From Xanthocytophaga agilis (lineage in GTDB: Bacteria; Bacteroidota; Bacteroidia; Cytophagales; 172606-1), in assembly GCF_030068605.1 (NCBI RefSeq), contig NZ_JASJOU010000012.1:62001-126000 (forward strand): DNA of 64,000 bases, given 5' to 3'. A program made the translations under genes and the position numbers. Below, one piece after another: positions 1 through 64,000 of the stretch. Under the pieces are notes generated by a model that saw only the letters and a list, made by a program, of their open reading frames with translations, was not told the origin of the DNA and ran no database searches. Every line of letters starts with the position of its first letter. Positions within the stretch are counted from its first letter, which is position 1.

Positions 1-342
1 TTTCCATCTGAAAAATTTGCAAATTATGTCCTTCCTGACCCTAAAAGGCCATTAGTAGAAGGTGATACCAATGGACATCAACAACAATGGGTAAAAGCAT
101 GTAAAAAGGGATATGGCACTTATACCAGTTCTGCCTTTAATGAATCTGGCCCGTTGACGGAAATGGTACTCATGGGCAATCTGGCTGTTAGATCTTTCTT
201 ATACAGAACACCAAGAGAACAAGGTGGCTTTGATTTTCCTGGGCGCAAAAAGTTGCTTTGGGATGGTGCTAATATGAAGATCACCAACTTTGATGTAGCA
301 AACCAGTTTGTTAAGCGCCAATATCGGGAGGGTTGGTCTTAG
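1..342 (+). CDS. Gfo/Idh/MocA-family oxidoreductase, C-terminal fragment
   Basis: The reading frame is open from base 1 to the TAG at 340-342, so the gene begins outside the window; about 113 residues are visible. The segment has the usual C-terminal signature of Bacteroidota Gfo/Idh/MocA dehydrogenases: a QQWVKACKKG stretch, then SSAFNESGPLTEMVLMGNLA, FPGRKKLLWDG and the ending VKRQYREGW. The family uses NAD(P) to oxidise sugars or polyols, and many Bacteroidota members are exported. The Rossmann domain and any signal peptide are not visible, so substrate and location are unknown. The following gene starts 3 bases after this stop and is probably co-transcribed. Confidence 0.75.
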   Translation, partial: FPSEKFANYVLPDPKRPLVEGDTNGHQQQWVKACKKGYGTYTSSAFNESGPLTEMVLMGNLAVRSFLYRTPREQGGFDFPGRKKLLWDGANMKITNFDVANQFVKRQYREGWS

Positions 343-345
343 AAG

Positions 346-1047
346 ATGTCAAACAGCAAATGGTCCCCAATTATAAAGAGTGCAGGATATCTGCTTCTGT
401 ATCTTTTTATCTTATGCTGGATTGCTTTTTATTCTCCCTGGCGTTTAAGCAAACATTGGTTACAGAATACACCTGAAAAATACAAGAAGGAACTAGCTGC
501 TATTCGAAGAGAGAGAAAAAAACTAACTCAACAAGCAAATAGCAGTAATAGTAGAACTGCTTTTGTAGAGGCCATAGACAATCACATATTTCCACATTGG
601 TATGGAACATTTTGGTCTTTTAATGGGACTACACAGGTTCCGGGACGAGGATCTATTGCCTGTGGATATTTCGTTACTACTGTTTTGCGTGATGCAGGAT
701 TAGAAATCAATCGTAGTGCACTAGCACAGATGCCTTCTGAACAAATGATTAAGGCCCTGATAAGTGAAGAACATATCAAACGATTTAGTAACAAATCGCT
801 GGAGGAATTTATCGCACAGATTGAGAAAACCGGAAAGGGTTTATATATAGTAGGTTTGGACAACCATACAGGTTTTCTTGTCAATGAAGGTAACGGTGTC
901 TATTTTGTCCATGCCAGTGGAGCCTATCCATTTTGCGTGATTCGTGAAAAGGCCAGCAGTGCATCTATCTTAAGAAAATCTAAGTATAGAATTATCGGTA
1001 GAATCAGTGAAGATAAATCGGTACTTAGAAGTTGGTTGAAAGTATGA
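346..1047 (+). CDS. Membrane-anchored NlpC/P60-like cysteine hydrolase-like protein (paralogue of 60111-60917)
   Basis: 233 residues. One hydrophobic segment (about 13-30) and a basic, probably coiled stretch (43-65) lead into a compact domain. The domain follows the NlpC/P60 order: WYGTFWSFNG (about 85-94), where that family has its Gx-P-Y-WGG motif; ACGYFVTTVLRDAGL with Cys106, matching DCSGF; NHTGFL with His174, matching HVGIY; and VHASG with His189. The same landmarks recur in the protein at 60111-60917, which supports a real family. NlpC/P60 enzymes cleave cell-wall peptides; here the usual Asp before the Cys is Ala, so activity is inferred. It follows the oxidoreductase by 3 bases. A plain hypothetical protein is the cautious alternative. 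Confidence 0.6.
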   Translation: MSNSKWSPIIKSAGYLLLYLFILCWIAFYSPWRLSKHWLQNTPEKYKKELAAIRRERKKLTQQANSSNSRTAFVEAIDNHIFPHWYGTFWSFNGTTQVPGRGSIACGYFVTTVLRDAGLEINRSALAQMPSEQMIKALISEEHIKRFSNKSLEEFIAQIEKTGKGLYIVGLDNHTGFLVNEGNGVYFVHASGAYPFCVIREKASSASILRKSKYRIIGRISEDKSVLRSWLKV

Positions 1048-1061
1048 TTATAGTAGAGTAC

Positions 1062-1105
1062 AAAAAGAAAAACCCCGCGCATCATTTAGCAGGGTTTTTC
1101 TTTTT
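1062..1105. terminator. Bidirectional hairpin terminator
   Basis: Arms of 17 bases (1062-1078 and 1089-1105, one mismatch) with a GC core (ACCCCGC/GCAGGGT) and flanking A and T runs. It lies between two convergent genes and can serve both. Confidence 0.8.
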
Positions 1106-3014
1106 ATTGTTGATTCACAGAATAAGTATTATTCTGAATGTTTATGTCTGGTATTTCCGGACTACCAAGATCAATCTTCTGGATAGACTTTGTATATTTT
1201 TTTGTAATGGCAAACTCTCTTACTCCACTTTGCCATACACGAGCTGTCTCATGATGTGTATCAGTTGTTCCATCTGTGAACGTAACAGTTAAGGTGATCG
1301 AAACAGGTAGTATACCATTGCGTCCAATGATGATTTTAGTGGTTTTTCCTGTTTCTACTTTCTTTATGCTTAGATCGCTATATCCTCTCTCAAAGAACCA
1401 AGGCTTCCAGAACCAGGTTAGATCTTCTTTGGTTGCATTATTGAATGTATAGAAAAAGTCATATGGAGAAGGGTGCTTACCATTCCAGCGATTCATATAC
1501 TCATTCAATACTTGTTTAAATTTATCCTTACCTAAAAGATCCTGCAATGTTGCATATGCTACAGCTGGGCGGAAATAGGAGGCAAAGCCGTAAGAGAGTT
1601 GGTTTTCCAGAATAGTGCTAGGCATCATCATTGGCATTTCCATCTCACGTCCATTAACGCTGGAAAGATACAATGCATTGTACTGTTGTGGATAAAATGT
1701 ATTGGCACCAATCTGGAAAGGAATTCCATTAGGTAAGAATTGTGCCCAACCTTCATCCATCCAGGCATATTTACGTTCATTAATACCCATATAAAATGGG
1801 AAGTAAGTATGTGCAATCTCATGTGCCACTACTTCTGCCGCTTCTTCCATTGGATAAGAGGCATCATTAACAAACATCGGGAACTCCATACCTCCTGAAC
1901 CATTAAAGATTGTCAGGTTTGGATACGGATAGGGTACACCTGGCATCTGTGTAGACAAATACTCAACAGATTGTTTGGAGAACTTAGCTATTTCATAAAA
2001 ATCCTTGGAGGCAGGATCATATACAGCACTAATGGCAGTCCGTCTGTTGGGTTCCGCTATTGCACTAGTAGCATCCCATAGATAGCGGTTGCTGGCTGCA
2101 AAAACAAAATCAGGTACATTTTCTGCCTTGAAGTGGTAATGAAGCTGAGCCTTATTTTGGGTAATGGATTTTTTCTGTAAATCTTCAGATGTGATAATAT
2201 GCGTAATCTCATCCGATTTCTTAGAGTTAATATATCGGGTTAAGTAGGTTTGAGTCAACGATTCGTCTGGATTCTGCCATACACCAGTACCCCATACTAT
2301 AAAGTTCTGAGGAACCTTTACTGTCACATCAAACGTAGAGAAATCATTGTAGAACTCTGTTTGCCCTTTATATTCAAGGCGGTCCCATCCATCTACATCG
2401 TCATATACAGCAACCTGAGGATACCAGTATGCGACCATAAATGTATTATCTCCATAAGTGCCTTCCCGGATATGAGTTTTGGCCGGAATCGTATATGTCC
2501 AGTTGATAGCTAATTTCAGGCTGGTTTTAGGATATAGAGGTTGACTGAGTTTTACAAACAAATTGGTTGTGCTATATCGTACCTGAGCACCTCTGCCTTG
2601 ACCAGGCTTAGTTTCTACTGAACGATTATTTACCTGCAATGAACTGATAGTAACTCCATCTGTGACATCGCCTGGATCTACATCTTCACCTCTGGCCGCC
2701 CCTTTCTTGAATAAATTAGGATATAACCGAATCACTACCTGACTTAGGGTATCATTGCTATTATTAAAATAGGTAATGGTTTCACTACCTTTGATTTCGC
2801 GCGTTGCAGGCACAAGTTCTACCTGAATGGCGTATTCTGATTTGTTTTGCCAGTAGTTGGGCCCTGGCTTTCCATCTGTACTGCGTGTCCCCTTAGCGTA
2901 GGCGTTCTGAAATTCCAGTGGAACATACAGATCTTCTACATGCTGGGCAATACCCTGTCCTGTAAAAATAACAGACTGAAGAACTGTAAGCAGTGTAAAA
3001 AAGGATTTCTTCAT
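1104..3014 (-). CDS. M1-family metallopeptidase, exported
   Basis: 636 residues with an N-terminal signal peptide ending near GIAQ (about 24). The gluzincin zinc site is intact: HEIAH at 398-402 and the third ligand Glu421 in DEGWAQF, which gives the HExxH-x18-E spacing of M1 aminopeptidases. The substrate-binding GxMEN motif appears as GGMEFP (about 374-379), a variation seen in Bacteroidota homologues. It is predicted to cut N-terminal residues from peptides in the periplasm or outside the cell. The family often reaches 600-650 residues in this phylum, so the length is normal. It is a single gene sharing a terminator with the convergent neighbour. Confidence 0.88.
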   Translation of the reverse strand: MKKSFFTLLTVLQSVIFTGQGIAQHVEDLYVPLEFQNAYAKGTRSTDGKPGPNYWQNKSEYAIQVELVPATREIKGSETITYFNNSNDTLSQVVIRLYPNLFKKGAARGEDVDPGDVTDGVTISSLQVNNRSVETKPGQGRGAQVRYSTTNLFVKLSQPLYPKTSLKLAINWTYTIPAKTHIREGTYGDNTFMVAYWYPQVAVYDDVDGWDRLEYKGQTEFYNDFSTFDVTVKVPQNFIVWGTGVWQNPDESLTQTYLTRYINSKKSDEITHIITSEDLQKKSITQNKAQLHYHFKAENVPDFVFAASNRYLWDATSAIAEPNRRTAISAVYDPASKDFYEIAKFSKQSVEYLSTQMPGVPYPYPNLTIFNGSGGMEFPMFVNDASYPMEEAAEVVAHEIAHTYFPFYMGINERKYAWMDEGWAQFLPNGIPFQIGANTFYPQQYNALYLSSVNGREMEMPMMMPSTILENQLSYGFASYFRPAVAYATLQDLLGKDKFKQVLNEYMNRWNGKHPSPYDFFYTFNNATKEDLTWFWKPWFFERGYSDLSIKKVETGKTTKIIIGRNGILPVSITLTVTFTDGTTDTHHETARVWQSGVREFAITKKYTKSIQKIDLGSPEIPDINIQNNTYSVNQQ

Positions 3015-3177
3015 GAATGGTTAAATGAAAATTAGAAGGTTTCTAGTAATAGATTTTGCTTTAATGCTTTTCTGCATCCAGAAATGTACTATAAAAACGA
3101 ACAAAAGTCATGCTGGTTTGTGCAATCTCCAAATTTTTATCAAATTGATTACATAGAATCATTTTAACAGAAAGAAA

Positions 3178-4227
3178 TTGGCCTTCATTAGCAGAAAGAA
3201 AAATATTTATCCGATCAATCAGGATTTACGAAAGTACCTTATCAAGTATGGGCGTGAAATCAAGCTACCAATTCACTATGATGACATAGCTCAGTTTGAC
3301 AATGCGATAACTTTATATGATAAAGAAGGGAAAGATACCCTCTGGGAAACAGTTTTTTATCCACCTCATCGCATTGATGAAATCTATCGTGGTCTTAAAG
3401 TAATGTATGTTGAGTTGAAGATAGGAGGGGACTTATCTGTAGCCCGGCATCTCACAGTAGATCGGGTAGACCTATGTGTATATGCCAATACCCGTCCTTT
3501 TCGAGTACGGATTGTCAATACGCTAAATGATAACTTCGACTATTTTTATATAAAACGGGCAGATGCTTCACGAATTTATGGCCTTGAACTGGAACATATT
3601 TTATCTCCTAACCGCATCAGCTATATCAGCAGTGGTGATACTGTTGTAGAAGAACATATAGCAGGAGTACCTGGCAATCAGTTTATTAAGAATCATCTTA
3701 AAGATAAGCACCTGAATAGTATACGTCTGGTGAAAGAATTTGTCAAGTTTAATGAACGTTGTTTTGTTCGATTACTGGGAGATATGCACAGTAGCAATTT
3801 TGTAATCATTGCTACTCAGGATTTTGATGAGATTCATTATCGCATTCGTGCCATTGACTTTGACCAGCAAAGTTATGAAGGTAAAAAAACAGTATTTCTC
3901 CCTCAATATTTTAAGCAAAACAATCCTATTATTGAACTAGGTTATTCAAGGCTTTCACCTGAAAGTGTACATCAGTATCAATCAGAAGAAAAGTCCATGA
4001 TTGCTAGTCGTTTGAATACTACAGGAAATCGCATTTTTGCTTTAACAGATGTAATGGCAGATGATGATATTGCCCCTTTTGAAAATGTAATGCATTTACG
4101 CAATCAATTAGCAAATCATTATGAAAACAGTGTTTTCTATGGATGTGAGAGCATGGGTGATATTGTAAAAGAAAGTTTGCGGTTAGTGCTGCGAGAGGTG
4201 GAGGAGTATCACCGGAATATTAGATGA
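3178..4227 (+). CDS. Protein-kinase-like/aminoglycoside-phosphotransferase-fold protein, TTG start
   Basis: 349 residues from a TTG start; the frame upstream is closed by a TAG at 3154-3156 and the first in-frame ATG is only at codon 76, so TTG is the best choice. I do not recognise a named family, but kinase-fold landmarks are visible. IKRADASRIYGLELEH (about 125-140) could supply the ATP lysine (Lys126) and its glutamate partner. VVEEHIAGVPG resembles a hinge. LLGDMHSSNF (199-208) looks like the HGDLHxxN catalytic loop with Asp202 and Asn207, and AIDFD (225-229) like the metal-binding DFD. A soluble kinase-like enzyme is inferred; the substrate is unknown. It is monocistronic. Confidence 0.6.
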   Translation: MAFISRKKNIYPINQDLRKYLIKYGREIKLPIHYDDIAQFDNAITLYDKEGKDTLWETVFYPPHRIDEIYRGLKVMYVELKIGGDLSVARHLTVDRVDLCVYANTRPFRVRIVNTLNDNFDYFYIKRADASRIYGLELEHILSPNRISYISSGDTVVEEHIAGVPGNQFIKNHLKDKHLNSIRLVKEFVKFNERCFVRLLGDMHSSNFVIIATQDFDEIHYRIRAIDFDQQSYEGKKTVFLPQYFKQNNPIIELGYSRLSPESVHQYQSEEKSMIASRLNTTGNRIFALTDVMADDDIAPFENVMHLRNQLANHYENSVFYGCESMGDIVKESLRLVLREVEEYHRNIR

Positions 4228-4255
4228 TACATATATCGTATATATTAAAGTTTGT

Positions 4256-4387
4256 TAACCTAAACTATATGCATGAATTTTTTTGCAGTTAATTCCACAC
4301 AAGCAGCATGCCTGCGATTAATTCTGTTCAAAACAATTTCTTACAGTTAATTGTATGCATCAGCAAATTTGCAGTTTACCTTATGTA
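4256..4387. repeat. Array of 18-bp dyad units at 28-29 bp pitch (array D)
   Basis: Five 18-base units start at 4256, 4284, 4313, 4342 and 4370 (steps 28, 29, 29, 28). Examples are TGCGATTAATTCTGTTCA at 4313 and TACAGTTAATTGTATGCA at 4342. A weaker sixth may start at 4397. The geometry equals that of the arrays at 21388, 54977 and 60992; the sequences are the most diverged of the four. It occupies the gap between convergent genes, before the terminator at 4503. Confidence 0.5.
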
Positions 4388-4502
4388 AAACTTTTTTGAC
4401 TCAATAACTTGTAGAATCCCTTTTCAGTTTATCATAATATATGGTTTAGTTCAAGCAAACTGATACATATAAGTATGCGCATGAGAATGAATCCAGCAAT
4501 GT

Positions 4503-4550
4503 CTTGTTTAAAAAATGCTCATCCTTTCGGATGAGCATTTTTTAAACAAG
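4503..4550. terminator. Perfect 22-bp-stem bidirectional terminator
   Basis: Two perfectly complementary 22-base arms (4503-4524 and 4529-4550) with a TTTC loop. The inner stem is GC-richer (GCTCATCC/GGATGAGC) and the flanks are A/T runs. It closes the convergent genes ending at 4227 and 4565. Confidence 0.85.
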
Positions 4551-4564
4551 TTATAAAATTGAGA

Positions 4565-5839
4565 TTATTCTGTAATTCTGAAGATCCAGGCGTTTTCATA
4601 TCCTTTCTCTGTACGGATCTGTCGTACACGTTCTCTGACTTCTTCCAGATTATTACCCACATAGATATATACATAATGGAATTGTCTATTGGAGTTAAAT
4701 CCTATCTTAGCATCATGACCTGATGCAATGACAGTGGCCATATATTTTCTGGCATTTTGTTCATAACGGAAAGCCCCTACAATCAAGTAGTTGCCTATTT
4801 CCATTTCCAGCGGATTCGGTGGCGGTGCCAACATTTTACGAACAATCTCTATACGGATAGATGTATCGATCTTAGGTGGAGTTACCCGAATAGTCCGATT
4901 GTTCAACTGTGTAAAGGCTGGTAAAGTGCGAATAGGTTGCTCCTGTTTTTTACCCAAATGGATGCCAAACTGTATTTCATGGGCAGGGTTGCCGTAGTTG
5001 CTTACATTGTTATTGGCAAGTTTGTAAGCATACCCAAAGCTAACTTTATTGAATGCCTTGAAGCCAGCCATAAAAAACATTCCATAATCCTGGCGATAAG
5101 CACCTCCTACCCAATATCCATCTTTGTAATTAACAACCGCATTGACTTCAAAAAATGGATCTTTCTGGTATTCATATTTCCGATACAATACCATCGGATG
5201 AATAACTACATCCGGTGTAGCGTTGATACGATAAGCTGCACTTAGCGTGTAATTTTCCAATGGTTTAAAGGTCCGTTGTAAACGCTGTCCATCACTTCCA
5301 ACCGTTGAATAGGGGGCAAGGCGTGGCAATGAAAGACCCAGTTGAAGATTTTTATACTGGTAAATAGCACCAATTCTCACATCTGCCCGATAGGTTTTAT
5401 TCATAGCTGCTAATATAGGATCTGCCAGTTCATCAGGAGTTAAATCAGCTGTATAGATCGAATTGTAGAAAAATCCGCCCGAGATCCCTACTTGTAAAAA
5501 GCTCTCCTTGCCAAAGTCCAGACGACGGGCAAACGTGATATATGCATTGGTGGTTTGTTGTACGCCTTGCCGGAAGTAGGAGATATTCGTACCAAAAGCA
5601 TACTGCCGCTGACGGAAAGGTGTATGAAAAGCAAAAGAGGCGTGTGCTGGTGGTGTCTCGATATGTCCGATTTGCTGACGATGAAAGCTGAGAAAGATAA
5701 CAGGATAGCCATTCATCCCAGCCGCTGCCCCATTTTCCAGATACATATTACTGAATGAATGGACATAAGGGGGCATATTTTGCGCCTGGACGGAATAACT
5801 TAATCCAAGAAAAAGAAATAAGATGTATATTTTTTTCAT
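4565..5839 (-). CDS. PorP/SprF-family T9SS outer-membrane protein with C-terminal SPOR-like domain
   Basis: 424 residues. After a signal peptide (ending VQAQ, about 19) comes the family hallmark of a short N-terminal region with YLENGAAAGMNG, followed by a predicted outer-membrane beta-barrel to about residue 300. Residues 346-424 form a separate unit (GNYLIVGAFRYEQNARKYMA, then YVYIYVGNNLEEVRERV and AWIFRI) with the repeat pattern of a SPOR domain, which in other proteins binds denuded peptidoglycan. PorP/SprF proteins act in T9SS export or cell-surface attachment of partner adhesins. The gene lies 30 bases after the type B cargo gene at 5870-6523, which is the likely partner. Confidence 0.85.
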   Translation of the reverse strand: MKKIYILFLFLGLSYSVQAQNMPPYVHSFSNMYLENGAAAGMNGYPVIFLSFHRQQIGHIETPPAHASFAFHTPFRQRQYAFGTNISYFRQGVQQTTNAYITFARRLDFGKESFLQVGISGGFFYNSIYTADLTPDELADPILAAMNKTYRADVRIGAIYQYKNLQLGLSLPRLAPYSTVGSDGQRLQRTFKPLENYTLSAAYRINATPDVVIHPMVLYRKYEYQKDPFFEVNAVVNYKDGYWVGGAYRQDYGMFFMAGFKAFNKVSFGYAYKLANNNVSNYGNPAHEIQFGIHLGKKQEQPIRTLPAFTQLNNRTIRVTPPKIDTSIRIEIVRKMLAPPPNPLEMEIGNYLIVGAFRYEQNARKYMATVIASGHDAKIGFNSNRQFHYVYIYVGNNLEEVRERVRQIRTEKGYENAWIFRITE

Positions 5840-5869
5840 ATAGGTTGTGGTGAGTCTGATTGTGTCGTT

Positions 5870-6523
5870 TTATTGAAGAAGAGAGAAACTACCTGTACGG
5901 TACTCCTTCTGATTTTCGTCCTTGATTACATAGTAATAAGCTCCATAACCAGCCCCTTGTCCATCCCAGACTTCGTCAGATGTAAAGTTTGTTTTTTCGA
6001 CCAGCTTTTTACCTTTTGAATCCATAACAATCACAGTATAATTCGGACGAGTACTTATATATTGTATATCCCATGTATCATTAAATCCATCTCCATTGGG
6101 AGTAAATATTTTCTTAGGTACTAAAACATAAGCGCCTGAAGGATTAGTAGTTACCCGAACCTCTACAATAGCAGTTGCTGATTCTCCATCACTGTTTGTG
6201 CCTGTAAGAGAAAATTTATAAGTGCCTTCCTTTAGATTGGATATATGAACTGTGAGAGAATCTGCATTTTCAAGTGTTGCTTCTGAGGGACCTGAAACCT
6301 GTTCCCATTTTAGAGTTACTACATCTAAACTCACAGATCCTTTTATTTCCGTTTCTGTTTCACCTATAAGCGGTACTATCGAGTCTACAATTACTGTGGG
6401 AGCCTGAAATGTGTAACCAACTGTTTTGTAAACTTTGGTTAAGACAGGAGAACTTGCTGATAAAGGTTGTGTTTCTGCTATGCAGAAAAGTACTCCTCCC
6501 AGCACGAAAAGAAATTGATTCAT
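5870..6523 (-). CDS. T9SS type B sorting-domain protein with PKD-like domain
   Basis: 217 residues: a signal peptide (to about 23), a PKD/Ig-like domain (about 45-128; LKEGTYKFSLTGTNSDGESA and VEVRV), then the C-terminal sorting domain from about 130. The sorting domain shows KIFTPNGDGFNDTWDI, IVMDSKGKKLVE and YYYVIKDENQKEYRTGSFSLL, the gliding-motility-associated (CHU_C) pattern recognised by the T9SS. It should be exported and held at the cell surface. It is small for such cargo, with one domain beyond the signal. It precedes the PorP/SprF gene by 30 bases, the usual cargo/partner arrangement. Confidence 0.85.
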   Translation of the reverse strand: MNQFLFVLGGVLFCIAETQPLSASSPVLTKVYKTVGYTFQAPTVIVDSIVPLIGETETEIKGSVSLDVVTLKWEQVSGPSEATLENADSLTVHISNLKEGTYKFSLTGTNSDGESATAIVEVRVTTNPSGAYVLVPKKIFTPNGDGFNDTWDIQYISTRPNYTVIVMDSKGKKLVEKTNFTSDEVWDGQGAGYGAYYYVIKDENQKEYRTGSFSLLQ

Positions 6524-6837
6524 AGTAAATGGATAAATAGAAAATTCAAAAATAGGTGGTATTTTGTATTTTTACCTGATATGCTCCTATCCATAAAATT
6601 GATAGGAACACAGTACAGTGTTAACAGATATATAATAAAACGATGATTATCAGATAAGTAGTCTTATACGGGTCAGTAAAATTTATGGATACATTTATTC
6701 ACAACTATTTTACTGAGTCTTTATAAATTGACTACAAGTCCGTTAAATATAGAACTTGAAACCAATTACAGTGTGCAAAATCTATTCCTCTATAAGTAGC
6801 ATTCATCCAATTCATTCAGATATAAAAAATACTACAG
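6524..6837. other. Divergent intergenic region, 314 bp
   Basis: AT-rich region between divergent genes (type B cargo leftward, GNAT rightward), so it must hold two promoters. I see no convincing TTG/TAnnTTTG pair. An interrupted inverted repeat TCCTATC/GATAGGA (6585-6591 and 6601-6607) could be an operator; the evidence is weak. Confidence 0.3.
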
Positions 6838-7278
6838 ATGCTTACAGTTCGCTACATTGATAATGAGGAAGAATTATTACAAGAGGCCTTTACAATCAGA
6901 GAGACAGTATTTGTAAAAGAGCAACATGTTTCTAAAGAAGAAGAATATGACGAGTTTGAAGCAAGCTCACGCCATTTTCTGGCTTATTATGAAGGCAATC
7001 CTTGTGGAACAGCCAGATGGCGTTACACAGAGAAAGGCATAAAGCTGGAGCGATTTGCCGTATTGGCAGAGTTTCGTAGTAAAAAAGTAGGCTCTGCCTT
7101 GCTTCAGGCTCTTTTAAAAGATGTTGCTGCACAAAATGATACTGCAGGAAAGCTCATTTATCTTCATGCTCAGGTAACTGCTATGCCATTCTATACACAT
7201 TTCGGATTTTCTCCGGTAGGGGAGATGTTCGAAGAATGTAACATCCAGCACTATAAAATGATTAAAACAACTATATAA
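6838..7278 (+). CDS. GNAT-family N-acetyltransferase
   Basis: 146 residues, the usual size of a single GNAT domain. The N-terminal ETVFVKEQHVSKEEEYDEFE resembles the ElaA/YjcF branch, in which a VFV-EQ-V segment precedes the acceptor site. LERFAVLAEFRSKKVGSALLQALL (about 70-93) is the acetyl-CoA pyrophosphate loop, with R-KK-VGSAL in place of R/Q-x-x-G-x-G/A. HAQVTAMPFYTHFGFSPVG (about 115-133) is motif B with the catalytic-region Tyr. It should acetylate a small-molecule or peptide amine using acetyl-CoA in the cytosol; the acceptor cannot be told. It is monocistronic. Confidence 0.85.
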   Translation: MLTVRYIDNEEELLQEAFTIRETVFVKEQHVSKEEEYDEFEASSRHFLAYYEGNPCGTARWRYTEKGIKLERFAVLAEFRSKKVGSALLQALLKDVAAQNDTAGKLIYLHAQVTAMPFYTHFGFSPVGEMFEECNIQHYKMIKTTI

Positions 7279-7375
7279 ATTGCATGAGGTATCATATAGA
7301 GGCGTATTACTATATGTGAGTACAACTTAACAGCTATTTTGATAGTGTATCTCTTCTATTAAAATGTTTATAGAG

Positions 7376-7418
7376 ATTCAACCATTTGATTTTTTATTTA
7401 AAAATCAAATGGTTGAAT
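7376..7418. repeat. Perfect 19-bp AT-rich inverted repeat in a 419-bp intergenic gap
   Basis: Arms 7376-7394 and 7400-7418 are exactly complementary around a 5-base loop (TATTT). It lies about 100 bases after the GNAT stop, in the gene-free gap 7279-7697. It may be a terminator, but no long T run follows on the plus strand and the stem is AT-rich, so a protein site is possible. I see nothing else definite in the gap. Confidence 0.6.
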
Positions 7419-7697
7419 ACTTTTATAGCCTATTTTTCTTTCTTCATTCAAAGGTTTTTACTAAAGAAACGACCTTTCTTACATCTGGTTACTTTTCTAT
7501 TATTTCTACATTAATTATAAAAACAGTAACTTTTCCAGCCAAAAGTGATAGATTATTTATCAGATAATCAATTGTTTATTAAAAACAGAAATAACTAACT
7601 CTCATTGCTACTACCGTTTTCTAACTAACAGAAAAACAATGGCAAAAACATAAAAAGCGAAAGCATTTGTCACTATTACTAAACTTTACACACGCTT

Positions 7698-8639
7698 ATG
7701 GAATACATTACACTCTTTCTTCTGGTTTTTGTAGTTCTTTTTATTTTTAGTGGATTTGTTACCGTGCGACAAGGTACTGTTGCAGTTATCACCATGTTTG
7801 GAAAGTACCGTCGTATTATGCTACCTGGTCTTAACTTTAAAATTCCTTTTCTGGAAGCAGTTTTTAAGCGGATATCTATTCAGAACCGTTCAGTTGAACT
7901 AGACTTTCAAGCTGTTACTTCCGATCAGGCAAACGTTAATTTTAAGGCTATGCTTGTATATGCTGTTTTAAATCAGCAGGAAGAAACAATCAAAAATGTA
8001 GCATTCAAATTTATGGATGAACGTAGTTTCATGCAGGCATTGATACGCACTATTGAAGGTTCGATCCGTAGTTTCGTGGCAACCAAAAAGCAGGCAGAGA
8101 TTCTGTCTTTGCGTACGGAGATCGTTCATCACGTAAAAGATCAGCTGGATAATACATTGGAAGACTGGGGATATCACCTGATGGACCTGCAATTGAATGA
8201 TATTACTTTTGATGATGCTATTATGCGTTCCATGGCTCAGGTTGTTGCTTCAAACAACTTACGTGCTGCTGCTGAAAACGAAGGCCAGGCTTTATTGATT
8301 ACTAAGACCAAAGCTGCTGAAGCAGAAGGTAATGCTATCAAAATTGCTGCAGAAGCAGAGAAGATCGCGGCTCAGCTACGTGGACAAGGTGTAGCTTTGT
8401 TCCGTGAAGAAGTAGCGAAAGGTATGGCAAGTGCAGCAAAGGAGATGCAGGAGGCTGAGCTGGATGCCTCTTTTATTCTTTTCTCTATGTGGACTGAATC
8501 TGTGAAAAACTTTGCAGAACAAGGAAAAGGCAACGTAATCTTCCTGGATGGATCAACTGAAGGTATGGAAAAGACAATGAAGCAGCTTATGGCTATCAGT
8601 AAACAATCAACAATTATTAATCCTCCTTCAGGACGATAA
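7698..8639 (+). CDS. SPFH/band 7 (stomatin-like) membrane protein
   Basis: 313 residues. One N-terminal membrane segment (about 3-20) is followed by the SPFH domain: VRQGTVAVITMFGKYRRIMLPGLNFKIPF (about 23-51), VFKRISIQNRSVELDFQAVTSDQANV and the typical ENEGQALLITKTKAAEAEGNAIKIAAEAEKIAAQ coiled-coil (about 194-228). Such proteins oligomerise into membrane scaffolds, assist membrane proteases or organise microdomains. The C-terminal tail is not hydrophobic. No NfeD partner is adjacent. It is a single gene ended by the hairpin at 8664. Confidence 0.88.
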   Translation: MEYITLFLLVFVVLFIFSGFVTVRQGTVAVITMFGKYRRIMLPGLNFKIPFLEAVFKRISIQNRSVELDFQAVTSDQANVNFKAMLVYAVLNQQEETIKNVAFKFMDERSFMQALIRTIEGSIRSFVATKKQAEILSLRTEIVHHVKDQLDNTLEDWGYHLMDLQLNDITFDDAIMRSMAQVVASNNLRAAAENEGQALLITKTKAAEAEGNAIKIAAEAEKIAAQLRGQGVALFREEVAKGMASAAKEMQEAELDASFILFSMWTESVKNFAEQGKGNVIFLDGSTEGMEKTMKQLMAISKQSTIINPPSGR

Positions 8640-8663
8640 AAAATAAAGATATTAAGACAGTGC

Positions 8664-8694
8664 AACAGCCCGGTTACAGCCGGGCTGTTTTTTT
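8664..8694 (+). terminator. Intrinsic terminator after the SPFH gene
   Basis: Arms AACAGCCCGG and CCGGGCTGTT with a 6-base loop, followed by a run of T. It lies 25 bases after the stop. Confidence 0.88.
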
Positions 8695-8793
8695 AACAGA
8701 ATGTTAACATTTTTGTGTATCTGAAGTAATGTGTCTGTTGTAAATTTGATTCCTTTATCTGTTAAGACCTATCTATTAAATCTCTGAGATAAA

Positions 8794-10182
8794 ATGACTA
8801 CTGCAACGACACCAATTTCCCGAAGAAATTTTCTACAAAGTACAAGTGTTGCAAGTTTAGGATTTCTGGGATTGCACAGGTATGTATCATTTGAACGTAA
8901 GATAGCTCCGCCTGTGGGATATGGAGAGTTGATGCCCGACCCCAAAGGGATTTTGAAGTTACCAAAAGGGTTTTCCTATACTATTATTTCTAAGCAAGGA
9001 GACCTTATGACTGATGGTTTGTTAGTACCAGGTAAAGGTGATGGTATGGCCACTTTCCGTATTGATAAAGATCGGACTTTACTAATCCGTAATCATGAAA
9101 TCAGTCCGGGAGATGCCAATGAGGGTGCTTTTGGCAAATCATATGAATTTCTTCAAAAGGTAGTAAAAGATAAATTTTATGATTTTGGAAAAGGTGAACA
9201 GCCTTCTTTGGGGGGGACAACTACCCTAGTATATAATCATCGTACCCAAACTGTTGAAACACAATATCTAAGCCTTGCAGGTACAAACCGGAACTGTGCT
9301 GGTGGACGCACCCCCTGGAAAAGCTGGCTTACCTGTGAAGAAGATGTAACCCGGATTGGCGGAGTGGTTGAAAAAGACCATGGATATATTTTTGAAGTCC
9401 CGGCAACTACGAAGATACAACTTGCAGAGCCTGTTCCCTTAAAAGCGATGGGACGGTTTAACCATGAGGCTGTATGTATTGATCCAGAAACGGGTATTGT
9501 ATATCTGACTGAGGATGATTCTGCTGGTTTGATTTACCGTTTTATCCCCAATCGTAAAGAGAAGTTGATTCATGGAGGCAAGCTGCAGGCCTTGGTAATT
9601 CGTGACCAGAGAAGTGCCGATACCCGAAACTGGCAAACATTAACAACACCAGTATTTCCCATGAGCAAACAGATTGAAGTAGAATGGATAGATCTGGATA
9701 ACATAGAGTCTCCTGATAACGACCTTCGTTTGCGCGGATTTGAGAAAGGTGCTGCCCGGTTTGCCAGAGGAGAAGGTATATGGTTTGGTGATAATGAACT
9801 CTATTTTGCCTGTACCAATGGCGGAAAGATTGCCAAAGGACAAATATTTCGGTATGTACCCAGCCCATATGAAGGTACTACACGTGAAAAAGAAATGCCT
9901 GGTAAACTAGAGTTATTTGTAGAGCCCAATAATACAGATGTAATCAAAAGCTGTGATAACCTAACCATAGCTCCCTGGGGAGATCTGATTGTATGCGAGG
10001 ATGATTCACATCCATTTGTTGTAGGAATAACTCCAAGAGGAGAGTTCTATAAACTGGCAGAGAACACTGGCTATCCTTCGGAATTTGCAGGGGGTGTTTT
10101 TTCGCCTGATGGAAGTACCTACTTTGTCAATATTCAGCACGTTGGCCTGACGCTGGCTATTACAGGGCCCTGGCATGTATAA
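8794..10182 (+). CDS. Tat-exported PhoX/DUF839-family phosphatase-like protein
   Basis: 462 residues starting with a twin-arginine signal (SRRNFLQSTSVASLGFLGL, about 8-26), so export is folded and metal-loaded through Tat. The body is a DUF839/PhoX propeller: GDGMATFRI and LLIRNHEISPG (about 78-109), GGRTPWKSWLTCEEDV (about 170-185), RFNHEAVCIDPETGIVYLTEDD (about 222-243), and near the end WGDLIVCEDD and FAGGVFSPDGSTYFVNIQH. These acidic clusters form the Ca/Fe site in known PhoX alkaline phosphatases. Phosphate release from organic esters is inferred, since many DUF839 proteins are uncharacterised. A -7-like TAAATTTG sits at 8741-8748, without a well-spaced -33. Confidence 0.8.
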   Translation: MTTATTPISRRNFLQSTSVASLGFLGLHRYVSFERKIAPPVGYGELMPDPKGILKLPKGFSYTIISKQGDLMTDGLLVPGKGDGMATFRIDKDRTLLIRNHEISPGDANEGAFGKSYEFLQKVVKDKFYDFGKGEQPSLGGTTTLVYNHRTQTVETQYLSLAGTNRNCAGGRTPWKSWLTCEEDVTRIGGVVEKDHGYIFEVPATTKIQLAEPVPLKAMGRFNHEAVCIDPETGIVYLTEDDSAGLIYRFIPNRKEKLIHGGKLQALVIRDQRSADTRNWQTLTTPVFPMSKQIEVEWIDLDNIESPDNDLRLRGFEKGAARFARGEGIWFGDNELYFACTNGGKIAKGQIFRYVPSPYEGTTREKEMPGKLELFVEPNNTDVIKSCDNLTIAPWGDLIVCEDDSHPFVVGITPRGEFYKLAENTGYPSEFAGGVFSPDGSTYFVNIQHVGLTLAITGPWHV

Positions 10183-10513
10183 CTAACCTTAGTAGTTATA
10201 ATAAGTTGGCCTACACGGTTGGTTATCAGAGATCTACGAAGATGTATTTTATAGGCCGAAATTCTATGTCCACCAGAGTATAAATTAATTCTTTCCTATT
10301 CTATGATTTCTCCTAACAACCTCTAACTTTAGGTTCTATACAGGCAGGAGACATCCTATTCTCAGACATTTGAATGCAGGAGTATAGGTAGATATATAAT
10401 AAATGGTATACACAAAATTGTTTATTATAACGCTAGTAGTATCCTCTCTCTTATCTGATGGGTGTTTCTTCTTCTCTGCTCTCATTTCTTAAACCCACTT
10501 AACAGGTTCTCTT
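10183..10513. other. Intergenic region without recognised content, 331 bp
   Basis: AT-rich DNA between two plus-strand genes. I find no ORF, no hairpin with a T run after the phosphatase gene, and no clear TTG/TAnnTTTG promoter for the PhoH gene. Confidence 0.3.
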
Positions 10514-11851
10514 ATGGCTAAATCAAAAAAAGAGAAGAAGATTTTTGTATTGGATACATCTGTTATCCTATATGACCATAATGCTGTGAAAAATTTTCAG
10601 GAGCATGACGTGGCCATACCTATTACAGTGCTGGAGGAATTGGATAATTTTAAAAAAGGGAATGATACCAAGAATTTTGAAGCCAGAGAGTTTATTCGTT
10701 TTATTGATAAAATCTCTGGTGAAAACAAGCTTCAGGACTGGATTCCGTTGGAAGGTACTGCCAAAGGAAAGTTTAAAGTTCAGATGAATACCCGAAGTGT
10801 ATTGGATGCGGAAGTTGTCTTTGATGAGAAAAAAGCAGACCATCGCATTTTAAATGCGGCGTTGGCATTGCAGGAAGAACTGCCTGATAGTAAGGTAATA
10901 ATGGTGACAAAAGACATTAACCTACGCCTGAAAGCAAAAGCACTGAATCTTCCGGCAGAAGATTATGAAACTGGAAAAATTAAAAATGTAGATAGCCTAT
11001 ATACAGGGAAGACAGTTCTGACAGATGTTCCTTCAGAAGTAATCACCAAACTACATGAGGAAGGCTCTTGTGAGTTGAACGAAGTTATTAAAAGAGGAAA
11101 GCCAAGAAAGAATCATTTCTTTATTTTAAAAAGTGAACGAAATTCAGTTCTTGCCTGCTATAACCCACTGGAGGAAACCATTGACAAAGTCGAAAAACGG
11201 GAGGTATATGGTATTAGACCCCGCAATGCAGAGCAAACTTTTGCTATTGATGCCATATTAAATCGGGATATCAAGCTATTGACTATTCAAGGTGTGGCTG
11301 GGACCGGTAAAACCCTTCTGGCACTGGCAAGTGCACTGGAAATGCGTAAGCACTATCGTCAGATATTTTTGGCTCGTCCTATTGTTCCATTAAGCAATAA
11401 GGATATTGGGTATTTACCAGGAGATGTTAAGTCTAAGCTGAATCCTTATATGGAACCTCTTTGGGATAATCTGAAATTTATTCAGAGTCAGTTTGAAGAA
11501 GGGGATCGTTACTGGAATCAGATTCAGGAAATGCTCCAGAAGGAAACTCTGCAAATCATGCCTTTAGCTTACATTCGTGGACGAAGTCTCTCAAATGTAA
11601 TCTTTATTGTTGATGAGGCACAAAACCTGACTCCACATGAGGTAAAAACAATCATTACCCGCGCAGGCGAAAACACAAAGATTGTATTTACAGGTGATGT
11701 CTATCAGATAGATACTCCGTATCTGGATACACAAAGTAATGGCTTAAGTTATCTGATAGATCGTGTTAAGGATCATAAGTTGTATGCACACATTACTCTC
11801 GAACGGGGAGAACGATCTGAACTGGCTAATCTTGCCAATGAGTTGCTTTGA
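10514..11851 (+). CDS. PIN-domain PhoH-family ATPase (PhoH2-like)
   Basis: 445 residues in two parts. Residues about 9-150 are a PIN nuclease domain: FVLDTSVILYD with Asp14, EELDNFKKG, and VIMVTKDINLRLKA carrying further acidic residues. Residues about 235-445 are the PhoH ATPase, with Walker A GVAGTGKT (260-267), the ARPIVPLSNKDIGYLPGD loop and Walker B VIFIVDEAQ (362-370). PIN-PhoH fusions in other bacteria unwind and cleave RNA; a role in RNA turnover is therefore inferred. The length and architecture are complete. It ends at its own terminator. Confidence 0.9.
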   Translation: MAKSKKEKKIFVLDTSVILYDHNAVKNFQEHDVAIPITVLEELDNFKKGNDTKNFEAREFIRFIDKISGENKLQDWIPLEGTAKGKFKVQMNTRSVLDAEVVFDEKKADHRILNAALALQEELPDSKVIMVTKDINLRLKAKALNLPAEDYETGKIKNVDSLYTGKTVLTDVPSEVITKLHEEGSCELNEVIKRGKPRKNHFFILKSERNSVLACYNPLEETIDKVEKREVYGIRPRNAEQTFAIDAILNRDIKLLTIQGVAGTGKTLLALASALEMRKHYRQIFLARPIVPLSNKDIGYLPGDVKSKLNPYMEPLWDNLKFIQSQFEEGDRYWNQIQEMLQKETLQIMPLAYIRGRSLSNVIFIVDEAQNLTPHEVKTIITRAGENTKIVFTGDVYQIDTPYLDTQSNGLSYLIDRVKDHKLYAHITLERGERSELANLANELL

Positions 11852-11872
11852 TAGCAATACATTGAAGACCAT

Positions 11873-11913
11873 AAAAAACGACCTCATCACTAAATTTGGA
11901 TGGGGTTTTATTA
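11873..11913 (+). terminator. Probable intrinsic terminator after the PhoH gene
   Basis: CCTCATC (11882-11888) pairs with GATGGGG (11899-11905) with one G-T wobble, A-rich before and TTTTATTATTTTT after. A start codon for the next gene at 11896 would lie inside this hairpin, which favours the later start at 11938. Confidence 0.6.
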
Positions 11914-11937
11914 TTTTTGGGCTGGTCTATTTTGTTT

Positions 11938-12927
11938 ATGTCTATGAGATTAGTGCATCATCCTGTATTGTGTAATTATTATCTGACCTATCGATGCAAT
12001 GCTTCCTGTAGTTTTTGTGATATCTGGGAGCGTCCTTCTCCATATGCTACAACAGAAAATGTCTACAAAAATCTAAACGCATTAAAGCGTCTGGGAGTAA
12101 AAGTAATTGATTTTACAGGCGGCGAACCATTGTTACATCGTCAGTTAGATGAATTTCTCAGGATGGCAAAGGCAATGGGATTTATTACTACGGTTACCAC
12201 CAATGGCTTGCTTTACCCCAAACAAGCAGAAAAGTTAAAAGGGCTAATAGACATGCTGCACTTTTCTCTGGATTCACCTATTCGTGAAGAACATGACGCA
12301 TCCCGAGGCGTAAAGTGTTTTGACTTTGTGATGGAGTCTATTCAAATCGCTAAACGATTGGATCAAAAGCCAGATATTCTCTTTACTGTATTTGAACATA
12401 ACATTCATCAGATTGAATCTGTCTGGAGAGACATCTGTTTGCCCAATGATCTTGTTTTGATTCTGAATCCTGTTTTTGAGTATAATAATGTAGCAACGGG
12501 ACAGACTCTATCCGATCAGACATTGGCTTCTTTAAGTCATTGGGGTAAGCAAAAGAATATATACCTTAATGATGCCTTCATTCAATTGCGTAAAGATGGT
12601 GGAAATCATGTAGATAATCCGGTATGTTTAGCTGGAAGCACTACTATTGTGATTTCTCCGGAGAATCAGTTGATGTTACCTTGTTATCATCTGGGTATTG
12701 AATCTGTTCCAATAGAAAATAATCTGTATGAACTGTATCATTCTGAGAAGGTACAAAAACTCATTGCTTTAGAAGGCAGGTTGCCTGGTTGTGAGGGTTG
12801 TACAATCAATTGTTATATGCAACCATCTTTTGCTGTTGAGATCAATAAATATTGGTGGAAAGCTCTTCCAAGTACTCTTAAATACAATCGTATGAAAGGG
12901 ACATGGAAAGAATTGATACGCTTCTAA
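11938..12927 (+). CDS. Radical SAM protein with SPASM-like C-terminal cysteines
   Basis: The frame could begin at 11896, but that ATG lies inside the upstream terminator; ATG 11938 (or 11944) gives a natural N-terminus of about 329 residues. The [4Fe-4S]/SAM motif CNASCSFC (Cys20, Cys24, Cys27) opens the barrel, followed by DFTGGEPLLHRQ, the GGE motif that binds the SAM amino group. The C-terminal part has CLAGSTTIVISPENQLMLPC and then CEGCTINC, a SPASM/twitch-like set of extra cluster ligands. Such enzymes often modify peptides or build cofactors, but no precursor peptide or partner is adjacent, so the substrate is unknown. Confidence 0.8.
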   Translation: MSMRLVHHPVLCNYYLTYRCNASCSFCDIWERPSPYATTENVYKNLNALKRLGVKVIDFTGGEPLLHRQLDEFLRMAKAMGFITTVTTNGLLYPKQAEKLKGLIDMLHFSLDSPIREEHDASRGVKCFDFVMESIQIAKRLDQKPDILFTVFEHNIHQIESVWRDICLPNDLVLILNPVFEYNNVATGQTLSDQTLASLSHWGKQKNIYLNDAFIQLRKDGGNHVDNPVCLAGSTTIVISPENQLMLPCYHLGIESVPIENNLYELYHSEKVQKLIALEGRLPGCEGCTINCYMQPSFAVEINKYWWKALPSTLKYNRMKGTWKELIRF

Positions 12928-12967
12928 AAGTAAAAGGTCTGGATGTTTTTCCAGACCTTTTACTTTT
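12926..12967. terminator. Perfect 18-bp-stem bidirectional terminator
   Basis: Arms 12926-12943 and 12950-12967 are exactly complementary, with a 6-base loop and a GGTCTGGA/TCCAGACC core. The left arm overlaps the radical SAM stop codon, and the site lies just beyond the end of the convergent gene at 12982. Confidence 0.85.
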
Positions 12968-12981
12968 GCATAATGATTGTA

Positions 12982-15900
12982 TTAAAAGTCATATCCTAGA
13001 GTCAGATAATAGCTGGGCTTGGGATTAGCTACAAAATTTTCAACTCCCCATGCTACATCAAATTTGATATAATAACCAAACAATAGTGTACGAGCGCCCG
13101 CTCCATACCCAATCAAAAATGGATTTTTAAAGTCGGTGACAACAACCTCAAAGCCGGTGCCTGGGATATATCGTGTGTTCAAACTATTCTGACGACTAAA
13201 TGGAGAGGCTCCCGTCCATGCTGTACCAACATCTGAAAAACCAACTAACTGTAGGTTTTTAAAGAAATTGGAAGTGATAGGACCCCGATAGAAGTAACGT
13301 ACAATAGGTAAACGTAACTCTGCATTCAATAAAAGGAAAGATTGACCTGAAAGCTTATTATATGGGAAACCCCGAAGATTAGTGGCAAATTCATTAAATA
13401 GAATATCGCGATTATCGGTTCCCTGTGCTATTGTCAATGGATCGTTCTCAGGTCGGGCATCTGTACTGTTAAAAGCCCAGTTATCCATTCCTCCCAACAG
13501 ATATTGTTTAGGTGCTCGTCCGCCATAACGTCCATAGGCCAAACGTGTTGCTAGAATAATATCCCGATGAACTTCCTGATAATGGCGAACATCCACACTT
13601 ATATTGTCAAAGCTTCTGGCACCTGGGTTGGATATAGTTCCTTTGTCTGCTATACCTCTGTTATTATCATAACGCACTCTAATTCGGGTTCCTTCTGTCA
13701 TATTTAACCCATTCACTATTGTATTGTCAAATACATATTCGAATCGAATGCCTGCATATCCTGTAGTTGCAATAGGAGGAGTTACACTGGCACTATATTG
13801 TGCTTCTACAAAACGCGTAAGCATCAAAATAGGAGATACAGAGAAACGACTTGAGACACTTAATGGATAAGATGCTGTAAATTGAAGTTTGTGTAAATTA
13901 TAACGTTGAGTAAAACTCACATTATTCTCGGAAGGATTAAAATAGTATGTCTTCTTATCATAGCGTATTCCAAAGTCAATACGTTTTTTTATGTATTGAT
14001 ACTCTCCATAGAAATTGCTGCTTGAAAGATCAAAAAATCCTGTCAATCCTCCTTTAAACTTATGATCTTCTAATACTTCATTCATCAATACATCAAATGT
14101 AATTCCTAGGTCCCGAATAGGATCAATGATAAAAGATGTTACTGTGTTATCAACAGTAAAGCGTTGCTGGTATTCATGTGGCCCATTGATCTGAAGCGCT
14201 TGTTTTTTTGTGTTGCCTTCTGTAACAGTAGCTACAATGCTGCGTGTGGGTTCTTTTGCTGATTGCTTTTTGGTGTCTGCATCAAACTCATAATTATCTG
14301 TGTCTACTTCACCAGGTTCTAATACCAGTTGATCTTTAGGAGGTGTTGGAACAGGTGTTTCAGGAGTAGGTGCTGTTTTTGTATCTCCTGTGTTTATATT
14401 TTTGTTAAGCTCTGATTTGTCTATGAGAAGTTCACTGCGTTTGGTTTGGATAACCTGCTTGGCAGAAGATAAATCAGATTGATTACTATACCCTACAAAT
14501 CTACGTTGGTTGTCTAAAATGGTGTATGCTAGGCTACTGTCAGAGGGATGAATGTCATAAGAGAGAAGACTTTGCCGGAAAGAAGTGACGGGCTGAACAT
14601 TACGATTGCTTATGTGATAACGGTAGAGATGATTAATTCCTGTGATATCATTCAGAAAATAAATATTGTTTCCATTAACAACAGGTTGTGTCTCATTTCC
14701 TGCTGTATTTACAATCCGTTGTAACATAGTTGTTGATTGAGCAGGATCATATATAAACAAGTCAAAGTGAGGTGTTACAGTTTGAAATGAACCTTTATCT
14801 GTTTTTAATGAATCGCTGATACGATTAGAACTAAATACAAATGCATTCGATGATTCTCCTATAAAGCGTGGGTTCAGATCATCATATAAATCCTCTGTAA
14901 TTGTGGTAATAGCTCCCCTGCCAATATCATATAAGAATATATCGTTTTTACCATTGCGTACAGCACTCATTATTAATGTACGACCATCCGACGATACATC
15001 AAAGTCCTTAACCTGAGTGAAACTTTTTAGAAATTTGCGGTTAACCAGACGGTTATAAAAAGGCTTGGTCATATCATAAACACTGACTACATATTCTCCA
15101 GCTTTGGCATGTATTACAACTACCTGATTATTATTGCGCCAGCCAATGAGAGGTATCTGTTCATCAAAGCGTTGATTGATAGTGCGATATCCCCCTGCCA
15201 TCAAAGTGGTGCGCTTTGAGGTTTTTACATCTTTGGCATACACTGTATAACGGCCATTATAGTTTTCTGAATAAGCAACTAATTTTCCATTAGGGCTGAT
15301 CTTTACCTGATTATAGTCATACTTATTCCGACTATTTTTACGGGCACGCATATCCTCCCTTGGCATTGTGTAAGTATTGATGATAGGTACATTCATAGTA
15401 GTATAGAAATTCCTCCATTCTTTAAGGAAATTACTATAGGGATATACACCTAATGTACTTACAATGCTGCTTTCTTCATTACGGATAATACGGGTAAGAT
15501 TAAGAATATTCGAAATGTTGGATTTTCCATACCGCTCTGCTATATAGTTCCAGATAGACTGACCTACCAGCATAGCATCTTCTCCGGTAAGAGTAGACGG
15601 CCTTTTGAGATTTTTATGTACAATCATATCTCGTACAAAGTCATCCATTTCTGCTCCCCAACCTTCTGCCACATATGCAGCTGCTCCTGATACAAACCAT
15701 TCAGGGAGAGACAAAAGATAAGAGCTTTGTACCATATCTTTCAGACTACCGCCAAACATCATCTCTGTAATAAACATGCGGGAAATTCCCAAACTTAGTT
15801 CACGCTTGAAATTAACAGCACTTCCGGTATAGGCAATTTCAACTCTGGATTTAACAAAATTGGTTTGTCCTCCTACCAGTGTAATGTCATTATTCAGACC

Positions 15901-16212
15901 AACATTACTTTGCTGAAGATCTGTAATGGAGTTGTAAATAAAGATCTTTGTTTTGGAATAAGGTGTATAGCCCAACAGATCTGCAATGCGATCAAAATCC
16001 GATTCAACATGACGTGCAGCAAAATAAGCTTGTTCGTTACCTTCCTGGTAATAGTATACTTCAAAATTGGTTGTAGTAATTACCTTCCAGTTAAAGTTCT
16101 TGTATTGAATCCGGTTTTTACCAAAAACATCCAATGCAGTTTGTGAATAGGCATCAGAGAAAAAAAATACTAAAAATATTATAGTAACAAGTAGTTTGTA
16201 GACAGCCTTCAT
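12982..16212 (-). CDS. Large exported protein: inactive peptidase-MA-like domain, TolB-like propeller, BamA/D15-like barrel
   Basis: 1076 residues if started at 16212, where MKAVYKLLVTIIF makes a good signal peptide; an ATG at 16221 adds three residues. Residue numbers here use the 16221 start. After the signal (to about 27) comes a peptidase-MA-like region (about 35-260) with KIFIYNS and LPEWFVSGAAAYVAEGW. The expected HExxH reads RELSL (140-144), so both zinc histidines are lost. About 290-600 is a PD40/TolB-like propeller (KISPNGKLVAYSEN, DVSSDGRTLIMSA). The final 380 residues look like an outer-membrane beta-barrel ending in LGYDF, with an NLRGF motif resembling the Omp85 RGF/Y loop. A role in outer-membrane assembly or surface binding is inferred. 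Confidence 0.75.
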   Translation of the reverse strand: MKAVYKLLVTIIFLVFFFSDAYSQTALDVFGKNRIQYKNFNWKVITTTNFEVYYYQEGNEQAYFAARHVESDFDRIADLLGYTPYSKTKIFIYNSITDLQQSNVGLNNDITLVGGQTNFVKSRVEIAYTGSAVNFKRELSLGISRMFITEMMFGGSLKDMVQSSYLLSLPEWFVSGAAAYVAEGWGAEMDDFVRDMIVHKNLKRPSTLTGEDAMLVGQSIWNYIAERYGKSNISNILNLTRIIRNEESSIVSTLGVYPYSNFLKEWRNFYTTMNVPIINTYTMPREDMRARKNSRNKYDYNQVKISPNGKLVAYSENYNGRYTVYAKDVKTSKRTTLMAGGYRTINQRFDEQIPLIGWRNNNQVVVIHAKAGEYVVSVYDMTKPFYNRLVNRKFLKSFTQVKDFDVSSDGRTLIMSAVRNGKNDIFLYDIGRGAITTITEDLYDDLNPRFIGESSNAFVFSSNRISDSLKTDKGSFQTVTPHFDLFIYDPAQSTTMLQRIVNTAGNETQPVVNGNNIYFLNDITGINHLYRYHISNRNVQPVTSFRQSLLSYDIHPSDSSLAYTILDNQRRFVGYSNQSDLSSAKQVIQTKRSELLIDKSELNKNINTGDTKTAPTPETPVPTPPKDQLVLEPGEVDTDNYEFDADTKKQSAKEPTRSIVATVTEGNTKKQALQINGPHEYQQRFTVDNTVTSFIIDPIRDLGITFDVLMNEVLEDHKFKGGLTGFFDLSSSNFYGEYQYIKKRIDFGIRYDKKTYYFNPSENNVSFTQRYNLHKLQFTASYPLSVSSRFSVSPILMLTRFVEAQYSASVTPPIATTGYAGIRFEYVFDNTIVNGLNMTEGTRIRVRYDNNRGIADKGTISNPGARSFDNISVDVRHYQEVHRDIILATRLAYGRYGGRAPKQYLLGGMDNWAFNSTDARPENDPLTIAQGTDNRDILFNEFATNLRGFPYNKLSGQSFLLLNAELRLPIVRYFYRGPITSNFFKNLQLVGFSDVGTAWTGASPFSRQNSLNTRYIPGTGFEVVVTDFKNPFLIGYGAGARTLLFGYYIKFDVAWGVENFVANPKPSYYLTLGYDF

Positions 16213-16395
16213 ACAATACATAATTATTTACAGTCGCACATTTGCATTCATAATGTAGCATTGGGCAATCTACCTATGGGAGGAATAGTGAAAAAGGGTA
16301 AGATGTTTTGTATCAACAAATACTCTTTTCAGGCCTGAACACAGGATTCATACCTGTATGCTAATGAATGATAAATGTTGTTAGTGTACAATCCT

Positions 16396-17466
16396 TTATT
16401 TTTTATACAACGAAAGATAACGATTAATGTTGATTTCAGGCATGATTTCTTTTTGAAATAATAAGAAATCAATAAAATGTTGTGCCAAATACGGTATTAA
16501 AGAAACTCCTTTACTACCCATACCCCCAAAGAATGCCAATTCTGGATGTTCTGGATGTGTGCCAATAAATGGACGTCTATCTGCTGTAGCCGGACGGATT
16601 CCTGCTGAATGATCCAGGATATGTACAGGTCTTTGAACAAGTCGGGATAACTTCTCCAATAATTCTGCCTTACCTGATTCACTGGGCTGCCAGTCAAGAG
16701 TACGCCAGTTATAAGTTGCACCTACACGAAAAGTGCCATCTGGTAATGGAATAACGAATAAATGTTGGTTAATAATATAATTTGTTACAAAATCATCAAT
16801 AACTACATGTAGTACCTCTCCTTTAACAGGACGAAAAGGAAGCCAGTTGAAGAATAGATTCTCAGTAGCATAAGGCCCTTCACAGAATATTATCTGTTGT
16901 GCTGTGACATCCTTATACTGAACTTTACTTCCTGAAAACTGTATTTGAGTATGATCCAGTCTATGATTGTATACAATACCAATTTTGTCAAAATACTCAT
17001 GACAGGCTGATAAAAAAGATTTGACATTTAGATATCCGGCATGGTGAATAAGCATTCCACCATAGGGCGCATTGACAGCAGTTGATATAGAGTTGTCGTC
17101 TTGGCAGATTTCTGCAAAACGAGCAATATCAGGTTGGGATGTTTCTGCTATCCATGTATTTTGCTCCTCAATAGAAATAAAAGGACGATAAATAGTGGAA
17201 GGATAAAAAAAACGACTGTTAAGAATGGCTTCCTGTTCTGTATAGAAGTTCTCCAAAAACGGAAATAATGTTTCTGCCTGCCAGGTTTTGCTCATCTTTC
17301 GTCCTGTAATAGGATTGTAAAGCCCGGCAGCTACAGCAGAGGCAGGTTTCAGTTCTCTATCACTAAATAAAATTATTTTTTTTTGTTGTTTTAGTAAGGT
17401 TAGTGCCAATACAGAGGCTGCTAATCCTTGCCCAACGATCAGGTAATCTAGGTCTTTATGAGTCAA
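16396..17466 (-). CDS. FAD-dependent oxidoreductase (DAO family, MnmC-C-terminal-like), TTG start
   Basis: 356 residues from a TTG codon at 17464-17466; no ATG lies nearby and the start falls just before the Rossmann strand. DYLIVGQGLAASVLAL (about 7-22) binds the FAD ADP moiety (GxGxxA), and SAVAAGLYNPITGRKM (about 43-58) matches the second conserved loop. Toward the end, HSAGIRPATADRRPFIGTHPE and FGGMGSKGVSLIPYLAQ are typical of DAO enzymes and closest in style to the oxidase half of MnmC, which acts on modified tRNA uridine. The methyltransferase half is absent, so a free-standing amine or amino-acid oxidase is equally possible. Confidence 0.8.
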   Translation of the reverse strand: MTHKDLDYLIVGQGLAASVLALTLLKQQKKIILFSDRELKPASAVAAGLYNPITGRKMSKTWQAETLFPFLENFYTEQEAILNSRFFYPSTIYRPFISIEEQNTWIAETSQPDIARFAEICQDDNSISTAVNAPYGGMLIHHAGYLNVKSFLSACHEYFDKIGIVYNHRLDHTQIQFSGSKVQYKDVTAQQIIFCEGPYATENLFFNWLPFRPVKGEVLHVVIDDFVTNYIINQHLFVIPLPDGTFRVGATYNWRTLDWQPSESGKAELLEKLSRLVQRPVHILDHSAGIRPATADRRPFIGTHPEHPELAFFGGMGSKGVSLIPYLAQHFIDFLLFQKEIMPEININRYLSLYKK

Positions 17467-17661
17467 TAGGTTACAATTTTTTATAAGATAAATAAGATTG
17501 GTTTGCTTGAAAAAGTAAAGAGTAATAATGACTCACAACCTGTTTTTTTTGTAAATTTCCATACTGTGCATATTTACCTTACTTCCATTTTCTCTACAAA
17601 TTAAGTAATTTGCTGATGTATTGCTAAGCTATGTGTGATACTATGAACTCTTATTACTTTT

Positions 17662-18882
17662 ATGCAAACAAAACCATTTAAGAAAAAACTTTCAAGAAAG
17701 TTAAAAAAAACCTATTACGCTTTAACTGGTAAAGTAAAGCCTAAGAGTGTGGTTGCATTATCGCTTGAAAATGCTCAAGCTGCATATGGTTCACGTTCAG
17801 ATGTTTCTATTCATAGATTCTTCCTGGAGAATGAGTTTGAACTGAAAAAGCCTAAATTTCTTGCGGAAGATGCTGTTTTCAAAGGCTATAAGTCAACATT
17901 CCCCACTAAGGGTGCTAATTATGATGCTGTATTGCTGGAAATTCGCAATCCGAATTTCTCTTTTCAATATAATCACCTGGTAGATGATGAAAACCGACCT
18001 ATTTATGAACCAAGAGTTCGGTTTGATGAGTTACCTATTCAACATGAATATCTGCTGGACCCTCCAAAAATAAGTGGAACGGTTGCCTATTTCTCAAATA
18101 CGGTTCCTAATCAGTATGGACATTGGTTACAAACTCAATTGCCTTTGTTATTGTCTTACTGGGAAACATTTGGCAAAGAGAATATAGATTATTATTATAT
18201 TGGTGAATGTCCTATTGTTGATTTCGTGGAAGAGTCTTTTGCTAAGATGGGAATTCGCAGAGAACAGATTATCAATTTCTCCTGTAGGGCAGATCGCTCC
18301 CTGATATCTATGAAGTTTCGGGATATTGACAAAATAAACTCAATGCGTACTGGTTTTGAGCTGGACAGCCATAGCGTCCAATTCTTACAAAAGAATCTGT
18401 TTAAGCCCGCAACTCCAGCATACGAAGGTCAGTTCGCAAAGAAAATATTTGTGATGAGAGGAAATGTGAAATTCCGGAAAGAGTTAAACCTGCCAGAAGT
18501 AAAAGCTGCACTGGAACCACATGGATTTACATTTGTAAGTATGGAAGGTAAGACCATGCAACAGGAAGCAGATATCTTTGGAAATGCAGACGTAATTATT
18601 GCAGTACATGGATCTGCACTTCATAATACTATCTTCTCCCGTCCAGGAACAAAAGTAGTAGAGATATTTCCATATGACTATTTCGAAGCCTCTAACTTCG
18701 TAATCAGTAATTATGGTGGTTTTGATTATTACTATATGATTGGAGAGCCTTTAGGTAGTGATACTAATCCTAATACTTACGAAGATAGAAATATAACAGA
18801 TATCCGTGTAGATGCTAAAAAGCTCATTCGCCTGTGTGAAGAAGCTGATATTCTGGCTGGAGTGACATCAAGTGTTGTGTAA
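17662..18882 (+). CDS. Glycosyltransferase family 61 protein
   Basis: 406 residues, cytosolic by sequence, with a strongly basic N-terminus (KKKLSRKLKKTYYAL). The GT61/DUF563 core is recognised by GTVAYFSNTVPNQYGHWLQTQLPLL (about 139-163), in which the His-Trp segment is conserved, FVMRGNVKFRKELNLPEV (about 263-280), and above all DVIIAVHGSALHNTIFSRPGTKVVEIFP (about 311-338), the signature near the nucleotide-sugar site. It probably transfers a pentose or hexosamine to a polysaccharide or glycoprotein. It is isolated, with no polysaccharide cluster beside it, and ends at a strong terminator. Confidence 0.85.
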   Translation: MQTKPFKKKLSRKLKKTYYALTGKVKPKSVVALSLENAQAAYGSRSDVSIHRFFLENEFELKKPKFLAEDAVFKGYKSTFPTKGANYDAVLLEIRNPNFSFQYNHLVDDENRPIYEPRVRFDELPIQHEYLLDPPKISGTVAYFSNTVPNQYGHWLQTQLPLLLSYWETFGKENIDYYYIGECPIVDFVEESFAKMGIRREQIINFSCRADRSLISMKFRDIDKINSMRTGFELDSHSVQFLQKNLFKPATPAYEGQFAKKIFVMRGNVKFRKELNLPEVKAALEPHGFTFVSMEGKTMQQEADIFGNADVIIAVHGSALHNTIFSRPGTKVVEIFPYDYFEASNFVISNYGGFDYYYMIGEPLGSDTNPNTYEDRNITDIRVDAKKLIRLCEEADILAGVTSSVV

Positions 18883-18911
18883 ATACTATAAAACATAATC
18901 GGAATTTTCTT

Positions 18912-18943
18912 AAAACCGTGTAGGGTAACTACACGGTTTTTTG
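18912..18943. terminator. Bidirectional terminator
   Basis: Perfect 12-base arms AAAACCGTGTAG and CTACACGGTTTT around GGTAA, followed by T-rich sequence. The right arm encodes the last codons and stop of the convergent DUF2851 gene. Confidence 0.88.
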
Positions 18944-20212
18944 TTTTACTAATGAAACTCCAATAGGGCAGCTTAAACACCTATGCTCACAACAAGAGTG
19001 ATTGTATAGTTCTATACTCGCCTGAGAATCAAATGCTGTACGAATATCCAATCCGGTTTCCGATTTCCACAATCGTGTGATTTTATTGTTTTCCGAAGGT
19101 AGTCGCTCCAATAAAAAAACTGCATGCTCAATATATTGATGCTCGTTCTTGATCTCTGCATAAGCTGAAAGAAGTGGTACAACACTATTAATCAAAAGAT
19201 TGTGTTGACTATCCTTTCCCAAAGAGCCTTCGTGATTACTTTCTTTGCCAAAATGGTAATGCTTTTGCCAATAAGCGGAAGGAGTAATATCCATGAGAGT
19301 CAGGATCTCTTCTGGTTTTTGCAGAGAAAATAAGGAAGAAAAAAGTGATTTCTTCTGATAGATTAACATCGCCAACTGGGCAATGCGGAGAGTAGGAAAG
19401 TTGGCTGGTCGCAGACGCAGAAATTTCCACTGAGCGGCTGTTATTGTATTATGCAGCTGATACTTGTGCTTCAGGAATATATACTCTCGCCTTAGATCTT
19501 CTACATATGAATCGCCGCTTTGTAAGGGAATAAGTCCTGCCTGACCAAATAGGAGAGCTTCTATCTGGAGTAATGAGTTGGCATGTTTGTATAAGATCTT
19601 GAGTGGCAATGATTGAGCGAGTGAAAGCATAGGTTCACTGTTAATCTTAAAACCAAATGCATGTGCAAGAACCTGATAGGCAGTTTCATCCCAATGTTGT
19701 TGACTGTTCTGATAAAGTTCTTTGACAAAAATGGCTTTCGTATGAAGACGACTCATTAACGCCTTGTCCAATGCCTGACGTCTATGAATATTCTTAACTG
19801 CTGAAAATTGAGAGGCACAGGCTATAGGAGCCATATTTTGCAGTAAGGTCTGGTATCTGGAAAGAAGGTTTTTGTCTGTATGGGATTCTAATATAAGGAC
19901 AGGGATTTCTGTACCATCCGGATGGTGAACAGATAAGTTGTGTTCCCATACTACATGCAACACCACATTTTCATATGCCTTATCCTGTTGATGACGATGC
20001 ACCTGCCAGTCAGATGACCGTAGGTGCATCTCTATATTGCCTGCCCATTCGATGCCTCCAACAACAATACGTGCTTGGGTAAAATCAGGACCTGCATCAG
20101 AATTGTAAATTCCAGGTTTGATAACCTGAAGCTGTCGGCCATCTGTGGTTTGTAATCCTTGGGTACTGAAGTACTGAAACTGCCATAAAAAATGTAGAAA
20201 TGACTCCTGCAT
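18929..20212 (-). CDS. DUF2851 family protein
   Basis: 427 residues, full length for this Bacteroidota-specific family. The N-terminus MQESFLHFLWQFQYFSTQGL, then VIKPGIYNSDAGPDFTQARI and WAGNIEMHLRSSDWQVHRHQ, is the family hallmark; the run of acidic residues and the EMHL-SDW-H pattern resemble a nuclease-like core, but the function is not established. The C-terminus carries a cysteine cluster CCEHRCLSCPIG (about 411-422), suggesting a metal site. No signal peptide is present. It stands alone, convergent with the GT61 gene. Confidence 0.85.
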   Translation of the reverse strand: MQESFLHFLWQFQYFSTQGLQTTDGRQLQVIKPGIYNSDAGPDFTQARIVVGGIEWAGNIEMHLRSSDWQVHRHQQDKAYENVVLHVVWEHNLSVHHPDGTEIPVLILESHTDKNLLSRYQTLLQNMAPIACASQFSAVKNIHRRQALDKALMSRLHTKAIFVKELYQNSQQHWDETAYQVLAHAFGFKINSEPMLSLAQSLPLKILYKHANSLLQIEALLFGQAGLIPLQSGDSYVEDLRREYIFLKHKYQLHNTITAAQWKFLRLRPANFPTLRIAQLAMLIYQKKSLFSSLFSLQKPEEILTLMDITPSAYWQKHYHFGKESNHEGSLGKDSQHNLLINSVVPLLSAYAEIKNEHQYIEHAVFLLERLPSENNKITRLWKSETGLDIRTAFDSQASIELYNHSCCEHRCLSCPIGVSLVKQKTV

Positions 20213-20339
20213 AGCAACAAAAAATAGATTTATCGAATTGCTTATAAAAGAGCATCTTTATAAATGTAAAAATGCCTTTTGCTTTTATTCGATAGTTTTC
20301 AATTCTGTAACCTGTTAAAAGATCTTTTATCTAAGCAAT

Positions 20340-21218
20340 TTATTTTACTTCTTTGATACGATTGGGATAATCTGTGATAATTCCGTCTACTCCCCAATCC
20401 TTTAATCGTTGCATGTCAGTCACTTCGTTAACCGTCCAGGGAATTACTTTCATCCCTAATGCATGTATATTTTCTACCTTGTTTTTAGTAAGAAGTAGTT
20501 TGTAATAAGGACTATAAATTTGAGGTGTAAATCCGAGATCTGCTAGGTTATTTTCAACGGACCTTGGATTAGCAACTAAAGCTGCCAAGGTTACTGTAGG
20601 ATATTTTTCCTTCCAGTACTTAAGCACTCGGAAGTCAAAACATTGTAACGTAATTCGTTCAAGAGGTACATATTGCTTGATTATCTGGTAGACCAGGTTT
20701 GAAAACTCACTAACTTCGGGATGAAAAGTATTATCACCTTCTGGAGAACTCTTAATTTCGATATTATAATGAACAGGTGGTAATTTTTTCTCCTGACAGT
20801 ATTTCTCTGCAAGCTGGAATACTTCACTGAGTAGAGGCTTGCTAACTTTCAATTTCTGTTGTTCCGGGAAACCTTTATTCCCTTTTGAGCCACAATCAAA
20901 GGATTGTACTTCTGTATAAGTGAATTGATAGATGTTATATTGCTTTTTGTCAGAGGATACACTTTGTCCTGTTTTATCTAGACAGATGTCTGCTGAGAAA
21001 AAAGGCTCATGAGAGACAATGACTTGTTTGTCTTTGGTAATTACTACATCCAGTTCCAATGTAGTAACTCCTATTTCCAGTGATTTTTGAAATGCTGGAA
21101 GACTATTTTCAGGCATAATGCCTCTGCCTCCACGATGGGCCTGCCAGTCAAAGGTAGATTGGCTGTATGAGGTTAGGATAGTGAAGAAAAATAGCAAATA
21201 AAGAAATGAATATTTCAT
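20340..21218 (-). CDS. Glycerophosphodiester phosphodiesterase, exported
   Basis: 292 residues with a signal peptide (to about 20). The GDPD active site is complete: HRGGRGIMPENS with His28, Arg29 and Glu37, LELDVVITKDKQVIVSHEP with Glu55, Asp57 and His70. The TIM-barrel closes with VIPWTVNEVTDMQRLKDWGVDGIITDYPNRI, the standard family ending. It hydrolyses glycerophosphodiesters such as glycerophosphocholine to glycerol 3-phosphate and an alcohol in the periplasm, using a divalent metal. The region upstream of its start carries array A (21388-21639). Confidence 0.92.
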   Translation of the reverse strand: MKYSFLYLLFFFTILTSYSQSTFDWQAHRGGRGIMPENSLPAFQKSLEIGVTTLELDVVITKDKQVIVSHEPFFSADICLDKTGQSVSSDKKQYNIYQFTYTEVQSFDCGSKGNKGFPEQQKLKVSKPLLSEVFQLAEKYCQEKKLPPVHYNIEIKSSPEGDNTFHPEVSEFSNLVYQIIKQYVPLERITLQCFDFRVLKYWKEKYPTVTLAALVANPRSVENNLADLGFTPQIYSPYYKLLLTKNKVENIHALGMKVIPWTVNEVTDMQRLKDWGVDGIITDYPNRIKEVK

Positions 21219-21387
21219 AGATGAATAGGTTTTGTATGTGGATTGGCAAGATTCATCTAAAAAGTCAAAGTAGTGTCACATTCTATTTTAAGAAAGTATG
21301 AAGTTTTAACTCATTCTTCTACCTTTCATATTAGAAGAATGGTAAGTAGGTATAAAAATCCGAATAAATTTTTAATCATTTTCGAGA

Positions 21388-21639
21388 ATATCAAAATTCT
21401 GATATTTTTCAACTCTGATCAGTATTTCGATATATTGGAAAAATGACCAGAATTCCAGTCAAACTTAAAAGTGAACAGAGTTGAGGTCAAACAGAGAAAT
21501 GACCATTATTCGAATATTTTTGTGAATTGATCGGTATTCTGGTCAAAACAAAAAATGATTCAAATTATGGTCAAAAATAATTGGGATAGAAGCTTACATA
21601 TAATTGATTTCAATCTTCTCATGAACAGAATTCTGGTCA
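21388..21639. repeat. Array of 18-bp dyad units at exact 28-bp pitch (array A)
   Basis: Seven 18-base units start at 21388, 21416, 21444, 21472, 21500, 21528 and 21556, each exactly 28 bases after the last; an eighth lies at 21622. Examples: TGACCAGAATTCCAGTCA (21444), TGATCGGTATTCTGGTCA (21528), TGAACAGAATTCTGGTCA (21622). The idealised form TGAnCAGAATTCTGnTCA is a palindrome. The unit at 21388 replaces TGA/TCA ends by ATA/TAT on both sides, keeping the symmetry. Spacers are 10 bases and mostly A-rich. It fills the 441-bp gap 21219-21659 between two leftward genes; I find no ORF there. Confidence 0.75.
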
Positions 21640-21659
21640 AAAGGTAGTTTGAGACTTAT

Positions 21660-22670
21660 TTACTTTGGTGAGAGATGTACTACCTCTTCAAGAAATTTAG
21701 TTGTGCCATTTTCTACACTTTTCCAGTCTTTGGAACGAATATATGATGCAATGACATGATGGCCTGTTTTAGGAAAAGCTTCTTTTCTCTTTAAAGCTGT
21801 AGAGGTTCCCAACTGATCAAACATCTCCAGCATTTTAGGAACAGATACTACCATATCCTGTTCCTTCTCATTTTTATAATAATAGGCCAGATATACCGGA
21901 CATTTTATTTTAGCAAAAGTATCCTGATTGAGTGCCGCTTCCATAAAACTTTGTAAGACAATAGGCCCTTGAATAGTATATTGTGCAGACCAATATTTTT
22001 GTTCCAGTGGATTTTCTCTTTGATAGGTTATATAATCTGATCCTAACAGTGAGCGCATGATTTGCTTTCCCCAAGGCCCATTCATTAACGTCGCTTTATC
22101 ATCGTAGAGGCGAATAGCTGGTGAATATACTATCAATGCGGTTATTTCCGGGTGCTCTGAAGCAAGGTAGAGAGAAAGACCAGCCCCAGCAGATGTGGAA
22201 AGAATGATAACTTTATTTCCAAGTATTTTGGCAATAGCTAGTGCTTTCTTGGCCGAAGCCAGGTAGTTTTCAGGTGTGAGGTTCTGAAAGGTATTTTTAT
22301 TGCTGATACCATGATCCTGAAGACGGGCCAGATATAGATTGGCTCCGTATCGGCGAGCCAGATCTGTGTGTACTGGTGCTCCTTCTGCCTGACTGGCTCC
22401 AAAGCCGTGAATGTATACAAAGCTATAAGTAGTAGGTTGTTTATGGAGAGAATCTGCCCAGATAATACGGGCCTGATTGTCAGGTTTAAGATAAGGAGTT
22501 TTTTTTTCTGTTGTATTAATTTCTTGTTCCAGCTTACTTAAATCTGTTGTAACAGAAGGTAGTTGAGTATCCAGAATAGGATCAGAGGGTTTGGGACCTA
22601 CTACATAACTAATAGTTAGTAAGAAGATAAATCCTGCTGTCCATTTAGCAATACGTTTTAACCATTTCAT
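21660..22670 (-). CDS. Alpha/beta hydrolase (serine aminopeptidase S33/carboxylesterase-like)
   Basis: 336 residues. A signal peptide or membrane anchor (about 7-24, WTAGFIFLLTISYVVG) precedes the hydrolase domain. FVYIHGFGASQAEG (about 83-96) is the oxyanion-hole HGF loop, KVIILSTSAGAGLSLYLA (about 153-170) contains the nucleophile elbow as S-T-S-A-G rather than GxSxG, PVYLAYYYKNEKEQDMVV should hold the acid residue, and KTGHHVIAS the catalytic His. The family includes monoglyceride lipases and esterases; the substrate is unknown. It ends just beside array A and no terminator hairpin is evident. Confidence 0.8.
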   Translation of the reverse strand: MKWLKRIAKWTAGFIFLLTISYVVGPKPSDPILDTQLPSVTTDLSKLEQEINTTEKKTPYLKPDNQARIIWADSLHKQPTTYSFVYIHGFGASQAEGAPVHTDLARRYGANLYLARLQDHGISNKNTFQNLTPENYLASAKKALAIAKILGNKVIILSTSAGAGLSLYLASEHPEITALIVYSPAIRLYDDKATLMNGPWGKQIMRSLLGSDYITYQRENPLEQKYWSAQYTIQGPIVLQSFMEAALNQDTFAKIKCPVYLAYYYKNEKEQDMVVSVPKMLEMFDQLGTSTALKRKEAFPKTGHHVIASYIRSKDWKSVENGTTKFLEEVVHLSPK

Positions 22671-22742
22671 TTTAATGCGGCGCTTTTTCGGGTAAGATAT
22701 AATTTTTCTTTAAGCTGTAATGGCACATAGAATGTTGAAAAT

Positions 22743-22785
22743 ATAAAAGGACTCCATATGTATGTATTCTATGGAGTCCTTTTAT
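22743..22785 (-). terminator. Intrinsic terminator after the HtrA-like gene
   Basis: Perfect 16-base arms (22743-22758 and 22770-22785; core AAGGACTCCATA/TATGGAGTCCTT) with an 11-base loop. It lies 17 bases beyond the end of the protease gene on the minus strand. Confidence 0.8.
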
Positions 22786-22801
22786 GTAACTGTAAAACTG
22801 G

Positions 22802-23728
22802 TCAGGCAGCCTGTGCTGTTGGATAAATACCAATATCCAGTTTCTGTGTATTGCGTAACACTTCCAGCTTAGACCATTTCTCGATGCGGTCTTTGTTTAA
22901 TAACTTAAACAAGTCATGAGACGTCTGAATCGAAGTGTTTTCAAAACCAATAATAATATCTCCTTCCTGAAGCTGGGATCGTCTCGCAGGCGAATTCTTC
23001 TCAAGAGAGACCACCAATAAGCCTTTGGTCGTTTTCAGATTGTAGAAGTTAACAATACGGGGATTGATAGTAATTTCCTGCAACATAATTCCCAAATAGG
23101 CTTTGCTAACTTTACCTTCTTTGATCAGATGACCCGCAATATCTTTAGCTGTATTGATGCCAACTGCAAAGCTAAGTCCCTGGGCTTCCCGTATCACAGC
23201 TGTATTAACGCCTATAACTTCACCGGTAGCGGTCACCATAGGGCCACCTGAGTTTCCTGGGTTAAGAGCCGCATCACTTTGAATCACATTATCAACCAAA
23301 CGGCCGGAATTAGTTCTCAGCGTTCGACCTAAAGCACTGACAACTCCTGTTGTAACTGTGTGCTGATAGCCATATGGATTACCAATAGCAATTACCAGTT
23401 GTCCAATACTTAAAGCCTCAGAGTCTCCGATTTTAGCTACAGAGAAGCCATTAGCATATGTCTTTATAACTGCCAGATCCGTATCCGGATCTTCACCAAC
23501 CAGAAATGCTTCAGATTCAGATCCATCAAGCAGCGTAATAACAATCTTATCCGCTCCATGTACTACATGGCTGTTTGTAAAAATTAATCCGTCGGAAGAA
23601 AATACAAAACCGGAACCAGACCCGACTAGGATCATTTTTTCATGCTGTCGTTTAAATATATCTATTTTAACTACTGCATTTTTTATCTGATTCACAGCAT
23701 CGACAACGATGTTAGAAAATGCATCCAT
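22802..23728 (-). CDS. HtrA/DegP-like trypsin-type serine protease with one PDZ domain
   Basis: 308 residues. The S1C catalytic triad is intact: His54 in TNSHVVHG, Asp84 in DTDLAVIK and Ser160 in NPGNSGGPM. The AIGNPYGYQHTVTTGVVSALGR loop is standard. Residues about 205-300 form a PDZ domain (YLGIMLQEI, LLVVSLEKNSPARRSQLQEGDIIIGFE). No signal peptide or membrane segment precedes the protease domain, which is unusual for the family, so it may be cytosolic; no better upstream start was found. It should degrade or chaperone unfolded proteins. It is monocistronic. Confidence 0.88.
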   Translation of the reverse strand: MDAFSNIVVDAVNQIKNAVVKIDIFKRQHEKMILVGSGSGFVFSSDGLIFTNSHVVHGADKIVITLLDGSESEAFLVGEDPDTDLAVIKTYANGFSVAKIGDSEALSIGQLVIAIGNPYGYQHTVTTGVVSALGRTLRTNSGRLVDNVIQSDAALNPGNSGGPMVTATGEVIGVNTAVIREAQGLSFAVGINTAKDIAGHLIKEGKVSKAYLGIMLQEITINPRIVNFYNLKTTKGLLVVSLEKNSPARRSQLQEGDIIIGFENTSIQTSHDLFKLLNKDRIEKWSKLEVLRNTQKLDIGIYPTAQAA

Positions 23729-24167
23729 TTTAAAAAGAATTTGATGAAACCAAGCTAACTGCCTCTGTTTCTTGAGGTATTTAGGTAGTAATAGTAGTTA
23801 CCTGCAATTTCGTATCCAGACCATATAAAATAGCTATTCTGACAAGATTGAAATGATTTTGGGAAGAAAGGTGCCTTTTTGTCAGTTATACTATTTTGAT
23901 TAGCCTCAGTATTGATCGTAATTAATAGTGCTTATAGTCAGAAGGTTACAGGAAAATCCCTTTGCTGAGTACTTCCGCTGTACATGTCTACTTATCTGAC
24001 AAGCAGATGATTTCCACATTTAACTATAACCTGAATTTGCAAAGGGACAAGCATCAGTTACCTAAGCTTTTTGCAGTCTTTCTCTAAAACTTAGATATGT
24101 AGTATATCCAGAGAAAAATCTCTATTCGACAGGTTGGAAGATTGTAGATTTACATCCTTAACAGTAT
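23729..24167. other. Divergent intergenic region, 439 bp
   Basis: Separates the HtrA-like gene (leftward) from the surface operon (rightward), so it should carry both promoters. I see a -7-like TAGATTTA at 24145-24152 but no well-placed -33. Distant complementary 9-mers TCCCTTTGC (23957) and GCAAAGGGA (24039) could fold over 73 bases. No ORF is supported. Confidence 0.3.
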
Positions 24168-24173
24168 TTGATT

Positions 24174-26411
24174 ATGAGACAATTACACCAAAAGGTTTGG
24201 CTTGCAATAATAACGGGGGTTTTCTCTGTTTTTATTGTGACTGCACAGACCAATTCGGTGGGTATTGGCACTCCTTTCCGGACGCAGGTACCTAATACGA
24301 ATGCCGTATTACATCTGGAATCAGATGCGAACAAGCCACAGGGGTTTCTAATGCCACGTATAGATCGGACAAAATTCGTTGGACTTACTTCTGCTGAAAA
24401 TGGGTTGATTATCTATGATCAGACAGATAATGTATTTTATTATTGGTTGACAAACCGATGGGTAGCTGTTGGTAATGGTGGTGGTAAAGAAGCCTGGACA
24501 TCAGGAGCAGGTAATCCGGATAATAGCATAGGAAAAGAAGGTGATTTCTATTTTAATACATTGACTAATATACTATACCGAAAAGGGTCTTTAGGCATAT
24601 TTGAAGAGTTATTCAAACTTGGATATACAGCTGGTGCAGGTATCTCTATCAATAATGGAATAATTAGTAACAGTGGTGATCCAAATGCAGCAGATGATAT
24701 TACCAATGAAACAGAGGCAGGTGGTGATTTAACAGGTAAGTATCCTAATCCCACATTGTCATTGAAAAGTGTGACAGCTGAAAAAATTGCCCCTGCTACT
24801 GCTGGAAATATGCAGCTAGTAACCAATGGAAGCGGGGTAGTTGAATGGGTACCTACAACAACTACAGCTATAGGATTGAATGAAATAGCAATTGGCAATG
24901 GAGCAGGTGTTAACAATGTGATTGTAAGTCAGGATGCAACTTTAGCATCAGATGGTAAACTTACTGTAACCGGACTAGTAGGTAAACCGCTAAATACAGG
25001 AATTAATCCAACTGCCAATCAGGTTCTTATCTGGAATGGCAGCCAATGGACTTATGCAGATATTTCAACAATCGCTACTCTTACTGGCGATGTAAAAGGA
25101 ACACTGTCTGGAACGAAGGTAACTGCTTTGCAAAACTATCCGGTCGCGAATGTTCTACCTCAATCTGGTAGTTTTCTGCAATGGAATGGATCTGAATGGA
25201 TTCCATCTGAGATAGTGCTTGGAGGAGATGCAATGGGAAGCTTTGATGATGTAACAGTTTCACGTATACAAAATCGGGACATAGCTAATACAACACCTGC
25301 CAATGGACAAGTACTAACCTGGAACAGTGTGCTTAATAAATGGGAACCTGCTGCCGTCCCTACTACTGCTTTGCCTAATACGGCTAATGGCGCATTGCTG
25401 ATTGGAAACGGAAGCAGTATCAACACAGCTGTTATGAGCCAGGATGTAACCTTGACTAGTACAGGAAAAGCAACAGTAGTAGGACTTCAGGGAAAAGCAA
25501 TTTCTCTTACCTCTCCTGTTAGTGGACAAGTATTGATTTATAATGGATCTCAATGGAATAATAGCACACTTTCTGCTAGTGGAGATGTAACAGGATCTTT
25601 GGGTAGCACTACCGTAACCAGGCTACAAAATCGGAGCGTGGATGCTTCAACTCCTTCCTCTAATGATGTCTTAACTTGGAATGGTTCACAATGGACACCA
25701 AAACCTGTTCCTGTCTATTCATTACCCAATACAGGTAATGGCAATATTCTTATTGGCAATGGAAGTACAGTTAATAATGTCACTATGAGTCAGGACGTAA
25801 TGCTGGCTAGTAATGGCAAAGCAACTGTGACAGGGTTGCAAGGTAAAATAATAGATAGTAGTGTATCTTCTCTAAGTACGGGTGATGATGGGAAGGTTTT
25901 AACATGGGATGGCACGACTAATAAATGGACTCCAAAGTCAGCATCTGCTCTTATCAAATTGGAGAATCAGAGTTATGCTACTGCTCAGACAAGATACTAT
26001 AGTGTAGATCCTACCGAGTTTGTCGAAGTAAATACTTCTCCAACTAGTATTAAATTTAATGGTGTAAGAGGAGGAGAGATATCATCCGGTTCAGGATCTG
26101 ATACCTATATAGTAGCACCTTTACACTTGCCACACGGAGCTACTGTGACTGAGATTACCTTTCTATGCTTTGATAATACTACCAGCCAGGATATTACCTT
26201 TTACTATACCCGTAATAGCCTGACCGGATCTACATCGGATGTGGGTTCGGTAAGTTCATATGGAAGCTCGGGTAGTCAATCGATTGTCTACTCTGCGAAT
26301 GATGTGGTTGATAACCAGAATTATTCTTATAAAGTAGCAGCTGTGTTGAATGATAATGCACAGCAGGTATATGGAGTACGGATCAAGTATACAGTAACCA
26401 AGCCCGATTAA
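24174..26411 (+). CDS. Exported repeat-rich surface protein, tail-fiber-like
   Basis: 745 residues from the ATG at 24174 (a TTG at 24168 is less likely); signal peptide to about 25. The segment NAVLHLESDANKPQGFLMPR followed by GLIIYDQTDNVFYYWLTNRW (about 45-100) is the head common to Bacteroidota fiber-like surface proteins. Three copies of a unit IGNG-x-NxV-MSQDxxLxSxGKxTVxGLQGK begin near residues 240, 408 and 526, separated by NGSQW-type units (VLIYNGSQWN, VLTWNGSQWTPKP). The last 130 residues look like a separate beta-sandwich. No type B sorting domain is seen. First gene of the surface operon, 20 bases before the next. An adhesive role is inferred. Confidence 0.7.
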   Translation: MRQLHQKVWLAIITGVFSVFIVTAQTNSVGIGTPFRTQVPNTNAVLHLESDANKPQGFLMPRIDRTKFVGLTSAENGLIIYDQTDNVFYYWLTNRWVAVGNGGGKEAWTSGAGNPDNSIGKEGDFYFNTLTNILYRKGSLGIFEELFKLGYTAGAGISINNGIISNSGDPNAADDITNETEAGGDLTGKYPNPTLSLKSVTAEKIAPATAGNMQLVTNGSGVVEWVPTTTTAIGLNEIAIGNGAGVNNVIVSQDATLASDGKLTVTGLVGKPLNTGINPTANQVLIWNGSQWTYADISTIATLTGDVKGTLSGTKVTALQNYPVANVLPQSGSFLQWNGSEWIPSEIVLGGDAMGSFDDVTVSRIQNRDIANTTPANGQVLTWNSVLNKWEPAAVPTTALPNTANGALLIGNGSSINTAVMSQDVTLTSTGKATVVGLQGKAISLTSPVSGQVLIYNGSQWNNSTLSASGDVTGSLGSTTVTRLQNRSVDASTPSSNDVLTWNGSQWTPKPVPVYSLPNTGNGNILIGNGSTVNNVTMSQDVMLASNGKATVTGLQGKIIDSSVSSLSTGDDGKVLTWDGTTNKWTPKSASALIKLENQSYATAQTRYYSVDPTEFVEVNTSPTSIKFNGVRGGEISSGSGSDTYIVAPLHLPHGATVTEITFLCFDNTTSQDITFYYTRNSLTGSTSDVGSVSSYGSSGSQSIVYSANDVVDNQNYSYKVAAVLNDNAQQVYGVRIKYTVTKPD

Positions 26412-26431
26412 TAGATTCAAAAAATTGTTCT

Positions 26432-27607
26432 ATGTGTTTTGTATCTAAAACTTTACTGGTTGGATTGGTTGGTATGTTCTGTATCAATACATCTCCTGCT
26501 CAGATCCTGAATCAGGGGCAGGTGATTGCATTTACACAGGGCTCTGTAATGACTACAGGAGATATTACTAACCAGGGAGAGATCGATAATCAGGGTGAAA
26601 TATATAGTACTGGCAACTGGAAGAATATCGGAATTTTTAAAGAACGGACAGGGGAAGTACATTTTATAGGTGCATCTGAACAAAAAATCCAACACAAAGG
26701 ACAATCCTTTTATAAGCTGCTCACTGCTGGTGGTACTAAAGTGCTGGAAGATAGTTTGAAAGTAATCAATCAGCTGGTGTTTACAGATGCGATACTTCGG
26801 GTACAGCCAGGTAGTTTATTGCTAATGCGTAAAACCGCTTCCATCAATGGCGCTTCAATGAATGCTTACATTGATGGCCGACTGTATTGGGAAGGGACGC
26901 ATCCGCGATTTTATCCGGTTGGTATGAATGAATTATATGCCCCTCTTTGGTTGAGTGAAGAACCTCAGTCTGAAATGGAGCCAATAGTTGGGATCAACCT
27001 CTACCAACCTGCTATAGACGGATTATTCGATAGTAGCCTGAATAAGGTCTCAGGTGTGCGTTATTGGGAGCGAACTGTATTACAGGGAAAATCTGAGAAT
27101 GCCTATGCCACACTGAGTATCCTGGAAGATGAAAATATACCAGAGATAGATTCCGCAGTAGTAGCGGGGACTTCCGATTTGACCATTCCTTTTTATAATC
27201 TGGGACAGCAAGAAATAATAGGAAGTATTTATAATGGAACAGTAAAAAGTTATGAGTATGCGAATAAAAGATGGCTGGCTGTTGGACTGAATGCCTCAAA
27301 TAGGTCAGGATTGGTGTATATGCCCAATGCATTTGCACCTTCATCTCCTAATGAGGAAGAGAGAGTGTGTAAAGTATACGGAGTAAATCTGGCCAGGGAA
27401 GGGATGACACTCACCATTTATAATCGATGGGGCAATGTTGTGTTTCAGAGCCAGTCTTTTGAACAGATTACAAAGTTTGGATGGAATGGTATGAATCAAA
27501 ATACTCACACAGAAGAAGTCGGTGGTACATACACTTATACATTACAGGGAAGATTTGTTACAGGAAAAGGATTTCAAAGGCAGGGGACTATTACACTGAT
27601 TCGTTGA
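26432..27607 (+). CDS. T9SS type B sorting-domain (gliding-motility-associated) surface protein
   Basis: 391 residues; signal peptide to about 24 (INTSPAQ). The N-terminal part has stacked short strands (TGDITNQGEIDNQGEIYSTGNW, about 43-64) suggesting a beta-helix. From about 295 comes the sorting domain: VYMPNAFAPSSPNEEERVCKVYG, MTLTIYNRWGNVVFQSQSF, FGWNGMNQNT and GGTYTYTLQGRFVTGKGFQRQGTITLIR, the CHU_C type B pattern including YNRWG. Such proteins leave through the T9SS and stay attached with a SprF partner, here encoded directly downstream (27677). Confidence 0.88.
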   Translation: MCFVSKTLLVGLVGMFCINTSPAQILNQGQVIAFTQGSVMTTGDITNQGEIDNQGEIYSTGNWKNIGIFKERTGEVHFIGASEQKIQHKGQSFYKLLTAGGTKVLEDSLKVINQLVFTDAILRVQPGSLLLMRKTASINGASMNAYIDGRLYWEGTHPRFYPVGMNELYAPLWLSEEPQSEMEPIVGINLYQPAIDGLFDSSLNKVSGVRYWERTVLQGKSENAYATLSILEDENIPEIDSAVVAGTSDLTIPFYNLGQQEIIGSIYNGTVKSYEYANKRWLAVGLNASNRSGLVYMPNAFAPSSPNEEERVCKVYGVNLAREGMTLTIYNRWGNVVFQSQSFEQITKFGWNGMNQNTHTEEVGGTYTYTLQGRFVTGKGFQRQGTITLIR

Positions 27608-27676
27608 TAAAGCAAACTATCAAACTAAAACTATTTTTCATTTCGCTGCTCAAAACAAATATTTTAACTCATCTCT

Positions 27677-28729
27677 ATGAGATTTCGGATGTTGGTTTTC
27701 TGGATTACTTCAATGTGGCTGGTAGAAACGATACAGGCACAAGATCCGAACTTTTCACAGTTTTATGCAGCCCCTTTGTATCTTAATCCTGCCTTGGCAG
27801 GAGTAGAGAAAGATGTTACATTCTCTGCCAATTTCCGTTCGCAATGGAGAAGCCTTGGCTTTCCTCAACAAATAGGGCAGTTCTCAGGAATATTTCCTTT
27901 ACATAATCGGCGTTATCCAGTTATACAATCCGGAGGGATTGGTTTTTCTATTTACAATGATCTTTCTGGAGAGGGAAATAATTTCAGGACCACAGGTATT
28001 CAGGCAGGAGCAGCCTATAATCTCGTCTTGTCAAGAGATTATGCACACATAGTAAGCTTTGGCATGCAAATAGGAATGATCCAGAAAGCTATCGATTTTA
28101 CAGATCTTCGCTGGGGATCACAATACAATGCAGCAGCTCCGTTTTTTGGATTTGATTACACAGTAGCTCCAAGCATTACTACAAACCTAATGCGGGATAA
28201 AGCATTATATCCGGTAGTTCATTCTGGTGTAGTCTGGCATTTTAATCCAGACCGTGTTCACTATAGTAGGCCATTCAGTAGCTTTATCGGTTTTTCTGTA
28301 TCTAATCTGAATCGCCCGGATGAATCACTTATACGAGGAGAATCAAGCCAACTACCTCTATTATTCCGCATGCAGGGAGGTTTTAATTATGAACTATCTC
28401 CATCCTTTAAGATAATGCCAAATATACTCTGGATGAGGCAAAACGGTAATAATCAGATTAATGCAGGGACTTACTTCTCCTATGAAATGACTTCATCTGA
28501 AACACAAAGTCCGGCACAGATTATGGCTGGAGCGTGGTATCGGATTCAGGATTCATTCATACTCTCTGCTGCAATTAGCAATTCAAAATATACACTAGGA
28601 TTTAGTTATGATATTAATACCTCCTCACTTCGCTATACAAGCAGGGGAAGAGGTGCATGGGAGTTGTCATTAACTTACAGAATTATAAAAAACAAAGCAG
28701 CCAGAAGGTTTTCGACACCTTTATTATAG
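27677..28729 (+). CDS. PorP/SprF-family T9SS outer-membrane protein
   Basis: 350 residues. The signal peptide (to about 22) is followed by DPNFSQFYAAPLYLNPALAGV, the clearest hallmark of the PorP/SprF family, and a barrel of about 14 strands ending in LSLTYRII. Unlike the paralogue at 4565-5839 it has no SPOR-like tail. SprF-type proteins are needed for export or anchoring of a cognate type B cargo, which fits the gene order cargo (26432), PorP/SprF, OmpA-like (28812). Confidence 0.92.
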   Translation: MRFRMLVFWITSMWLVETIQAQDPNFSQFYAAPLYLNPALAGVEKDVTFSANFRSQWRSLGFPQQIGQFSGIFPLHNRRYPVIQSGGIGFSIYNDLSGEGNNFRTTGIQAGAAYNLVLSRDYAHIVSFGMQIGMIQKAIDFTDLRWGSQYNAAAPFFGFDYTVAPSITTNLMRDKALYPVVHSGVVWHFNPDRVHYSRPFSSFIGFSVSNLNRPDESLIRGESSQLPLLFRMQGGFNYELSPSFKIMPNILWMRQNGNNQINAGTYFSYEMTSSETQSPAQIMAGAWYRIQDSFILSAAISNSKYTLGFSYDINTSSLRYTSRGRGAWELSLTYRIIKNKAARRFSTPLL

Positions 28730-28811
28730 ATAAGAGATAAAAGTAAAAACATAGAAGGATAGAAAAGAAGAATTTCTATTAAAAAAAGTAAAGTAAAAAT
28801 ACAGATAGCGT

Positions 28812-31800
28812 TTGAAGCATTTTTGTACATATCTATATCTTGTTTTTATATACCTAACCTTGTTTGGGGGTGCTTGCTGGCAACCGGCAAAAGCGCAACA
28901 AACAGAGGCTAGGAAAGTACGTGCTTCACTTCCTGAATCTGAGCAGAAGAATGTTGATTTACCAAAGCAATATCAAAAGCTTTTGGTGCTAAGTGATACG
29001 TATTTTCAGTATGGGCAATATGATCAGGCGCTAAAATATTATGGACAGATTGCAGCTGTTTATCCTGACAATCTGTATATATCCTATCAGTTAGCAGAGT
29101 GTCAACGGCAATTATTTAATTACGCAGAGGCTGAATCATTATTTAAAAAAGTATATCAGGCAGACAGCGTAAAATATCCTGAAGCGTTCTTCTATTACGG
29201 GTTAGCACAAAAGATCAATGGAAAGTATACAGACGCAATTCGTACTTTTAGTGCTTTTCAAAAATATGTAAATGATCAGCAGATCTCCGCAAAACAACAA
29301 TGGCTCGACAGAGCCAGGTTGGAACAAGCCGGTTGCCAGTATGCCTTGACAAGAGCCAATGCTATACAGGGTAATTTCCAGTTTAAGTTACTGCCAGGAT
29401 ATGTGAACACCTCAGGACATGACTATGCGCCTGTACTCATGGGACAAAATGATCTGGTTGCTATTACTTCCACACGAATCGAAAAAAATGCAGGTAGTTA
29501 TGCTCCTGTAGGTAGTACTTTTAGTGATATCTATATATATACCCGACAGAAAGATTCTACCTATCATGCCTTTGCCCATCCTTTAGATGATATAAATACT
29601 TTCTGGAGTGAAGGTTCCGGTTTTTTGACAGAAGATGGAAAGAAATTTTACTTTACACGATGCCCAGTAGATGGTGATTGTAGTATTTACGTGACAGAAC
29701 GAAAAGGTGATAAGTGGACAAAGCCTGTCAGGCTTACAAACTTAATTAATCAACCCAAAACTGATTCACGACATCCGGCTCTAACAACCAGTGGAGATAC
29801 CCTATACTTTGTATCTAATCGGAAAGATGGATATGGTATGAATGACATCTGGATGAGTATACAAACTGAAAAAGGAAAGTGGCAAGCACCTGTTAATCTT
29901 GGCAATAAAGTTAATACACCTTATAACGATATTTCTCCTTTTTATTACGCTTCGGAAAATCAACTCTTTTTTGCATCAGAGGGTCATGTTGGCTTTGGTG
30001 GACTGGATCTATATTATGTAAATGCCTCACCTGATCATACAAAGGATACAATTGTCAATCTCGGTGCTCCTTTTAATTCGAGTAGAGATGATGCCTTTCT
30101 GGTGCTTGGTAAAGAAACTGGGTATATGGCATCAAATAGAGAGGGAGGTTTTGGGAACTTTGATATTTATTCGTTTCTGGCCCGAAATCAGCAAAGTGAG
30201 CTTATTACAGTTTTGCCTGGCAAAGATAGTGTGTTAAAAGCATTGCCATTACTGATAGGCATATCCGATGCTCAAAAACAAGTGCTAGATAGAATTATAG
30301 GAAAGAAAGAGGCTGAGAAATTATACAAAACTAATCTGCCACTATCTGAAGAAGAAAAGAAGTTTTATGAAACCTTGTCTCCTGAGCAAAAAGATCAGAT
30401 AGAGAATACCGCTGGTGTATTTCTGAATAGAGAGAGTACCTCCCAAAGAATGGCAAAAGATGCGTTTGTATACGAAAAACTTGCCGCTCAGGACGATAGT
30501 GCCAGAGTAAAACGCATTATTGAAGCATATCGCAAAGCTCAGCATGATAATTCGACTCTGGTATTGAGCGAAGAAGACAAAGCCTACTATGAATCGAAAG
30601 GGAGTGAAGAGAGGAATGAATTATATCGCCACATTGCGGGTGTTCTATCAAATCAGCTTACTGATGAAACAGTGAAGAAGCTTCAAGAGGATGACTATGA
30701 ATACGAAAAATTACCTGCAGAAGAAAAAGATCGGATTAACCGGATGGCCGCTGCACGATATGCAGCGCAGCTTAATAACTACGATGAAAAGTTCAGAGAA
30801 GAAGATAAGTTCTTTTATGAAAAGTTATCATCCGAATCAAAAGATCGACTGGAGCGATTAATTACTGCCCGTATAGGTCAGTTACGAGACTCCCAAGATG
30901 CATCATTGCTTACCGATGAAGATAAGGCATATTACGAAAAACTATCACCTGAAGAAAAACAGCGAATCAATCGGATGGCAGCAGTCCGATATGATGCTCT
31001 AGTAAATGAAAGGGAAGAAAAATATCAGGATAAGGATAATTACCACTATGAGAAGCTGTCCTCAGAAGAGAAAGATCGTATGAACCGACTTCTGGCTGCT
31101 CGCAATCCCGCTAATTCTCAGAAACTGGATCTGACTGACCAATCTGTTGATAAATCAGTTGAATTTGAGTATGAAAAGCTTACTCCAGAAGAGAAAAACC
31201 GCATCAATCGTATGGCCGCTGCACGATATGCCTCCAAAATGAATGGTACAGACGAAGAGCTTAAGGAAGAAGATGGTTTCTTCTATGAGAAATTATCTCC
31301 AGAGGAAAAGAATAGAATAGATCGTTTAGTCACTACCCGTATGGGCGTTGGAAAAGAAGTGCTGGATGCTTCTGTTCTTACAGAGGAAGATAAGTCTTAC
31401 TATGCAAAACTGTCACCAGAAGAGAAACGGCGAATTGATAGAATGGCAGCTACAAAGCTTACCGCTTCACCGGATACAAGTGATAGAAAACTTACAAAAG
31501 AGGATGCCTTCTTTTATGAAAAGCTAAATCCAGAAGAAAAGAATCGTATTGACCGATTAATGGTTGCCCGCAATAATGCCAATCACCAGTTGGTAGATGA
31601 ATCTTTATTAGAGAGTGGAGATCTAAAGACTTATCAGGAAATGCCTTCCGAAGAGAAAGACCGGATCAATCGGATGACTGCCGCCAGATATGCCGCCCGA
31701 ATGAATGGCAAAACAGAAAAGTTTACAGACGAAGATACCTATTTTTATGAGAAGCTATCGCCAGAGGAAAAAGAACGTATGGATAGGATTATGTCGGCCC

Positions 31801-32672
31801 GTGCTGCCCGAAAAGGTATATTTCAGGACCAGTCAGCATTGAATGGAGATGAGTTTGCATTTAAGCGGCTACCCGCTGAATCAACTAACAAACGCTTCTC
31901 CAAACCTGGTCTTGCTTCCAATACTTCATTAATTGCAGACAATTCTGTACTGAGCCCTATTCTGTTTTCTGATGCTCTTGTTAGTCTGAATACCTCCTAT
32001 CTGGATGGAAAATATACAAAGATGACACTATCCGGACAATTAATGGAAGTAAAGACCAAGCAGCCTATTGCAACATCAACTATGTTATTGACAGATGAAA
32101 AAGGAAAAGTTCTTCAAACATTAGTGCCAAATGTGGATGGAACATTTCAATTTCAAAATATTACAGTACAAGGTGTGTTAACTGTTCGTCTGGAAATGTC
32201 TTCCAAGTCCTCTGAAGAAGGAAAAGTAATATATACCAGAGACCTTAAATTAATTGCAAATGAAGAAACTCCAAAGCTTGAAGTATTCGGTGTCGCCTAC
32301 TTTGATTTTAATAGCTATACATTGGCACCAAAGACAATTCAACTATTAGAGTCTCTACTAAAATACTATAAGCAGAACCCTGCTATTCGAATTGAATTTA
32401 ATATTTTCGCGGATGAAGCAGGTTCCTATGAGTATAATCTGGCACTCACCAGAAAACGGGGTGTAGCTATTCAGGATTACTTACAAGCCAGAGGTGTTTC
32501 GCCCAAGAATATGGCTGTGTATGCTCGTGGTGAACAAGAAAGAAACCTAAATAAACCGCCACAAGATATAGAAGCTCGTAAAGTAATTATCTCTATAGAA
32601 AGACCAAAAGCAATTACTGGAAGGCCTCAAGATAATTTCTTTATTTTGCAAACACCTGTATATCTGAAATAG
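28812..32672 (+). CDS. Giant OmpA-family protein: TPR, PD40 propeller, about 13 repeats of 38 residues, OmpA C-terminus; TTG start
   Basis: 1286 residues from a TTG that begins a good signal peptide (to about 28); no ATG is near. TPR-like helices follow (about 50-190; YGQYDQALKYYGQIAAVYPDN), then PD40 propeller repeats (about 195-460; FLTEDGKKFYFTR, TTSGDTLYFVSNRKDGYG). Residues about 510-1025 are a run of 38-39-residue charged helical repeats with core EDxxFYEKLSPEEKxRIDRM. A carboxypeptidase-regulatory-like domain precedes the OmpA domain (about 1160-1265; VAYFDFNSYTL, NLALTRKRGVAIQDYL), predicted to bind peptidoglycan. TPR-PD40-OmpA proteins such as PorE/SprE-linked factors tie T9SS machinery to the wall; the repeat block is extra. 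Confidence 0.85.
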   Translation: MKHFCTYLYLVFIYLTLFGGACWQPAKAQQTEARKVRASLPESEQKNVDLPKQYQKLLVLSDTYFQYGQYDQALKYYGQIAAVYPDNLYISYQLAECQRQLFNYAEAESLFKKVYQADSVKYPEAFFYYGLAQKINGKYTDAIRTFSAFQKYVNDQQISAKQQWLDRARLEQAGCQYALTRANAIQGNFQFKLLPGYVNTSGHDYAPVLMGQNDLVAITSTRIEKNAGSYAPVGSTFSDIYIYTRQKDSTYHAFAHPLDDINTFWSEGSGFLTEDGKKFYFTRCPVDGDCSIYVTERKGDKWTKPVRLTNLINQPKTDSRHPALTTSGDTLYFVSNRKDGYGMNDIWMSIQTEKGKWQAPVNLGNKVNTPYNDISPFYYASENQLFFASEGHVGFGGLDLYYVNASPDHTKDTIVNLGAPFNSSRDDAFLVLGKETGYMASNREGGFGNFDIYSFLARNQQSELITVLPGKDSVLKALPLLIGISDAQKQVLDRIIGKKEAEKLYKTNLPLSEEEKKFYETLSPEQKDQIENTAGVFLNRESTSQRMAKDAFVYEKLAAQDDSARVKRIIEAYRKAQHDNSTLVLSEEDKAYYESKGSEERNELYRHIAGVLSNQLTDETVKKLQEDDYEYEKLPAEEKDRINRMAAARYAAQLNNYDEKFREEDKFFYEKLSSESKDRLERLITARIGQLRDSQDASLLTDEDKAYYEKLSPEEKQRINRMAAVRYDALVNEREEKYQDKDNYHYEKLSSEEKDRMNRLLAARNPANSQKLDLTDQSVDKSVEFEYEKLTPEEKNRINRMAAARYASKMNGTDEELKEEDGFFYEKLSPEEKNRIDRLVTTRMGVGKEVLDASVLTEEDKSYYAKLSPEEKRRIDRMAATKLTASPDTSDRKLTKEDAFFYEKLNPEEKNRIDRLMVARNNANHQLVDESLLESGDLKTYQEMPSEEKDRINRMTAARYAARMNGKTEKFTDEDTYFYEKLSPEEKERMDRIMSARAARKGIFQDQSALNGDEFAFKRLPAESTNKRFSKPGLASNTSLIADNSVLSPILFSDALVSLNTSYLDGKYTKMTLSGQLMEVKTKQPIATSTMLLTDEKGKVLQTLVPNVDGTFQFQNITVQGVLTVRLEMSSKSSEEGKVIYTRDLKLIANEETPKLEVFGVAYFDFNSYTLAPKTIQLLESLLKYYKQNPAIRIEFNIFADEAGSYEYNLALTRKRGVAIQDYLQARGVSPKNMAVYARGEQERNLNKPPQDIEARKVIISIERPKAITGRPQDNFFILQTPVYLK

Positions 32673-32722
32673 CTGAAGTCAAAATAATGAGAGCTTTAGA
32701 TAACATATTAGCATAACCTTAT

Positions 32723-33799
32723 CTATAAGGTTCTTGTATTCTCTTTTTCCAGATTCAACAACCATTGTTTTCGCCAAATCCCACCGCCAAATCCTGTTAA
32801 TGTGCCATCACTACCCACGACTCGATGGCAGGGAATAAGGATTGAGATCCGATTCATACCATTCGCATTGGCAACCGCACGGACTGATTCTGGCTTTTTT
32901 AGCGAAATGGCTTGTTCTTTATATGAACGAGTTGTTCCATAAGGAATGGTTTGCAACTCTTGCCAAACTGCTTGTTGAAAATCTGTTCCAGGAGAATACA
33001 AGGATACAGAGAATACTTTACGATGACCGGAAAAATATTCATCTAGTTGTTGCTTCAATATATCAAAATGTTTGTTTGGGCCCTGAATAATAGTTGCATT
33101 AAGTAATTTGGTCAACGTTTTAAATTCTGTTTCCAGCATTTTTCTGTCAGTAAACTCCAGCAGACATATACCTTGTTCTACTGCGCAGGCAAACATAGTT
33201 CCTAATGGCGTTTCAATTCGGGTGATATCAATAACAGTTTGAACTTTACCTTGCCTTGGAGAAACTCCGAAAACAGATTTAAAAGTATCCGTAAATCCAC
33301 TGAGAGATTCATAGCCTGAATCATAAGCAGTTGTTGTAACAGATTCTCCATTCTGTATTTTTTTGACTGCAATATTAAGACGAAATAGTCGTTGATAGGC
33401 ATGAAATGTGATCCCATGGTTTTTTAAAAACCAGCGACGTATGGTATGAGGTTTAATATCTCTCTGAACCAAGTCCCAGTCAGTAATTCGCAAAGATGGG
33501 TTTTGAGTTAGTTCATCCAATAAAACTTTTATGTAAGGAGGTGTTTCATTCATTTGCTCCAGTGGATGGCATACTTTACACGGGCGATACCCGTGTAGGA
33601 TAGCTTCTTTCGTTGTTCTGTAAAATTCTACATTCTCTATTTTAGGTTTGCGGGCTGTGCAGGTCGGGCGACAAAAAATTCCTGTTGTTTTTACAGCAGT
33701 AAAAAAGCTTCCTTCAAATGAGGTGTCTTTGTCCAGAATTGCCTGATACATTACTTCTTTGGTAAGATGCAAAGGATTATTAAGCAGATTTATTGACAT
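32723..33799 (-). CDS. ada: Ada: methyl-responsive transcription regulator and O6-methylguanine-DNA methyltransferase
   Basis: 358 residues with all Ada parts. The N-terminal zinc domain (about 15-85) has Cys43, Cys47, Cys74 and Cys77 in GIFCRPTCTARKP and RPCKVC; Cys43 is the expected methyl-phosphotriester acceptor. An AraC-type HTH follows (about 90-185; YDSGYESLSGFTDTFKSVFGVSP). The C-terminal MGMT domain carries PCHRV with Cys324, the O6-methylguanine acceptor. Both repair activities and methylation-triggered activation are expected. No alkB or alkA is beside it. A 7-bp stem hairpin (32715-32732) overlaps its 3' end. Confidence 0.95.
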   Translation of the reverse strand: MSINLLNNPLHLTKEVMYQAILDKDTSFEGSFFTAVKTTGIFCRPTCTARKPKIENVEFYRTTKEAILHGYRPCKVCHPLEQMNETPPYIKVLLDELTQNPSLRITDWDLVQRDIKPHTIRRWFLKNHGITFHAYQRLFRLNIAVKKIQNGESVTTTAYDSGYESLSGFTDTFKSVFGVSPRQGKVQTVIDITRIETPLGTMFACAVEQGICLLEFTDRKMLETEFKTLTKLLNATIIQGPNKHFDILKQQLDEYFSGHRKVFSVSLYSPGTDFQQAVWQELQTIPYGTTRSYKEQAISLKKPESVRAVANANGMNRISILIPCHRVVGSDGTLTGFGGGIWRKQWLLNLEKENTRTL

Positions 33800-33912
33800 A
33801 TTGTTTACTGATCTTAAAAAGTATAGTGTAAAAATAGTCTAAGCTGAAGGAGACAGCAACCGAAAAATTGACAAGTATTTTATTGAATGTGTTTTAGAAG
33901 AGAGTATCTGAA

Positions 33913-33944
33913 AATAAAAAGCCCTGCAATTGTTGCAGGGCTTT
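33913..33944 (-). terminator. Intrinsic terminator after glutamine synthetase III
   Basis: Perfect arms AAAGCCCTGCAA and TTGCAGGGCTTT (33918-33944), followed on the minus strand by TTTATTTTC. It lies just beyond the stop at 33967. Confidence 0.88.
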
Positions 33945-33966
33945 CAGATGCATGATATGTATTTGA

Positions 33967-36144
33967 TTATTTAATTAACAACAATTCACGGTATTTAACC
34001 AAAGGCCAATCTTCATCATCTACCAGCAATTCCAGTTTATCAACTGCATACCGGATTTTGTCGAAGAATCCTTTTACTTCTTTGTTATATAGGATGGCTC
34101 TCTCGCGAACATCTTCTGTATTGTTTGCTTTCTTACGAGCTTCTGTCATTTCTTCAACATCAGCTAACAAGCCATCTACATATTCAGCAATTTTCTCAAT
34201 AGTAGCAACAGTGTTTTCTGTATACTTTCCTTTGATACCTACTGATTTCAGACCTTGTACGTTACCAACCAATACATTCTGATATTTTACCGCGGTTGGA
34301 ACAATGTGGTTCAATACCAGGTCACCCATAACGCGAGATTCAATCTGGATTTTCTTGATATAGTTTTCCAGCATGATTTCATGACGTGCGTGGATTTCAC
34401 GTTCGTTCATTACGTTATTTTTCTCAAATACCTGGATTGCTTTCTTCTCAACATAGAAATCCAATGCTTCAGGCGTAGAAGCTACGTTTTTCAGACCGCG
34501 TTTTTCAGCTTCTTTTTTCCATTCGTCAGAGTAACCGTTTCCTTCAAACAGGATTGTCTTAGAAGCTTTGATATATTTACGCAATACATTTACGATAGCA
34601 ACTTCTTTCTTCTCACCTTTAGTGATCAGAGCATCTACTTCCTTCTTGAATTGAATCAGTGTTTCTGCCATGATAGTGTTCAATACAGTCATTGCATTTG
34701 CACAGTTTGCAGAACCACCTACAGCACGGAACTCAAATTTGTTACCAGTGAAAGCAAAAGGAGACGTACGGTTACGATCTGTGTTATCCAACAAAATTGG
34801 AGGAATTTTGTCGATACCCAGTTTCATATACATGTTTTCGCCTTTATCCAGCTTCACATTACCTTTCTTATCCAGCTCATCCAGAACAGATGCCATTTGA
34901 GAACCGATGAAGATAGATACAATAGCAGGAGGTGCTTCGTTTGCTCCCAGACGGTGTTCGTTTCCTGAAGAACCGATAGATGCACGCAACAAGTCTGAAT
35001 AATCATAAACCGCTTTCACAACGTTTACGAAGAAAGTCAGGAAGCGTAAGTTTTCTTTTGGACGGCTGCTAGGTCCTAACAGGTTAACGCCTGTATTTGT
35101 ACCCAGAGACCAGTTATTATGTTTACCACTACCATTGATACCTGCAAATGGTTTTTCATGGAATAATACTTTAAAGTTGTGTTTGTCTGCAACTTTGTCC
35201 ATGATATCCATTACCAACAGGTTATGGTCAACGGCTAGGTTTACTTCTTCAAATGTAGGAGCGCACTCAAACTGGCCAGGAGCTACCTCATTGTGACGGG
35301 TACGAACAGGGATACCCAGTTTGTAACACTCAATTTCGAAGTCACGCATATAAGCTTCTACCCGTTGAGGAATAGTTCCGAAGTAGTGATCTTCCAATTG
35401 CTGACCCTTTGCAGGAGAGTGTCCAAATACAGTACGGCCAGTCATAATCAGGTCAGGACGGTTCATGTACAATGCACGATCAACCAGGAAATATTCTTGC
35501 TCAGGTCCTAATGTTGCAACAACACGTGTCACATCACGATCAAAATACTGACAAACATCTACCGCAGCTTTGTCCACTGCAGCTAATGCTTTCAACAATG
35601 GTGCTTTATAATCAAGTGCTTCACCTGTATACGATACAAACACAGTAGGGATACACAGTGTTTGATCTACAATAAATGCAGGAGAGGTTGGATCCCATGC
35701 AGTGTAACCACGTGCTTCGAATGTACTGCGGATACCACCATTAGGGAATGAAGAAGCATCAGGCTCTTGCTGAACCAGTGCACTTCCTTTGAATTTTTCA
35801 AGAACAGATCCATCACTTTGAACATCAAAGAATGCATCGTGTTTTTCTGCTGTTGATCCTGTTAGAGGCTGGAACCAGTGAGTATAGTGAGTTACACCTT
35901 TGCTCATTGCCCATGTTTTCATAGCAGAAGCTACTACATCGGCCAGATCCTCGTCAATTTTGCTACCTGTTTTAATAGCATACGATACTTTTTTGAATGC
36001 CTCTGCGCTTAGGTGCTGACGCATGGCATCCATACCAAAAACATTACAACCATAATAGTCAGAAACTTTGACTGAAGGAGCGGTTACCTCCGGCGTAATA
36101 CGACTTTGAGCTTGATCAACTGCTTTGAAACGTAAGTTTGCCAT
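33967..36144 (-). CDS. glnN: Glutamine synthetase type III
   Basis: 725 residues, the size of GSIII (about 700-730) and far longer than GSI or GSII. Catalytic landmarks are present: GPEQEYFLVDR (glutamate-binding Glu residues), FHEKPFAGINGSGKHNNWSL (the ammonium/glutamate loop with NGSGKH), and SPFAFTGNKFEFRAVG, plus the GSIII-specific C-terminal helical part. It makes glutamine from glutamate, ammonia and ATP in the cytosol and is the main ammonia-assimilating enzyme in many Bacteroidota. The gene is monocistronic, with a 279-base upstream gap that should hold its regulation; I could not place a promoter. Confidence 0.95.
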   Translation of the reverse strand: MANLRFKAVDQAQSRITPEVTAPSVKVSDYYGCNVFGMDAMRQHLSAEAFKKVSYAIKTGSKIDEDLADVVASAMKTWAMSKGVTHYTHWFQPLTGSTAEKHDAFFDVQSDGSVLEKFKGSALVQQEPDASSFPNGGIRSTFEARGYTAWDPTSPAFIVDQTLCIPTVFVSYTGEALDYKAPLLKALAAVDKAAVDVCQYFDRDVTRVVATLGPEQEYFLVDRALYMNRPDLIMTGRTVFGHSPAKGQQLEDHYFGTIPQRVEAYMRDFEIECYKLGIPVRTRHNEVAPGQFECAPTFEEVNLAVDHNLLVMDIMDKVADKHNFKVLFHEKPFAGINGSGKHNNWSLGTNTGVNLLGPSSRPKENLRFLTFFVNVVKAVYDYSDLLRASIGSSGNEHRLGANEAPPAIVSIFIGSQMASVLDELDKKGNVKLDKGENMYMKLGIDKIPPILLDNTDRNRTSPFAFTGNKFEFRAVGGSANCANAMTVLNTIMAETLIQFKKEVDALITKGEKKEVAIVNVLRKYIKASKTILFEGNGYSDEWKKEAEKRGLKNVASTPEALDFYVEKKAIQVFEKNNVMNEREIHARHEIMLENYIKKIQIESRVMGDLVLNHIVPTAVKYQNVLVGNVQGLKSVGIKGKYTENTVATIEKIAEYVDGLLADVEEMTEARKKANNTEDVRERAILYNKEVKGFFDKIRYAVDKLELLVDDEDWPLVKYRELLLIK

Positions 36145-36450
36145 TGTCTATTAGAGTGTTAAAGAAAGGTTAGGGTTAATGGGTTAAGAATCGGAGGCTA
36201 AAGTCTTAAAAATATTGATAAAATTCTAACAAATGGTTGTTTTTTTTACTCAAATATGAAAAAAAACTATAGATCTGGCACTTTTTTGAATAAAAATCAT
36301 CCGAAAACTGAAAAAATATAGCTTTTTTTCCTGATTTTCTGTGGAAAATGGGTGTAATATTTATTTTTTATGATCTGAAACAGAAACCATTATCGTTAAA
36401 GTAGATATACTCAGTGTATATGCGTGAAATTCTTTATTTTTGTACAATCT

Positions 36451-36969
36451 ATGTCACAAATTCAGCTTGAACCCTTTACATCTACCGACTTTAATCAATT
36501 TATAGGGTGGATTACTTCAGAAAAGGCACTTATACAGTTTGCTGGATCTACCTTTCAGTACCCTGTAACTAGAGAACAGCTTGAGAAACATATTGTATCA
36601 GAGAGCAGAGAAATTTTTCGGGTAAGACATATTACTCACAATAGTATTGTCGGACATGCAGAAATGGTTGTAAATCAGAGTAACGAAGGTGCTCGATTAG
36701 CCCTTATCCTAATAGGTGATCCTTCCATGAGAGGAAAAGGATTAGGAAAAGAGCTAATCAGAGAGTTGTTATCCTTGGGTTTTAACAAAATGAATCTGCA
36801 TCGGATTGAGTTAAATGTGTATGATTTCAATCATTTAGCCATTACTTGTTACCAACAAGCCGGTTTCCGGATAGAGGGTATATTAAGGGAAAATCAGAGA
36901 GTTGGAAACCAATTCTGGTCGACAATTGTCATGAGTATATTGAAAAATGAATGGGAATGCCAATTATAA
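36451..36969 (+). CDS. GNAT-family N-acetyltransferase (RimJ/RimL type)
   Basis: 172 residues from ATG 36451. A GTG start at 36424 would add nine residues, but a -7-like TATTTTTG sits at 36435-36442, so the ATG is preferred. The domain reads like RimL/SpeG acetyltransferases: LEPFTSTDFNQFIGWI at the start, LALILIGDPSMRGKGLGKELIRELL (acetyl-CoA loop R-G-K-G-L-G, about 81-105), LNVYDFNHLAITCYQQAGFRIEGIL (motif B). It transfers acetyl from acetyl-CoA to an amine of a protein or small molecule; the target is unknown. Confidence 0.83.
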   Translation: MSQIQLEPFTSTDFNQFIGWITSEKALIQFAGSTFQYPVTREQLEKHIVSESREIFRVRHITHNSIVGHAEMVVNQSNEGARLALILIGDPSMRGKGLGKELIRELLSLGFNKMNLHRIELNVYDFNHLAITCYQQAGFRIEGILRENQRVGNQFWSTIVMSILKNEWECQL

Positions 36970-37033
36970 GTAGGAGAGTACAAAAATTGTAACTATAATA
37001 TTGACTTAAAGAATATACAGATTATATATACTA

Positions 37034-38356
37034 ATGAAAAAGGTTGCTTTTTATACGCTTGGCTGTAAACTGAATTTTTCAGAGACATCTACTTTAGCCC
37101 GGCTTTTTGAACAGAGGGGATATCAGCGGGTAGAATTTACAGATACTCCGGACATTTTTGTTATAAATACTTGTTCGGTTACAGAAAACGCTGATAAAAA
37201 GTGTAAAAAGGTAGTAAAAGAAGCAAAAAAGGTATCTCCCGATTCTTATGTCACCATTGTAGGTTGTTATGCGCAGCTAAAACCTAAGGAGATTTCTGAA
37301 ATTACTGGTGTAGATGCTGTATTGGGTGCTGCAGAAAAATTCCGGTTATTGGATTTATTGGATGGATTTGAAAAAAAATCGGAAGCTGTCATTCATCACT
37401 CGCCTATTAGTGCGGCTACAGATTATTATTGTTCCTTTTCTCAGAATGATCGCACTCGCACTTTCCTAAAGGTGCAGGATGGTTGTAATTATTCCTGTAC
37501 TTTCTGTACTATTCCGTTGGCACGTGGAGATAGTCGTAGTGATAGTATAGAAAATATTGTAAGAACAGCCCGACAGATTGCACAAACCGATGTGAAAGAG
37601 GTTGTATTGACAGGAGTCAATATTGGAGATTTTGGACTACAGAATGGGATTCGTACTGAACGTTTTCTGGATCTGATTAAAGCATTGGATGAAGTAGATG
37701 GTATAGAAAGGTTTCGGATTTCTTCTATTGAACCTAATCTTCTAACAGACGAAGTAATCGAATTTGTAGCGGTCTCTAAAAAGTTTGTTCCACATTTTCA
37801 TATCCCATTACAGTCAGGCAATAATAAAATATTGCGGCTGATGCGTCGACGCTATAAGCGAGAACTGTATGCAGAAAGAGTAGCAAAGATTAAATCCTTG
37901 ATGCCAGATTGTTGTATAGGGGTAGATGTAATTATCGGTTTTCCGGGTGAGACAGAAGAAGATTTTCTGGAAACGTATCAGTTTCTGAATGATCTGGATA
38001 TCTCTTATTTACATGTATTTACTTATTCAGAACGACCCAATACGCATGCCATTACCTTACCTGGAGTAGTGAGTATGGCAGATCGGAATAAACGATCACA
38101 AATGCTGCATATATTGTCAGAAAAGAAACGTCGTTATTTCTACGAGCAACAACTAGGTAAGGTCAGCACAGTATTGTTTGAGGATGATGCTGAAGATGGA
38201 CAAATTCATGGATTTACAGAAAACTATGTACGGGTTACGGCCAAGTTTGATCCTGTACTGGTAAATGAACTCAAGCCTTTACGTTTGACAAGTATTAATG
38301 AGAAAGGTACAGTGGAGGTAAAAGAAGTGGAGCAGGAGGTATTGGTTCATTCGTAA
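37034..38356 (+). CDS. mtaB: tRNA t6A37 methylthiotransferase MtaB
   Basis: 440 residues with the three methylthiotransferase parts. The N-terminal UPF0004 domain has Cys11, Cys47 and Cys78 (TLGCKLN, NTCSVTENADKKC, VGCYAQ) for the auxiliary cluster. The radical SAM domain has CNYSCTFC (Cys151, Cys155, Cys158) and TGVNIGDFG. A TRAM domain ends the protein. The N-terminal TLGCKLNFSE distinguishes MtaB from MiaB and RimO. It converts t6A37 to ms2t6A37 in ANN-decoding tRNAs, using two SAM. It ends at a hairpin shared with the convergent MuiA gene. Confidence 0.93.
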   Translation: MKKVAFYTLGCKLNFSETSTLARLFEQRGYQRVEFTDTPDIFVINTCSVTENADKKCKKVVKEAKKVSPDSYVTIVGCYAQLKPKEISEITGVDAVLGAAEKFRLLDLLDGFEKKSEAVIHHSPISAATDYYCSFSQNDRTRTFLKVQDGCNYSCTFCTIPLARGDSRSDSIENIVRTARQIAQTDVKEVVLTGVNIGDFGLQNGIRTERFLDLIKALDEVDGIERFRISSIEPNLLTDEVIEFVAVSKKFVPHFHIPLQSGNNKILRLMRRRYKRELYAERVAKIKSLMPDCCIGVDVIIGFPGETEEDFLETYQFLNDLDISYLHVFTYSERPNTHAITLPGVVSMADRNKRSQMLHILSEKKRRYFYEQQLGKVSTVLFEDDAEDGQIHGFTENYVRVTAKFDPVLVNELKPLRLTSINEKGTVEVKEVEQEVLVHS

Positions 38357-38366
38357 CGCCATTGAT

Positions 38367-38396
38367 ACGGTCTATATAGTAAGATATATAGACCGT
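38367..38396. terminator. Hairpin between convergent genes
   Basis: Perfect 12-base arms ACGGTCTATATA and TATATAGACCGT with a 6-base loop. No strong T run follows, so it is a less certain terminator for mtaB and the MuiA-family gene. Confidence 0.65.
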
Positions 38397-38416
38397 GGCT
38401 TTATAAAATAGAAGGC

Positions 38417-38653
38417 TTATTCCAGTACTAGCCGTTGATTTTTAGGATACTTGACTTCGTATTTGACTTCCAACTTTTTGCTTTGGGCAGATGCCAGTTC
38501 GAACTTCCAACGTATTTTACCTGTTGATTCTTCAACTTCTGCACCTTTTGTTTCTGTGTGCACTACTTCTACTTCTTTTGTTGTTGGAACAGGAAACTGA
38601 TCTTCTATCACAAGGTTTACAGACTGGGATTTTTTGTTTCGTATGGTAATTTC
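38417..38653 (-). pseudogene. C-terminal remainder of the MuiA/DUF4139 gene, after the in-frame TAG
   Basis: In the same frame as the gene at 38654-40279, the codons after the TAG read EITIRNKKSQSVNLVIEDQF and continue for 79 residues to the natural stop (ending YPKNQRLVLE). This is the normal end of the DUF4139 domain. No start codon or ribosome site favours independent translation; an ATA-preceded ATG-less context and the conserved domain continuation show it is the lost tail. If the TAG were read through, the product would be intact. Confidence 0.75.
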
Positions 38654-40279
38654 CTACGTACGGGTATCTTTAGTATTGGCACCCAGAAATTGTTTGCTGC
38701 TAAAATCTTTGCCTTTGATGCGTGTTACAGTAATGTTTTTGTCCCGTCCTAAAGACAATGTAAGTGTATCATTTGTATTCTGGACATCCAAGAGAGATTT
38801 CCCTAAAAACATTCCCTCAAAAAACAGATTCGCTTCTCCTTCCAGTAAGTTGTATTCCTCCCAATTGGTTATACGGGCAGTAAGAAAAGCATCATTATCA
38901 AGTTTAGGTGCACAATAGTACTCATAATAGGCTGGTGCAGAATATTCCTGCATATCTACCGCATATTGTTTTCCATCTGCCGGAATGGTATAAGGAATAT
39001 CAATTTTGAATTCTATATTGGTTTGTTTTGCTTGCTGTGTAGCTACAATAGGAGTAATCTGAGCCTTATCTTTTTTCTTGGAATCACTGGTAACCCCTGC
39101 TGCTTTTCCTGCAAGAGATTTGCTAACTTTCTCTGTTCCATAACCTGTCACCACAATTTCACTGAGTGCAGCTATATCGGGTGTCATAGTTATATTCATT
39201 AAATCATTCTGGATAGGTAGTTCCTGGACTTGGTAACCAATAAAAGAAATTGAAAGCATAGATGCTCCTGAGGGGAGTAAAAGATTGTAATTTCCATTTT
39301 GATCTGTTGTAGTGCCAATTGTAGTGCCTTTTACTACCACATTTACACCTGGAAGGGCTTCACCTTCCGGATCAAGAATGCGACCTTTTACAGATGATAC
39401 TTGCTTGACATTAGGTTGATTATAACCAAGATACCATGTGTTTAATACTGGCTTGGCACCACTTTGTGAAGGATTACCTGTAGAGATAGTTAGTTTTACA
39501 TTTTTCCATTCTTCTCCTGTATTTTGAAATACGTTTGCTTTATAGGTAATCGATACAGGCTGGCTGATATCTTTTACCCGAACATCATAAGATGGAAGCC
39601 AGCCCGCATCATTAACAAGATAGCTCAATAGTAAGCGACCACTGATAGCAACCTTAGAGGAAACTGTTACCATAATCTCACTGGACGGTTGATCTTTAGA
39701 GGTTTTGAGTGCTGTAAGTTGTGCATTTATTCTAGTCTGTTGTTCCTGCAACTTTCGGATAGATTGAGTAACCTCCCATTGTTTCTTTTTAATCTCTAAA
39801 AGCCGACTGCGAAAGAAATCTGCTGCCTCTTTTAGATCAGTCATCTTTATAGCTTGTTGTTCGCTTCCCAGTTTTTTGTTTTCAAGTAATAGTATTTCTT
39901 CGTTTTGATAAACAGCAAGAGTATTATTTTCAATTTCAATCTGAGCGCTTATATTCTTTTGCTGGTCTTCCAGTTCTATTACTTCCTTACGTTTTTGCTG
40001 CTGATCAAAATAGTTGAGACTATGTGAAACCGATAATACTGTAAAATTGCCCTCACCACGCACCTGAATACTTTGCACATTGATATTGACAGGAATTTCT
40101 TTAAAGATCAAGTTTGTAACTCCATTCGAAAGAGTAACAGAAGCACTACGAGTAATCTGAGCGCCTTCAAGAAATACAGTAACTTCTTCTATTTTTGAAG
40201 AAACAGGTTTTGGATCGTTAGCTGCTTTTATATGTTTAACACAAAGTATTACACATACAAGGGATAAAAGTATACGCAT
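38654..40279 (-). CDS. MuiA-family (DUF4140/DUF4139) protein with CarboxypepD_reg insert, ended early by TAG
   Basis: About 541 residues from ATG 40279, which starts a signal peptide (MRILLSLVCVILCVKHIKA); an ATG at 40348 would add 23 unsuitable residues. DUF4140 comes first (KIEEVTVFLEGAQITRSASV), then a coiled coil and the DUF4139 beta region (YLVNDAGWLPSYDVRV). Inside DUF4139 sits a CarboxypepD_reg/TonB-plug-like insert (KGRILDPEGEALPGVNVVV to EIVVTGYGTEK), common in Bacteroidota members. Translation stops at TAG 38654-38656, where a Tyr is expected (DTRT-stop-EITIRN). The family was linked to mucoidy in other bacteria; the mechanism is unknown. Probably a recent nonsense mutation or sequencing error. 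Confidence 0.8.
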   Translation of the reverse strand: MRILLSLVCVILCVKHIKAANDPKPVSSKIEEVTVFLEGAQITRSASVTLSNGVTNLIFKEIPVNINVQSIQVRGEGNFTVLSVSHSLNYFDQQQKRKEVIELEDQQKNISAQIEIENNTLAVYQNEEILLLENKKLGSEQQAIKMTDLKEAADFFRSRLLEIKKKQWEVTQSIRKLQEQQTRINAQLTALKTSKDQPSSEIMVTVSSKVAISGRLLLSYLVNDAGWLPSYDVRVKDISQPVSITYKANVFQNTGEEWKNVKLTISTGNPSQSGAKPVLNTWYLGYNQPNVKQVSSVKGRILDPEGEALPGVNVVVKGTTIGTTTDQNGNYNLLLPSGASMLSISFIGYQVQELPIQNDLMNITMTPDIAALSEIVVTGYGTEKVSKSLAGKAAGVTSDSKKKDKAQITPIVATQQAKQTNIEFKIDIPYTIPADGKQYAVDMQEYSAPAYYEYYCAPKLDNDAFLTARITNWEEYNLLEGEANLFFEGMFLGKSLLDVQNTNDTLTLSLGRDKNITVTRIKGKDFSSKQFLGANTKDTRT

Positions 40280-40370
40280 AGGATGAATAAATAGTAAGTG
40301 AATAGGGACTGCTTTTACATAGTGGTGCGTCAGAGGCACAAATTCCATAAAAGAAAAACCTATACTAGCA

Positions 40371-40402
40371 CTGACTGCGTATAAATAAGTTTTCTAATTT
40401 TG
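40371..40402 (+). promoter_or_regulatory. Candidate Bacteroidota promoter for the GT39-type gene
   Basis: CTGAC at 40371-40375, 19 bases, then TAATTTTG (exact TAnnTTTG) at 40395-40402. The GTG start follows 30 bases later. The -33 element deviates by one base from TTGAC. Confidence 0.4.
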
Positions 40403-40432
40403 GCAGTTCTGTATCTACTTTAATTTTTTGCT

Positions 40433-41992
40433 GTGAATATCAATCAAGATTATACATCTCGAGTGTTTAGAATTTCCTGTGTGGGGTTTATCGTTTATGG
40501 AATTTTTATTCGGCTGTTTCATTTCATTAGTAACCGATCTTTATATACAGATGAGGCCTATTTGGGATATAATTTGTTAGCTCGTGATTTTAGAGACCTT
40601 GCAGAGCCTCTTGACGCTAATCAACATGCTCCTCTTTTCTTTCTGTGGATTGAGAAACTAAATATGTATTTATTTGGAACAAGTGAATATGCTTTGCGGC
40701 TCTTTCCTCTTATCATAGGTATTTTAAGTATATTCTTATTTTATTATTTGTGTAAGCAATTAGAGTTTAATCAAGTTACTACTTTAACCGGAATGGTTGT
40801 TTTTACAACAGCATTTCCATTGGTGTATTATTCCTCTGAAACAAAACAATACATTGTAGAATTAGCTGCAACTCTATGTTCATATCTTCTGTATTATCAC
40901 TTTAAATCAGAGAAACGCTTTTCTGCATTGTCGTTCTATGCTCTAAGCGGAGCTTTACTTGTTTGGTTTTCTTATACAGTCATTTTTGTATTGGTAAGTA
41001 TCTCCTTTGTCCATCTATTGATAGTCACAGTACAAAAGAAATGGTCAACTTTCTTTGTAATGGGTATTGTTTATGCAATCTGGGGAATAAGCTTTTTAGT
41101 GAATTTTGCTGTGATAATTCTGCCAAATAGCTTAAAAACAAATACCATAGTGGATATGTGGACAACTGAGTTTGCACCATTCCCTCTACATTCAATTAAT
41201 GATGTAAAGTGGTATGGTATTATGATTTTTAAGCTATTTCATGAACCTCTTAATCTTAACTGGACTTTTCTGGAATCATGGTTGCTATATCCTCTATTAT
41301 TTTCCTTCTTAGGGTTAGGATTTACTATTTGGGGCAGTCTGCAATACTTTCGGAAGGATAAAGAAAAATTAAGCTTATTCATGCTTCCTGTTTTAATCAC
41401 TTTACTAGCATCTGGAGTACACAAGTATCCATTTACAGAACGTTTTTTAGTATTTCTCGTCCCCAATTTTCTTATTCTAATCTGTTGTGGTGTAGAGCAA
41501 TTTTATAATAAATTCTTTTCCTATTCCAGAATTCTTGTTGTTGCTGTCATTATTTGGTTGGTAATTCCTCCAGTATTTACTTCAGTGAAAGATATGATAC
41601 AGGAAGAACAATTTGGTGGTTGGAAAAGAAGAGAAGTCAAGAAGGGAATTAGGTATTTATCTGAACATAAAAAAAATGACGAGTTTATCTTTATCAATGG
41701 AGTTGCCTATTCTTTTCAATATTATAACAAAGTATACCAACTGAACTGGCCCTATGAAATGATATGGAATGGTGATGATCTAAATACTCAGACAACGCAA
41801 AAGGTAATGTTAGAGGATATACATACAAAGTCATCTGGAAAGAGATTTTGGGTGATTGTGGCAGGGGATCTTAATGAAGGAGTTGGAACCAATCACAAAG
41901 AGCAATTCCTGCATTTTTTTAAAGAAAACTTTAATCAAATCCAATATTATAAGGCAAAAGGTATTTATGTTGGGCAGTTTAGTAGTAAATAA
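40433..41992 (+). CDS. ArnT/PMT-like (GT39-type) membrane glycosyltransferase, GTG start
   Basis: 519 residues from a GTG; no ATG is near and the N-terminus leads directly into the first membrane helix. About 9-11 hydrophobic segments follow. The first periplasmic loop has SLYTDEAYLGYNLLARDF with the acidic pair typical of PMT/ArnT enzymes (Asp-Glu), and the NQHAPLFFLWIEKL segment matches their H-PPL-Y motif. Such enzymes move a sugar from a polyprenyl-phosphate donor to lipid A, proteins or glycans at the periplasmic face. The acceptor is unknown. It shares a bidirectional terminator with the DUF1611 gene. Confidence 0.8.
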   Translation: MNINQDYTSRVFRISCVGFIVYGIFIRLFHFISNRSLYTDEAYLGYNLLARDFRDLAEPLDANQHAPLFFLWIEKLNMYLFGTSEYALRLFPLIIGILSIFLFYYLCKQLEFNQVTTLTGMVVFTTAFPLVYYSSETKQYIVELAATLCSYLLYYHFKSEKRFSALSFYALSGALLVWFSYTVIFVLVSISFVHLLIVTVQKKWSTFFVMGIVYAIWGISFLVNFAVIILPNSLKTNTIVDMWTTEFAPFPLHSINDVKWYGIMIFKLFHEPLNLNWTFLESWLLYPLLFSFLGLGFTIWGSLQYFRKDKEKLSLFMLPVLITLLASGVHKYPFTERFLVFLVPNFLILICCGVEQFYNKFFSYSRILVVAVIIWLVIPPVFTSVKDMIQEEQFGGWKRREVKKGIRYLSEHKKNDEFIFINGVAYSFQYYNKVYQLNWPYEMIWNGDDLNTQTTQKVMLEDIHTKSSGKRFWVIVAGDLNEGVGTNHKEQFLHFFKENFNQIQYYKAKGIYVGQFSSK

Positions 41993-42029
41993 AAGTGAGG
42001 GTGGTTCCTGAGCCACCCTCACTTTTATT
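41988..42029. terminator. Perfect 17-bp-stem bidirectional terminator
   Basis: Arms 41988-42004 and 42013-42029 are exactly complementary (core AAGTGAGGGTGG/CCACCCTCACTT) with an 8-base loop. It overlaps the ends of both convergent genes. Confidence 0.9.
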
Positions 42030-43083
42030 TTTTGACTATATTTTCAAGAAGCTTTACTATATGGCTTACTCCATCTTCAAGAGGTAAGATAACAGGAAGC
42101 CCAAGTTCGTCCGCATATTGTTGCTGATAGGATCGGGATTGTTCAGGTGTTAAGCCTTGTGTATTAAGGGTAACTGCTAAGACTGTAGCTCCATAAAACT
42201 TCTGGATTAACTCAATTTCTGAACTAACAGGAGGAATAGGAGAGGCTATTACTTCATTATCATCAAAATATTTGCGGGCTGGAGCATGTTGTAAGACTAC
42301 ATAACGAGCTTCTCCAGATAATAAAAATTCAGATCCACAAGGTCCACTAGGATTACGCAATGCAGATTGACCCTCGATAAACATCACATCCGGATTCTCC
42401 TGCTCAAAACAACTTACAATGGCATGTTCTACTTCTCCTGATACAAAGTCGTTGGGTGTACTATCAAAAACAAATCCATATTTACCTCCCTGCATCCAGC
42501 CAGTTTGCCCTGTATATATCATTTCTGCTTTCCAACCTGCTTCTCTACAGGCTTCTGTAAGGAATCGGGCTGTGGTGCGTTTACCCATATTACAATCTGT
42601 TCCTAATACAGCTACACGGGGACAAGTAACTGTACGAATCTGACCTGTCCAGAAATGTAATTCATGACGAGGTTTGGGGCGGCGTACATCTATCAGTTGC
42701 GCATTATTTTCTTTAGCCAGTTGTACCATGTCCGGCATATCATTCAGAAATTCATGCAAGCCATTTACTACAGAAATACCATGTTGCAAAACATTTGTTA
42801 CTATAGATTTGATTTCAGATGGTAATACGCCTCCTTTGGTTGCAACCCCAATCAGGCAATAATTTATAGCAGGTAGTTGTGTGATAGCGTCATTTAAGGA
42901 TGCGAACACTGGTATATTTCTATTCTGTCCATCTACAACCTCGCCTGCATCTTTACCTGCAGAATTTTCATCTATAACGCCAATAATCTTATAGCGGGAA
43001 GTTCCTCGAATTAACCCATGAGCTGTTTTTGCTCGTGCTTGTCCGAGCTGCCCATTTGTAAGTACAATTGCATTTATATCCAT
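42025..43083 (-). CDS. DUF1611 family protein (DgcN-like P-loop protein)
   Basis: 352 residues. The N-terminal half (about 1-130) is a Rossmann-like domain (IVLTNGQLGQARAKTAHGL; CLIGVATKGGVLPSE). The C-terminal half is a P-loop domain with VLGTDCNMGKRTTARFL (about 159-175), a Walker A variant, and IEGQSALRNPSGP. This matches DUF1611, whose characterised members (DgcN) act as N-acetyltransferases in D-glutamate metabolism next to a dipeptide epimerase. No epimerase gene is adjacent here, so the pathway is uncertain. It is monocistronic. Confidence 0.82.
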   Translation of the reverse strand: MDINAIVLTNGQLGQARAKTAHGLIRGTSRYKIIGVIDENSAGKDAGEVVDGQNRNIPVFASLNDAITQLPAINYCLIGVATKGGVLPSEIKSIVTNVLQHGISVVNGLHEFLNDMPDMVQLAKENNAQLIDVRRPKPRHELHFWTGQIRTVTCPRVAVLGTDCNMGKRTTARFLTEACREAGWKAEMIYTGQTGWMQGGKYGFVFDSTPNDFVSGEVEHAIVSCFEQENPDVMFIEGQSALRNPSGPCGSEFLLSGEARYVVLQHAPARKYFDDNEVIASPIPPVSSEIELIQKFYGATVLAVTLNTQGLTPEQSRSYQQQYADELGLPVILPLEDGVSHIVKLLENIVKK

Positions 43084-43305
43084 TTACGGTAATATAATTT
43101 GTATAAGTATGAATAGTAAGCTATGTTCTGAAGGAAAAAGAATGCTTTACGATCTGATTTCAGAATAGTACATTTCTGAGGCTATTGCCAAAATAATACT
43201 TTTTAAGGGGAGGAAACCAACCTTTTACAAATATCTTTGCAGGAACCGAAAAACAAAATTTTTGGTCAATAATCTTTGAATCACCTTTAACTGCTAATTA
43301 GATCG

Positions 43306-44058
43306 ATGAATAAAATAGCATTAATTACAGGCGCTACCTCTGGTATTGGACGAGCTGTTGCCATTCGTCTGGCTCAGGATGGTATTAATCTGATTCTATG
43401 TGGAAGACGAACAGAACGTCTGGAAGAACTAAAGACACTGTTGGACAAACAAGTGGAGATACATACTCTTTCATTTGATGTAAGTGAGCAGAAAGCTGTA
43501 GAAAGTGCATTAAATTCATTACCCGAAGAGTGGCAAGCAATTGATTATCTGATTAATAATGCGGGAAATGCTCATGGATTGTCTCCTATTCAGGATGGAA
43601 ATATCAAAGATTGGGATGCTATGATGGATATTAATGTGAAAGGTCTGCTGTATGTTTCCAGAAATATACTGCCTGCTATGATTGCACGTCAGAGGGGACA
43701 TGTGATTAATATAGGGTCAATTGCAGGGAAAGAAACATATCCTAATGGGAACGTATATTGTGCCTCTAAAGCTGCAGTGCAAGCTATTACAGATGGTATG
43801 CGGATGGATTTGAATCCTTATGGAATTAAAGTAACAGGTATTCATCCAGGCTTGGTTGAAACAGAGTTTTCTGTTGTACGCTTTAAAGGAGATGAGGAAA
43901 GAGCTAAAAATGTATATAAAGGTATAGATCCTTTGACCGCTGATGACATTGCAGATACTATTGCGTTTGTATTATCCCGTCCATCGCATGTAGTATTGGC
44001 CGACATAGTAATATTACCTACAGCTCAAGCCTCAGCTACTATTGTAAATCGTAAATAA
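43306..44058 (+). CDS. SDR-family NADP-dependent dehydrogenase, YdfG-like
   Basis: 250 residues, a classical SDR. TGATSGIG (8-15) binds the cofactor, NNAGNAHGL follows, and the catalytic Ser138, Tyr151 and Lys155 are present (INIGSIAG, YCASK). RR at 34-35 after the second strand favours NADP. The stretches HPGLVETEFSVVRFKGDEE and GIDPLTADDIADTIAFVLSRP closely follow E. coli YdfG, which oxidises serine and 3-hydroxy acids, so that activity is the best guess. A -7-like TATCTTTG sits at 43232-43239. It ends at a terminator shared with marR. Confidence 0.88.
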   Translation: MNKIALITGATSGIGRAVAIRLAQDGINLILCGRRTERLEELKTLLDKQVEIHTLSFDVSEQKAVESALNSLPEEWQAIDYLINNAGNAHGLSPIQDGNIKDWDAMMDINVKGLLYVSRNILPAMIARQRGHVINIGSIAGKETYPNGNVYCASKAAVQAITDGMRMDLNPYGIKVTGIHPGLVETEFSVVRFKGDEERAKNVYKGIDPLTADDIADTIAFVLSRPSHVVLADIVILPTAQASATIVNRK

Positions 44059-44075
44059 TAATGAATGTTGCGATC

Positions 44076-44118
44076 ATATTATACCAATGCGAGTTTTAGA
44101 CTTACATTGGTATAATAT
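44076..44118. terminator. Bidirectional hairpin terminator
   Basis: Perfect 14-base arms ATATTATACCAATG and CATTGGTATAATAT with a 15-base loop, between the convergent SDR and MarR genes. Confidence 0.78.
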
Positions 44119-44119
44119 A

Positions 44120-44629
44120 TTATTGCAGGAATAATTGATCATTGTCTATTCTACACATATTCCCTTCATAATGTTCTGTAATTTCTCCCAGAATATCCTT
44201 CAACTGCTCCAATCTCTTACTACCTACAATATCCTTAAATATATTATCGATATGATCTGTGCAGCGCTGCCAGGCTAACATAAAATGAGCTCCTTTTTCA
44301 CTTAAGCGAATTAAAGATGCACGTGCATCTGTTGGATGTTTTTCAGCATAAACATACCCTTCTTCCAGAAGCTCTTTGATTATTTTGCTGATTGCTTGTT
44401 TCGTAACACCTATCTGCTGAGCTATGGCGTTGATCATTAAACCTTCCTCTACATCAATATGTATCAGTATTATAACATGAGCTACCTTAAAATTAGCATA
44501 ACCTTCCTTTTTTAAAAACTCACTTGCCAGAGCAGTTATATATCTATATGACTTATTGAGTAGCCTGCCCAAGATACGATTACGCTTACTCTTGAATTCC
44601 AGTATTGAACTAATCAGATTTGGGTCCAT
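44120..44629 (-). CDS. MarR-family transcriptional regulator
   Basis: 169 residues, a winged-helix regulator of usual MarR size with slightly long N-terminal helices. The recognition region reads GLMINAIAQQIGVTKQAISKIIKELLEEGYVYAEKHPTDARASLIRLSEKG (about 75-125), including the wing with the Asp-x-Arg pair of MarR proteins. It is divergent from the EmrA-EmrB-TolC operon, and the 271-base gap holds promoters for both directions with TTGACT/AGTCAA repeats. Repression of the pump and of itself, relieved by a toxic ligand, is inferred. Confidence 0.88.
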   Translation of the reverse strand: MDPNLISSILEFKSKRNRILGRLLNKSYRYITALASEFLKKEGYANFKVAHVIILIHIDVEEGLMINAIAQQIGVTKQAISKIIKELLEEGYVYAEKHPTDARASLIRLSEKGAHFMLAWQRCTDHIDNIFKDIVGSKRLEQLKDILGEITEHYEGNMCRIDNDQLFLQ

Positions 44630-44652
44630 AAAATTATCCTTATTAATTTCTA

Positions 44653-44683
44653 CAAAGTTAGTAATGTAAGGCTATATAGTCAA
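44653..44683 (-). promoter_or_regulatory. Candidate marR promoter (minus strand)
   Basis: On the minus strand TTGAC (44683-44679), 18 bases, then TAACTTTG (44660-44653), an exact TAnnTTTG. The marR start follows 23 bases later. Spacing equals that of the divergent pump promoter. Confidence 0.6.
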
Positions 44684-44696
44684 TAATTTTTTCAAT

Positions 44697-44717
44697 AAAG
44701 TCAATTTTGTTGACTTT
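44697..44717. promoter_or_regulatory. Candidate MarR operator 1
   Basis: AAAGTCAA and TTGACTTT separated by 5 bases, perfectly complementary, immediately upstream of the marR promoter. Its half-site TTGACT also occurs at the pump promoter. Confidence 0.5.
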
Positions 44718-44805
44718 TATATTTTTTCATTAAGTGTAAGTATCTAATTTTTAGTTATTTATATAATTTTAATCTCTTTTTAATGTTAAAATTTAGTAAA
44801 CTTTA

Positions 44806-44836
44806 TTGACTTTTTAGTCAACATGGTTTACTTTTG
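44806..44836 (+). promoter_or_regulatory. Candidate pump-operon promoter with overlapping MarR operator 2
   Basis: TTGAC (44806-44810), 18 bases, TACTTTTG (44829-44836), an exact TAnnTTTG. The palindrome TTGACTTTTTAGTCAA (44806-44821, arms TTGACT/AGTCAA) covers the -33 box, so regulator binding there would block RNA polymerase. The emrA-like ATG lies 64 bases downstream. Confidence 0.65.
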
Positions 44837-44900
44837 TTGCGTTCAATATGTAACTCTTTTATAATCAAAACATACATACTTATTATCAGATTTTTTAATT

Positions 44901-45953
44901 ATGGAAACTCAAACAAAAACCCCTAATCCTGCTAAAAAACTTATTATCCGGGCTGTACTAATTACTGCCGCGGGAATAGGTATTTGGTATGGAATATCTT
45001 CTTTCAATTATGCAAGGCATCATGAAAGTACTGATAATGCTCAGATTGAAACAAATATGGTTACTGTATTACCACGCTTAGCAGGCTATGTCAAGAGTGT
45101 GGCTGTAAAGGACTATGACCTTGTTAAAAAAGGACAATTACTTGTTGAAATTGACGAAGCGGAATATCAGTTAGCATTGGATGAAATGCAGGCTATTTAT
45201 GTCCAGGCAGAAGCTGATATTGCCAATGCGAAGGCAAATGTTGTAAATGCACAACTATCATTGAAATCTGCTGTGACCAATGGCGAGTTGGTAAAAATTA
45301 AACGGGATAAAGCCAAACAGGATCTGGATCGGGATACACGTTTATATAATGATAAAGCCATTACTCAGAAACAATATGATGATACACGTACTAACTATGC
45401 AACACTCGAAACACAATATGTTGCTGCTCTTAACGAGGTAGCAGTAGCAAAATCCCGTATAGATATTTTAAAATCAACTTTACAGAAAGCCGATGCACAG
45501 CTAAATGTTCAAAAATCCCGTATCGAACAACAAAAGCTGAAACTAAGCTATGCTAAGGTATATGCTCCGGAAACAGGTAGAATCGGAAAGAAAAACATTC
45601 AGTCTGGACAGTTTATTCAGCCAGGGCAGCCATTGTTTACTATTGTTAGTGATAGCACATTCTGGATTGTGGCAAACTTTAAAGAGAGTCAGATAGAAAA
45701 TATCAAAGAGGGTGATGATGTTGAGATTGTTCTGGATGGTTATCCCAATACACCTATGAAGGGGAAAATCGCTTCTTTATCTGAAGCGACAGGCGCTAAG
45801 TTTTCATTATTACCTCCTGATAATGCCTCTGGAAACTTTGTAAAAGTGACTCAGCGTGTTCCTGTAAAAATAGAAATTCTGGATGCTGCCCAATATCGTT
45901 CCATATTAAAAGCTGGATTGAGTGCAGATGTGGCTGTAACTATAAAGAAATAA
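44901..45953 (+). CDS. HlyD-family periplasmic adaptor (EmrA-like)
   Basis: 350 residues. A short cytosolic tail and one membrane helix (about 14-32) are followed by HESTDNAQIETNMVTVLPRLAGYVKSVAV, the lipoyl half typical of EmrA, a long coiled-coil hairpin (about 85-215), the second lipoyl half (GRIGKKNIQSGQFIQPGQPLFTIV) and the beta-barrel domain (VANFKESQIENIKEGDDVEIVLDGYP). It links the inner-membrane MFS pump to the TolC-like channel. First gene of the pump operon, under the promoter at 44806-44836. Confidence 0.9.
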   Translation: METQTKTPNPAKKLIIRAVLITAAGIGIWYGISSFNYARHHESTDNAQIETNMVTVLPRLAGYVKSVAVKDYDLVKKGQLLVEIDEAEYQLALDEMQAIYVQAEADIANAKANVVNAQLSLKSAVTNGELVKIKRDKAKQDLDRDTRLYNDKAITQKQYDDTRTNYATLETQYVAALNEVAVAKSRIDILKSTLQKADAQLNVQKSRIEQQKLKLSYAKVYAPETGRIGKKNIQSGQFIQPGQPLFTIVSDSTFWIVANFKESQIENIKEGDDVEIVLDGYPNTPMKGKIASLSEATGAKFSLLPPDNASGNFVKVTQRVPVKIEILDAAQYRSILKAGLSADVAVTIKK

Positions 45954-46043
45954 CGATTAGACGAGACTATACAAGCAAGTATAGGGATTCTACAAATCAA
46001 TGAGGACAAATAGATTCTAATGAAAGGCTAATCGTTAAAATGT

Positions 46044-47624
46044 ATGGCAGCTAAAGGCTTTAACAGAATTATTATTATTATTACTACCATATCCGCAGCA
46101 ATTATGGAACTGTTGGATACTACTATTGTCAATGTGGCATTGAACCAGATGGCTGGATCTCTGGGTGCAACTATTGAAGATGTAGCATGGGTAGTAACTT
46201 CGTATGCCATTGCCAACGTAATTATCATTCCGATGACAGGCTTTCTGGCTGAATATTTTGGAAGAAAGACGTATTACCTGGCATCCATGATCATTTTTAC
46301 TGTCGCTTCTTATTTCTGTGGAGCCTCAGAAGGATTATGGGAGTTGGTATTCTGGCGATTTATTCAAGGAGTGGGAGGAGGAGCCCTGCTTTCTACTTCA
46401 CAAAGTATATTATTTGATGCTTTCGAACCTAAAGACAGACCTATTGCTTCCGGATTGTTTGGGATGGGTATTGTGCTTGGGCCTACTTTAGGACCAACTT
46501 TGGGTGGTTTGATTGTCGATAACCTTACCTGGTCAGATATATTTTATGTCAATTTGCCTATTGGTGTATTGGCGTCCATACTGACTATTCTCTTTATTGA
46601 GAAGAAAGAGGGTGAAGGAACACGAAAAAAACAGATTCAGATAGATTATCTGGGAATTTTTCTTCTTACAGCAGGAATTGGCTCATTACAGTTTATTCTT
46701 GAGAAGGGTGAATCAGAAGACTGGTTTGATTCTCATCTGATTATTCTATTTACTGCTGTGGCTATTGTCGGATTAATTAGCTTCGTTGTCTGGGAGCTGT
46801 ATACGAAACATCCTGTTGTAAATCTCAAAGTACTGAAGCATCGTACCCTGGCTCTGACATTGATATTTACTTTCGTATCAGGTATTGGTTTATTTACTTC
46901 TGTGTTTGTATACCCAGTATTGGTTCAGCGTATCAATGGATTTACCTCAACCATGACTGGACTTTCTCTGATGTTTCCAACCTTAATTGCTATTCCAATG
47001 TTTCCAATTATCGGAAAGCAGATGGCAAAAGGTGCTCGTCCAGTGCCATTTATTGTGGTAGGATTCCTTTTATTTATTGCTTTTGGGATATGGGCTGGAA
47101 CATTGAGTGGAGATGCCAATATGTGGGACTTCTTTCCTGCACATTTGCTGCGTGTATTAGGGATTTCAATGTTACAATTGCCTTTGATTAATCAGGCTGT
47201 TGCGGGATTACAACCACAAGAATATCCTACTGGTATTTCGCTAAACAACATGGTGCGTCAGTTGGGTGGAGCAACAGGTATTGCTATTGCCAATAATTAT
47301 GTCACTAACAGAGTAGCTCAACATCGGTCAGACTTAATGTCAAATATGACGTCTGAGAACCCGCTGTTTATGGAAAGACTAAATGGTATTACCAATACGA
47401 TGGCTTCCCGTACAGGTGAGTTTTTCAGTGCTACTCAGATGGCCTATCGTCAGATGGAAGGAATGGTCATGAAACAGGCCTATTTACTGGCTTACCTAGA
47501 TACATTTCGGATAGTATCACTCTTCTTTATCGTTATTTTCCCTTTAATCTTTTTGCTTCGTACACCTAAAAAATCTCAGGAAGAAGCTCAAAAGGCAGCC
47601 TTGGCTGCAGCAGATAGCCATTGA
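46044..47624 (+). CDS. DHA2-family multidrug efflux MFS permease (EmrB-like)
   Basis: 526 residues with about 14 membrane helices, the DHA2 number. Helix 1 contains MELLDTTIVNVAL, the LD-TI-NVAL motif of EmrB/QacA, and the helix 2-3 loop has the MFS signature GFLAEYFGRKTYY. RFIQGVGGGALLSTSQSI and GLFGMGIVLGPTLGPTLGGL (antiporter motif C) are present. It exports drugs or lipophilic compounds by proton antiport, together with the adaptor and TolC-like protein beside it. It lies 90 bases after the adaptor gene. Confidence 0.92.
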   Translation: MAAKGFNRIIIIITTISAAIMELLDTTIVNVALNQMAGSLGATIEDVAWVVTSYAIANVIIIPMTGFLAEYFGRKTYYLASMIIFTVASYFCGASEGLWELVFWRFIQGVGGGALLSTSQSILFDAFEPKDRPIASGLFGMGIVLGPTLGPTLGGLIVDNLTWSDIFYVNLPIGVLASILTILFIEKKEGEGTRKKQIQIDYLGIFLLTAGIGSLQFILEKGESEDWFDSHLIILFTAVAIVGLISFVVWELYTKHPVVNLKVLKHRTLALTLIFTFVSGIGLFTSVFVYPVLVQRINGFTSTMTGLSLMFPTLIAIPMFPIIGKQMAKGARPVPFIVVGFLLFIAFGIWAGTLSGDANMWDFFPAHLLRVLGISMLQLPLINQAVAGLQPQEYPTGISLNNMVRQLGGATGIAIANNYVTNRVAQHRSDLMSNMTSENPLFMERLNGITNTMASRTGEFFSATQMAYRQMEGMVMKQAYLLAYLDTFRIVSLFFIVIFPLIFLLRTPKKSQEEAQKAALAAADSH

Positions 47625-47669
47625 GCTGTTATTGAGTTAAATCACGAATTATTGACCATAGAAAATACT

Positions 47670-48959
47670 ATGAATAAAATTATAAAAAACCTGACCTTTC
47701 TGCTGACAGTAATCAGTTCAACTGGGTTTGCTCAGAACCAAAAGGCTCCAGAAACACTTACCTCATTGGTAAAACAATCTTTGGATTTTTATCCAAAAAT
47801 AAAAGAACAGCAACAAGCAGTTGAGATTAGTTCCTATAAAACGAAAATGGCAGAGAGCCATCATTTGCCAACAGTAGACTTTAGTGCCAGTTACACTCGC
47901 ATTGATCCTGTTGGAACAATCGTAATCCCTTTACCAGATAATCCTATAAGTGCTAAGTTTTTTCCCAATAATAACTATAACACAGCTCTTAATGTAAGGC
48001 AAACAATCTGGGACTTTGGTAAAACTACAGCTAGTGTAGATAAATCCAGATCAGAAGAAGCATTAAGTAAGGATGGAGTGGAAAGCTTGAAAACAACTCT
48101 GGCTTATCAGGTAGCTAATTTCTATTACGCTATTATTTATCTCCAGAAAGCTATTGTAGTACAACAATCTCAAATCAATTTATTGAGAGAGAATGAGAAG
48201 ATCATTGCAGACCGTATAAAAAACGGAGATGAAATAGACTATAACCTAATCGCTACACAGGTACGATACAAAAATGCAGAAACCCGCCTGGTTGATTTAC
48301 AAACCCAATTGGATAAACAATATATCTTATTAAGTACTGTAACCGGTAAAGATGTAAAGAATAGTATTTCTGCTGATGCCGATTTTTCCTGGACGCAGAC
48401 CGAATCAGAAAATAACAACTGGGATCTGAAAATTGCCAAAGATCGGGAGCAGATTGCTTTACAAGATCTTTCTATTGCTTCCAATAATGCCAAGCCAACT
48501 TTAGCATTTCAGGGATCTGCTGGATTTAAAAATGGAATTGTCCCTGAGATACAGCGTTTTCGATTTAACACTGTAGCAGGAATTAATCTCTCTATACCTA
48601 TTTATGAAGGCCACCGGATTAAACAACAGCAAAACATCGCAAAGTTAAGTTATAAGATGTCTCAATACTCAACAGAGACACAGCAGCTGACTGTTAAAAG
48701 TGATGTGGAACAGGCGTTGAATGACATAAAAGCTGCTCGGTTGAAACTAGAAATGTATGGACAACAAGTAGAACAGGCTCAATATGCTATGAAGCTGGCT
48801 AATAGTCGTTACCAAAATGGTGTTATTACTAACCTGGATTTGTTAAGTGCACAAACAGCATTGGAAGAAGCTCAGCTAGGTGAACTACAATACAAATATC
48901 AATTAGTGTTGGCTCAACTGCAGTTAAGTCGTTTAAATGGTGCTCAGTTCTGGCAATAG
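47670..48959 (+). CDS. TolC-family outer-membrane channel
   Basis: 429 residues from ATG 47670, which starts a signal peptide (to about 22, STGFAQ); a TTG at 47652 is less natural. Two repeated outer-membrane-efflux halves with long helices are visible (SLDFYPKIKEQQQAVEISSYKTKMAESHHLP; VEQALNDIKAARLKLEMYGQQVEQAQYAMKLANSRYQNGVITNLDLLSAQTALEEAQ). It should form a trimer that carries substrates of the upstream EmrAB-like pump across the outer membrane. Last gene of the operon, 27 to 45 bases after the permease. Confidence 0.9.
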   Translation: MNKIIKNLTFLLTVISSTGFAQNQKAPETLTSLVKQSLDFYPKIKEQQQAVEISSYKTKMAESHHLPTVDFSASYTRIDPVGTIVIPLPDNPISAKFFPNNNYNTALNVRQTIWDFGKTTASVDKSRSEEALSKDGVESLKTTLAYQVANFYYAIIYLQKAIVVQQSQINLLRENEKIIADRIKNGDEIDYNLIATQVRYKNAETRLVDLQTQLDKQYILLSTVTGKDVKNSISADADFSWTQTESENNNWDLKIAKDREQIALQDLSIASNNAKPTLAFQGSAGFKNGIVPEIQRFRFNTVAGINLSIPIYEGHRIKQQQNIAKLSYKMSQYSTETQQLTVKSDVEQALNDIKAARLKLEMYGQQVEQAQYAMKLANSRYQNGVITNLDLLSAQTALEEAQLGELQYKYQLVLAQLQLSRLNGAQFWQ

Positions 48960-49136
48960 TATTTTCGGTTTTATAAAATATAAAGTCCGTTTATACAATT
49001 TTTAAAGTAACTAATCGTGTTATAGTACAAATACATTGGAATGAATTCAGGTATTTTGTTATCAGCGTAATTGTTTAATATGTAAATTTGACGGTTAATT
49101 CTTTAAATAAATATATCAACGGGAGGTCATGGAATG

Positions 49137-49175
49137 TTAAAAACGGTAAAAGTGCAACCTTTTTACTGTTTTTAA
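49137..49175 (+). promoter_or_regulatory. AT-rich hairpin in the leader of the acyl carrier protein gene
   Basis: 15-base arms TTAAAAACGGTAAAA and TTTTACTGTTTTTAA pair fully with one G-T wobble around a 9-base loop, 32 bases before the ATG at 49208. A -7-like TAAATTTG lies upstream at 49083-49090. It may be the TolC operon terminator or a leader control element. Confidence 0.45.
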
Positions 49176-49207
49176 TGTCTAGAAAGTAAATATCAATCCA
49201 TACAGTT

Positions 49208-49444
49208 ATGAGTCAAATTCTGCAGCAGTTAAGAGAAATATTAAAAGAGCATTTTCTGATTCAGTCATCAGTTGTGCAACCATCTAAGACATTTGGAAGT
49301 GATCTGGGAATGAGTTCATTGGAATTTACAGAGTTAGTAGTTTACCTGGAGGATACATATAATATTCAGCTTTCTGATATGGATCTTTCCAGAGTACGCA
49401 ATGTCCGTGATCTGGTTTGGTGTGTAGAGCAAACAGTTAAATAA
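49208..49444 (+). CDS. Stand-alone acyl/peptidyl carrier protein
   Basis: 78 residues, the size of an acyl carrier protein. The phosphopantetheine site is LGMSSLEFTELVVYLEDTY, with Ser38 in place of the DSL Ser, after FGSDLGMS; the usual Asp before it is Ser. The helix 3 region IQLSDMDLSRVRNVRDLVWCVEQTV fits the family. It is unlikely to be the housekeeping AcpP, which usually keeps DSL and sits beside fab genes. Its partner enzymes are not in the window; the next gene rightward is convergent. A specialised lipid or polyketide role is possible. Confidence 0.82.
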   Translation: MSQILQQLREILKEHFLIQSSVVQPSKTFGSDLGMSSLEFTELVVYLEDTYNIQLSDMDLSRVRNVRDLVWCVEQTVK

Positions 49445-49469
49445 GGCCACTCTTTTATTGTAAGAGTTC

Positions 49470-49506
49470 AAACCCGTTTGAGAATTAGTCTCATACGGGT
49501 TTTTAT
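49470..49506. terminator. Bidirectional terminator
   Basis: AAACCCGT and ACGGGTTT form the base of a stem continued by TTGAGA/TCTCAT with small mismatches; T-rich after it. Lies between the convergent carrier-protein and GNAT genes. Confidence 0.75.
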
Positions 49507-50027
49507 TTTGTCGAGTTATGTAGACTCCATGCCCATACTAATCCTTCATCTGGATCATGGACAGGTCCCACAGAATGGAATCCAGCTTTTTGCAGAACAT
49601 GTGCAGATGCATTTGCTAATTCAAATGTGTGTGCTTTTACCATTTTTACTCCAGCTTCAAGTGCAATCTTTACAAGTGCACATGCAGCCTCAGTCGCCAA
49701 TCCCTTATTTTGAAAGTTAGGATGGATTTCATATCCTATCTCAACACAATTCTTTGTGTCAGGTTTACCCTTAAAGCCACAGTTGCCAGCTAGTTGGTTT
49801 TCATATTTTATAAAGAAAGATCCCCATCGCCAGTCGCCATTCAGATCCAGAAAAAATTGATATAAAATAGGCAAAGCTTCTTTCGCGTCATCGTACTCTG
49901 TCCAGCTCTCAGGCGGTTCGCATCCTAATAATTTCCCCAGCTTGTGATTATCATTTACAAATATTGCCTGATAGTGCTCTTCTGAAAATGGAATTAGTTC
50001 TAGTCGCTCTGTTTTAATACTAGTCAT
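49503..50027 (-). CDS. GNAT-family N-acetyltransferase (RimJ/RimL type)
   Basis: 174 residues from ATG 50027, where TSIKTERLELIPFSEEHY begins the domain as in RimL homologues; ATG 50057 adds ten unlikely residues. NCVEIGYEIHPNFQNKGLATEAACALVKIAL contains the acetyl-CoA loop (Q-N-K-G-L-A), and TFELANASAHVLQKAGFHSVGPV is motif B. It should acetylate an amine of a protein or small molecule in the cytosol. The target is unknown. Convergent with the carrier-protein gene; monocistronic. Confidence 0.85.
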   Translation of the reverse strand: MTSIKTERLELIPFSEEHYQAIFVNDNHKLGKLLGCEPPESWTEYDDAKEALPILYQFFLDLNGDWRWGSFFIKYENQLAGNCGFKGKPDTKNCVEIGYEIHPNFQNKGLATEAACALVKIALEAGVKMVKAHTFELANASAHVLQKAGFHSVGPVHDPDEGLVWAWSLHNSTK

Positions 50028-50228
50028 TTTGGCTTTTACGATAAGAATGGTTCTCAAGCCTATTTAGGCTCTACTATTTATAAACAAAAGAACCTATTAT
50101 AGGTTTTAAAAAGAAGTAATTGATTGGGTTTTGTAAGGGCAGGAAAATAAATGCACTTTATCTGTTTGATAATTCACCCTCAAATCAGTTATTTCACTGC
50201 CTTAATAACTAGTGGAAGATTTTTATTT

Positions 50229-51197
50229 ATGACTCAAATTATTCTTGATACACTTAACCAGGAAATATCCCAGCTTCAATATGGTCAATACCCGCCTGAA
50301 TTGTATGAGCCGATCGGATACATTATGTCATTAGGTGGTAAGCGTTTACGTCCGGTTTTGACATTGCTGAGTAGTTCTTTATTTGATGACAACTGGCAAC
50401 AGTTTGTTAAACCTGCTATCGCAATTGAGGTATTCCATAATTTTACCTTAATGCATGACGATATTATGGATGCGGCTCCATTGCGTAGAGGAAAACCAAC
50501 TGTCCATCACAAATGGAATAACAATGTAGCTATTTTGTCCGGAGACGTAATGTTGGTTTGTGCGTATGAATTATTGTTACATGTAAAGCCTGAAAAGCTT
50601 CCATTGGCTTTGAAGAAATTTAATCGATGTGCTGCACAAGTATGTGAAGGGCAACAGCTGGATATGAATTTTGAACAGTTGCCAACAGTTTCAGAGGATG
50701 AATATATCAACATGATTCAACTAAAAACGGCTGTATTGCTTGGACTAAGTCTTGAACTGGGAGGGATTTTGGCAAACGCACCTTTGCAACAGACAGATTT
50801 GTTGTATCAGATGGGAGTAGCCATAGGTACAGGCTTTCAGTTAAAGGATGATTTGCTGGATGTATATGGAGATCAAGCTAAATTTGGAAAGCAAGTGGGT
50901 GGGGATATTATTGCGAATAAAAAGACTTTCCTGTTAATCAAAGCATTGGAGTTAGCAGAAGGAAATAGTAAGGTTACTCTACAAAGCTGGTTAAATGCTA
51001 CCTCCTTTAAAGCAGAAGAAAAAGTGAAGGAAGTGACAGATATATACAATACATTGCATATTCGATCTTTAACAGAAGTCAAAATGAACGAGTTCTTTGC
51101 TGAAGGGTTGCATTGTCTGGATTTACTTGCTGTATCAGAAGAGCGAAAACAACCTTTGCGGGACTTCATTGAACGGTTGATTCATAGAGAAAATTAA
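50229..51197 (+). CDS. Trans-polyprenyl diphosphate synthase
   Basis: 322 residues from ATG 50229; the upstream extension to 50151 is hydrophobic and unlike the family. GGKRLRP (36-42) binds IPP. The first Asp-rich motif MHDDIMD (Asp77, Asp78, Asp81) and the second LKDDLLD are both present, with GKQVGGDIIANKKTFL after it. It elongates farnesyl or geranyl diphosphate with IPP to a longer all-trans chain, for menaquinone side chains or as a precursor of other isoprenoids. Chain length cannot be read with certainty. It ends at a strong terminator. Confidence 0.9.
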   Translation: MTQIILDTLNQEISQLQYGQYPPELYEPIGYIMSLGGKRLRPVLTLLSSSLFDDNWQQFVKPAIAIEVFHNFTLMHDDIMDAAPLRRGKPTVHHKWNNNVAILSGDVMLVCAYELLLHVKPEKLPLALKKFNRCAAQVCEGQQLDMNFEQLPTVSEDEYINMIQLKTAVLLGLSLELGGILANAPLQQTDLLYQMGVAIGTGFQLKDDLLDVYGDQAKFGKQVGGDIIANKKTFLLIKALELAEGNSKVTLQSWLNATSFKAEEKVKEVTDIYNTLHIRSLTEVKMNEFFAEGLHCLDLLAVSEERKQPLRDFIERLIHREN

Positions 51198-51209
51198 ATC
51201 TATAAAAAC

Positions 51210-51243
51210 AAAAACCCTTCACGTGTGCGAAGGGTTTTTTGTT
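51210..51243. terminator. Bidirectional terminator
   Basis: AAAACCCTTC and GAAGGGTTTT with an 8-base loop, A-rich before and T-rich after, 13 bases beyond the polyprenyl synthase stop; the convergent YceI gene ends at 51303. Confidence 0.85.
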
Positions 51244-51302
51244 TGTTGTGAAGTAAAGCGCAATCTGGATAGCAGGTTACTTTTTACTATAAAACTCAAT
51301 TA

Positions 51303-51917
51303 TTATTTTGTAGCAACCAATTTGAAATCAACTGTGAAGTCATCATTGATAGCTTTGTCTCCGATGCTTGCAAAGAAAGATTTTGAACCGTATTTGATAT
51401 CATATTTAGTACGGTCGATAGTGATTTTACCACTAGCTTCAGCTTGGTTAGCAGAAACTTTCACTACTGCAGGGAATGTAACTGGTTTTGTAATTCCTTT
51501 TACAGTTAAATCACCAGTGATATCATAGTTCTCTCCACCTTTAGCTGTCACTTTAGTGATTTTAAAAGTAGAAGTTGGATGTTTAGCAACATCAAAGAAG
51601 TCTTCTGCTTTCAGGTGACCGATCAGTTTACCATTGTATTCAGCATCAGTAATATCAGTACAAGTAATGCTGTTCATATCAATAGTGAAAGTACCACCAG
51701 TTAATTTAGTACCGTTTACATCCAGACTTCCGTTTGAAAGTTTGATAGTTCCACTGTGCTCTCCTGTTACTTTTTTACCGTTCCAGTTTAGAGAACTCTT
51801 AGCAACATCAGCTTTTAAAGTAGCTTTTGCTGCTTTACCATTACCATTGTCAGCTACGGCGATGTTTGCAATTGCTAACAAAGCAACCAGAGCAAACAAA
51901 AAGTTTAACTTTTTCAT
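51303..51917 (-). CDS. YceI-family periplasmic lipid-binding-like protein
   Basis: 204 residues with a signal peptide (to about 22, IAVAD). The YceI lipocalin-like barrel is recognised by KSSLNWNGKKVTGEHSGTIKLSNGSL, MNSITCTDITDAEYNGKLIGHLKAEDFFDVAKHPTSTFKI and DLTVKGITKPVTFPAVV, all typical. Structural members bind polyisoprenoid lipids in the barrel. It lies next to, but convergent with, the polyprenyl synthase gene, so a link is only suggestive. A good promoter lies upstream (51987-52017). Confidence 0.9.
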   Translation of the reverse strand: MKKLNFLFALVALLAIANIAVADNGNGKAAKATLKADVAKSSLNWNGKKVTGEHSGTIKLSNGSLDVNGTKLTGGTFTIDMNSITCTDITDAEYNGKLIGHLKAEDFFDVAKHPTSTFKITKVTAKGGENYDITGDLTVKGITKPVTFPAVVKVSANQAEASGKITIDRTKYDIKYGSKSFFASIGDKAINDDFTVDFKLVATK

Positions 51918-51986
51918 GATTGGGAAAAAATTTGTTTAGATAAGGATTAAGTAATTACGTGTCTCGTTTATGTTTTAATTACAATG

Positions 51987-52017
51987 CAAATATATGTATA
52001 TACATTTAATGTTGCAA
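51987..52017 (-). promoter_or_regulatory. Candidate yceI promoter (minus strand)
   Basis: On the minus strand TTG (52017-52015), 20 bases, then TATATTTG (51994-51987), an exact TAnnTTTG. The start codon follows 70 bases later. Confidence 0.5.
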
Positions 52018-52171
52018 CAATTAATGCAAAAAAATATTTTACTACTCTAATAGACATCAAAGTTATATAAATATATGTTTGTAAGTGATTGGTAATCTGT
52101 TGTTTTAGTCTCAACGGTAGTCAAGCTGCGCAAATACAGGCTAACAATTTCAGTATGCAGCAAAAACAATG

Positions 52172-52567
52172 CTAAAGTCCTTTGCGGGAGATCCAGTCCT
52201 GTGCTTCCTCGAGCCATGCAAAGTAGCGGATAACCAGAAGACCATCATTGATAAAAGGATAAAAATAATAATTGGAAGAAGGTAATTGTGATTCATTAAC
52301 TACTATAGCAAATTTTTGGAGATCAGTTTGCATTAGTGCTGGGAACCACATATCGGCAGTCCAAGAGTCTTCAACCCAGTATTCATACTTTGCTGCCTGA
52401 ACATTAAGTATTAAATTTCGTGCACCGGTTTTGCTTATCAGATCAAGGCAATGACTCATTGCCCGACGATATTCTTCTTCAAGAAAATAGCCTTTCCAGG
52501 TATGAATAGTACAATTCAATACCTGATTATAATAAATCTGCAGATTGGGCTGATCTATATATAGCAT
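52172..52567 (-). CDS. Small hypothetical protein, STAS/SpoIIAA-like
   Basis: 131 residues, no signal peptide. I do not recognise a named family. The order of strands and helices (CTIHTWKGYFLEEEYRRAMSHCLDLISKTGARNLILNVQ, then LQKFAIVVNES, then FAWLEEAQDWISRKG at the end) resembles SpoIIAA/STAS-type proteins found widely in Bacteroidota, where a lone domain is common. No phosphorylatable Ser motif is evident. Monocistronic, 88 bases from the next leftward gene. Confidence 0.6.
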   Translation of the reverse strand: MLYIDQPNLQIYYNQVLNCTIHTWKGYFLEEEYRRAMSHCLDLISKTGARNLILNVQAAKYEYWVEDSWTADMWFPALMQTDLQKFAIVVNESQLPSSNYYFYPFINDGLLVIRYFAWLEEAQDWISRKGL

Positions 52568-52654
52568 AACCTTTATATCGGCTGCAATTTACAAAGTATC
52601 TCTCAAAGATTAGTCATCTAAATAGGACTATAGAACTCTATTGTCTGCTTATTT

Positions 52655-53032
52655 TTAGGAATGCTTCTGTCGCTTTTTTCTCTTTTTAGCCTCTTCGTGT
52701 AATTCGTTAACTAATAGGGCTTCCTGCAAAATTTCCCGGATACTTGTTGCTGGAATAGTTTGCAGGGATTTCACAACAATATGTTTGATTTGTTTTCCAT
52801 TTCCGGTGAGTATGCCTTGTTCATTAGAAAGGTCTTTTCCCTGGCACATCCCTAAGGTAACATGAGTTTTGGTAATATTCAAGTAGCAAAATAACCTATA
52901 ATAAGTATAATAAGGTACCCCATCAAAATGTTCCTGTACTTGGGGAGAAGAATTGAGTATTAAATGCCTTAATGTCAGCAATATGGGTTGTAGTCCTTTA
53001 GGCTGTTCATATATATAATCCAATACTGTCAT
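52655..53032 (-). CDS. DUF1801-family small protein
   Basis: 125 residues, no signal peptide. The segment YIYEQPKGLQPILLTLRHLILNSSPQVQEHFDGVPYYTYYRLFCYLN is the opening of DUF1801 (YdhG-like) domains, with the conserved helix followed by W/Y-rich strands; VTLGMCQGKDL continues it. The tail is basic (EEAKKRKKRQKHS). Function is unknown. It may be transcribed together with the gene at 52172 (88-base gap). Confidence 0.75.
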   Translation of the reverse strand: MTVLDYIYEQPKGLQPILLTLRHLILNSSPQVQEHFDGVPYYTYYRLFCYLNITKTHVTLGMCQGKDLSNEQGILTGNGKQIKHIVVKSLQTIPATSIREILQEALLVNELHEEAKKRKKRQKHS

Positions 53033-53211
53033 CTTAATAAATAGCTTTTTACAAAACCAAAATAAACGTGCTTTATCGGATAGAGAACTTTATTTGTCGA
53101 TTTTTTTTACAATTTACAGTATTTATTGGATTTATTTAACTTCAAATGTTTATCTTTCGTGCCTGAAAATTTATAATTGTATACTTAACACTTAATTATC
53201 TTTTAACACCA

Positions 53212-54885
53212 ATGCCACAACAACTCACCTCGTTAGATTACATTGTCTTTCTGATTTATTTCTTTGTTGTAGCTGGATATGGCTACTGGATTTATCAACG
53301 CAAAAAAAGCACAGAGGCCAGTTCCACTGATTTTTTTCTAGCTGAAGGTTCTCTTACCTGGTGGGCGATCGGTGCCTCATTGATTGCATCCAATATTTCT
53401 GCTGAACAATTTATTGGTATGTCTGGAGACGGCTTTCGTATGGGGCTTGGTATTTCGACTTACGAATGGATGGCTGCAGCGACACTGGTGGTGGTTGCAA
53501 CGTTCTTTATGCCTATCTATTTAAAGAATAAGATATTCACGATGCCTCAGTTTTTGCGTCAGCGATACAATGAGACAGTGAGTACAACTATGGCAATCTT
53601 CTGGTTGCTGTTATATATCATTGTTAACCTTACTTCCATCTTATATATGGGAGCGTTGGCAATCAATACAATCTCTGGAATCAATTTCTGGTTTTGTATG
53701 ATTGCACTGGCTGTGTTTGCTGTAATCATTACGTTGGGCGGTATGAAGGTGATCGGATTTACAGACGTAATCCAGGTATTCTTCCTGATATTGGGTGGAT
53801 TAGCTACTACCTACCTGGCATTGAATCTGGTATCTGATAAATTCAATACAACGGGTGTAATCAATGGACTTACTTCTATGATGCAGCAAGCCGACGATCA
53901 CTTTCATATGGTTTTCAAGAAGGATAACCCTAATTATCTGGACCTTCCCGGATTGACCATTATGATTGGTGGTATGTGGATTGTGAACCTGAATTATTGG
54001 GGATGTAATCAGTATATCACACAGCGGGCTTTGGGAGCTGACTTGCCTACTGCAAGAAATGGAATTTTATTTGCAGCGTTCCTGAAGTTGATGATGCCTA
54101 TTATCGTTGTATTACCTGGAATTGCTGCTTATGTATTGTACCAAAATGGTGAATTCCATCAGGAAATGACTGTAGATGGTGCAGTTCGTGCAGATCGTGC
54201 CTATCCTGTATTATTGAACTTATTACCTACCGGATTAAAGGGATTGTCATTCGCTGCATTAACTGCTGCTATTGTGGCATCACTGGCTGGTAAGGCAAAC
54301 TCTATTTCCACAATCTTTACCTTGGATATCTACAAAAAATATATCAATAAAGAGGCTGATGAGAAAACACTGGTGTCAACTGGACGTTTGGTGGTGGTTG
54401 TAGCGATGGTAATAGCTATAGCTATTTCTGATTTTCTAGGTATAGAAAAAGGAGGATTTAAGTTTATTCAGGAATATACAGGTTTCTTCTCTCCAGGGAT
54501 CTTTGCTACCTTCCTTCTTGGGTTTTTCTGGAAACGTACTACGTCTGCGGCGGCTTTATTTGCAATAGTAGGTGGTTTTATTTTATCTATCATTTTCAAG
54601 TTTTTGCCAGGTTGGATGGATTTGTCTTTCCTAAGTCCGATGGGATTTGCTGTAGTAAATCCGGAATCTGGTCTGTATGAAATTCCATTCCTGGATCGTA
54701 TGGGTTTTGTATTCTTAATCTGTGTATTGGGTATGATTATTCTCTCATTAGCAGACTCTAAAAGTAAAAACAATCCGAAAGGTCTTGAAATTGATCCTAA
54801 GATGTTCCGAGTATCCGGAAGCTTTGCCATTGGAGCCGCAACAGTTGTTCTTATCTTAATAGTATTGTATAGCCGGTATTGGTAA
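53212..54885 (+). CDS. Sodium:sugar symporter (SSS/SGLT family)
   Basis: 557 residues with about 14 membrane helices. SLIASNISAEQFIGMSGDGFRMGLGISTYEWMAA (about 55-88) closely matches the first unwound helix and sugar-contact region of the V. parahaemolyticus SGLT, including the Gln and Glu that contact galactose. NYWGCNQYITQRALGA and FAALTAAIVASLAGKANSISTIFTLDIY, which carries the sodium-site Ser/Ala/Thr region, are also typical. It should import a sugar with sodium; which sugar is not readable. Monocistronic, closed by the terminator at 54908. Confidence 0.9.
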   Translation: MPQQLTSLDYIVFLIYFFVVAGYGYWIYQRKKSTEASSTDFFLAEGSLTWWAIGASLIASNISAEQFIGMSGDGFRMGLGISTYEWMAAATLVVVATFFMPIYLKNKIFTMPQFLRQRYNETVSTTMAIFWLLLYIIVNLTSILYMGALAINTISGINFWFCMIALAVFAVIITLGGMKVIGFTDVIQVFFLILGGLATTYLALNLVSDKFNTTGVINGLTSMMQQADDHFHMVFKKDNPNYLDLPGLTIMIGGMWIVNLNYWGCNQYITQRALGADLPTARNGILFAAFLKLMMPIIVVLPGIAAYVLYQNGEFHQEMTVDGAVRADRAYPVLLNLLPTGLKGLSFAALTAAIVASLAGKANSISTIFTLDIYKKYINKEADEKTLVSTGRLVVVVAMVIAIAISDFLGIEKGGFKFIQEYTGFFSPGIFATFLLGFFWKRTTSAAALFAIVGGFILSIIFKFLPGWMDLSFLSPMGFAVVNPESGLYEIPFLDRMGFVFLICVLGMIILSLADSKSKNNPKGLEIDPKMFRVSGSFAIGAATVVLILIVLYSRYW

Positions 54886-54907
54886 TATACTATATCGGGA
54901 TTTTATG

Positions 54908-54936
54908 AAGCCGTAGGGATTTCCTTACGGCTTTTT
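54908..54936 (+). terminator. Intrinsic terminator after the symporter
   Basis: AAGCCGTA and TACGGCTT arms (with an inner GGA/TCC pair) followed by TTTTT, 23 bases after the stop. Confidence 0.85.
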
Positions 54937-54976
54937 GATTTTCCATCTTGTGCATAGCTCTATTCAATCAGCAGTT

Positions 54977-55203
54977 TGTGGTGAATTCCGATCGAATTTT
55001 GTTTGTGTGGTGAACTATGCGCAAGATGAAAAAGTGATCGGAGTTCTGATCAAAAAATGTTTTGCCGTGAGTTATGCGCAAACAAAAAAATGAACAGAAC
55101 TCTGTTCAAAATAAAAAGTGATTGGAGTTGTATGTAATCCCTTCATTGCTTAAACAGATTGACTTATCTTTTCAAAAAAAGTTTTTGCAGCGAACTATGC
55201 GCA
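54977..55203. repeat. Array of 18-bp dyad units at 28-29 bp pitch (array B)
   Basis: 18-base units start at 54977, 55006, 55035, 55063, 55091, 55119 (steps 29, 29, 28, 28, 28) and 55186. The clearest are TGATCGGAGTTCTGATCA (55035) and TGAACAGAACTCTGTTCA (55091; arms TGAACAGA/TCTGTTCA perfect). Alternate units belong to a second type ending in ACTATGCGCA or GTTATGCGCA (55006, 55063, 55186). Spacers on this strand are A-rich. It fills most of the 472-bp gap between the symporter terminator and the TonB receptor, with no ORF supported. Confidence 0.65.
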
Positions 55204-55357
55204 AAACTTAAATTGGAGTGACTCATGTTTTTGATTTCCCCGTTCTTGTTTTACGGTTCAGCCTCCTGCATTTACGCCTCACCTGCATTCGGATTTTACT
55301 CAAAAGGTTTATCAATGATCTTTGAATCAGATATTTATACAAACCCATTTGAGAACT

Positions 55358-57730
55358 ATGAAAGGCAATTTTTTTACTCTACTCTTCTTATTGTTTACAG
55401 GCAATCTTCTTGCCCAACAATCTACCCAGACTATTCGGGGAAAAATTACAGATGCGGCTTCAAAAATGCCTATAGTAGGAGCTGCTATTATGGTACTAGG
55501 CACTAATCCTCCAATTGGTACCAGTTCGGATGCAGATGGTAGCTTCCGCCTTTCAAATGTTAAAGTTGGACGAGCTAGTCTGAAGATAACATTTGTAGGA
55601 TACGAAGATTTGTTTTTGGCCGATGTGATTATAAATGCAGGAAAGGAAACCATTCTGGATCTAAGCATGACTGAGAGTCTTCACACATTGAATGAAGTTA
55701 CAGTGACGTATAAGCGAAGTGAAGATAACAGAGTGACAAATAACGAGATGGTCACTCTCAGCTCTCGACCTTTCAATCCTTCCGAAACACTGAAATATGC
55801 AGGTAGTTTAGGCGATCCTTCCCGTATGGCAGCCAATTTTGCAGGCGTAAGTGGTGCCAATGACGCTCGTAATGACATTATTGTAAGGGGAAATTCTCCT
55901 TCCTCTGTGCTCTGGCGATTGGATGGCGTAAATATTCCTAATCCCAATCACTTTAGTTCCTTAGGTACGACAGGTGGTCCTGTGTCTATGTTAAATGCTA
56001 ATCTTCTGGCTAAATCTGATTTCATGTCGGGGGCTTTTCCTGCTGAGTACGCTAATGCATTAGGTTCAGTGTTTGACCTAAGGCTAAGAAAAGGCAATGA
56101 TGAAAAAAACGAGTTTTTGCTGCAATCAGGATTTAATGGTTTGGAAGTTGGTGCTGAGGGGCCCTATTCGAAAAAGTCAAAAGCTTCTTATCTGATTAAC
56201 TATCGGTATTCAGCAGTTGCTCTGATGTCCAGTTTAGGGTTTGAGATAGCAGGTACTCCGTATTATCAGGATTTTACATTCAAGACCGATATTCCTGTTG
56301 GAAAACGAGGTACACTGACAGCCTGGACAATTGGAGGGAAGAGCCATATAAACTTTTGGGGTAAAGATGTGGATACAGAAGGAGATGCTTACGGAGATGA
56401 AAATGAGAATACGCGAGTAAAGTTCTCAACAGGAATAGGTGCCATCTCGTATGAACATCGTTTCTCTGACCGTACCTATGGTAAGCTGACCGTATCTGGT
56501 TCACGAACTACTCAAAACTACGAAGGAGACACTGTAATTTATAATGGTGAGAATTCAAAAGATATACTACAGGAAATTCATACCAATACAGCTAGCTTTA
56601 CAAATGAAAAATTATCAGCCAATGCATACCTAAGTCATAAGCTTAGTGCACGAGATAAAATTTCTGAAGGGATTATTGCAGATCTAAGTCAATTTAATCT
56701 TCAGAATAAAGAATTGTATCCTGAAACAAAACAGTTGATTGGTAATAAAGGTAATACGTTGTTATTCCAGGGGTATGCACAGTGGAAGCATCGCTTTAAT
56801 GAAAAGCTAAGTATGAATACAGGTGCTAGTGTGCTTCATTATCAACTGAATAACAAGACGGTAGTTGAGCCCCGTATCGGCTTTAATTATGCCTTGACTC
56901 CTGGTAGTTCTTTAAATATCGCGTACGGTTTACATAGTAATCTGCAGCCTATCCTGGTGTATTTCTATCAGACAAAGCAGACAGATGGTTCGTATACCCA
57001 AACAAATAAGAATCTGGATTTTACCCGAAGCCACCATTTTGTACTTGGCTATGAACGAAACCTGACACAAAATCTGCATCTGAAAGTAGAAGCTTATTAT
57101 CAGTCATTATATGATGTACCTGTAGAGCAGAGACCGAGTTATTATTCTATCTTGACAGAAGGCGCAAACTTTAACCCAATTAGTGTAGATAGTCTGCTTA
57201 ATAAAGGAGCTGGCCGGAATTATGGCTTAGAAGTTACGTTGGAAAAGTACTTCTCTAAGAATTATTACTTTTTGGTTACAGGATCATTCTTTGATTCCAA
57301 ATACAAAGGAAGTGATGGTATTGAACGTAACTCTCCTTTCAATAGCAAATATGTGGTCAATTTGCTGGCAGGTAAAGAATTCCATATCGGGAAGAAAGAT
57401 AATGTGCTATCCATAAACTGGAAACTGACTACTACTGGCGGAAGATATATTCAGGTAATAGATATGGCTCGTTCGGTAGAAATGAATACTACTATATTTG
57501 ATAACAGTCAAGCCTATACCAAACAACAAAGTGCCTATTTTCGGACAGACCTAAAAATCGGTTATAAAATGAACCGCAAGCATTCTACACATGAACTGGC
57601 AATAGACCTACAGAATATAACCAATAATCAGAATATATTCCAGCAGGCATATAATCCCCGGACCAATCGTATTGGAACAGCCTATCAGCAAGGATTCCTT
57701 CCTATTCCTTACTATAAGTTGACATTTTAA
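55358..57730 (+). CDS. TonB-dependent outer-membrane receptor
   Basis: 790 residues from ATG 55358, which opens a clean signal peptide (to about 20, GNLLAQ); the in-frame TTG at 55322 is rejected. A CarboxypepD_reg_2 domain (about 25-105; TIRGKITDAASKMPIVGAAIMV) precedes the plug (NDIIVRGNSPSSVLWRLDGVNIPNP) and a 22-strand barrel ending YYKLTF with a terminal Phe. It imports a large or scarce substrate using TonB energy. No SusD gene is adjacent, so it is not a Sus-type pair; the ligand is unknown. Array B lies directly upstream. Confidence 0.9.
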   Translation: MKGNFFTLLFLLFTGNLLAQQSTQTIRGKITDAASKMPIVGAAIMVLGTNPPIGTSSDADGSFRLSNVKVGRASLKITFVGYEDLFLADVIINAGKETILDLSMTESLHTLNEVTVTYKRSEDNRVTNNEMVTLSSRPFNPSETLKYAGSLGDPSRMAANFAGVSGANDARNDIIVRGNSPSSVLWRLDGVNIPNPNHFSSLGTTGGPVSMLNANLLAKSDFMSGAFPAEYANALGSVFDLRLRKGNDEKNEFLLQSGFNGLEVGAEGPYSKKSKASYLINYRYSAVALMSSLGFEIAGTPYYQDFTFKTDIPVGKRGTLTAWTIGGKSHINFWGKDVDTEGDAYGDENENTRVKFSTGIGAISYEHRFSDRTYGKLTVSGSRTTQNYEGDTVIYNGENSKDILQEIHTNTASFTNEKLSANAYLSHKLSARDKISEGIIADLSQFNLQNKELYPETKQLIGNKGNTLLFQGYAQWKHRFNEKLSMNTGASVLHYQLNNKTVVEPRIGFNYALTPGSSLNIAYGLHSNLQPILVYFYQTKQTDGSYTQTNKNLDFTRSHHFVLGYERNLTQNLHLKVEAYYQSLYDVPVEQRPSYYSILTEGANFNPISVDSLLNKGAGRNYGLEVTLEKYFSKNYYFLVTGSFFDSKYKGSDGIERNSPFNSKYVVNLLAGKEFHIGKKDNVLSINWKLTTTGGRYIQVIDMARSVEMNTTIFDNSQAYTKQQSAYFRTDLKIGYKMNRKHSTHELAIDLQNITNNQNIFQQAYNPRTNRIGTAYQQGFLPIPYYKLTF

Positions 57731-57741
57731 TTAGTTATACT

Positions 57742-58137
57742 ATGAACACTATCAAAACAATTGCTGCAATCGGGGCTAATGGGCATTTGCTATTCTGGCG
57801 GTTAAGGAGTTAGTAAATAAGCGTTTTCATGTAAGAACCGTTGTGCACAACCCTGCCAAAGCACAGATGGTTCTGCCTTCTGATGTAGAATTATTCAGGC
57901 AGAGCTGACAGATGTTGCATCCCTGACTCAGGCATTATATAAGACAGATGTTGTAGACATTTGAAGTATTTGAGGCCGTTATTTGATTACTTTGAGAATA
58001 ACCCCGAAAACTTTTATGCACAAGAATCCTGGAAGGATTTAGGTAACCCAGAAATAACGGCTGAAGAGTTTGGGCTCAGAATGAAGGGAGAATATGCTCT
58101 GGCTTAGATACAATCCATGTATCCAGAAATCAGGTAG
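57742..58137 (+). pseudogene. Decayed NmrA-like NAD(P)-binding gene
   Basis: ATG 57742 opens NTIKTIAAIGANGHL, a Rossmann GxxGxxG start. A one-base loss near 57789 shifts the frame, which resumes as AILAVKELVNKRFHVRTVV and continues to SDVELF. A second one-base loss near 57896 is followed by AELTDVASLTQALYKTDVV and a stop. After an apparent internal deletion the frame YFENNPENFYAQESWKDL ... GEYALA meets a TAG, then IQSMYPEIR and the final TAG. No product is expected. It accounts for most of the 458-bp gap 57731-58188. Confidence 0.75.
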
Positions 58138-58188
58138 TTTTTGTAATTTACAGAACAATTGATCTAATCTGAAGTAATCAACTAATAA

Positions 58189-59223
58189 ATGGCAACAGAG
58201 AAAGTAATCATAGATGATATGAAGTATCGATGGGTCGGTATCCCATTGATTGGATTGGTTATGCATTTTTTCTCACATGATACAAGAGGCGTTTCTTGGT
58301 TAAGTATTGATTTTCTACAAGGTTGGCTTACTGCTTGTGTATTTACATTTTTATATTGGGTTGGTAACGCATGGATTTGGAAGAAACTTACACATACGTT
58401 TCCACATTACTCACAAACCCGGAAACGACTGCTTTTGCTTGCTCTGTATAGCTTGCTGTACAGTCTTATCGTGCCGGGAATGCTGGATGTGATACTTATG
58501 TATTTTACAGATCTTGCATGTACCTATGATTCATTTATGGGAAGTTGTCTAGTTGGGTTAATACCTACATTTCTGTGTTTGCTGATTTACGAAAGTGTAT
58601 TCTTTTTTGAGTCCTGGAAAGCGAATGTAAAAAAGACAGAAGCACTGGCACGGGAAAATGTGCAGTCACAATTGGAGACATTAAAAAACCAACTAGACCC
58701 CCACTTCTTATTTAATAGTTTGAATACACTTGCCTCACTAATAGATGATCAGAATACCCCCGCTCAGGAATACTTAGAGCGCTTGGCAGATGTGTACAGA
58801 TATGTCTTGGTAAGTCGCGAAAAAAATACGGTAACGTTGGAAGAGGAAATGGACTTCCTGGATGCCTACATCTACCTTAACAAAGTTCGTTTTCGGGAAA
58901 ATCTGAAAGTGGAGAAAAAAATCTCTTCCAACGCTTATCAACAACAGGTGGCGCCTTTGAGTATACAAATGCTGGTAGAAAATGCTATCAAACACAATAT
59001 AGTTTCCAAAGACAAGCCTCTTACTATAAAGATATCACAAGAAGATGATAACTATCTAGCTATAGAAAATAACGTTCAGGAAAAGATAACTTTTGAAAAA
59101 TCTACTAAGGTAGGATTACAGAATATTATTAATCGTTATAGCTTGCTTACAAACAAACAAGTTAACATACACAAAAGTCCGGATCTTTTTACTGTTCGGA
59201 TTCCTTTGTTACAAGCCATATGA
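58189..59223 (+). CDS. LytS/YehU-type sensor histidine kinase
   Basis: 344 residues. Four hydrophobic segments in the first 140 residues form the membrane input domain (no periplasmic sensor domain is evident). A short coiled coil leads to the His_kinase motif NQLDPHFLFNSLNTL with phospho-acceptor His172. The ATPase part shows PLSIQMLVENAIKHN (N box) and KVGLQNIINRYSLL. Such kinases pair with LytTR regulators. The stop overlaps the start of the regulator gene by four bases (ATGA), so the two are translationally coupled. Confidence 0.92.
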   Translation: MATEKVIIDDMKYRWVGIPLIGLVMHFFSHDTRGVSWLSIDFLQGWLTACVFTFLYWVGNAWIWKKLTHTFPHYSQTRKRLLLLALYSLLYSLIVPGMLDVILMYFTDLACTYDSFMGSCLVGLIPTFLCLLIYESVFFFESWKANVKKTEALARENVQSQLETLKNQLDPHFLFNSLNTLASLIDDQNTPAQEYLERLADVYRYVLVSREKNTVTLEEEMDFLDAYIYLNKVRFRENLKVEKKISSNAYQQQVAPLSIQMLVENAIKHNIVSKDKPLTIKISQEDDNYLAIENNVQEKITFEKSTKVGLQNIINRYSLLTNKQVNIHKSPDLFTVRIPLLQAI

Positions 59224-59987
59224 AAACCCTTATTATTGAAGACGAATATCCGGCTGCAGAACGGCTCGAAAAAATGATTCACAAAGCAGATGCTGATATT
59301 CAGATTATAGGTGTACTGGATAGTATTGCTGCTGCCGGAAATTGGTTTTCTGTAAATCCGCTGCCAGATCTGATATTTTCAGATATTCAACTTTCAGACG
59401 GACTTAGCTTTCAGATATTTGAATTGTTCTCTGTAAAGGCTCCTATCATTTTTACCACATCATACGATGAATATGCTATCAAAGCTTTTAAAGTCAAAAG
59501 CATTGATTATTTATTAAAGCCAATCAAGCAACAGGATTTAGAAGATGCACTGGCAAAATTCAAAGAAATGCAAAATGTATTTTCTCCTTCTGACTATGCA
59601 CTTCGAATAGAATCATTGCTGGATAATCTGCACACTTCCGGAAAAAAGTATAAGAATCGTTTTTTGGTCAAACAACATGATCAGTTGATTCCCATAGCTC
59701 AGGAAGAAATTGCCTATTTTTTGACGGCTAACGAGATGGTTTGTCTTATACGCAAAGACGGCCGACAATTTTTAGTAGACTATACATTGGAAGAGTTAGA
59801 CAAGTTACTAGACCCGCAACATTTTTTTCGCCTCAACAGACAGTTTATTGCGTCACTGTCGTCTATCACCCGCATTCATACCTATTTTAATGGAAAGTTA
59901 AAGCTGGAACTAAAGCCCGAGGCCTCTCAGGAAGTATTAGTTAGTAGAGAAAAGGCTCAATTGTTTAAAGACTGGATGGAAAGCTAA
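59220..59987 (+). CDS. LytTR-family response regulator
   Basis: 255 residues. The receiver has the acidic pair in IIEDEYPAAERL, phospho-acceptor Asp55 (LIFSDIQLSDG) and the signalling Lys in SIDYLLKPI. From about 150 a LytTR DNA-binding domain follows (FLVKQHDQLIPIAQEEIAYF; LDPQHFFRLNRQFIASLSSI), the usual partner of LytS-type kinases. It should bind direct repeats near regulated promoters; the targets are unknown, though the NlpC-like gene 123 bases downstream and the TonB receptor upstream are possible. Confidence 0.93.
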   Translation: MKTLIIEDEYPAAERLEKMIHKADADIQIIGVLDSIAAAGNWFSVNPLPDLIFSDIQLSDGLSFQIFELFSVKAPIIFTTSYDEYAIKAFKVKSIDYLLKPIKQQDLEDALAKFKEMQNVFSPSDYALRIESLLDNLHTSGKKYKNRFLVKQHDQLIPIAQEEIAYFLTANEMVCLIRKDGRQFLVDYTLEELDKLLDPQHFFRLNRQFIASLSSITRIHTYFNGKLKLELKPEASQEVLVSREKAQLFKDWMES

Positions 59988-60110
59988 ATATCAGAATCAG
60001 CGTGGTTACTTATTCATTGAAAAAATAATTCATAGAAAGCTTACAGAAAACTACAAAAGATCCGTTAAAGAATAGAAATCTTTATTACCAAACTATTCTG
60101 TCTCTATACT

Positions 60111-60917
60111 ATGAGGTTTTCAACCCTTGAAAAATCATTTATGGCAGCTATTGCCATTGCTGTTCCTTTATTTGTTGTTGCCTCCCGCTTACAGAATCAT
60201 CAATTTCAGAAGGCTGCTCTTATGGCCAAGAAAGTTGTAGTAGCCACACGGGTAGATTCCAGTACAATAGTTATAACACCCAAAGGTGACTATGCCAGAC
60301 AAAAACAGGAGGTATCAGCAGCTCAATCACGGTTAAAACAGCTTTATTTACAGGCAAATACACAAGTCGAAAAAAAGAAAGTGCTGGACTCTGCCGGACG
60401 TTATCTGACAGACGCAATTGTGAACCATTTAGTCCCACATTGGTATGGTACTCCCTGGAGTTTTGAGGGATATACTGAAACACCCAAAAAAGGTGAAATT
60501 GCCTGTGGGTATTTCGTTTCTACAGTACTCAACCATGCCGGGCTAAAAATAAATCGATTCAAGATGGCTCAACAAGCCCCTGATAGTGAAATAAAAACCC
60601 TACATCAACAACCTATCGGAATTTTCTTTAACGCAGAAAGTGTCTCTGCTTTTCAGGATTCGGTGAAGACCCTACTTAAAGAAGGATTATACATTTTTGG
60701 TCTCTCCAATCACGTTGGATTCTTGTTGCATCAAAAAGGACAGGTATATTTCATCCATTCCAGCGGATATTTTCCTGACTATAAGGTAGTCATTGAACAT
60801 GCATCGAATAGCCCTGTTTTATATTACCCCCAAGATTGTAGGCTAGGAGAGATCACTCCTAATGAAAAGTTGGTAAAGCAATGGTTATTAGGGGAAACCG
60901 TGGTAGTACAACAATAG
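60111..60917 (+). CDS. Membrane-anchored NlpC/P60-like cysteine hydrolase-like protein (paralogue of 346-1047)
   Basis: 268 residues. A membrane helix (about 10-25) and a charged coiled stretch (62-95) precede the domain: VPHWYGTPWSFEG (about 108-120), ACGYFVSTVLNHAGLKINR with Cys132, SNHVGFLLHQKGQVYFIHSSG with His201 and His216. The GTPW-F-G, C-GYF and HVGFL blocks match the order and spacing of NlpC/P60 peptidases (GxPYxWGG, DCSGF, HVGIY). It keeps the same landmarks as its paralogue at the other end of the window, while the rest has diverged. Peptidoglycan cleavage is inferred, not shown. Confidence 0.6.
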   Translation: MRFSTLEKSFMAAIAIAVPLFVVASRLQNHQFQKAALMAKKVVVATRVDSSTIVITPKGDYARQKQEVSAAQSRLKQLYLQANTQVEKKKVLDSAGRYLTDAIVNHLVPHWYGTPWSFEGYTETPKKGEIACGYFVSTVLNHAGLKINRFKMAQQAPDSEIKTLHQQPIGIFFNAESVSAFQDSVKTLLKEGLYIFGLSNHVGFLLHQKGQVYFIHSSGYFPDYKVVIEHASNSPVLYYPQDCRLGEITPNEKLVKQWLLGETVVVQQ

Positions 60918-60991
60918 GTTGAAAAGTATTAGATCTCAGATTACTCCTGAAGAAAAGGGAAATTTTGATTAGAGATACAGATAGACACAAA

Positions 60992-61150
60992 TAAATGGAT
61001 TTCTGATCAGAAGATGTTTTAACCAGAGTTTTGATCATGTGGGAAGAAATATCAAAATATTGATTATATTTTACAATTATCAGAATTCTGATTGTCCCAC
61101 AAAAGTATCAGAACTCTGATAATCGTTTTATTTGAACTAAACTCTGGTTA
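60992..61150. repeat. Array of 18-bp dyad units at 28-29 bp pitch (array C)
   Basis: Units start at 60992, 61020, 61049, 61077, 61105 and 61133 (steps 28, 29, 28, 28, 28); a weaker one may start at 60966. The best are TTATCAGAATTCTGATTG (61077) and GTATCAGAACTCTGATAA (61105; inner arms TATCAGA/TCTGATA perfect). Two spacers contain complementary words, TGTGGGA (61038) and TCCCACA (61095). It fills the gap between the convergent genes ending at 60917 and 61210, where I see no ordinary terminator. Confidence 0.7.
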
Positions 61151-61209
61151 TTTTATGCTTTGGATTTTCTTTAATGTACAGTATTAGCCTTCTGTCGCAA
61201 AAAGTATTC

Positions 61210-61881
61210 TTAATAAGTAGTGAAAGCGAAGCTAATCAGATTTGCTCCCATACGTAAAGCCTGTTGGCGTTTATCTTCCGGATCATTGTAAACAGATTGA
61301 TCCTCCCAGCCATTTCCAAGATCACATTCATAACTATAAAAGCAGACAAGGCGGCCCTGATAAAAAATTCCAAATCCCTGAGGTGACTTGCCATCATGTT
61401 CGTGTACTTTGGGCAGTCCCTTAGAGAACTCAAAACGCTGATGGTAAACCGGATGATTGAACGGGATCTCAACAAAGTTAAGTTCTGGAAATACCTTTTT
61501 CATTTCCAATCGTATAAACTTATCCAGACCATAGTTGTCGTCAATATGTAAAAAGCCACCTGAAATAAGGTATTTACGAAGGTTTTTAGCTTCTGCATCT
61601 GAAAATACCACATTGCCATGACCTGTCATATGGACAAATGGATAAGAAAATAATTCTGCACTACCTACTTCTACCACCTCTTCCTCAGGAGCCAGATTTA
61701 ATTTCAGGTTTTGATTGCAGAAAGTAATCAGGTTCGGTAAGGATGTTTTGTTGGAATACCAGTCACCACCTCCATTATATTTCAACTTAGCGATTTTTAG
61801 TACAGGTTGTTGGGCTGCCAGGTGAAGTGTAAACAAAAGCAGGCAGAATGCGAAAACATGTTTATAGTGAGTATATCTCAT
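61210..61881 (-). CDS. DUF4159-domain exported protein
   Basis: 223 residues with a signal peptide (to about 24, LHLAAQ). DUF4159 is recognised by KLKYNGGGDWYSNKTSLPNL near the start, YPFVHMTGHGNVVFSDAEAKNLRKYLISGGFLHIDDNYG in the middle, and HPVYHQRFEFSKGLPKVHEHDG later; the fold resembles glutamine-amidotransferase-like domains that bind or shape other proteins. Function is not established, but in this phylum the family is often found near MoxR/BatA-type genes, absent here. It follows rsmE by 4 bases on the same strand, so the pair forms an operon. Confidence 0.85.
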   Translation of the reverse strand: MRYTHYKHVFAFCLLLFTLHLAAQQPVLKIAKLKYNGGGDWYSNKTSLPNLITFCNQNLKLNLAPEEEVVEVGSAELFSYPFVHMTGHGNVVFSDAEAKNLRKYLISGGFLHIDDNYGLDKFIRLEMKKVFPELNFVEIPFNHPVYHQRFEFSKGLPKVHEHDGKSPQGFGIFYQGRLVCFYSYECDLGNGWEDQSVYNDPEDKRQQALRMGANLISFAFTTY

Positions 61882-61885
61882 ATAA

Positions 61886-62593
61886 TTACTTTTGATTAAT
61901 AATGTTTAGAATATGGCAAGCCGCCATTGCTGCTGTCTCCGTACGTAAGCGACTTTCTCCTAAACTTACAGGAATAAAGCCCTGTTGTTGTGCCATTCCT
62001 ACCTCTCTGGGTGAAAAATCACCTTCTGGTCCGATCAGGATACAGTATCGTTGATTGGGTTTGGCTATTTCCGAAAGATAGTATTTTTTCTGTTCATCCA
62101 GATAGCCTATAAACTTCTGATCCCAGAGGTCTGTTTTAGTAACGAATTTTTCAAAAGGAATGATATCTTGTATTTCGGGTAATTGTGCTTTCAGAGATTG
62201 TTTCATCGCTGAAACACAGATTTTTTCCAGTCGATCTGTTTTGAAATGCTTTCGTTCAGAATGATCACACTGAATAAAGCTAATTGTATCAATGCCCAGT
62301 TCCACACATTTCTCGACCAGCCATTCTGTTCGGTCTGGATTTTTGGTGGGTGCTACTGCTACATGAATGAAATAATCCCGTTTTCCATAATCCGACTGAT
62401 GTTGCATTATCTGAAAGCGAGGTTTTTTTAAATCAGATGAGACAATTTTAGTAGTATATAAGTTGCCTTTCCCATCTGTTATATGTATGAATTCACCAGT
62501 CTCTAGTCGTAATACCTTTAAGGCGTGACGCGTTTCTTCTTCTGGTAATAGGGGTGAATCTGTTGTAAAATCAGGTGCGTAAAAAAGTAACAC
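61886..62593 (-). CDS. rsmE: 16S rRNA (uracil-1498-N3)-methyltransferase, GTG start
   Basis: 235 residues from a GTG at 62591-62593. A PUA-like N-terminal domain (YAPDFTTDSPLLPEEETRHALKVLRLETGE) is followed by the SPOUT domain: KNPDRTEWLVEKCVELGID, QCDHSERKHFKTDRLEKICVSAMKQS, and the knot ILIGPEGDFSPREVGMAQQQGF with SLGESRLRTETAAMAA, which binds SAM. This is the standard RsmE sequence. It methylates U1498 of 16S rRNA in the 30S subunit as a dimer. Upstream partner of the DUF4159 gene. Confidence 0.95.
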   Translation of the reverse strand: MLLFYAPDFTTDSPLLPEEETRHALKVLRLETGEFIHITDGKGNLYTTKIVSSDLKKPRFQIMQHQSDYGKRDYFIHVAVAPTKNPDRTEWLVEKCVELGIDTISFIQCDHSERKHFKTDRLEKICVSAMKQSLKAQLPEIQDIIPFEKFVTKTDLWDQKFIGYLDEQKKYYLSEIAKPNQRYCILIGPEGDFSPREVGMAQQQGFIPVSLGESRLRTETAAMAACHILNIINQK

Positions 62594-62686
62594 AGGCGCT
62601 TAAATGTTTGTTGTTTACCTGTCCAAAGGTACGATTTTCATACAAGAAAGCTATTTTTGAGAAAGTTGATAATAGTTTGTAATGTA

Positions 62687-63028
62687 TTACATTAGCTCTA
62701 ATCCTGGATCCCAGAATACTTTTTTGAAATTCTGCACCTGATTATCTTTTACCTCAATGCCTTCAGCCTCTAATAAAGACTGCATTCTGTCTGGCTTACC
62801 AAAAAAGTGCAGGCCTGTAAGGACGCCTTTATGATTGACAACCCTATGTGCAGGCACATCATCAATTGAATGAGCTGCATTCATAGCCCAGCCTACCATT
62901 CGTGCCGAACGTTTGGCCCCCAAATATTCTGCGATAGCGCCATAGGTAGTCACCCTGCCAGCTGGTACTAATCGCACTACCTCATATACATAATCAAAGA
63001 AATTCTTCTTCTTATCTTGTATGTCCAT
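62687..63028 (-). CDS. Alkyltransferase-like (ATL) protein, MGMT family without the acceptor Cys
   Basis: 113 residues, the size of ATL proteins. VRLVPAGRVTTYGAIAEYLGAKRSARMVGWAMN carries the DNA-binding helix with Tyr29 and Arg43, the base-flipping residues. Where MGMT has PCHRV the sequence is PAHRV (59-63), so the methyl-acceptor Cys is Ala and no transferase activity is possible. ATL proteins bind O6-alkylguanine and pass it to nucleotide excision repair. The full Ada at 32723-33799 keeps its Cys324, so the cell has both systems. Monocistronic. Confidence 0.9.
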   Translation of the reverse strand: MDIQDKKKNFFDYVYEVVRLVPAGRVTTYGAIAEYLGAKRSARMVGWAMNAAHSIDDVPAHRVVNHKGVLTGLHFFGKPDRMQSLLEAEGIEVKDNQVQNFKKVFWDPGLELM

Positions 63029-63179
63029 TTTGATTCGTATTTTGATTAAGCCAAAATCTTTCAGAGACTTTGTAAATGATCACAATTTAACCAATAAATA
63101 ATATGCCTGGATTTGAATCTCCAAAATTCATTCGCACTTTCACAAATTCACCTGTTCTTTAACAACATATCATTCTTCT

Positions 63180-64000
63180 ATGCAATCATCCCGTTTCTGG
63201 CAAACTACTACAGCGGTTGGCCTTTTCATTGGATATAGTGGTTATTATCTATGTAGGTCTAATCTGGCAGTAGCTACTCCTTTGATTATACAGGAATTTG
63301 GAGATCAGGGCATTGACAAAGAAATGATGGGCAAAATAGCTTCGGCTGGGGTGATTGCCTATGCTATTGGAAAGGTAATCAATGGATTGATAGGAGATGC
63401 AATAGGGGGAAAGCGTGTTTTCTTATTCGGAATGATTGCCTCTGTGCTAGCCACCATTTTATTTGGTTTAGGAGGAGGAATTCTGGTTTTTTTTGTGGCT
63501 GTAGTATTTAATCGGGCTGTGCAATCAATGGGATGGGGCGGATTAGTTAAAATTACAGCACACTGGTTTTCATATCGGAATTATGGGAAAGTTATGGGCT
63601 TATTAAGCCTGAGCTATTTATTTGGAGATATTGTCGCCAAATTATGGCTGGGCCAGTTAATCCGGTGGGGGCTAACCTGGCAGGAGTTATTTTTTGTGGC
63701 AGGAGGGACCTTGTTTCTCATTGCGCTATTTTGTCTGTGGGCTGTCAAAAATGATCCGGAGAGTATGGGATTTGATGCTCCTGAGGTTAACCCAAATAGT
63801 TTATTGAAGGACGATAGTAATGAAAAAAAAGCTTCGCTGGGAGAAATTCTTCGGACCTATTTTAGTAGTCTCTCTTTTATTCTGCTTCTGATTATGTCAT
63901 TTGGCCTGACTGCTATTCGGGAAGCTTTTAACTTCTGGTTGCCTACCTATTTGTTTGAAGTTGCTGACTTATCAGAAGGGGCTGCTTCCCAATTCAGTTC
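63180..64000 (+). CDS. MFS transporter, organophosphate:phosphate antiporter (OPA) type, 3' truncated
   Basis: ATG 63180 opens a frame that stays open to the window edge (273 residues seen). FIGYSGYYLCRSNLAVATPLI (about 15-35) corresponds to the YYL-RKN segment of GlpT/UhpT, and IASAGVIAYAIGKVINGLIGDAIGGKR (about 55-81) is the MFS G-x-x-x-D-R-x-G-R-like loop between helices 2 and 3. About seven membrane segments are visible, then a charged central loop and the start of the second half (LTAIREAFNFWLPTYLFE). It may exchange a phosphorylated compound for phosphate; the substrate needs the missing half. Confidence 0.85.
   Translation, partial: MQSSRFWQTTTAVGLFIGYSGYYLCRSNLAVATPLIIQEFGDQGIDKEMMGKIASAGVIAYAIGKVINGLIGDAIGGKRVFLFGMIASVLATILFGLGGGILVFFVAVVFNRAVQSMGWGGLVKITAHWFSYRNYGKVMGLLSLSYLFGDIVAKLWLGQLIRWGLTWQELFFVAGGTLFLIALFCLWAVKNDPESMGFDAPEVNPNSLLKDDSNEKKASLGEILRTYFSSLSFILLLIMSFGLTAIREAFNFWLPTYLFEVADLSEGAASQFS

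Follow-up and report, generated by a model that had tools for sequence, protein, structure and literature searches.

Dispersed arrays of 18-bp dyads on a 28-bp grid in two Xanthocytophaga genomes: BIME-like elements with a putative dimeric binding protein

In accounts of the REP and BIME elements of E. coli and others, BIMEs are described as binding IHF and gyrase (PMC2817692), and the REP unit as carrying a tag, GTAG or CGTC, at one end (PMC3733652). The arrays reported here resemble REP/BIME as high-copy, intergenic, palindromic units gathered in mosaic clusters, and in being sited between unidirectional or convergent genes. On the other hand, this tag is absent from the arrays by eye, and the array units read TGA...TCA or TGC...GCA. 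The units are 18 bp long on a fixed 28-bp pitch, without compensatory pairing, and no cognate RAYT was found, PF01797 having no match in X. agilis and X. flavus. A REP/RAYT origin was rejected, because no Y1 transposase was found in either genome by this search. In location, copy number and mosaic structure the arrays are BIME-like, but they lack the tag, a detected RAYT and the compensatory stems and are not members of REP/BIME; we class them as a variant of the dispersed intergenic palindromic repeats.

Small interspersed repeats besides MITEs include ERIC, RUP, BOX and Correia elements, and the arrays share with MITEs and these repeats the short, dispersed, noncoding copies of a common layout. 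Unlike MITEs, the arrays have an internal 28-bp grid of dyads, and a terminal inverted repeat with a target duplication was not found. Iterons, parS-type arrays and centromere-like arrays are regular rows of dyads as well. These are present as one or a few, whereas 31 arrays of at least three units were counted in 1.1 Mb of X. agilis, and no partition or replication gene was found when nine proteins of the window were examined (two of them without a Pfam match). A regular pitch and partly palindromic units are also seen in CRISPR arrays; judged by layout, the present arrays differ in their units, which vary within an array, in their 10-bp A/T-rich spacers and in their dispersal. In a Xer dif-like site, a 6-bp core separates the two inverted arms. 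A relation to such sites, prompted by the word TGCGCATAA, was rejected: the dif pattern from E. coli gave 7 + 3 matches in X. agilis at up to 3 mismatches, as compared with 6 + 8 for the control, and the half-sites of the array dyads abut without a core. Dyad arrays at 28 bp were not described in the literature titles and abstract openings that were searched.

The window, i.e., the whole 64,000-nucleotide stretch of X. agilis DNA that was analyzed, lies on contig C12, and a window coordinate is the C12 coordinate minus 62000. Array A is located between two minus-strand genes, one for a GDPD-domain protein and the other for an alpha/beta-hydrolase-like protein (Table 1). A sequence-only reading of the window had described seven units of array A at a pitch of exactly 28 bp and an eighth at 21622; these positions were confirmed, and the eighth unit starts 66 bp past the start of the seventh. 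The three further arrays that it had announced in the window were found as well. A matrix was derived from 122 off-window units, themselves found with a window-seeded matrix, and with it chains were present in all four window arrays. Array A gave one chain of six units (21416-21573), in which six of the seven grid units were recovered, and at other pitches from 20 to 40 this matrix gave chains of 3 at most. The first matrix, built on the array units themselves, scored 68 bits at a pitch of 28 as compared with 30 bits or less at other pitches from 24 to 33. The possibility that shuffled sequence gives similar runs was not borne out, because 100 dinucleotide-shuffled versions of the window gave chains of 2 at most (seen in 2 of the 100) against the six-unit chain of array A. 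A chance origin of the arrays was ruled out by these shuffles and by the reversed-pattern control described below. With a generic dyad comb, which takes symmetry without sequence, 28 bp was not the best pitch and symmetry alone was not significant; strict dyad pairs numbered 0-2 at lag 28, too few to reveal any pitch. Two units of array A call for qualification: the unit at 21500 is asymmetric and the unit at 21388 is weak by the matrix. The former is not palindromic, yet it is identical in 16 of 36 anchored rows (itself counted). The latter pairs in the alignment with ATATCAGAATTCTGATAT of the type-1 copies, where its centre and 3' end are reached by 9 of 29 copies and its first base by one.

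Table 1. Arrays of the window, units of array A and neighboring genes, in window coordinates
Feature	Position	Strand	Sequence or unit type	Remark
Array A, unit 1	21388..21405	+	ATATCAAAATTCTGATAT	weak match, 1.2 bits
Array A, unit 2	21416..21433	+	TGATCAGTATTTCGATAT	6.9 bits
Array A, unit 3	21444..21461	+	TGACCAGAATTCCAGTCA	22.3 bits
Array A, unit 4	21472..21489	+	TGAACAGAGTTGAGGTCA	14.9 bits
Array A, unit 5	21500..21517	+	TGACCATTATTCGAATAT	asymmetric; 4.7 bits; repeated in many copies
Array A, unit 6	21528..21545	+	TGATCGGTATTCTGGTCA	20.2 bits
Array A, unit 7	21556..21573	+	TGATTCAAATTATGGTCA	12.4 bits
Array A, eighth unit	21622..21639	+	TGAACAGAATTCTGGTCA	terminal dyad; 21.6 bits
Type-2 array	54949..55136	-	TGATCGGA-type half-sites in alternation with TGCGCATA/TGCGGTGA-type ones	seven units at 28-29 bp
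Further array	60992..61150	n/a	TTATCAGAATTCTGATTG-type units	five units, one empty grid slot
Short array	4256..4330	n/a		three units, two exactly 28 bp apart
GDPD domain gene	20340..21218	-		left of array A; array A upstream of gene
Alpha/beta hydrolase-like gene	21660..22670	-		right of array A; below Pfam cut-off; 3' end toward array A

Beyond the view of the first reading, array A proved to be a single copy of a dispersed repeat whose unit order is conserved. The pattern TGAHCRGARTTCTGRTCA with up to 3 mismatches matched the X. agilis genome (9.77 Mb) 384/386 times on the two strands, as compared with 35/30 for the reversed control. When 59 genomes were searched with up to 2 mismatches, X. 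agilis gave 147/152 (control 0/4) and X. flavus 147/135 (control 1/1), and each of the other 57, five of the same family included, gave 10 matches or fewer per strand (1/0 in a congener, 72% complete). The first reading had proposed the presence of such arrays in related genomes as a test, and its outcome is split: X. flavus has them, and the other 57 genomes do not stand out. In some members of the order single sites were more numerous than in the reversed control (G003, 10/10 vs 1/2; G048, 10/9 vs 0/0; G054, 8/4 vs 0/0), and no two sites were on one grid among the places listed for G048, G054, G039 and G012. An exact-pattern scan of public genomes returned 42 stretches. Half of them (21) are from X. 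flavus and hold chains of 2-8 units; the 21 from other organisms exceed the roughly 8 expected by chance, but hold chains of 1 unit and once 2. The same geometry with other words was looked for in 200 kb each of G003, where lag 28 gave 0, and of G004, where lag 28 gave a modest 68 (mean 15, sd 29) and lags 14, 12, 21 and 84 were higher. Viral carriage was dropped, as viral contigs gave 0 matches. The nearest genome is X. flavus (flava) YF14B1, which is 94% identical over positions 12500-32000 of the window and holds 25 arrays of at least three units in 0.95 Mb. Scaling from both genomes suggests a few hundred arrays in each; this is a rough estimate, since contigs with known matches had been picked.

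There are at least two array families, each with a kept unit order. Using array A as the type-1 query, at least 49 matches (itself counted) in at least about 40 separate places were obtained in X. agilis at 68-88% identity, a lower bound from 40 scored of 116 first-look candidates, and at least 43 in X. flavus, where 40 of 113 candidates were scored. The type-2 query gave at least 46 and at least 45 matches, respectively. The window array at 54949-55136 belongs to type 2, C12:116975-117204 matching the type-2 query at 83%. The dyad site is 18 bp long with the outer consensus TGAnnnGAnnTCnnnTCA and TGC...GCA variants, and the spacers are 10 bp and A/T-rich. In type 2 a TGATCGGA-type half-site is followed by a TGCGCATA/TGCGGTGA-type one, and a non-periodic lead of about 65 bp was seen by eye. 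A conserved lead (..AAGGCAAGGCA..CTGTTCAATCAATGAAGAGATTGC) is located ahead of the 28-bp grid in type-2 copies, e.g., C12:226664-226730. The eighth unit of the first reading is a terminal dyad common to many type-1 copies: in the alignment by eye it is at the matching offset in many of them and the similarity of the copies stops there, and 17 of 36 anchored type-1 rows have a unit within 2 bp of this offset. Among the copies within the genome, conservation of type 1 was 0.885 for outer positions, 0.797 for inner positions and 0.704 for spacers (29 copies), and that of type 2 was 0.845 for arms vs 0.718 for spacers (36 rows, with the query itself included and one locus counted twice).

Scattered copies with a common order and a shared terminal dyad are also what a relic of a non-autonomous, MITE-like mobile repeat would leave, in which the dyads were once the sites of a lost transposase or recombinase and the copies are mostly decaying. 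Conservation among copies would then mirror what could still move. The ends of type 2, which are not sharp, look similar when inverted (by eye), as expected of such a repeat; against it, neither a target-site duplication nor a clean empty site was found, and the missing Y1 transposase counts on the same side. We regard a relic as rather unlikely, and as a serious rival to the protein-binding model set out below.

The arrays are placed behind genes. In X. agilis, 0 of 28 arrays were in divergent gaps, as compared with 69 divergent among 213 gaps (P=6.7e-6; gaps of at least 250 bp in C5, C12 and part of C1, with 3 of 31 arrays outside such gaps). The X. flavus stretches gave 0 of 24, a result that is not independent of the former. 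Among 82 distinct X. agilis arrays, drawn from C5, C12, part of C1 and 60 fetched loci, 31 were convergent, 44 tandem, 1 divergent, 5 unresolved and 1 within an ORF. This placement suggests a role at the ends of transcription units; avoidance of divergent promoters would also be expected of any tolerated insertion, and thus of a relic repeat. In tandem gaps the A-rich strand was sense or antisense equally often (14:13 and 9:8), which argues against a strand-specific RNA role. The sole array of the 82 scored as divergent (locus L214, C1 near 1520843) lies between genes for a PadR-family regulator and an ABC ATPase, and inverted and repeated runs of GGGTAAGAAGGGT / ACCCTTCTTACCC are found close by (L214:1135-1420). 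PadR-type dimers may be one class of candidate binders.

To compare the rates of change of sites and spacers between the two species, orthologous arrays were aligned. In the first test, with 19 pairs, the arms (143/1704, 8.4%) and the spacers (65/723, 9.0%) showed no difference, and pure neutral drift was suggested. With 50 pairs of the 82 arrays, the rate of change was 6.6% for arms as compared with 9.2% for spacers (P=1e-4). When the arms were divided, the outer positions were at 5.0% (144/2865), the inner positions at 9.2% (211/2288) and the spacers at 9.2% (212/2296), and nearby noncoding DNA was at 7.1% (347/4886). The slow-changing outer positions are TGA....GA..TC....TCA. Among the 41 pairs that were large enough, the outer rate was below the spacer rate in 31, above it in 8 and tied in 2. 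Under six schemes of unit selection, one of them taking all grid slots, the outer positions stayed at 4.2-5.2% and the spacers at 8.8-9.2% (P<2e-7 each). Pure neutral drift is therefore disfavoured by the 50 pairs whatever the choice of units. A neutral simulation with detection bias gave 8.5% for outer and 8.8% for inner positions, and such bias accounts for little of the gap between them. The arms as a whole are not below the flanks including coding sequence (825/13151, 6.3%). At G/C positions the outer sites changed at 6.4% vs 10.8% in nearby noncoding DNA; at A/T positions the values were 4.3% and 5.3%, which is not significant (P=0.10). The inner positions changed faster than nearby noncoding DNA (P=0.002). 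The slowness of the outer positions relative to the spacers, which arose after insertion, speaks against decaying relics.

The changes were also clustered to different degrees, with variance/mean values of 1.51 for inner words, 1.16 for outer positions and 2.26 for spacers. An old tandem repeat without function, homogenised by recombination among units and copies, would account for the clustered change of inner words relative to outer positions, a clustering that the spacers show too, and for the unit-sized length differences between the species at C12:28767 and C5:232063. However, recombination tracts should take the spacers along, whereas the spacers differ more than the arms among copies as well as among orthologs, and the order of the units is retained across dispersed copies; we consider this explanation improbable. 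In 4 of 269 units there were 5 inner changes between the species, as compared with 0.2 expected from a Poisson distribution, so that the inner letters of a dyad change as a group; in one of the four, at C12:117091 (window 55091), the outer bases and the spacer are unchanged.

The arrays are mostly shared at orthologous sites. For 18 of the 23 arrays of at least three units on C5 and C12, the fetched X. flavus sequence contains a syntenic site, and 16 of these 18 sites hold arrays, which weighs against a relic of a mobile repeat. The site of C5:478919, occupied in X. agilis and array-free in X. flavus, is on the side of such a repeat, but the entire gap differs there and a duplication is not visible. 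The array missing in X. flavus is C5:478919-479050, and its counterpart there is near 524063 of C55, as counted on the joined stretch (the contig position is larger by 20000). This X. flavus site has 101 bp and contains a long hairpin without relation to the array (AAATAAGTAAAATCCCACTAAGAA and its inverse), which may belong to another repeat family.

The first reading had offered two options, a multi-site protein-binding array or a transcript of serial hairpins. The former is the better supported, whereas hairpins with preserved pairing found no support. Serial or nested hairpins in RNA, serving as a 3'UTR stabiliser, a terminator or a source of small RNA, or else cruciforms, would agree with the folding of array A relative to shuffles (z -4.4 and -3.4 for the + and - strands, respectively) and with that of type-2 copies (mean z -2.5 and -3.0), but good folding of array A on both strands is to be expected of rows of palindromes. 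Complementarity between units exceeded shuffles for unit 3 vs unit 4 (z 3.6) and v3 vs v5 (z 3.2), a measure that is confounded by subfamilies and whose 36 rows contain shifted frames of some arrays. On the - strand, one terminator-like match was found (21444-21461), as compared with 0.1 expected. Across all 168 units there is covariation at dyad positions 2 and 3 (z 3.8 and 6.3), which we read as reflecting the TGA/TCA and TGC/GCA classes. Against hairpins, RNAalifold found almost no consensus structure in the 36 type-2 rows, and complementarity within the dyad was not generally above shuffles: at 15 matching slots, three were mildly above (v1, v6 and v7; z 1.3-2.4), and u4, u5, u7 and v5 were clearly below. 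The joint change of both unit ends noted earlier in one copy is not general, as the left and right arms do not covary in their inner letters (117 pairs vs 113.8 in shuffles at positions 4-7 of 57 TGA-type dyads, z 0.56). Between the species, 95 single changes break a pair, 82 make one and 7 double changes lead from pair to pair. The excess of G-T over A-C mismatches was only weak (105:83 in X. agilis and 104:76 in X. flavus), and Rfam 15 gave 0 matches at the gathering score in the window. Together with the even strand orientation, these results make hairpins quite improbable, and an RNA element of fixed strand was rejected for its want of orientation bias and of consensus structure.

Slow dyad ends, free inner letters, lack of compensation and lack of strand preference are the pattern expected of a dimeric DNA-binding protein, and rows of sites for such a protein would fit the sequence data better than serial hairpins. 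Our preference, held tentatively and with less than even confidence, is that the family of array A consists of lineage-specific, dispersed, BIME-like elements whose dyad rows are bound by a putative dimeric protein. This protein would read the outer bases of the dyad, each dyad probably taking a single dimer. With a helical repeat of 10.5 bp, a 28-bp step corresponds to 2.67 turns and an 84-bp step to 8; neighboring dimers would be about 240 degrees apart around the helix, so that the sites wind round it and suit a coat rather than a platform on one face. The row of dimers may constitute a nucleoprotein patch where transcription units end, with a possible role as a topological or transcriptional boundary or as a nucleoid anchor. 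The element would have spread as a repeat before X. agilis and X. flavus split and would mostly have stayed in place since. Several points are counted against protein binding: the lack of a difference in the first 19 pairs, the rate of the arms as a whole relative to the flanks, the comparison of outer sites at A/T positions and of inner positions with nearby noncoding DNA, and the folding of array A. In addition, the half-sites vary more than is the norm for one strong regulator, and adjacent sites at 28 bp are not on the same face of the helix. A wider version of the protein-binding reading, a chromosome-wide nucleoprotein system in which a few hundred mobile-born dyad rows behind transcription units are coated by a putative dimeric protein that recognises TGAnnnGA half-sites and leaves the inner letters free to vary, or even drives their diversity, is speculative, and we think it unlikely as a whole. 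If the rows are bound, they would represent a chromosome-organising element of the BIME kind in Bacteroidota genomes in which no REP transposase was detected, and comparison of the two sister genomes would provide a direct test; should they be relics, they still document a dispersed repeat whose fixed-pitch architecture is unusual.

Synteny breaks were within 300 bp of an array in 5 of 14 cases as compared with 2.1 expected (P=0.015), a weak signal in which one of the breaks is a 57-kb gap. An inversion of about 150 kb relative to X. flavus has an array at both of its ends (C5:276184-279925 and 426495-429035).
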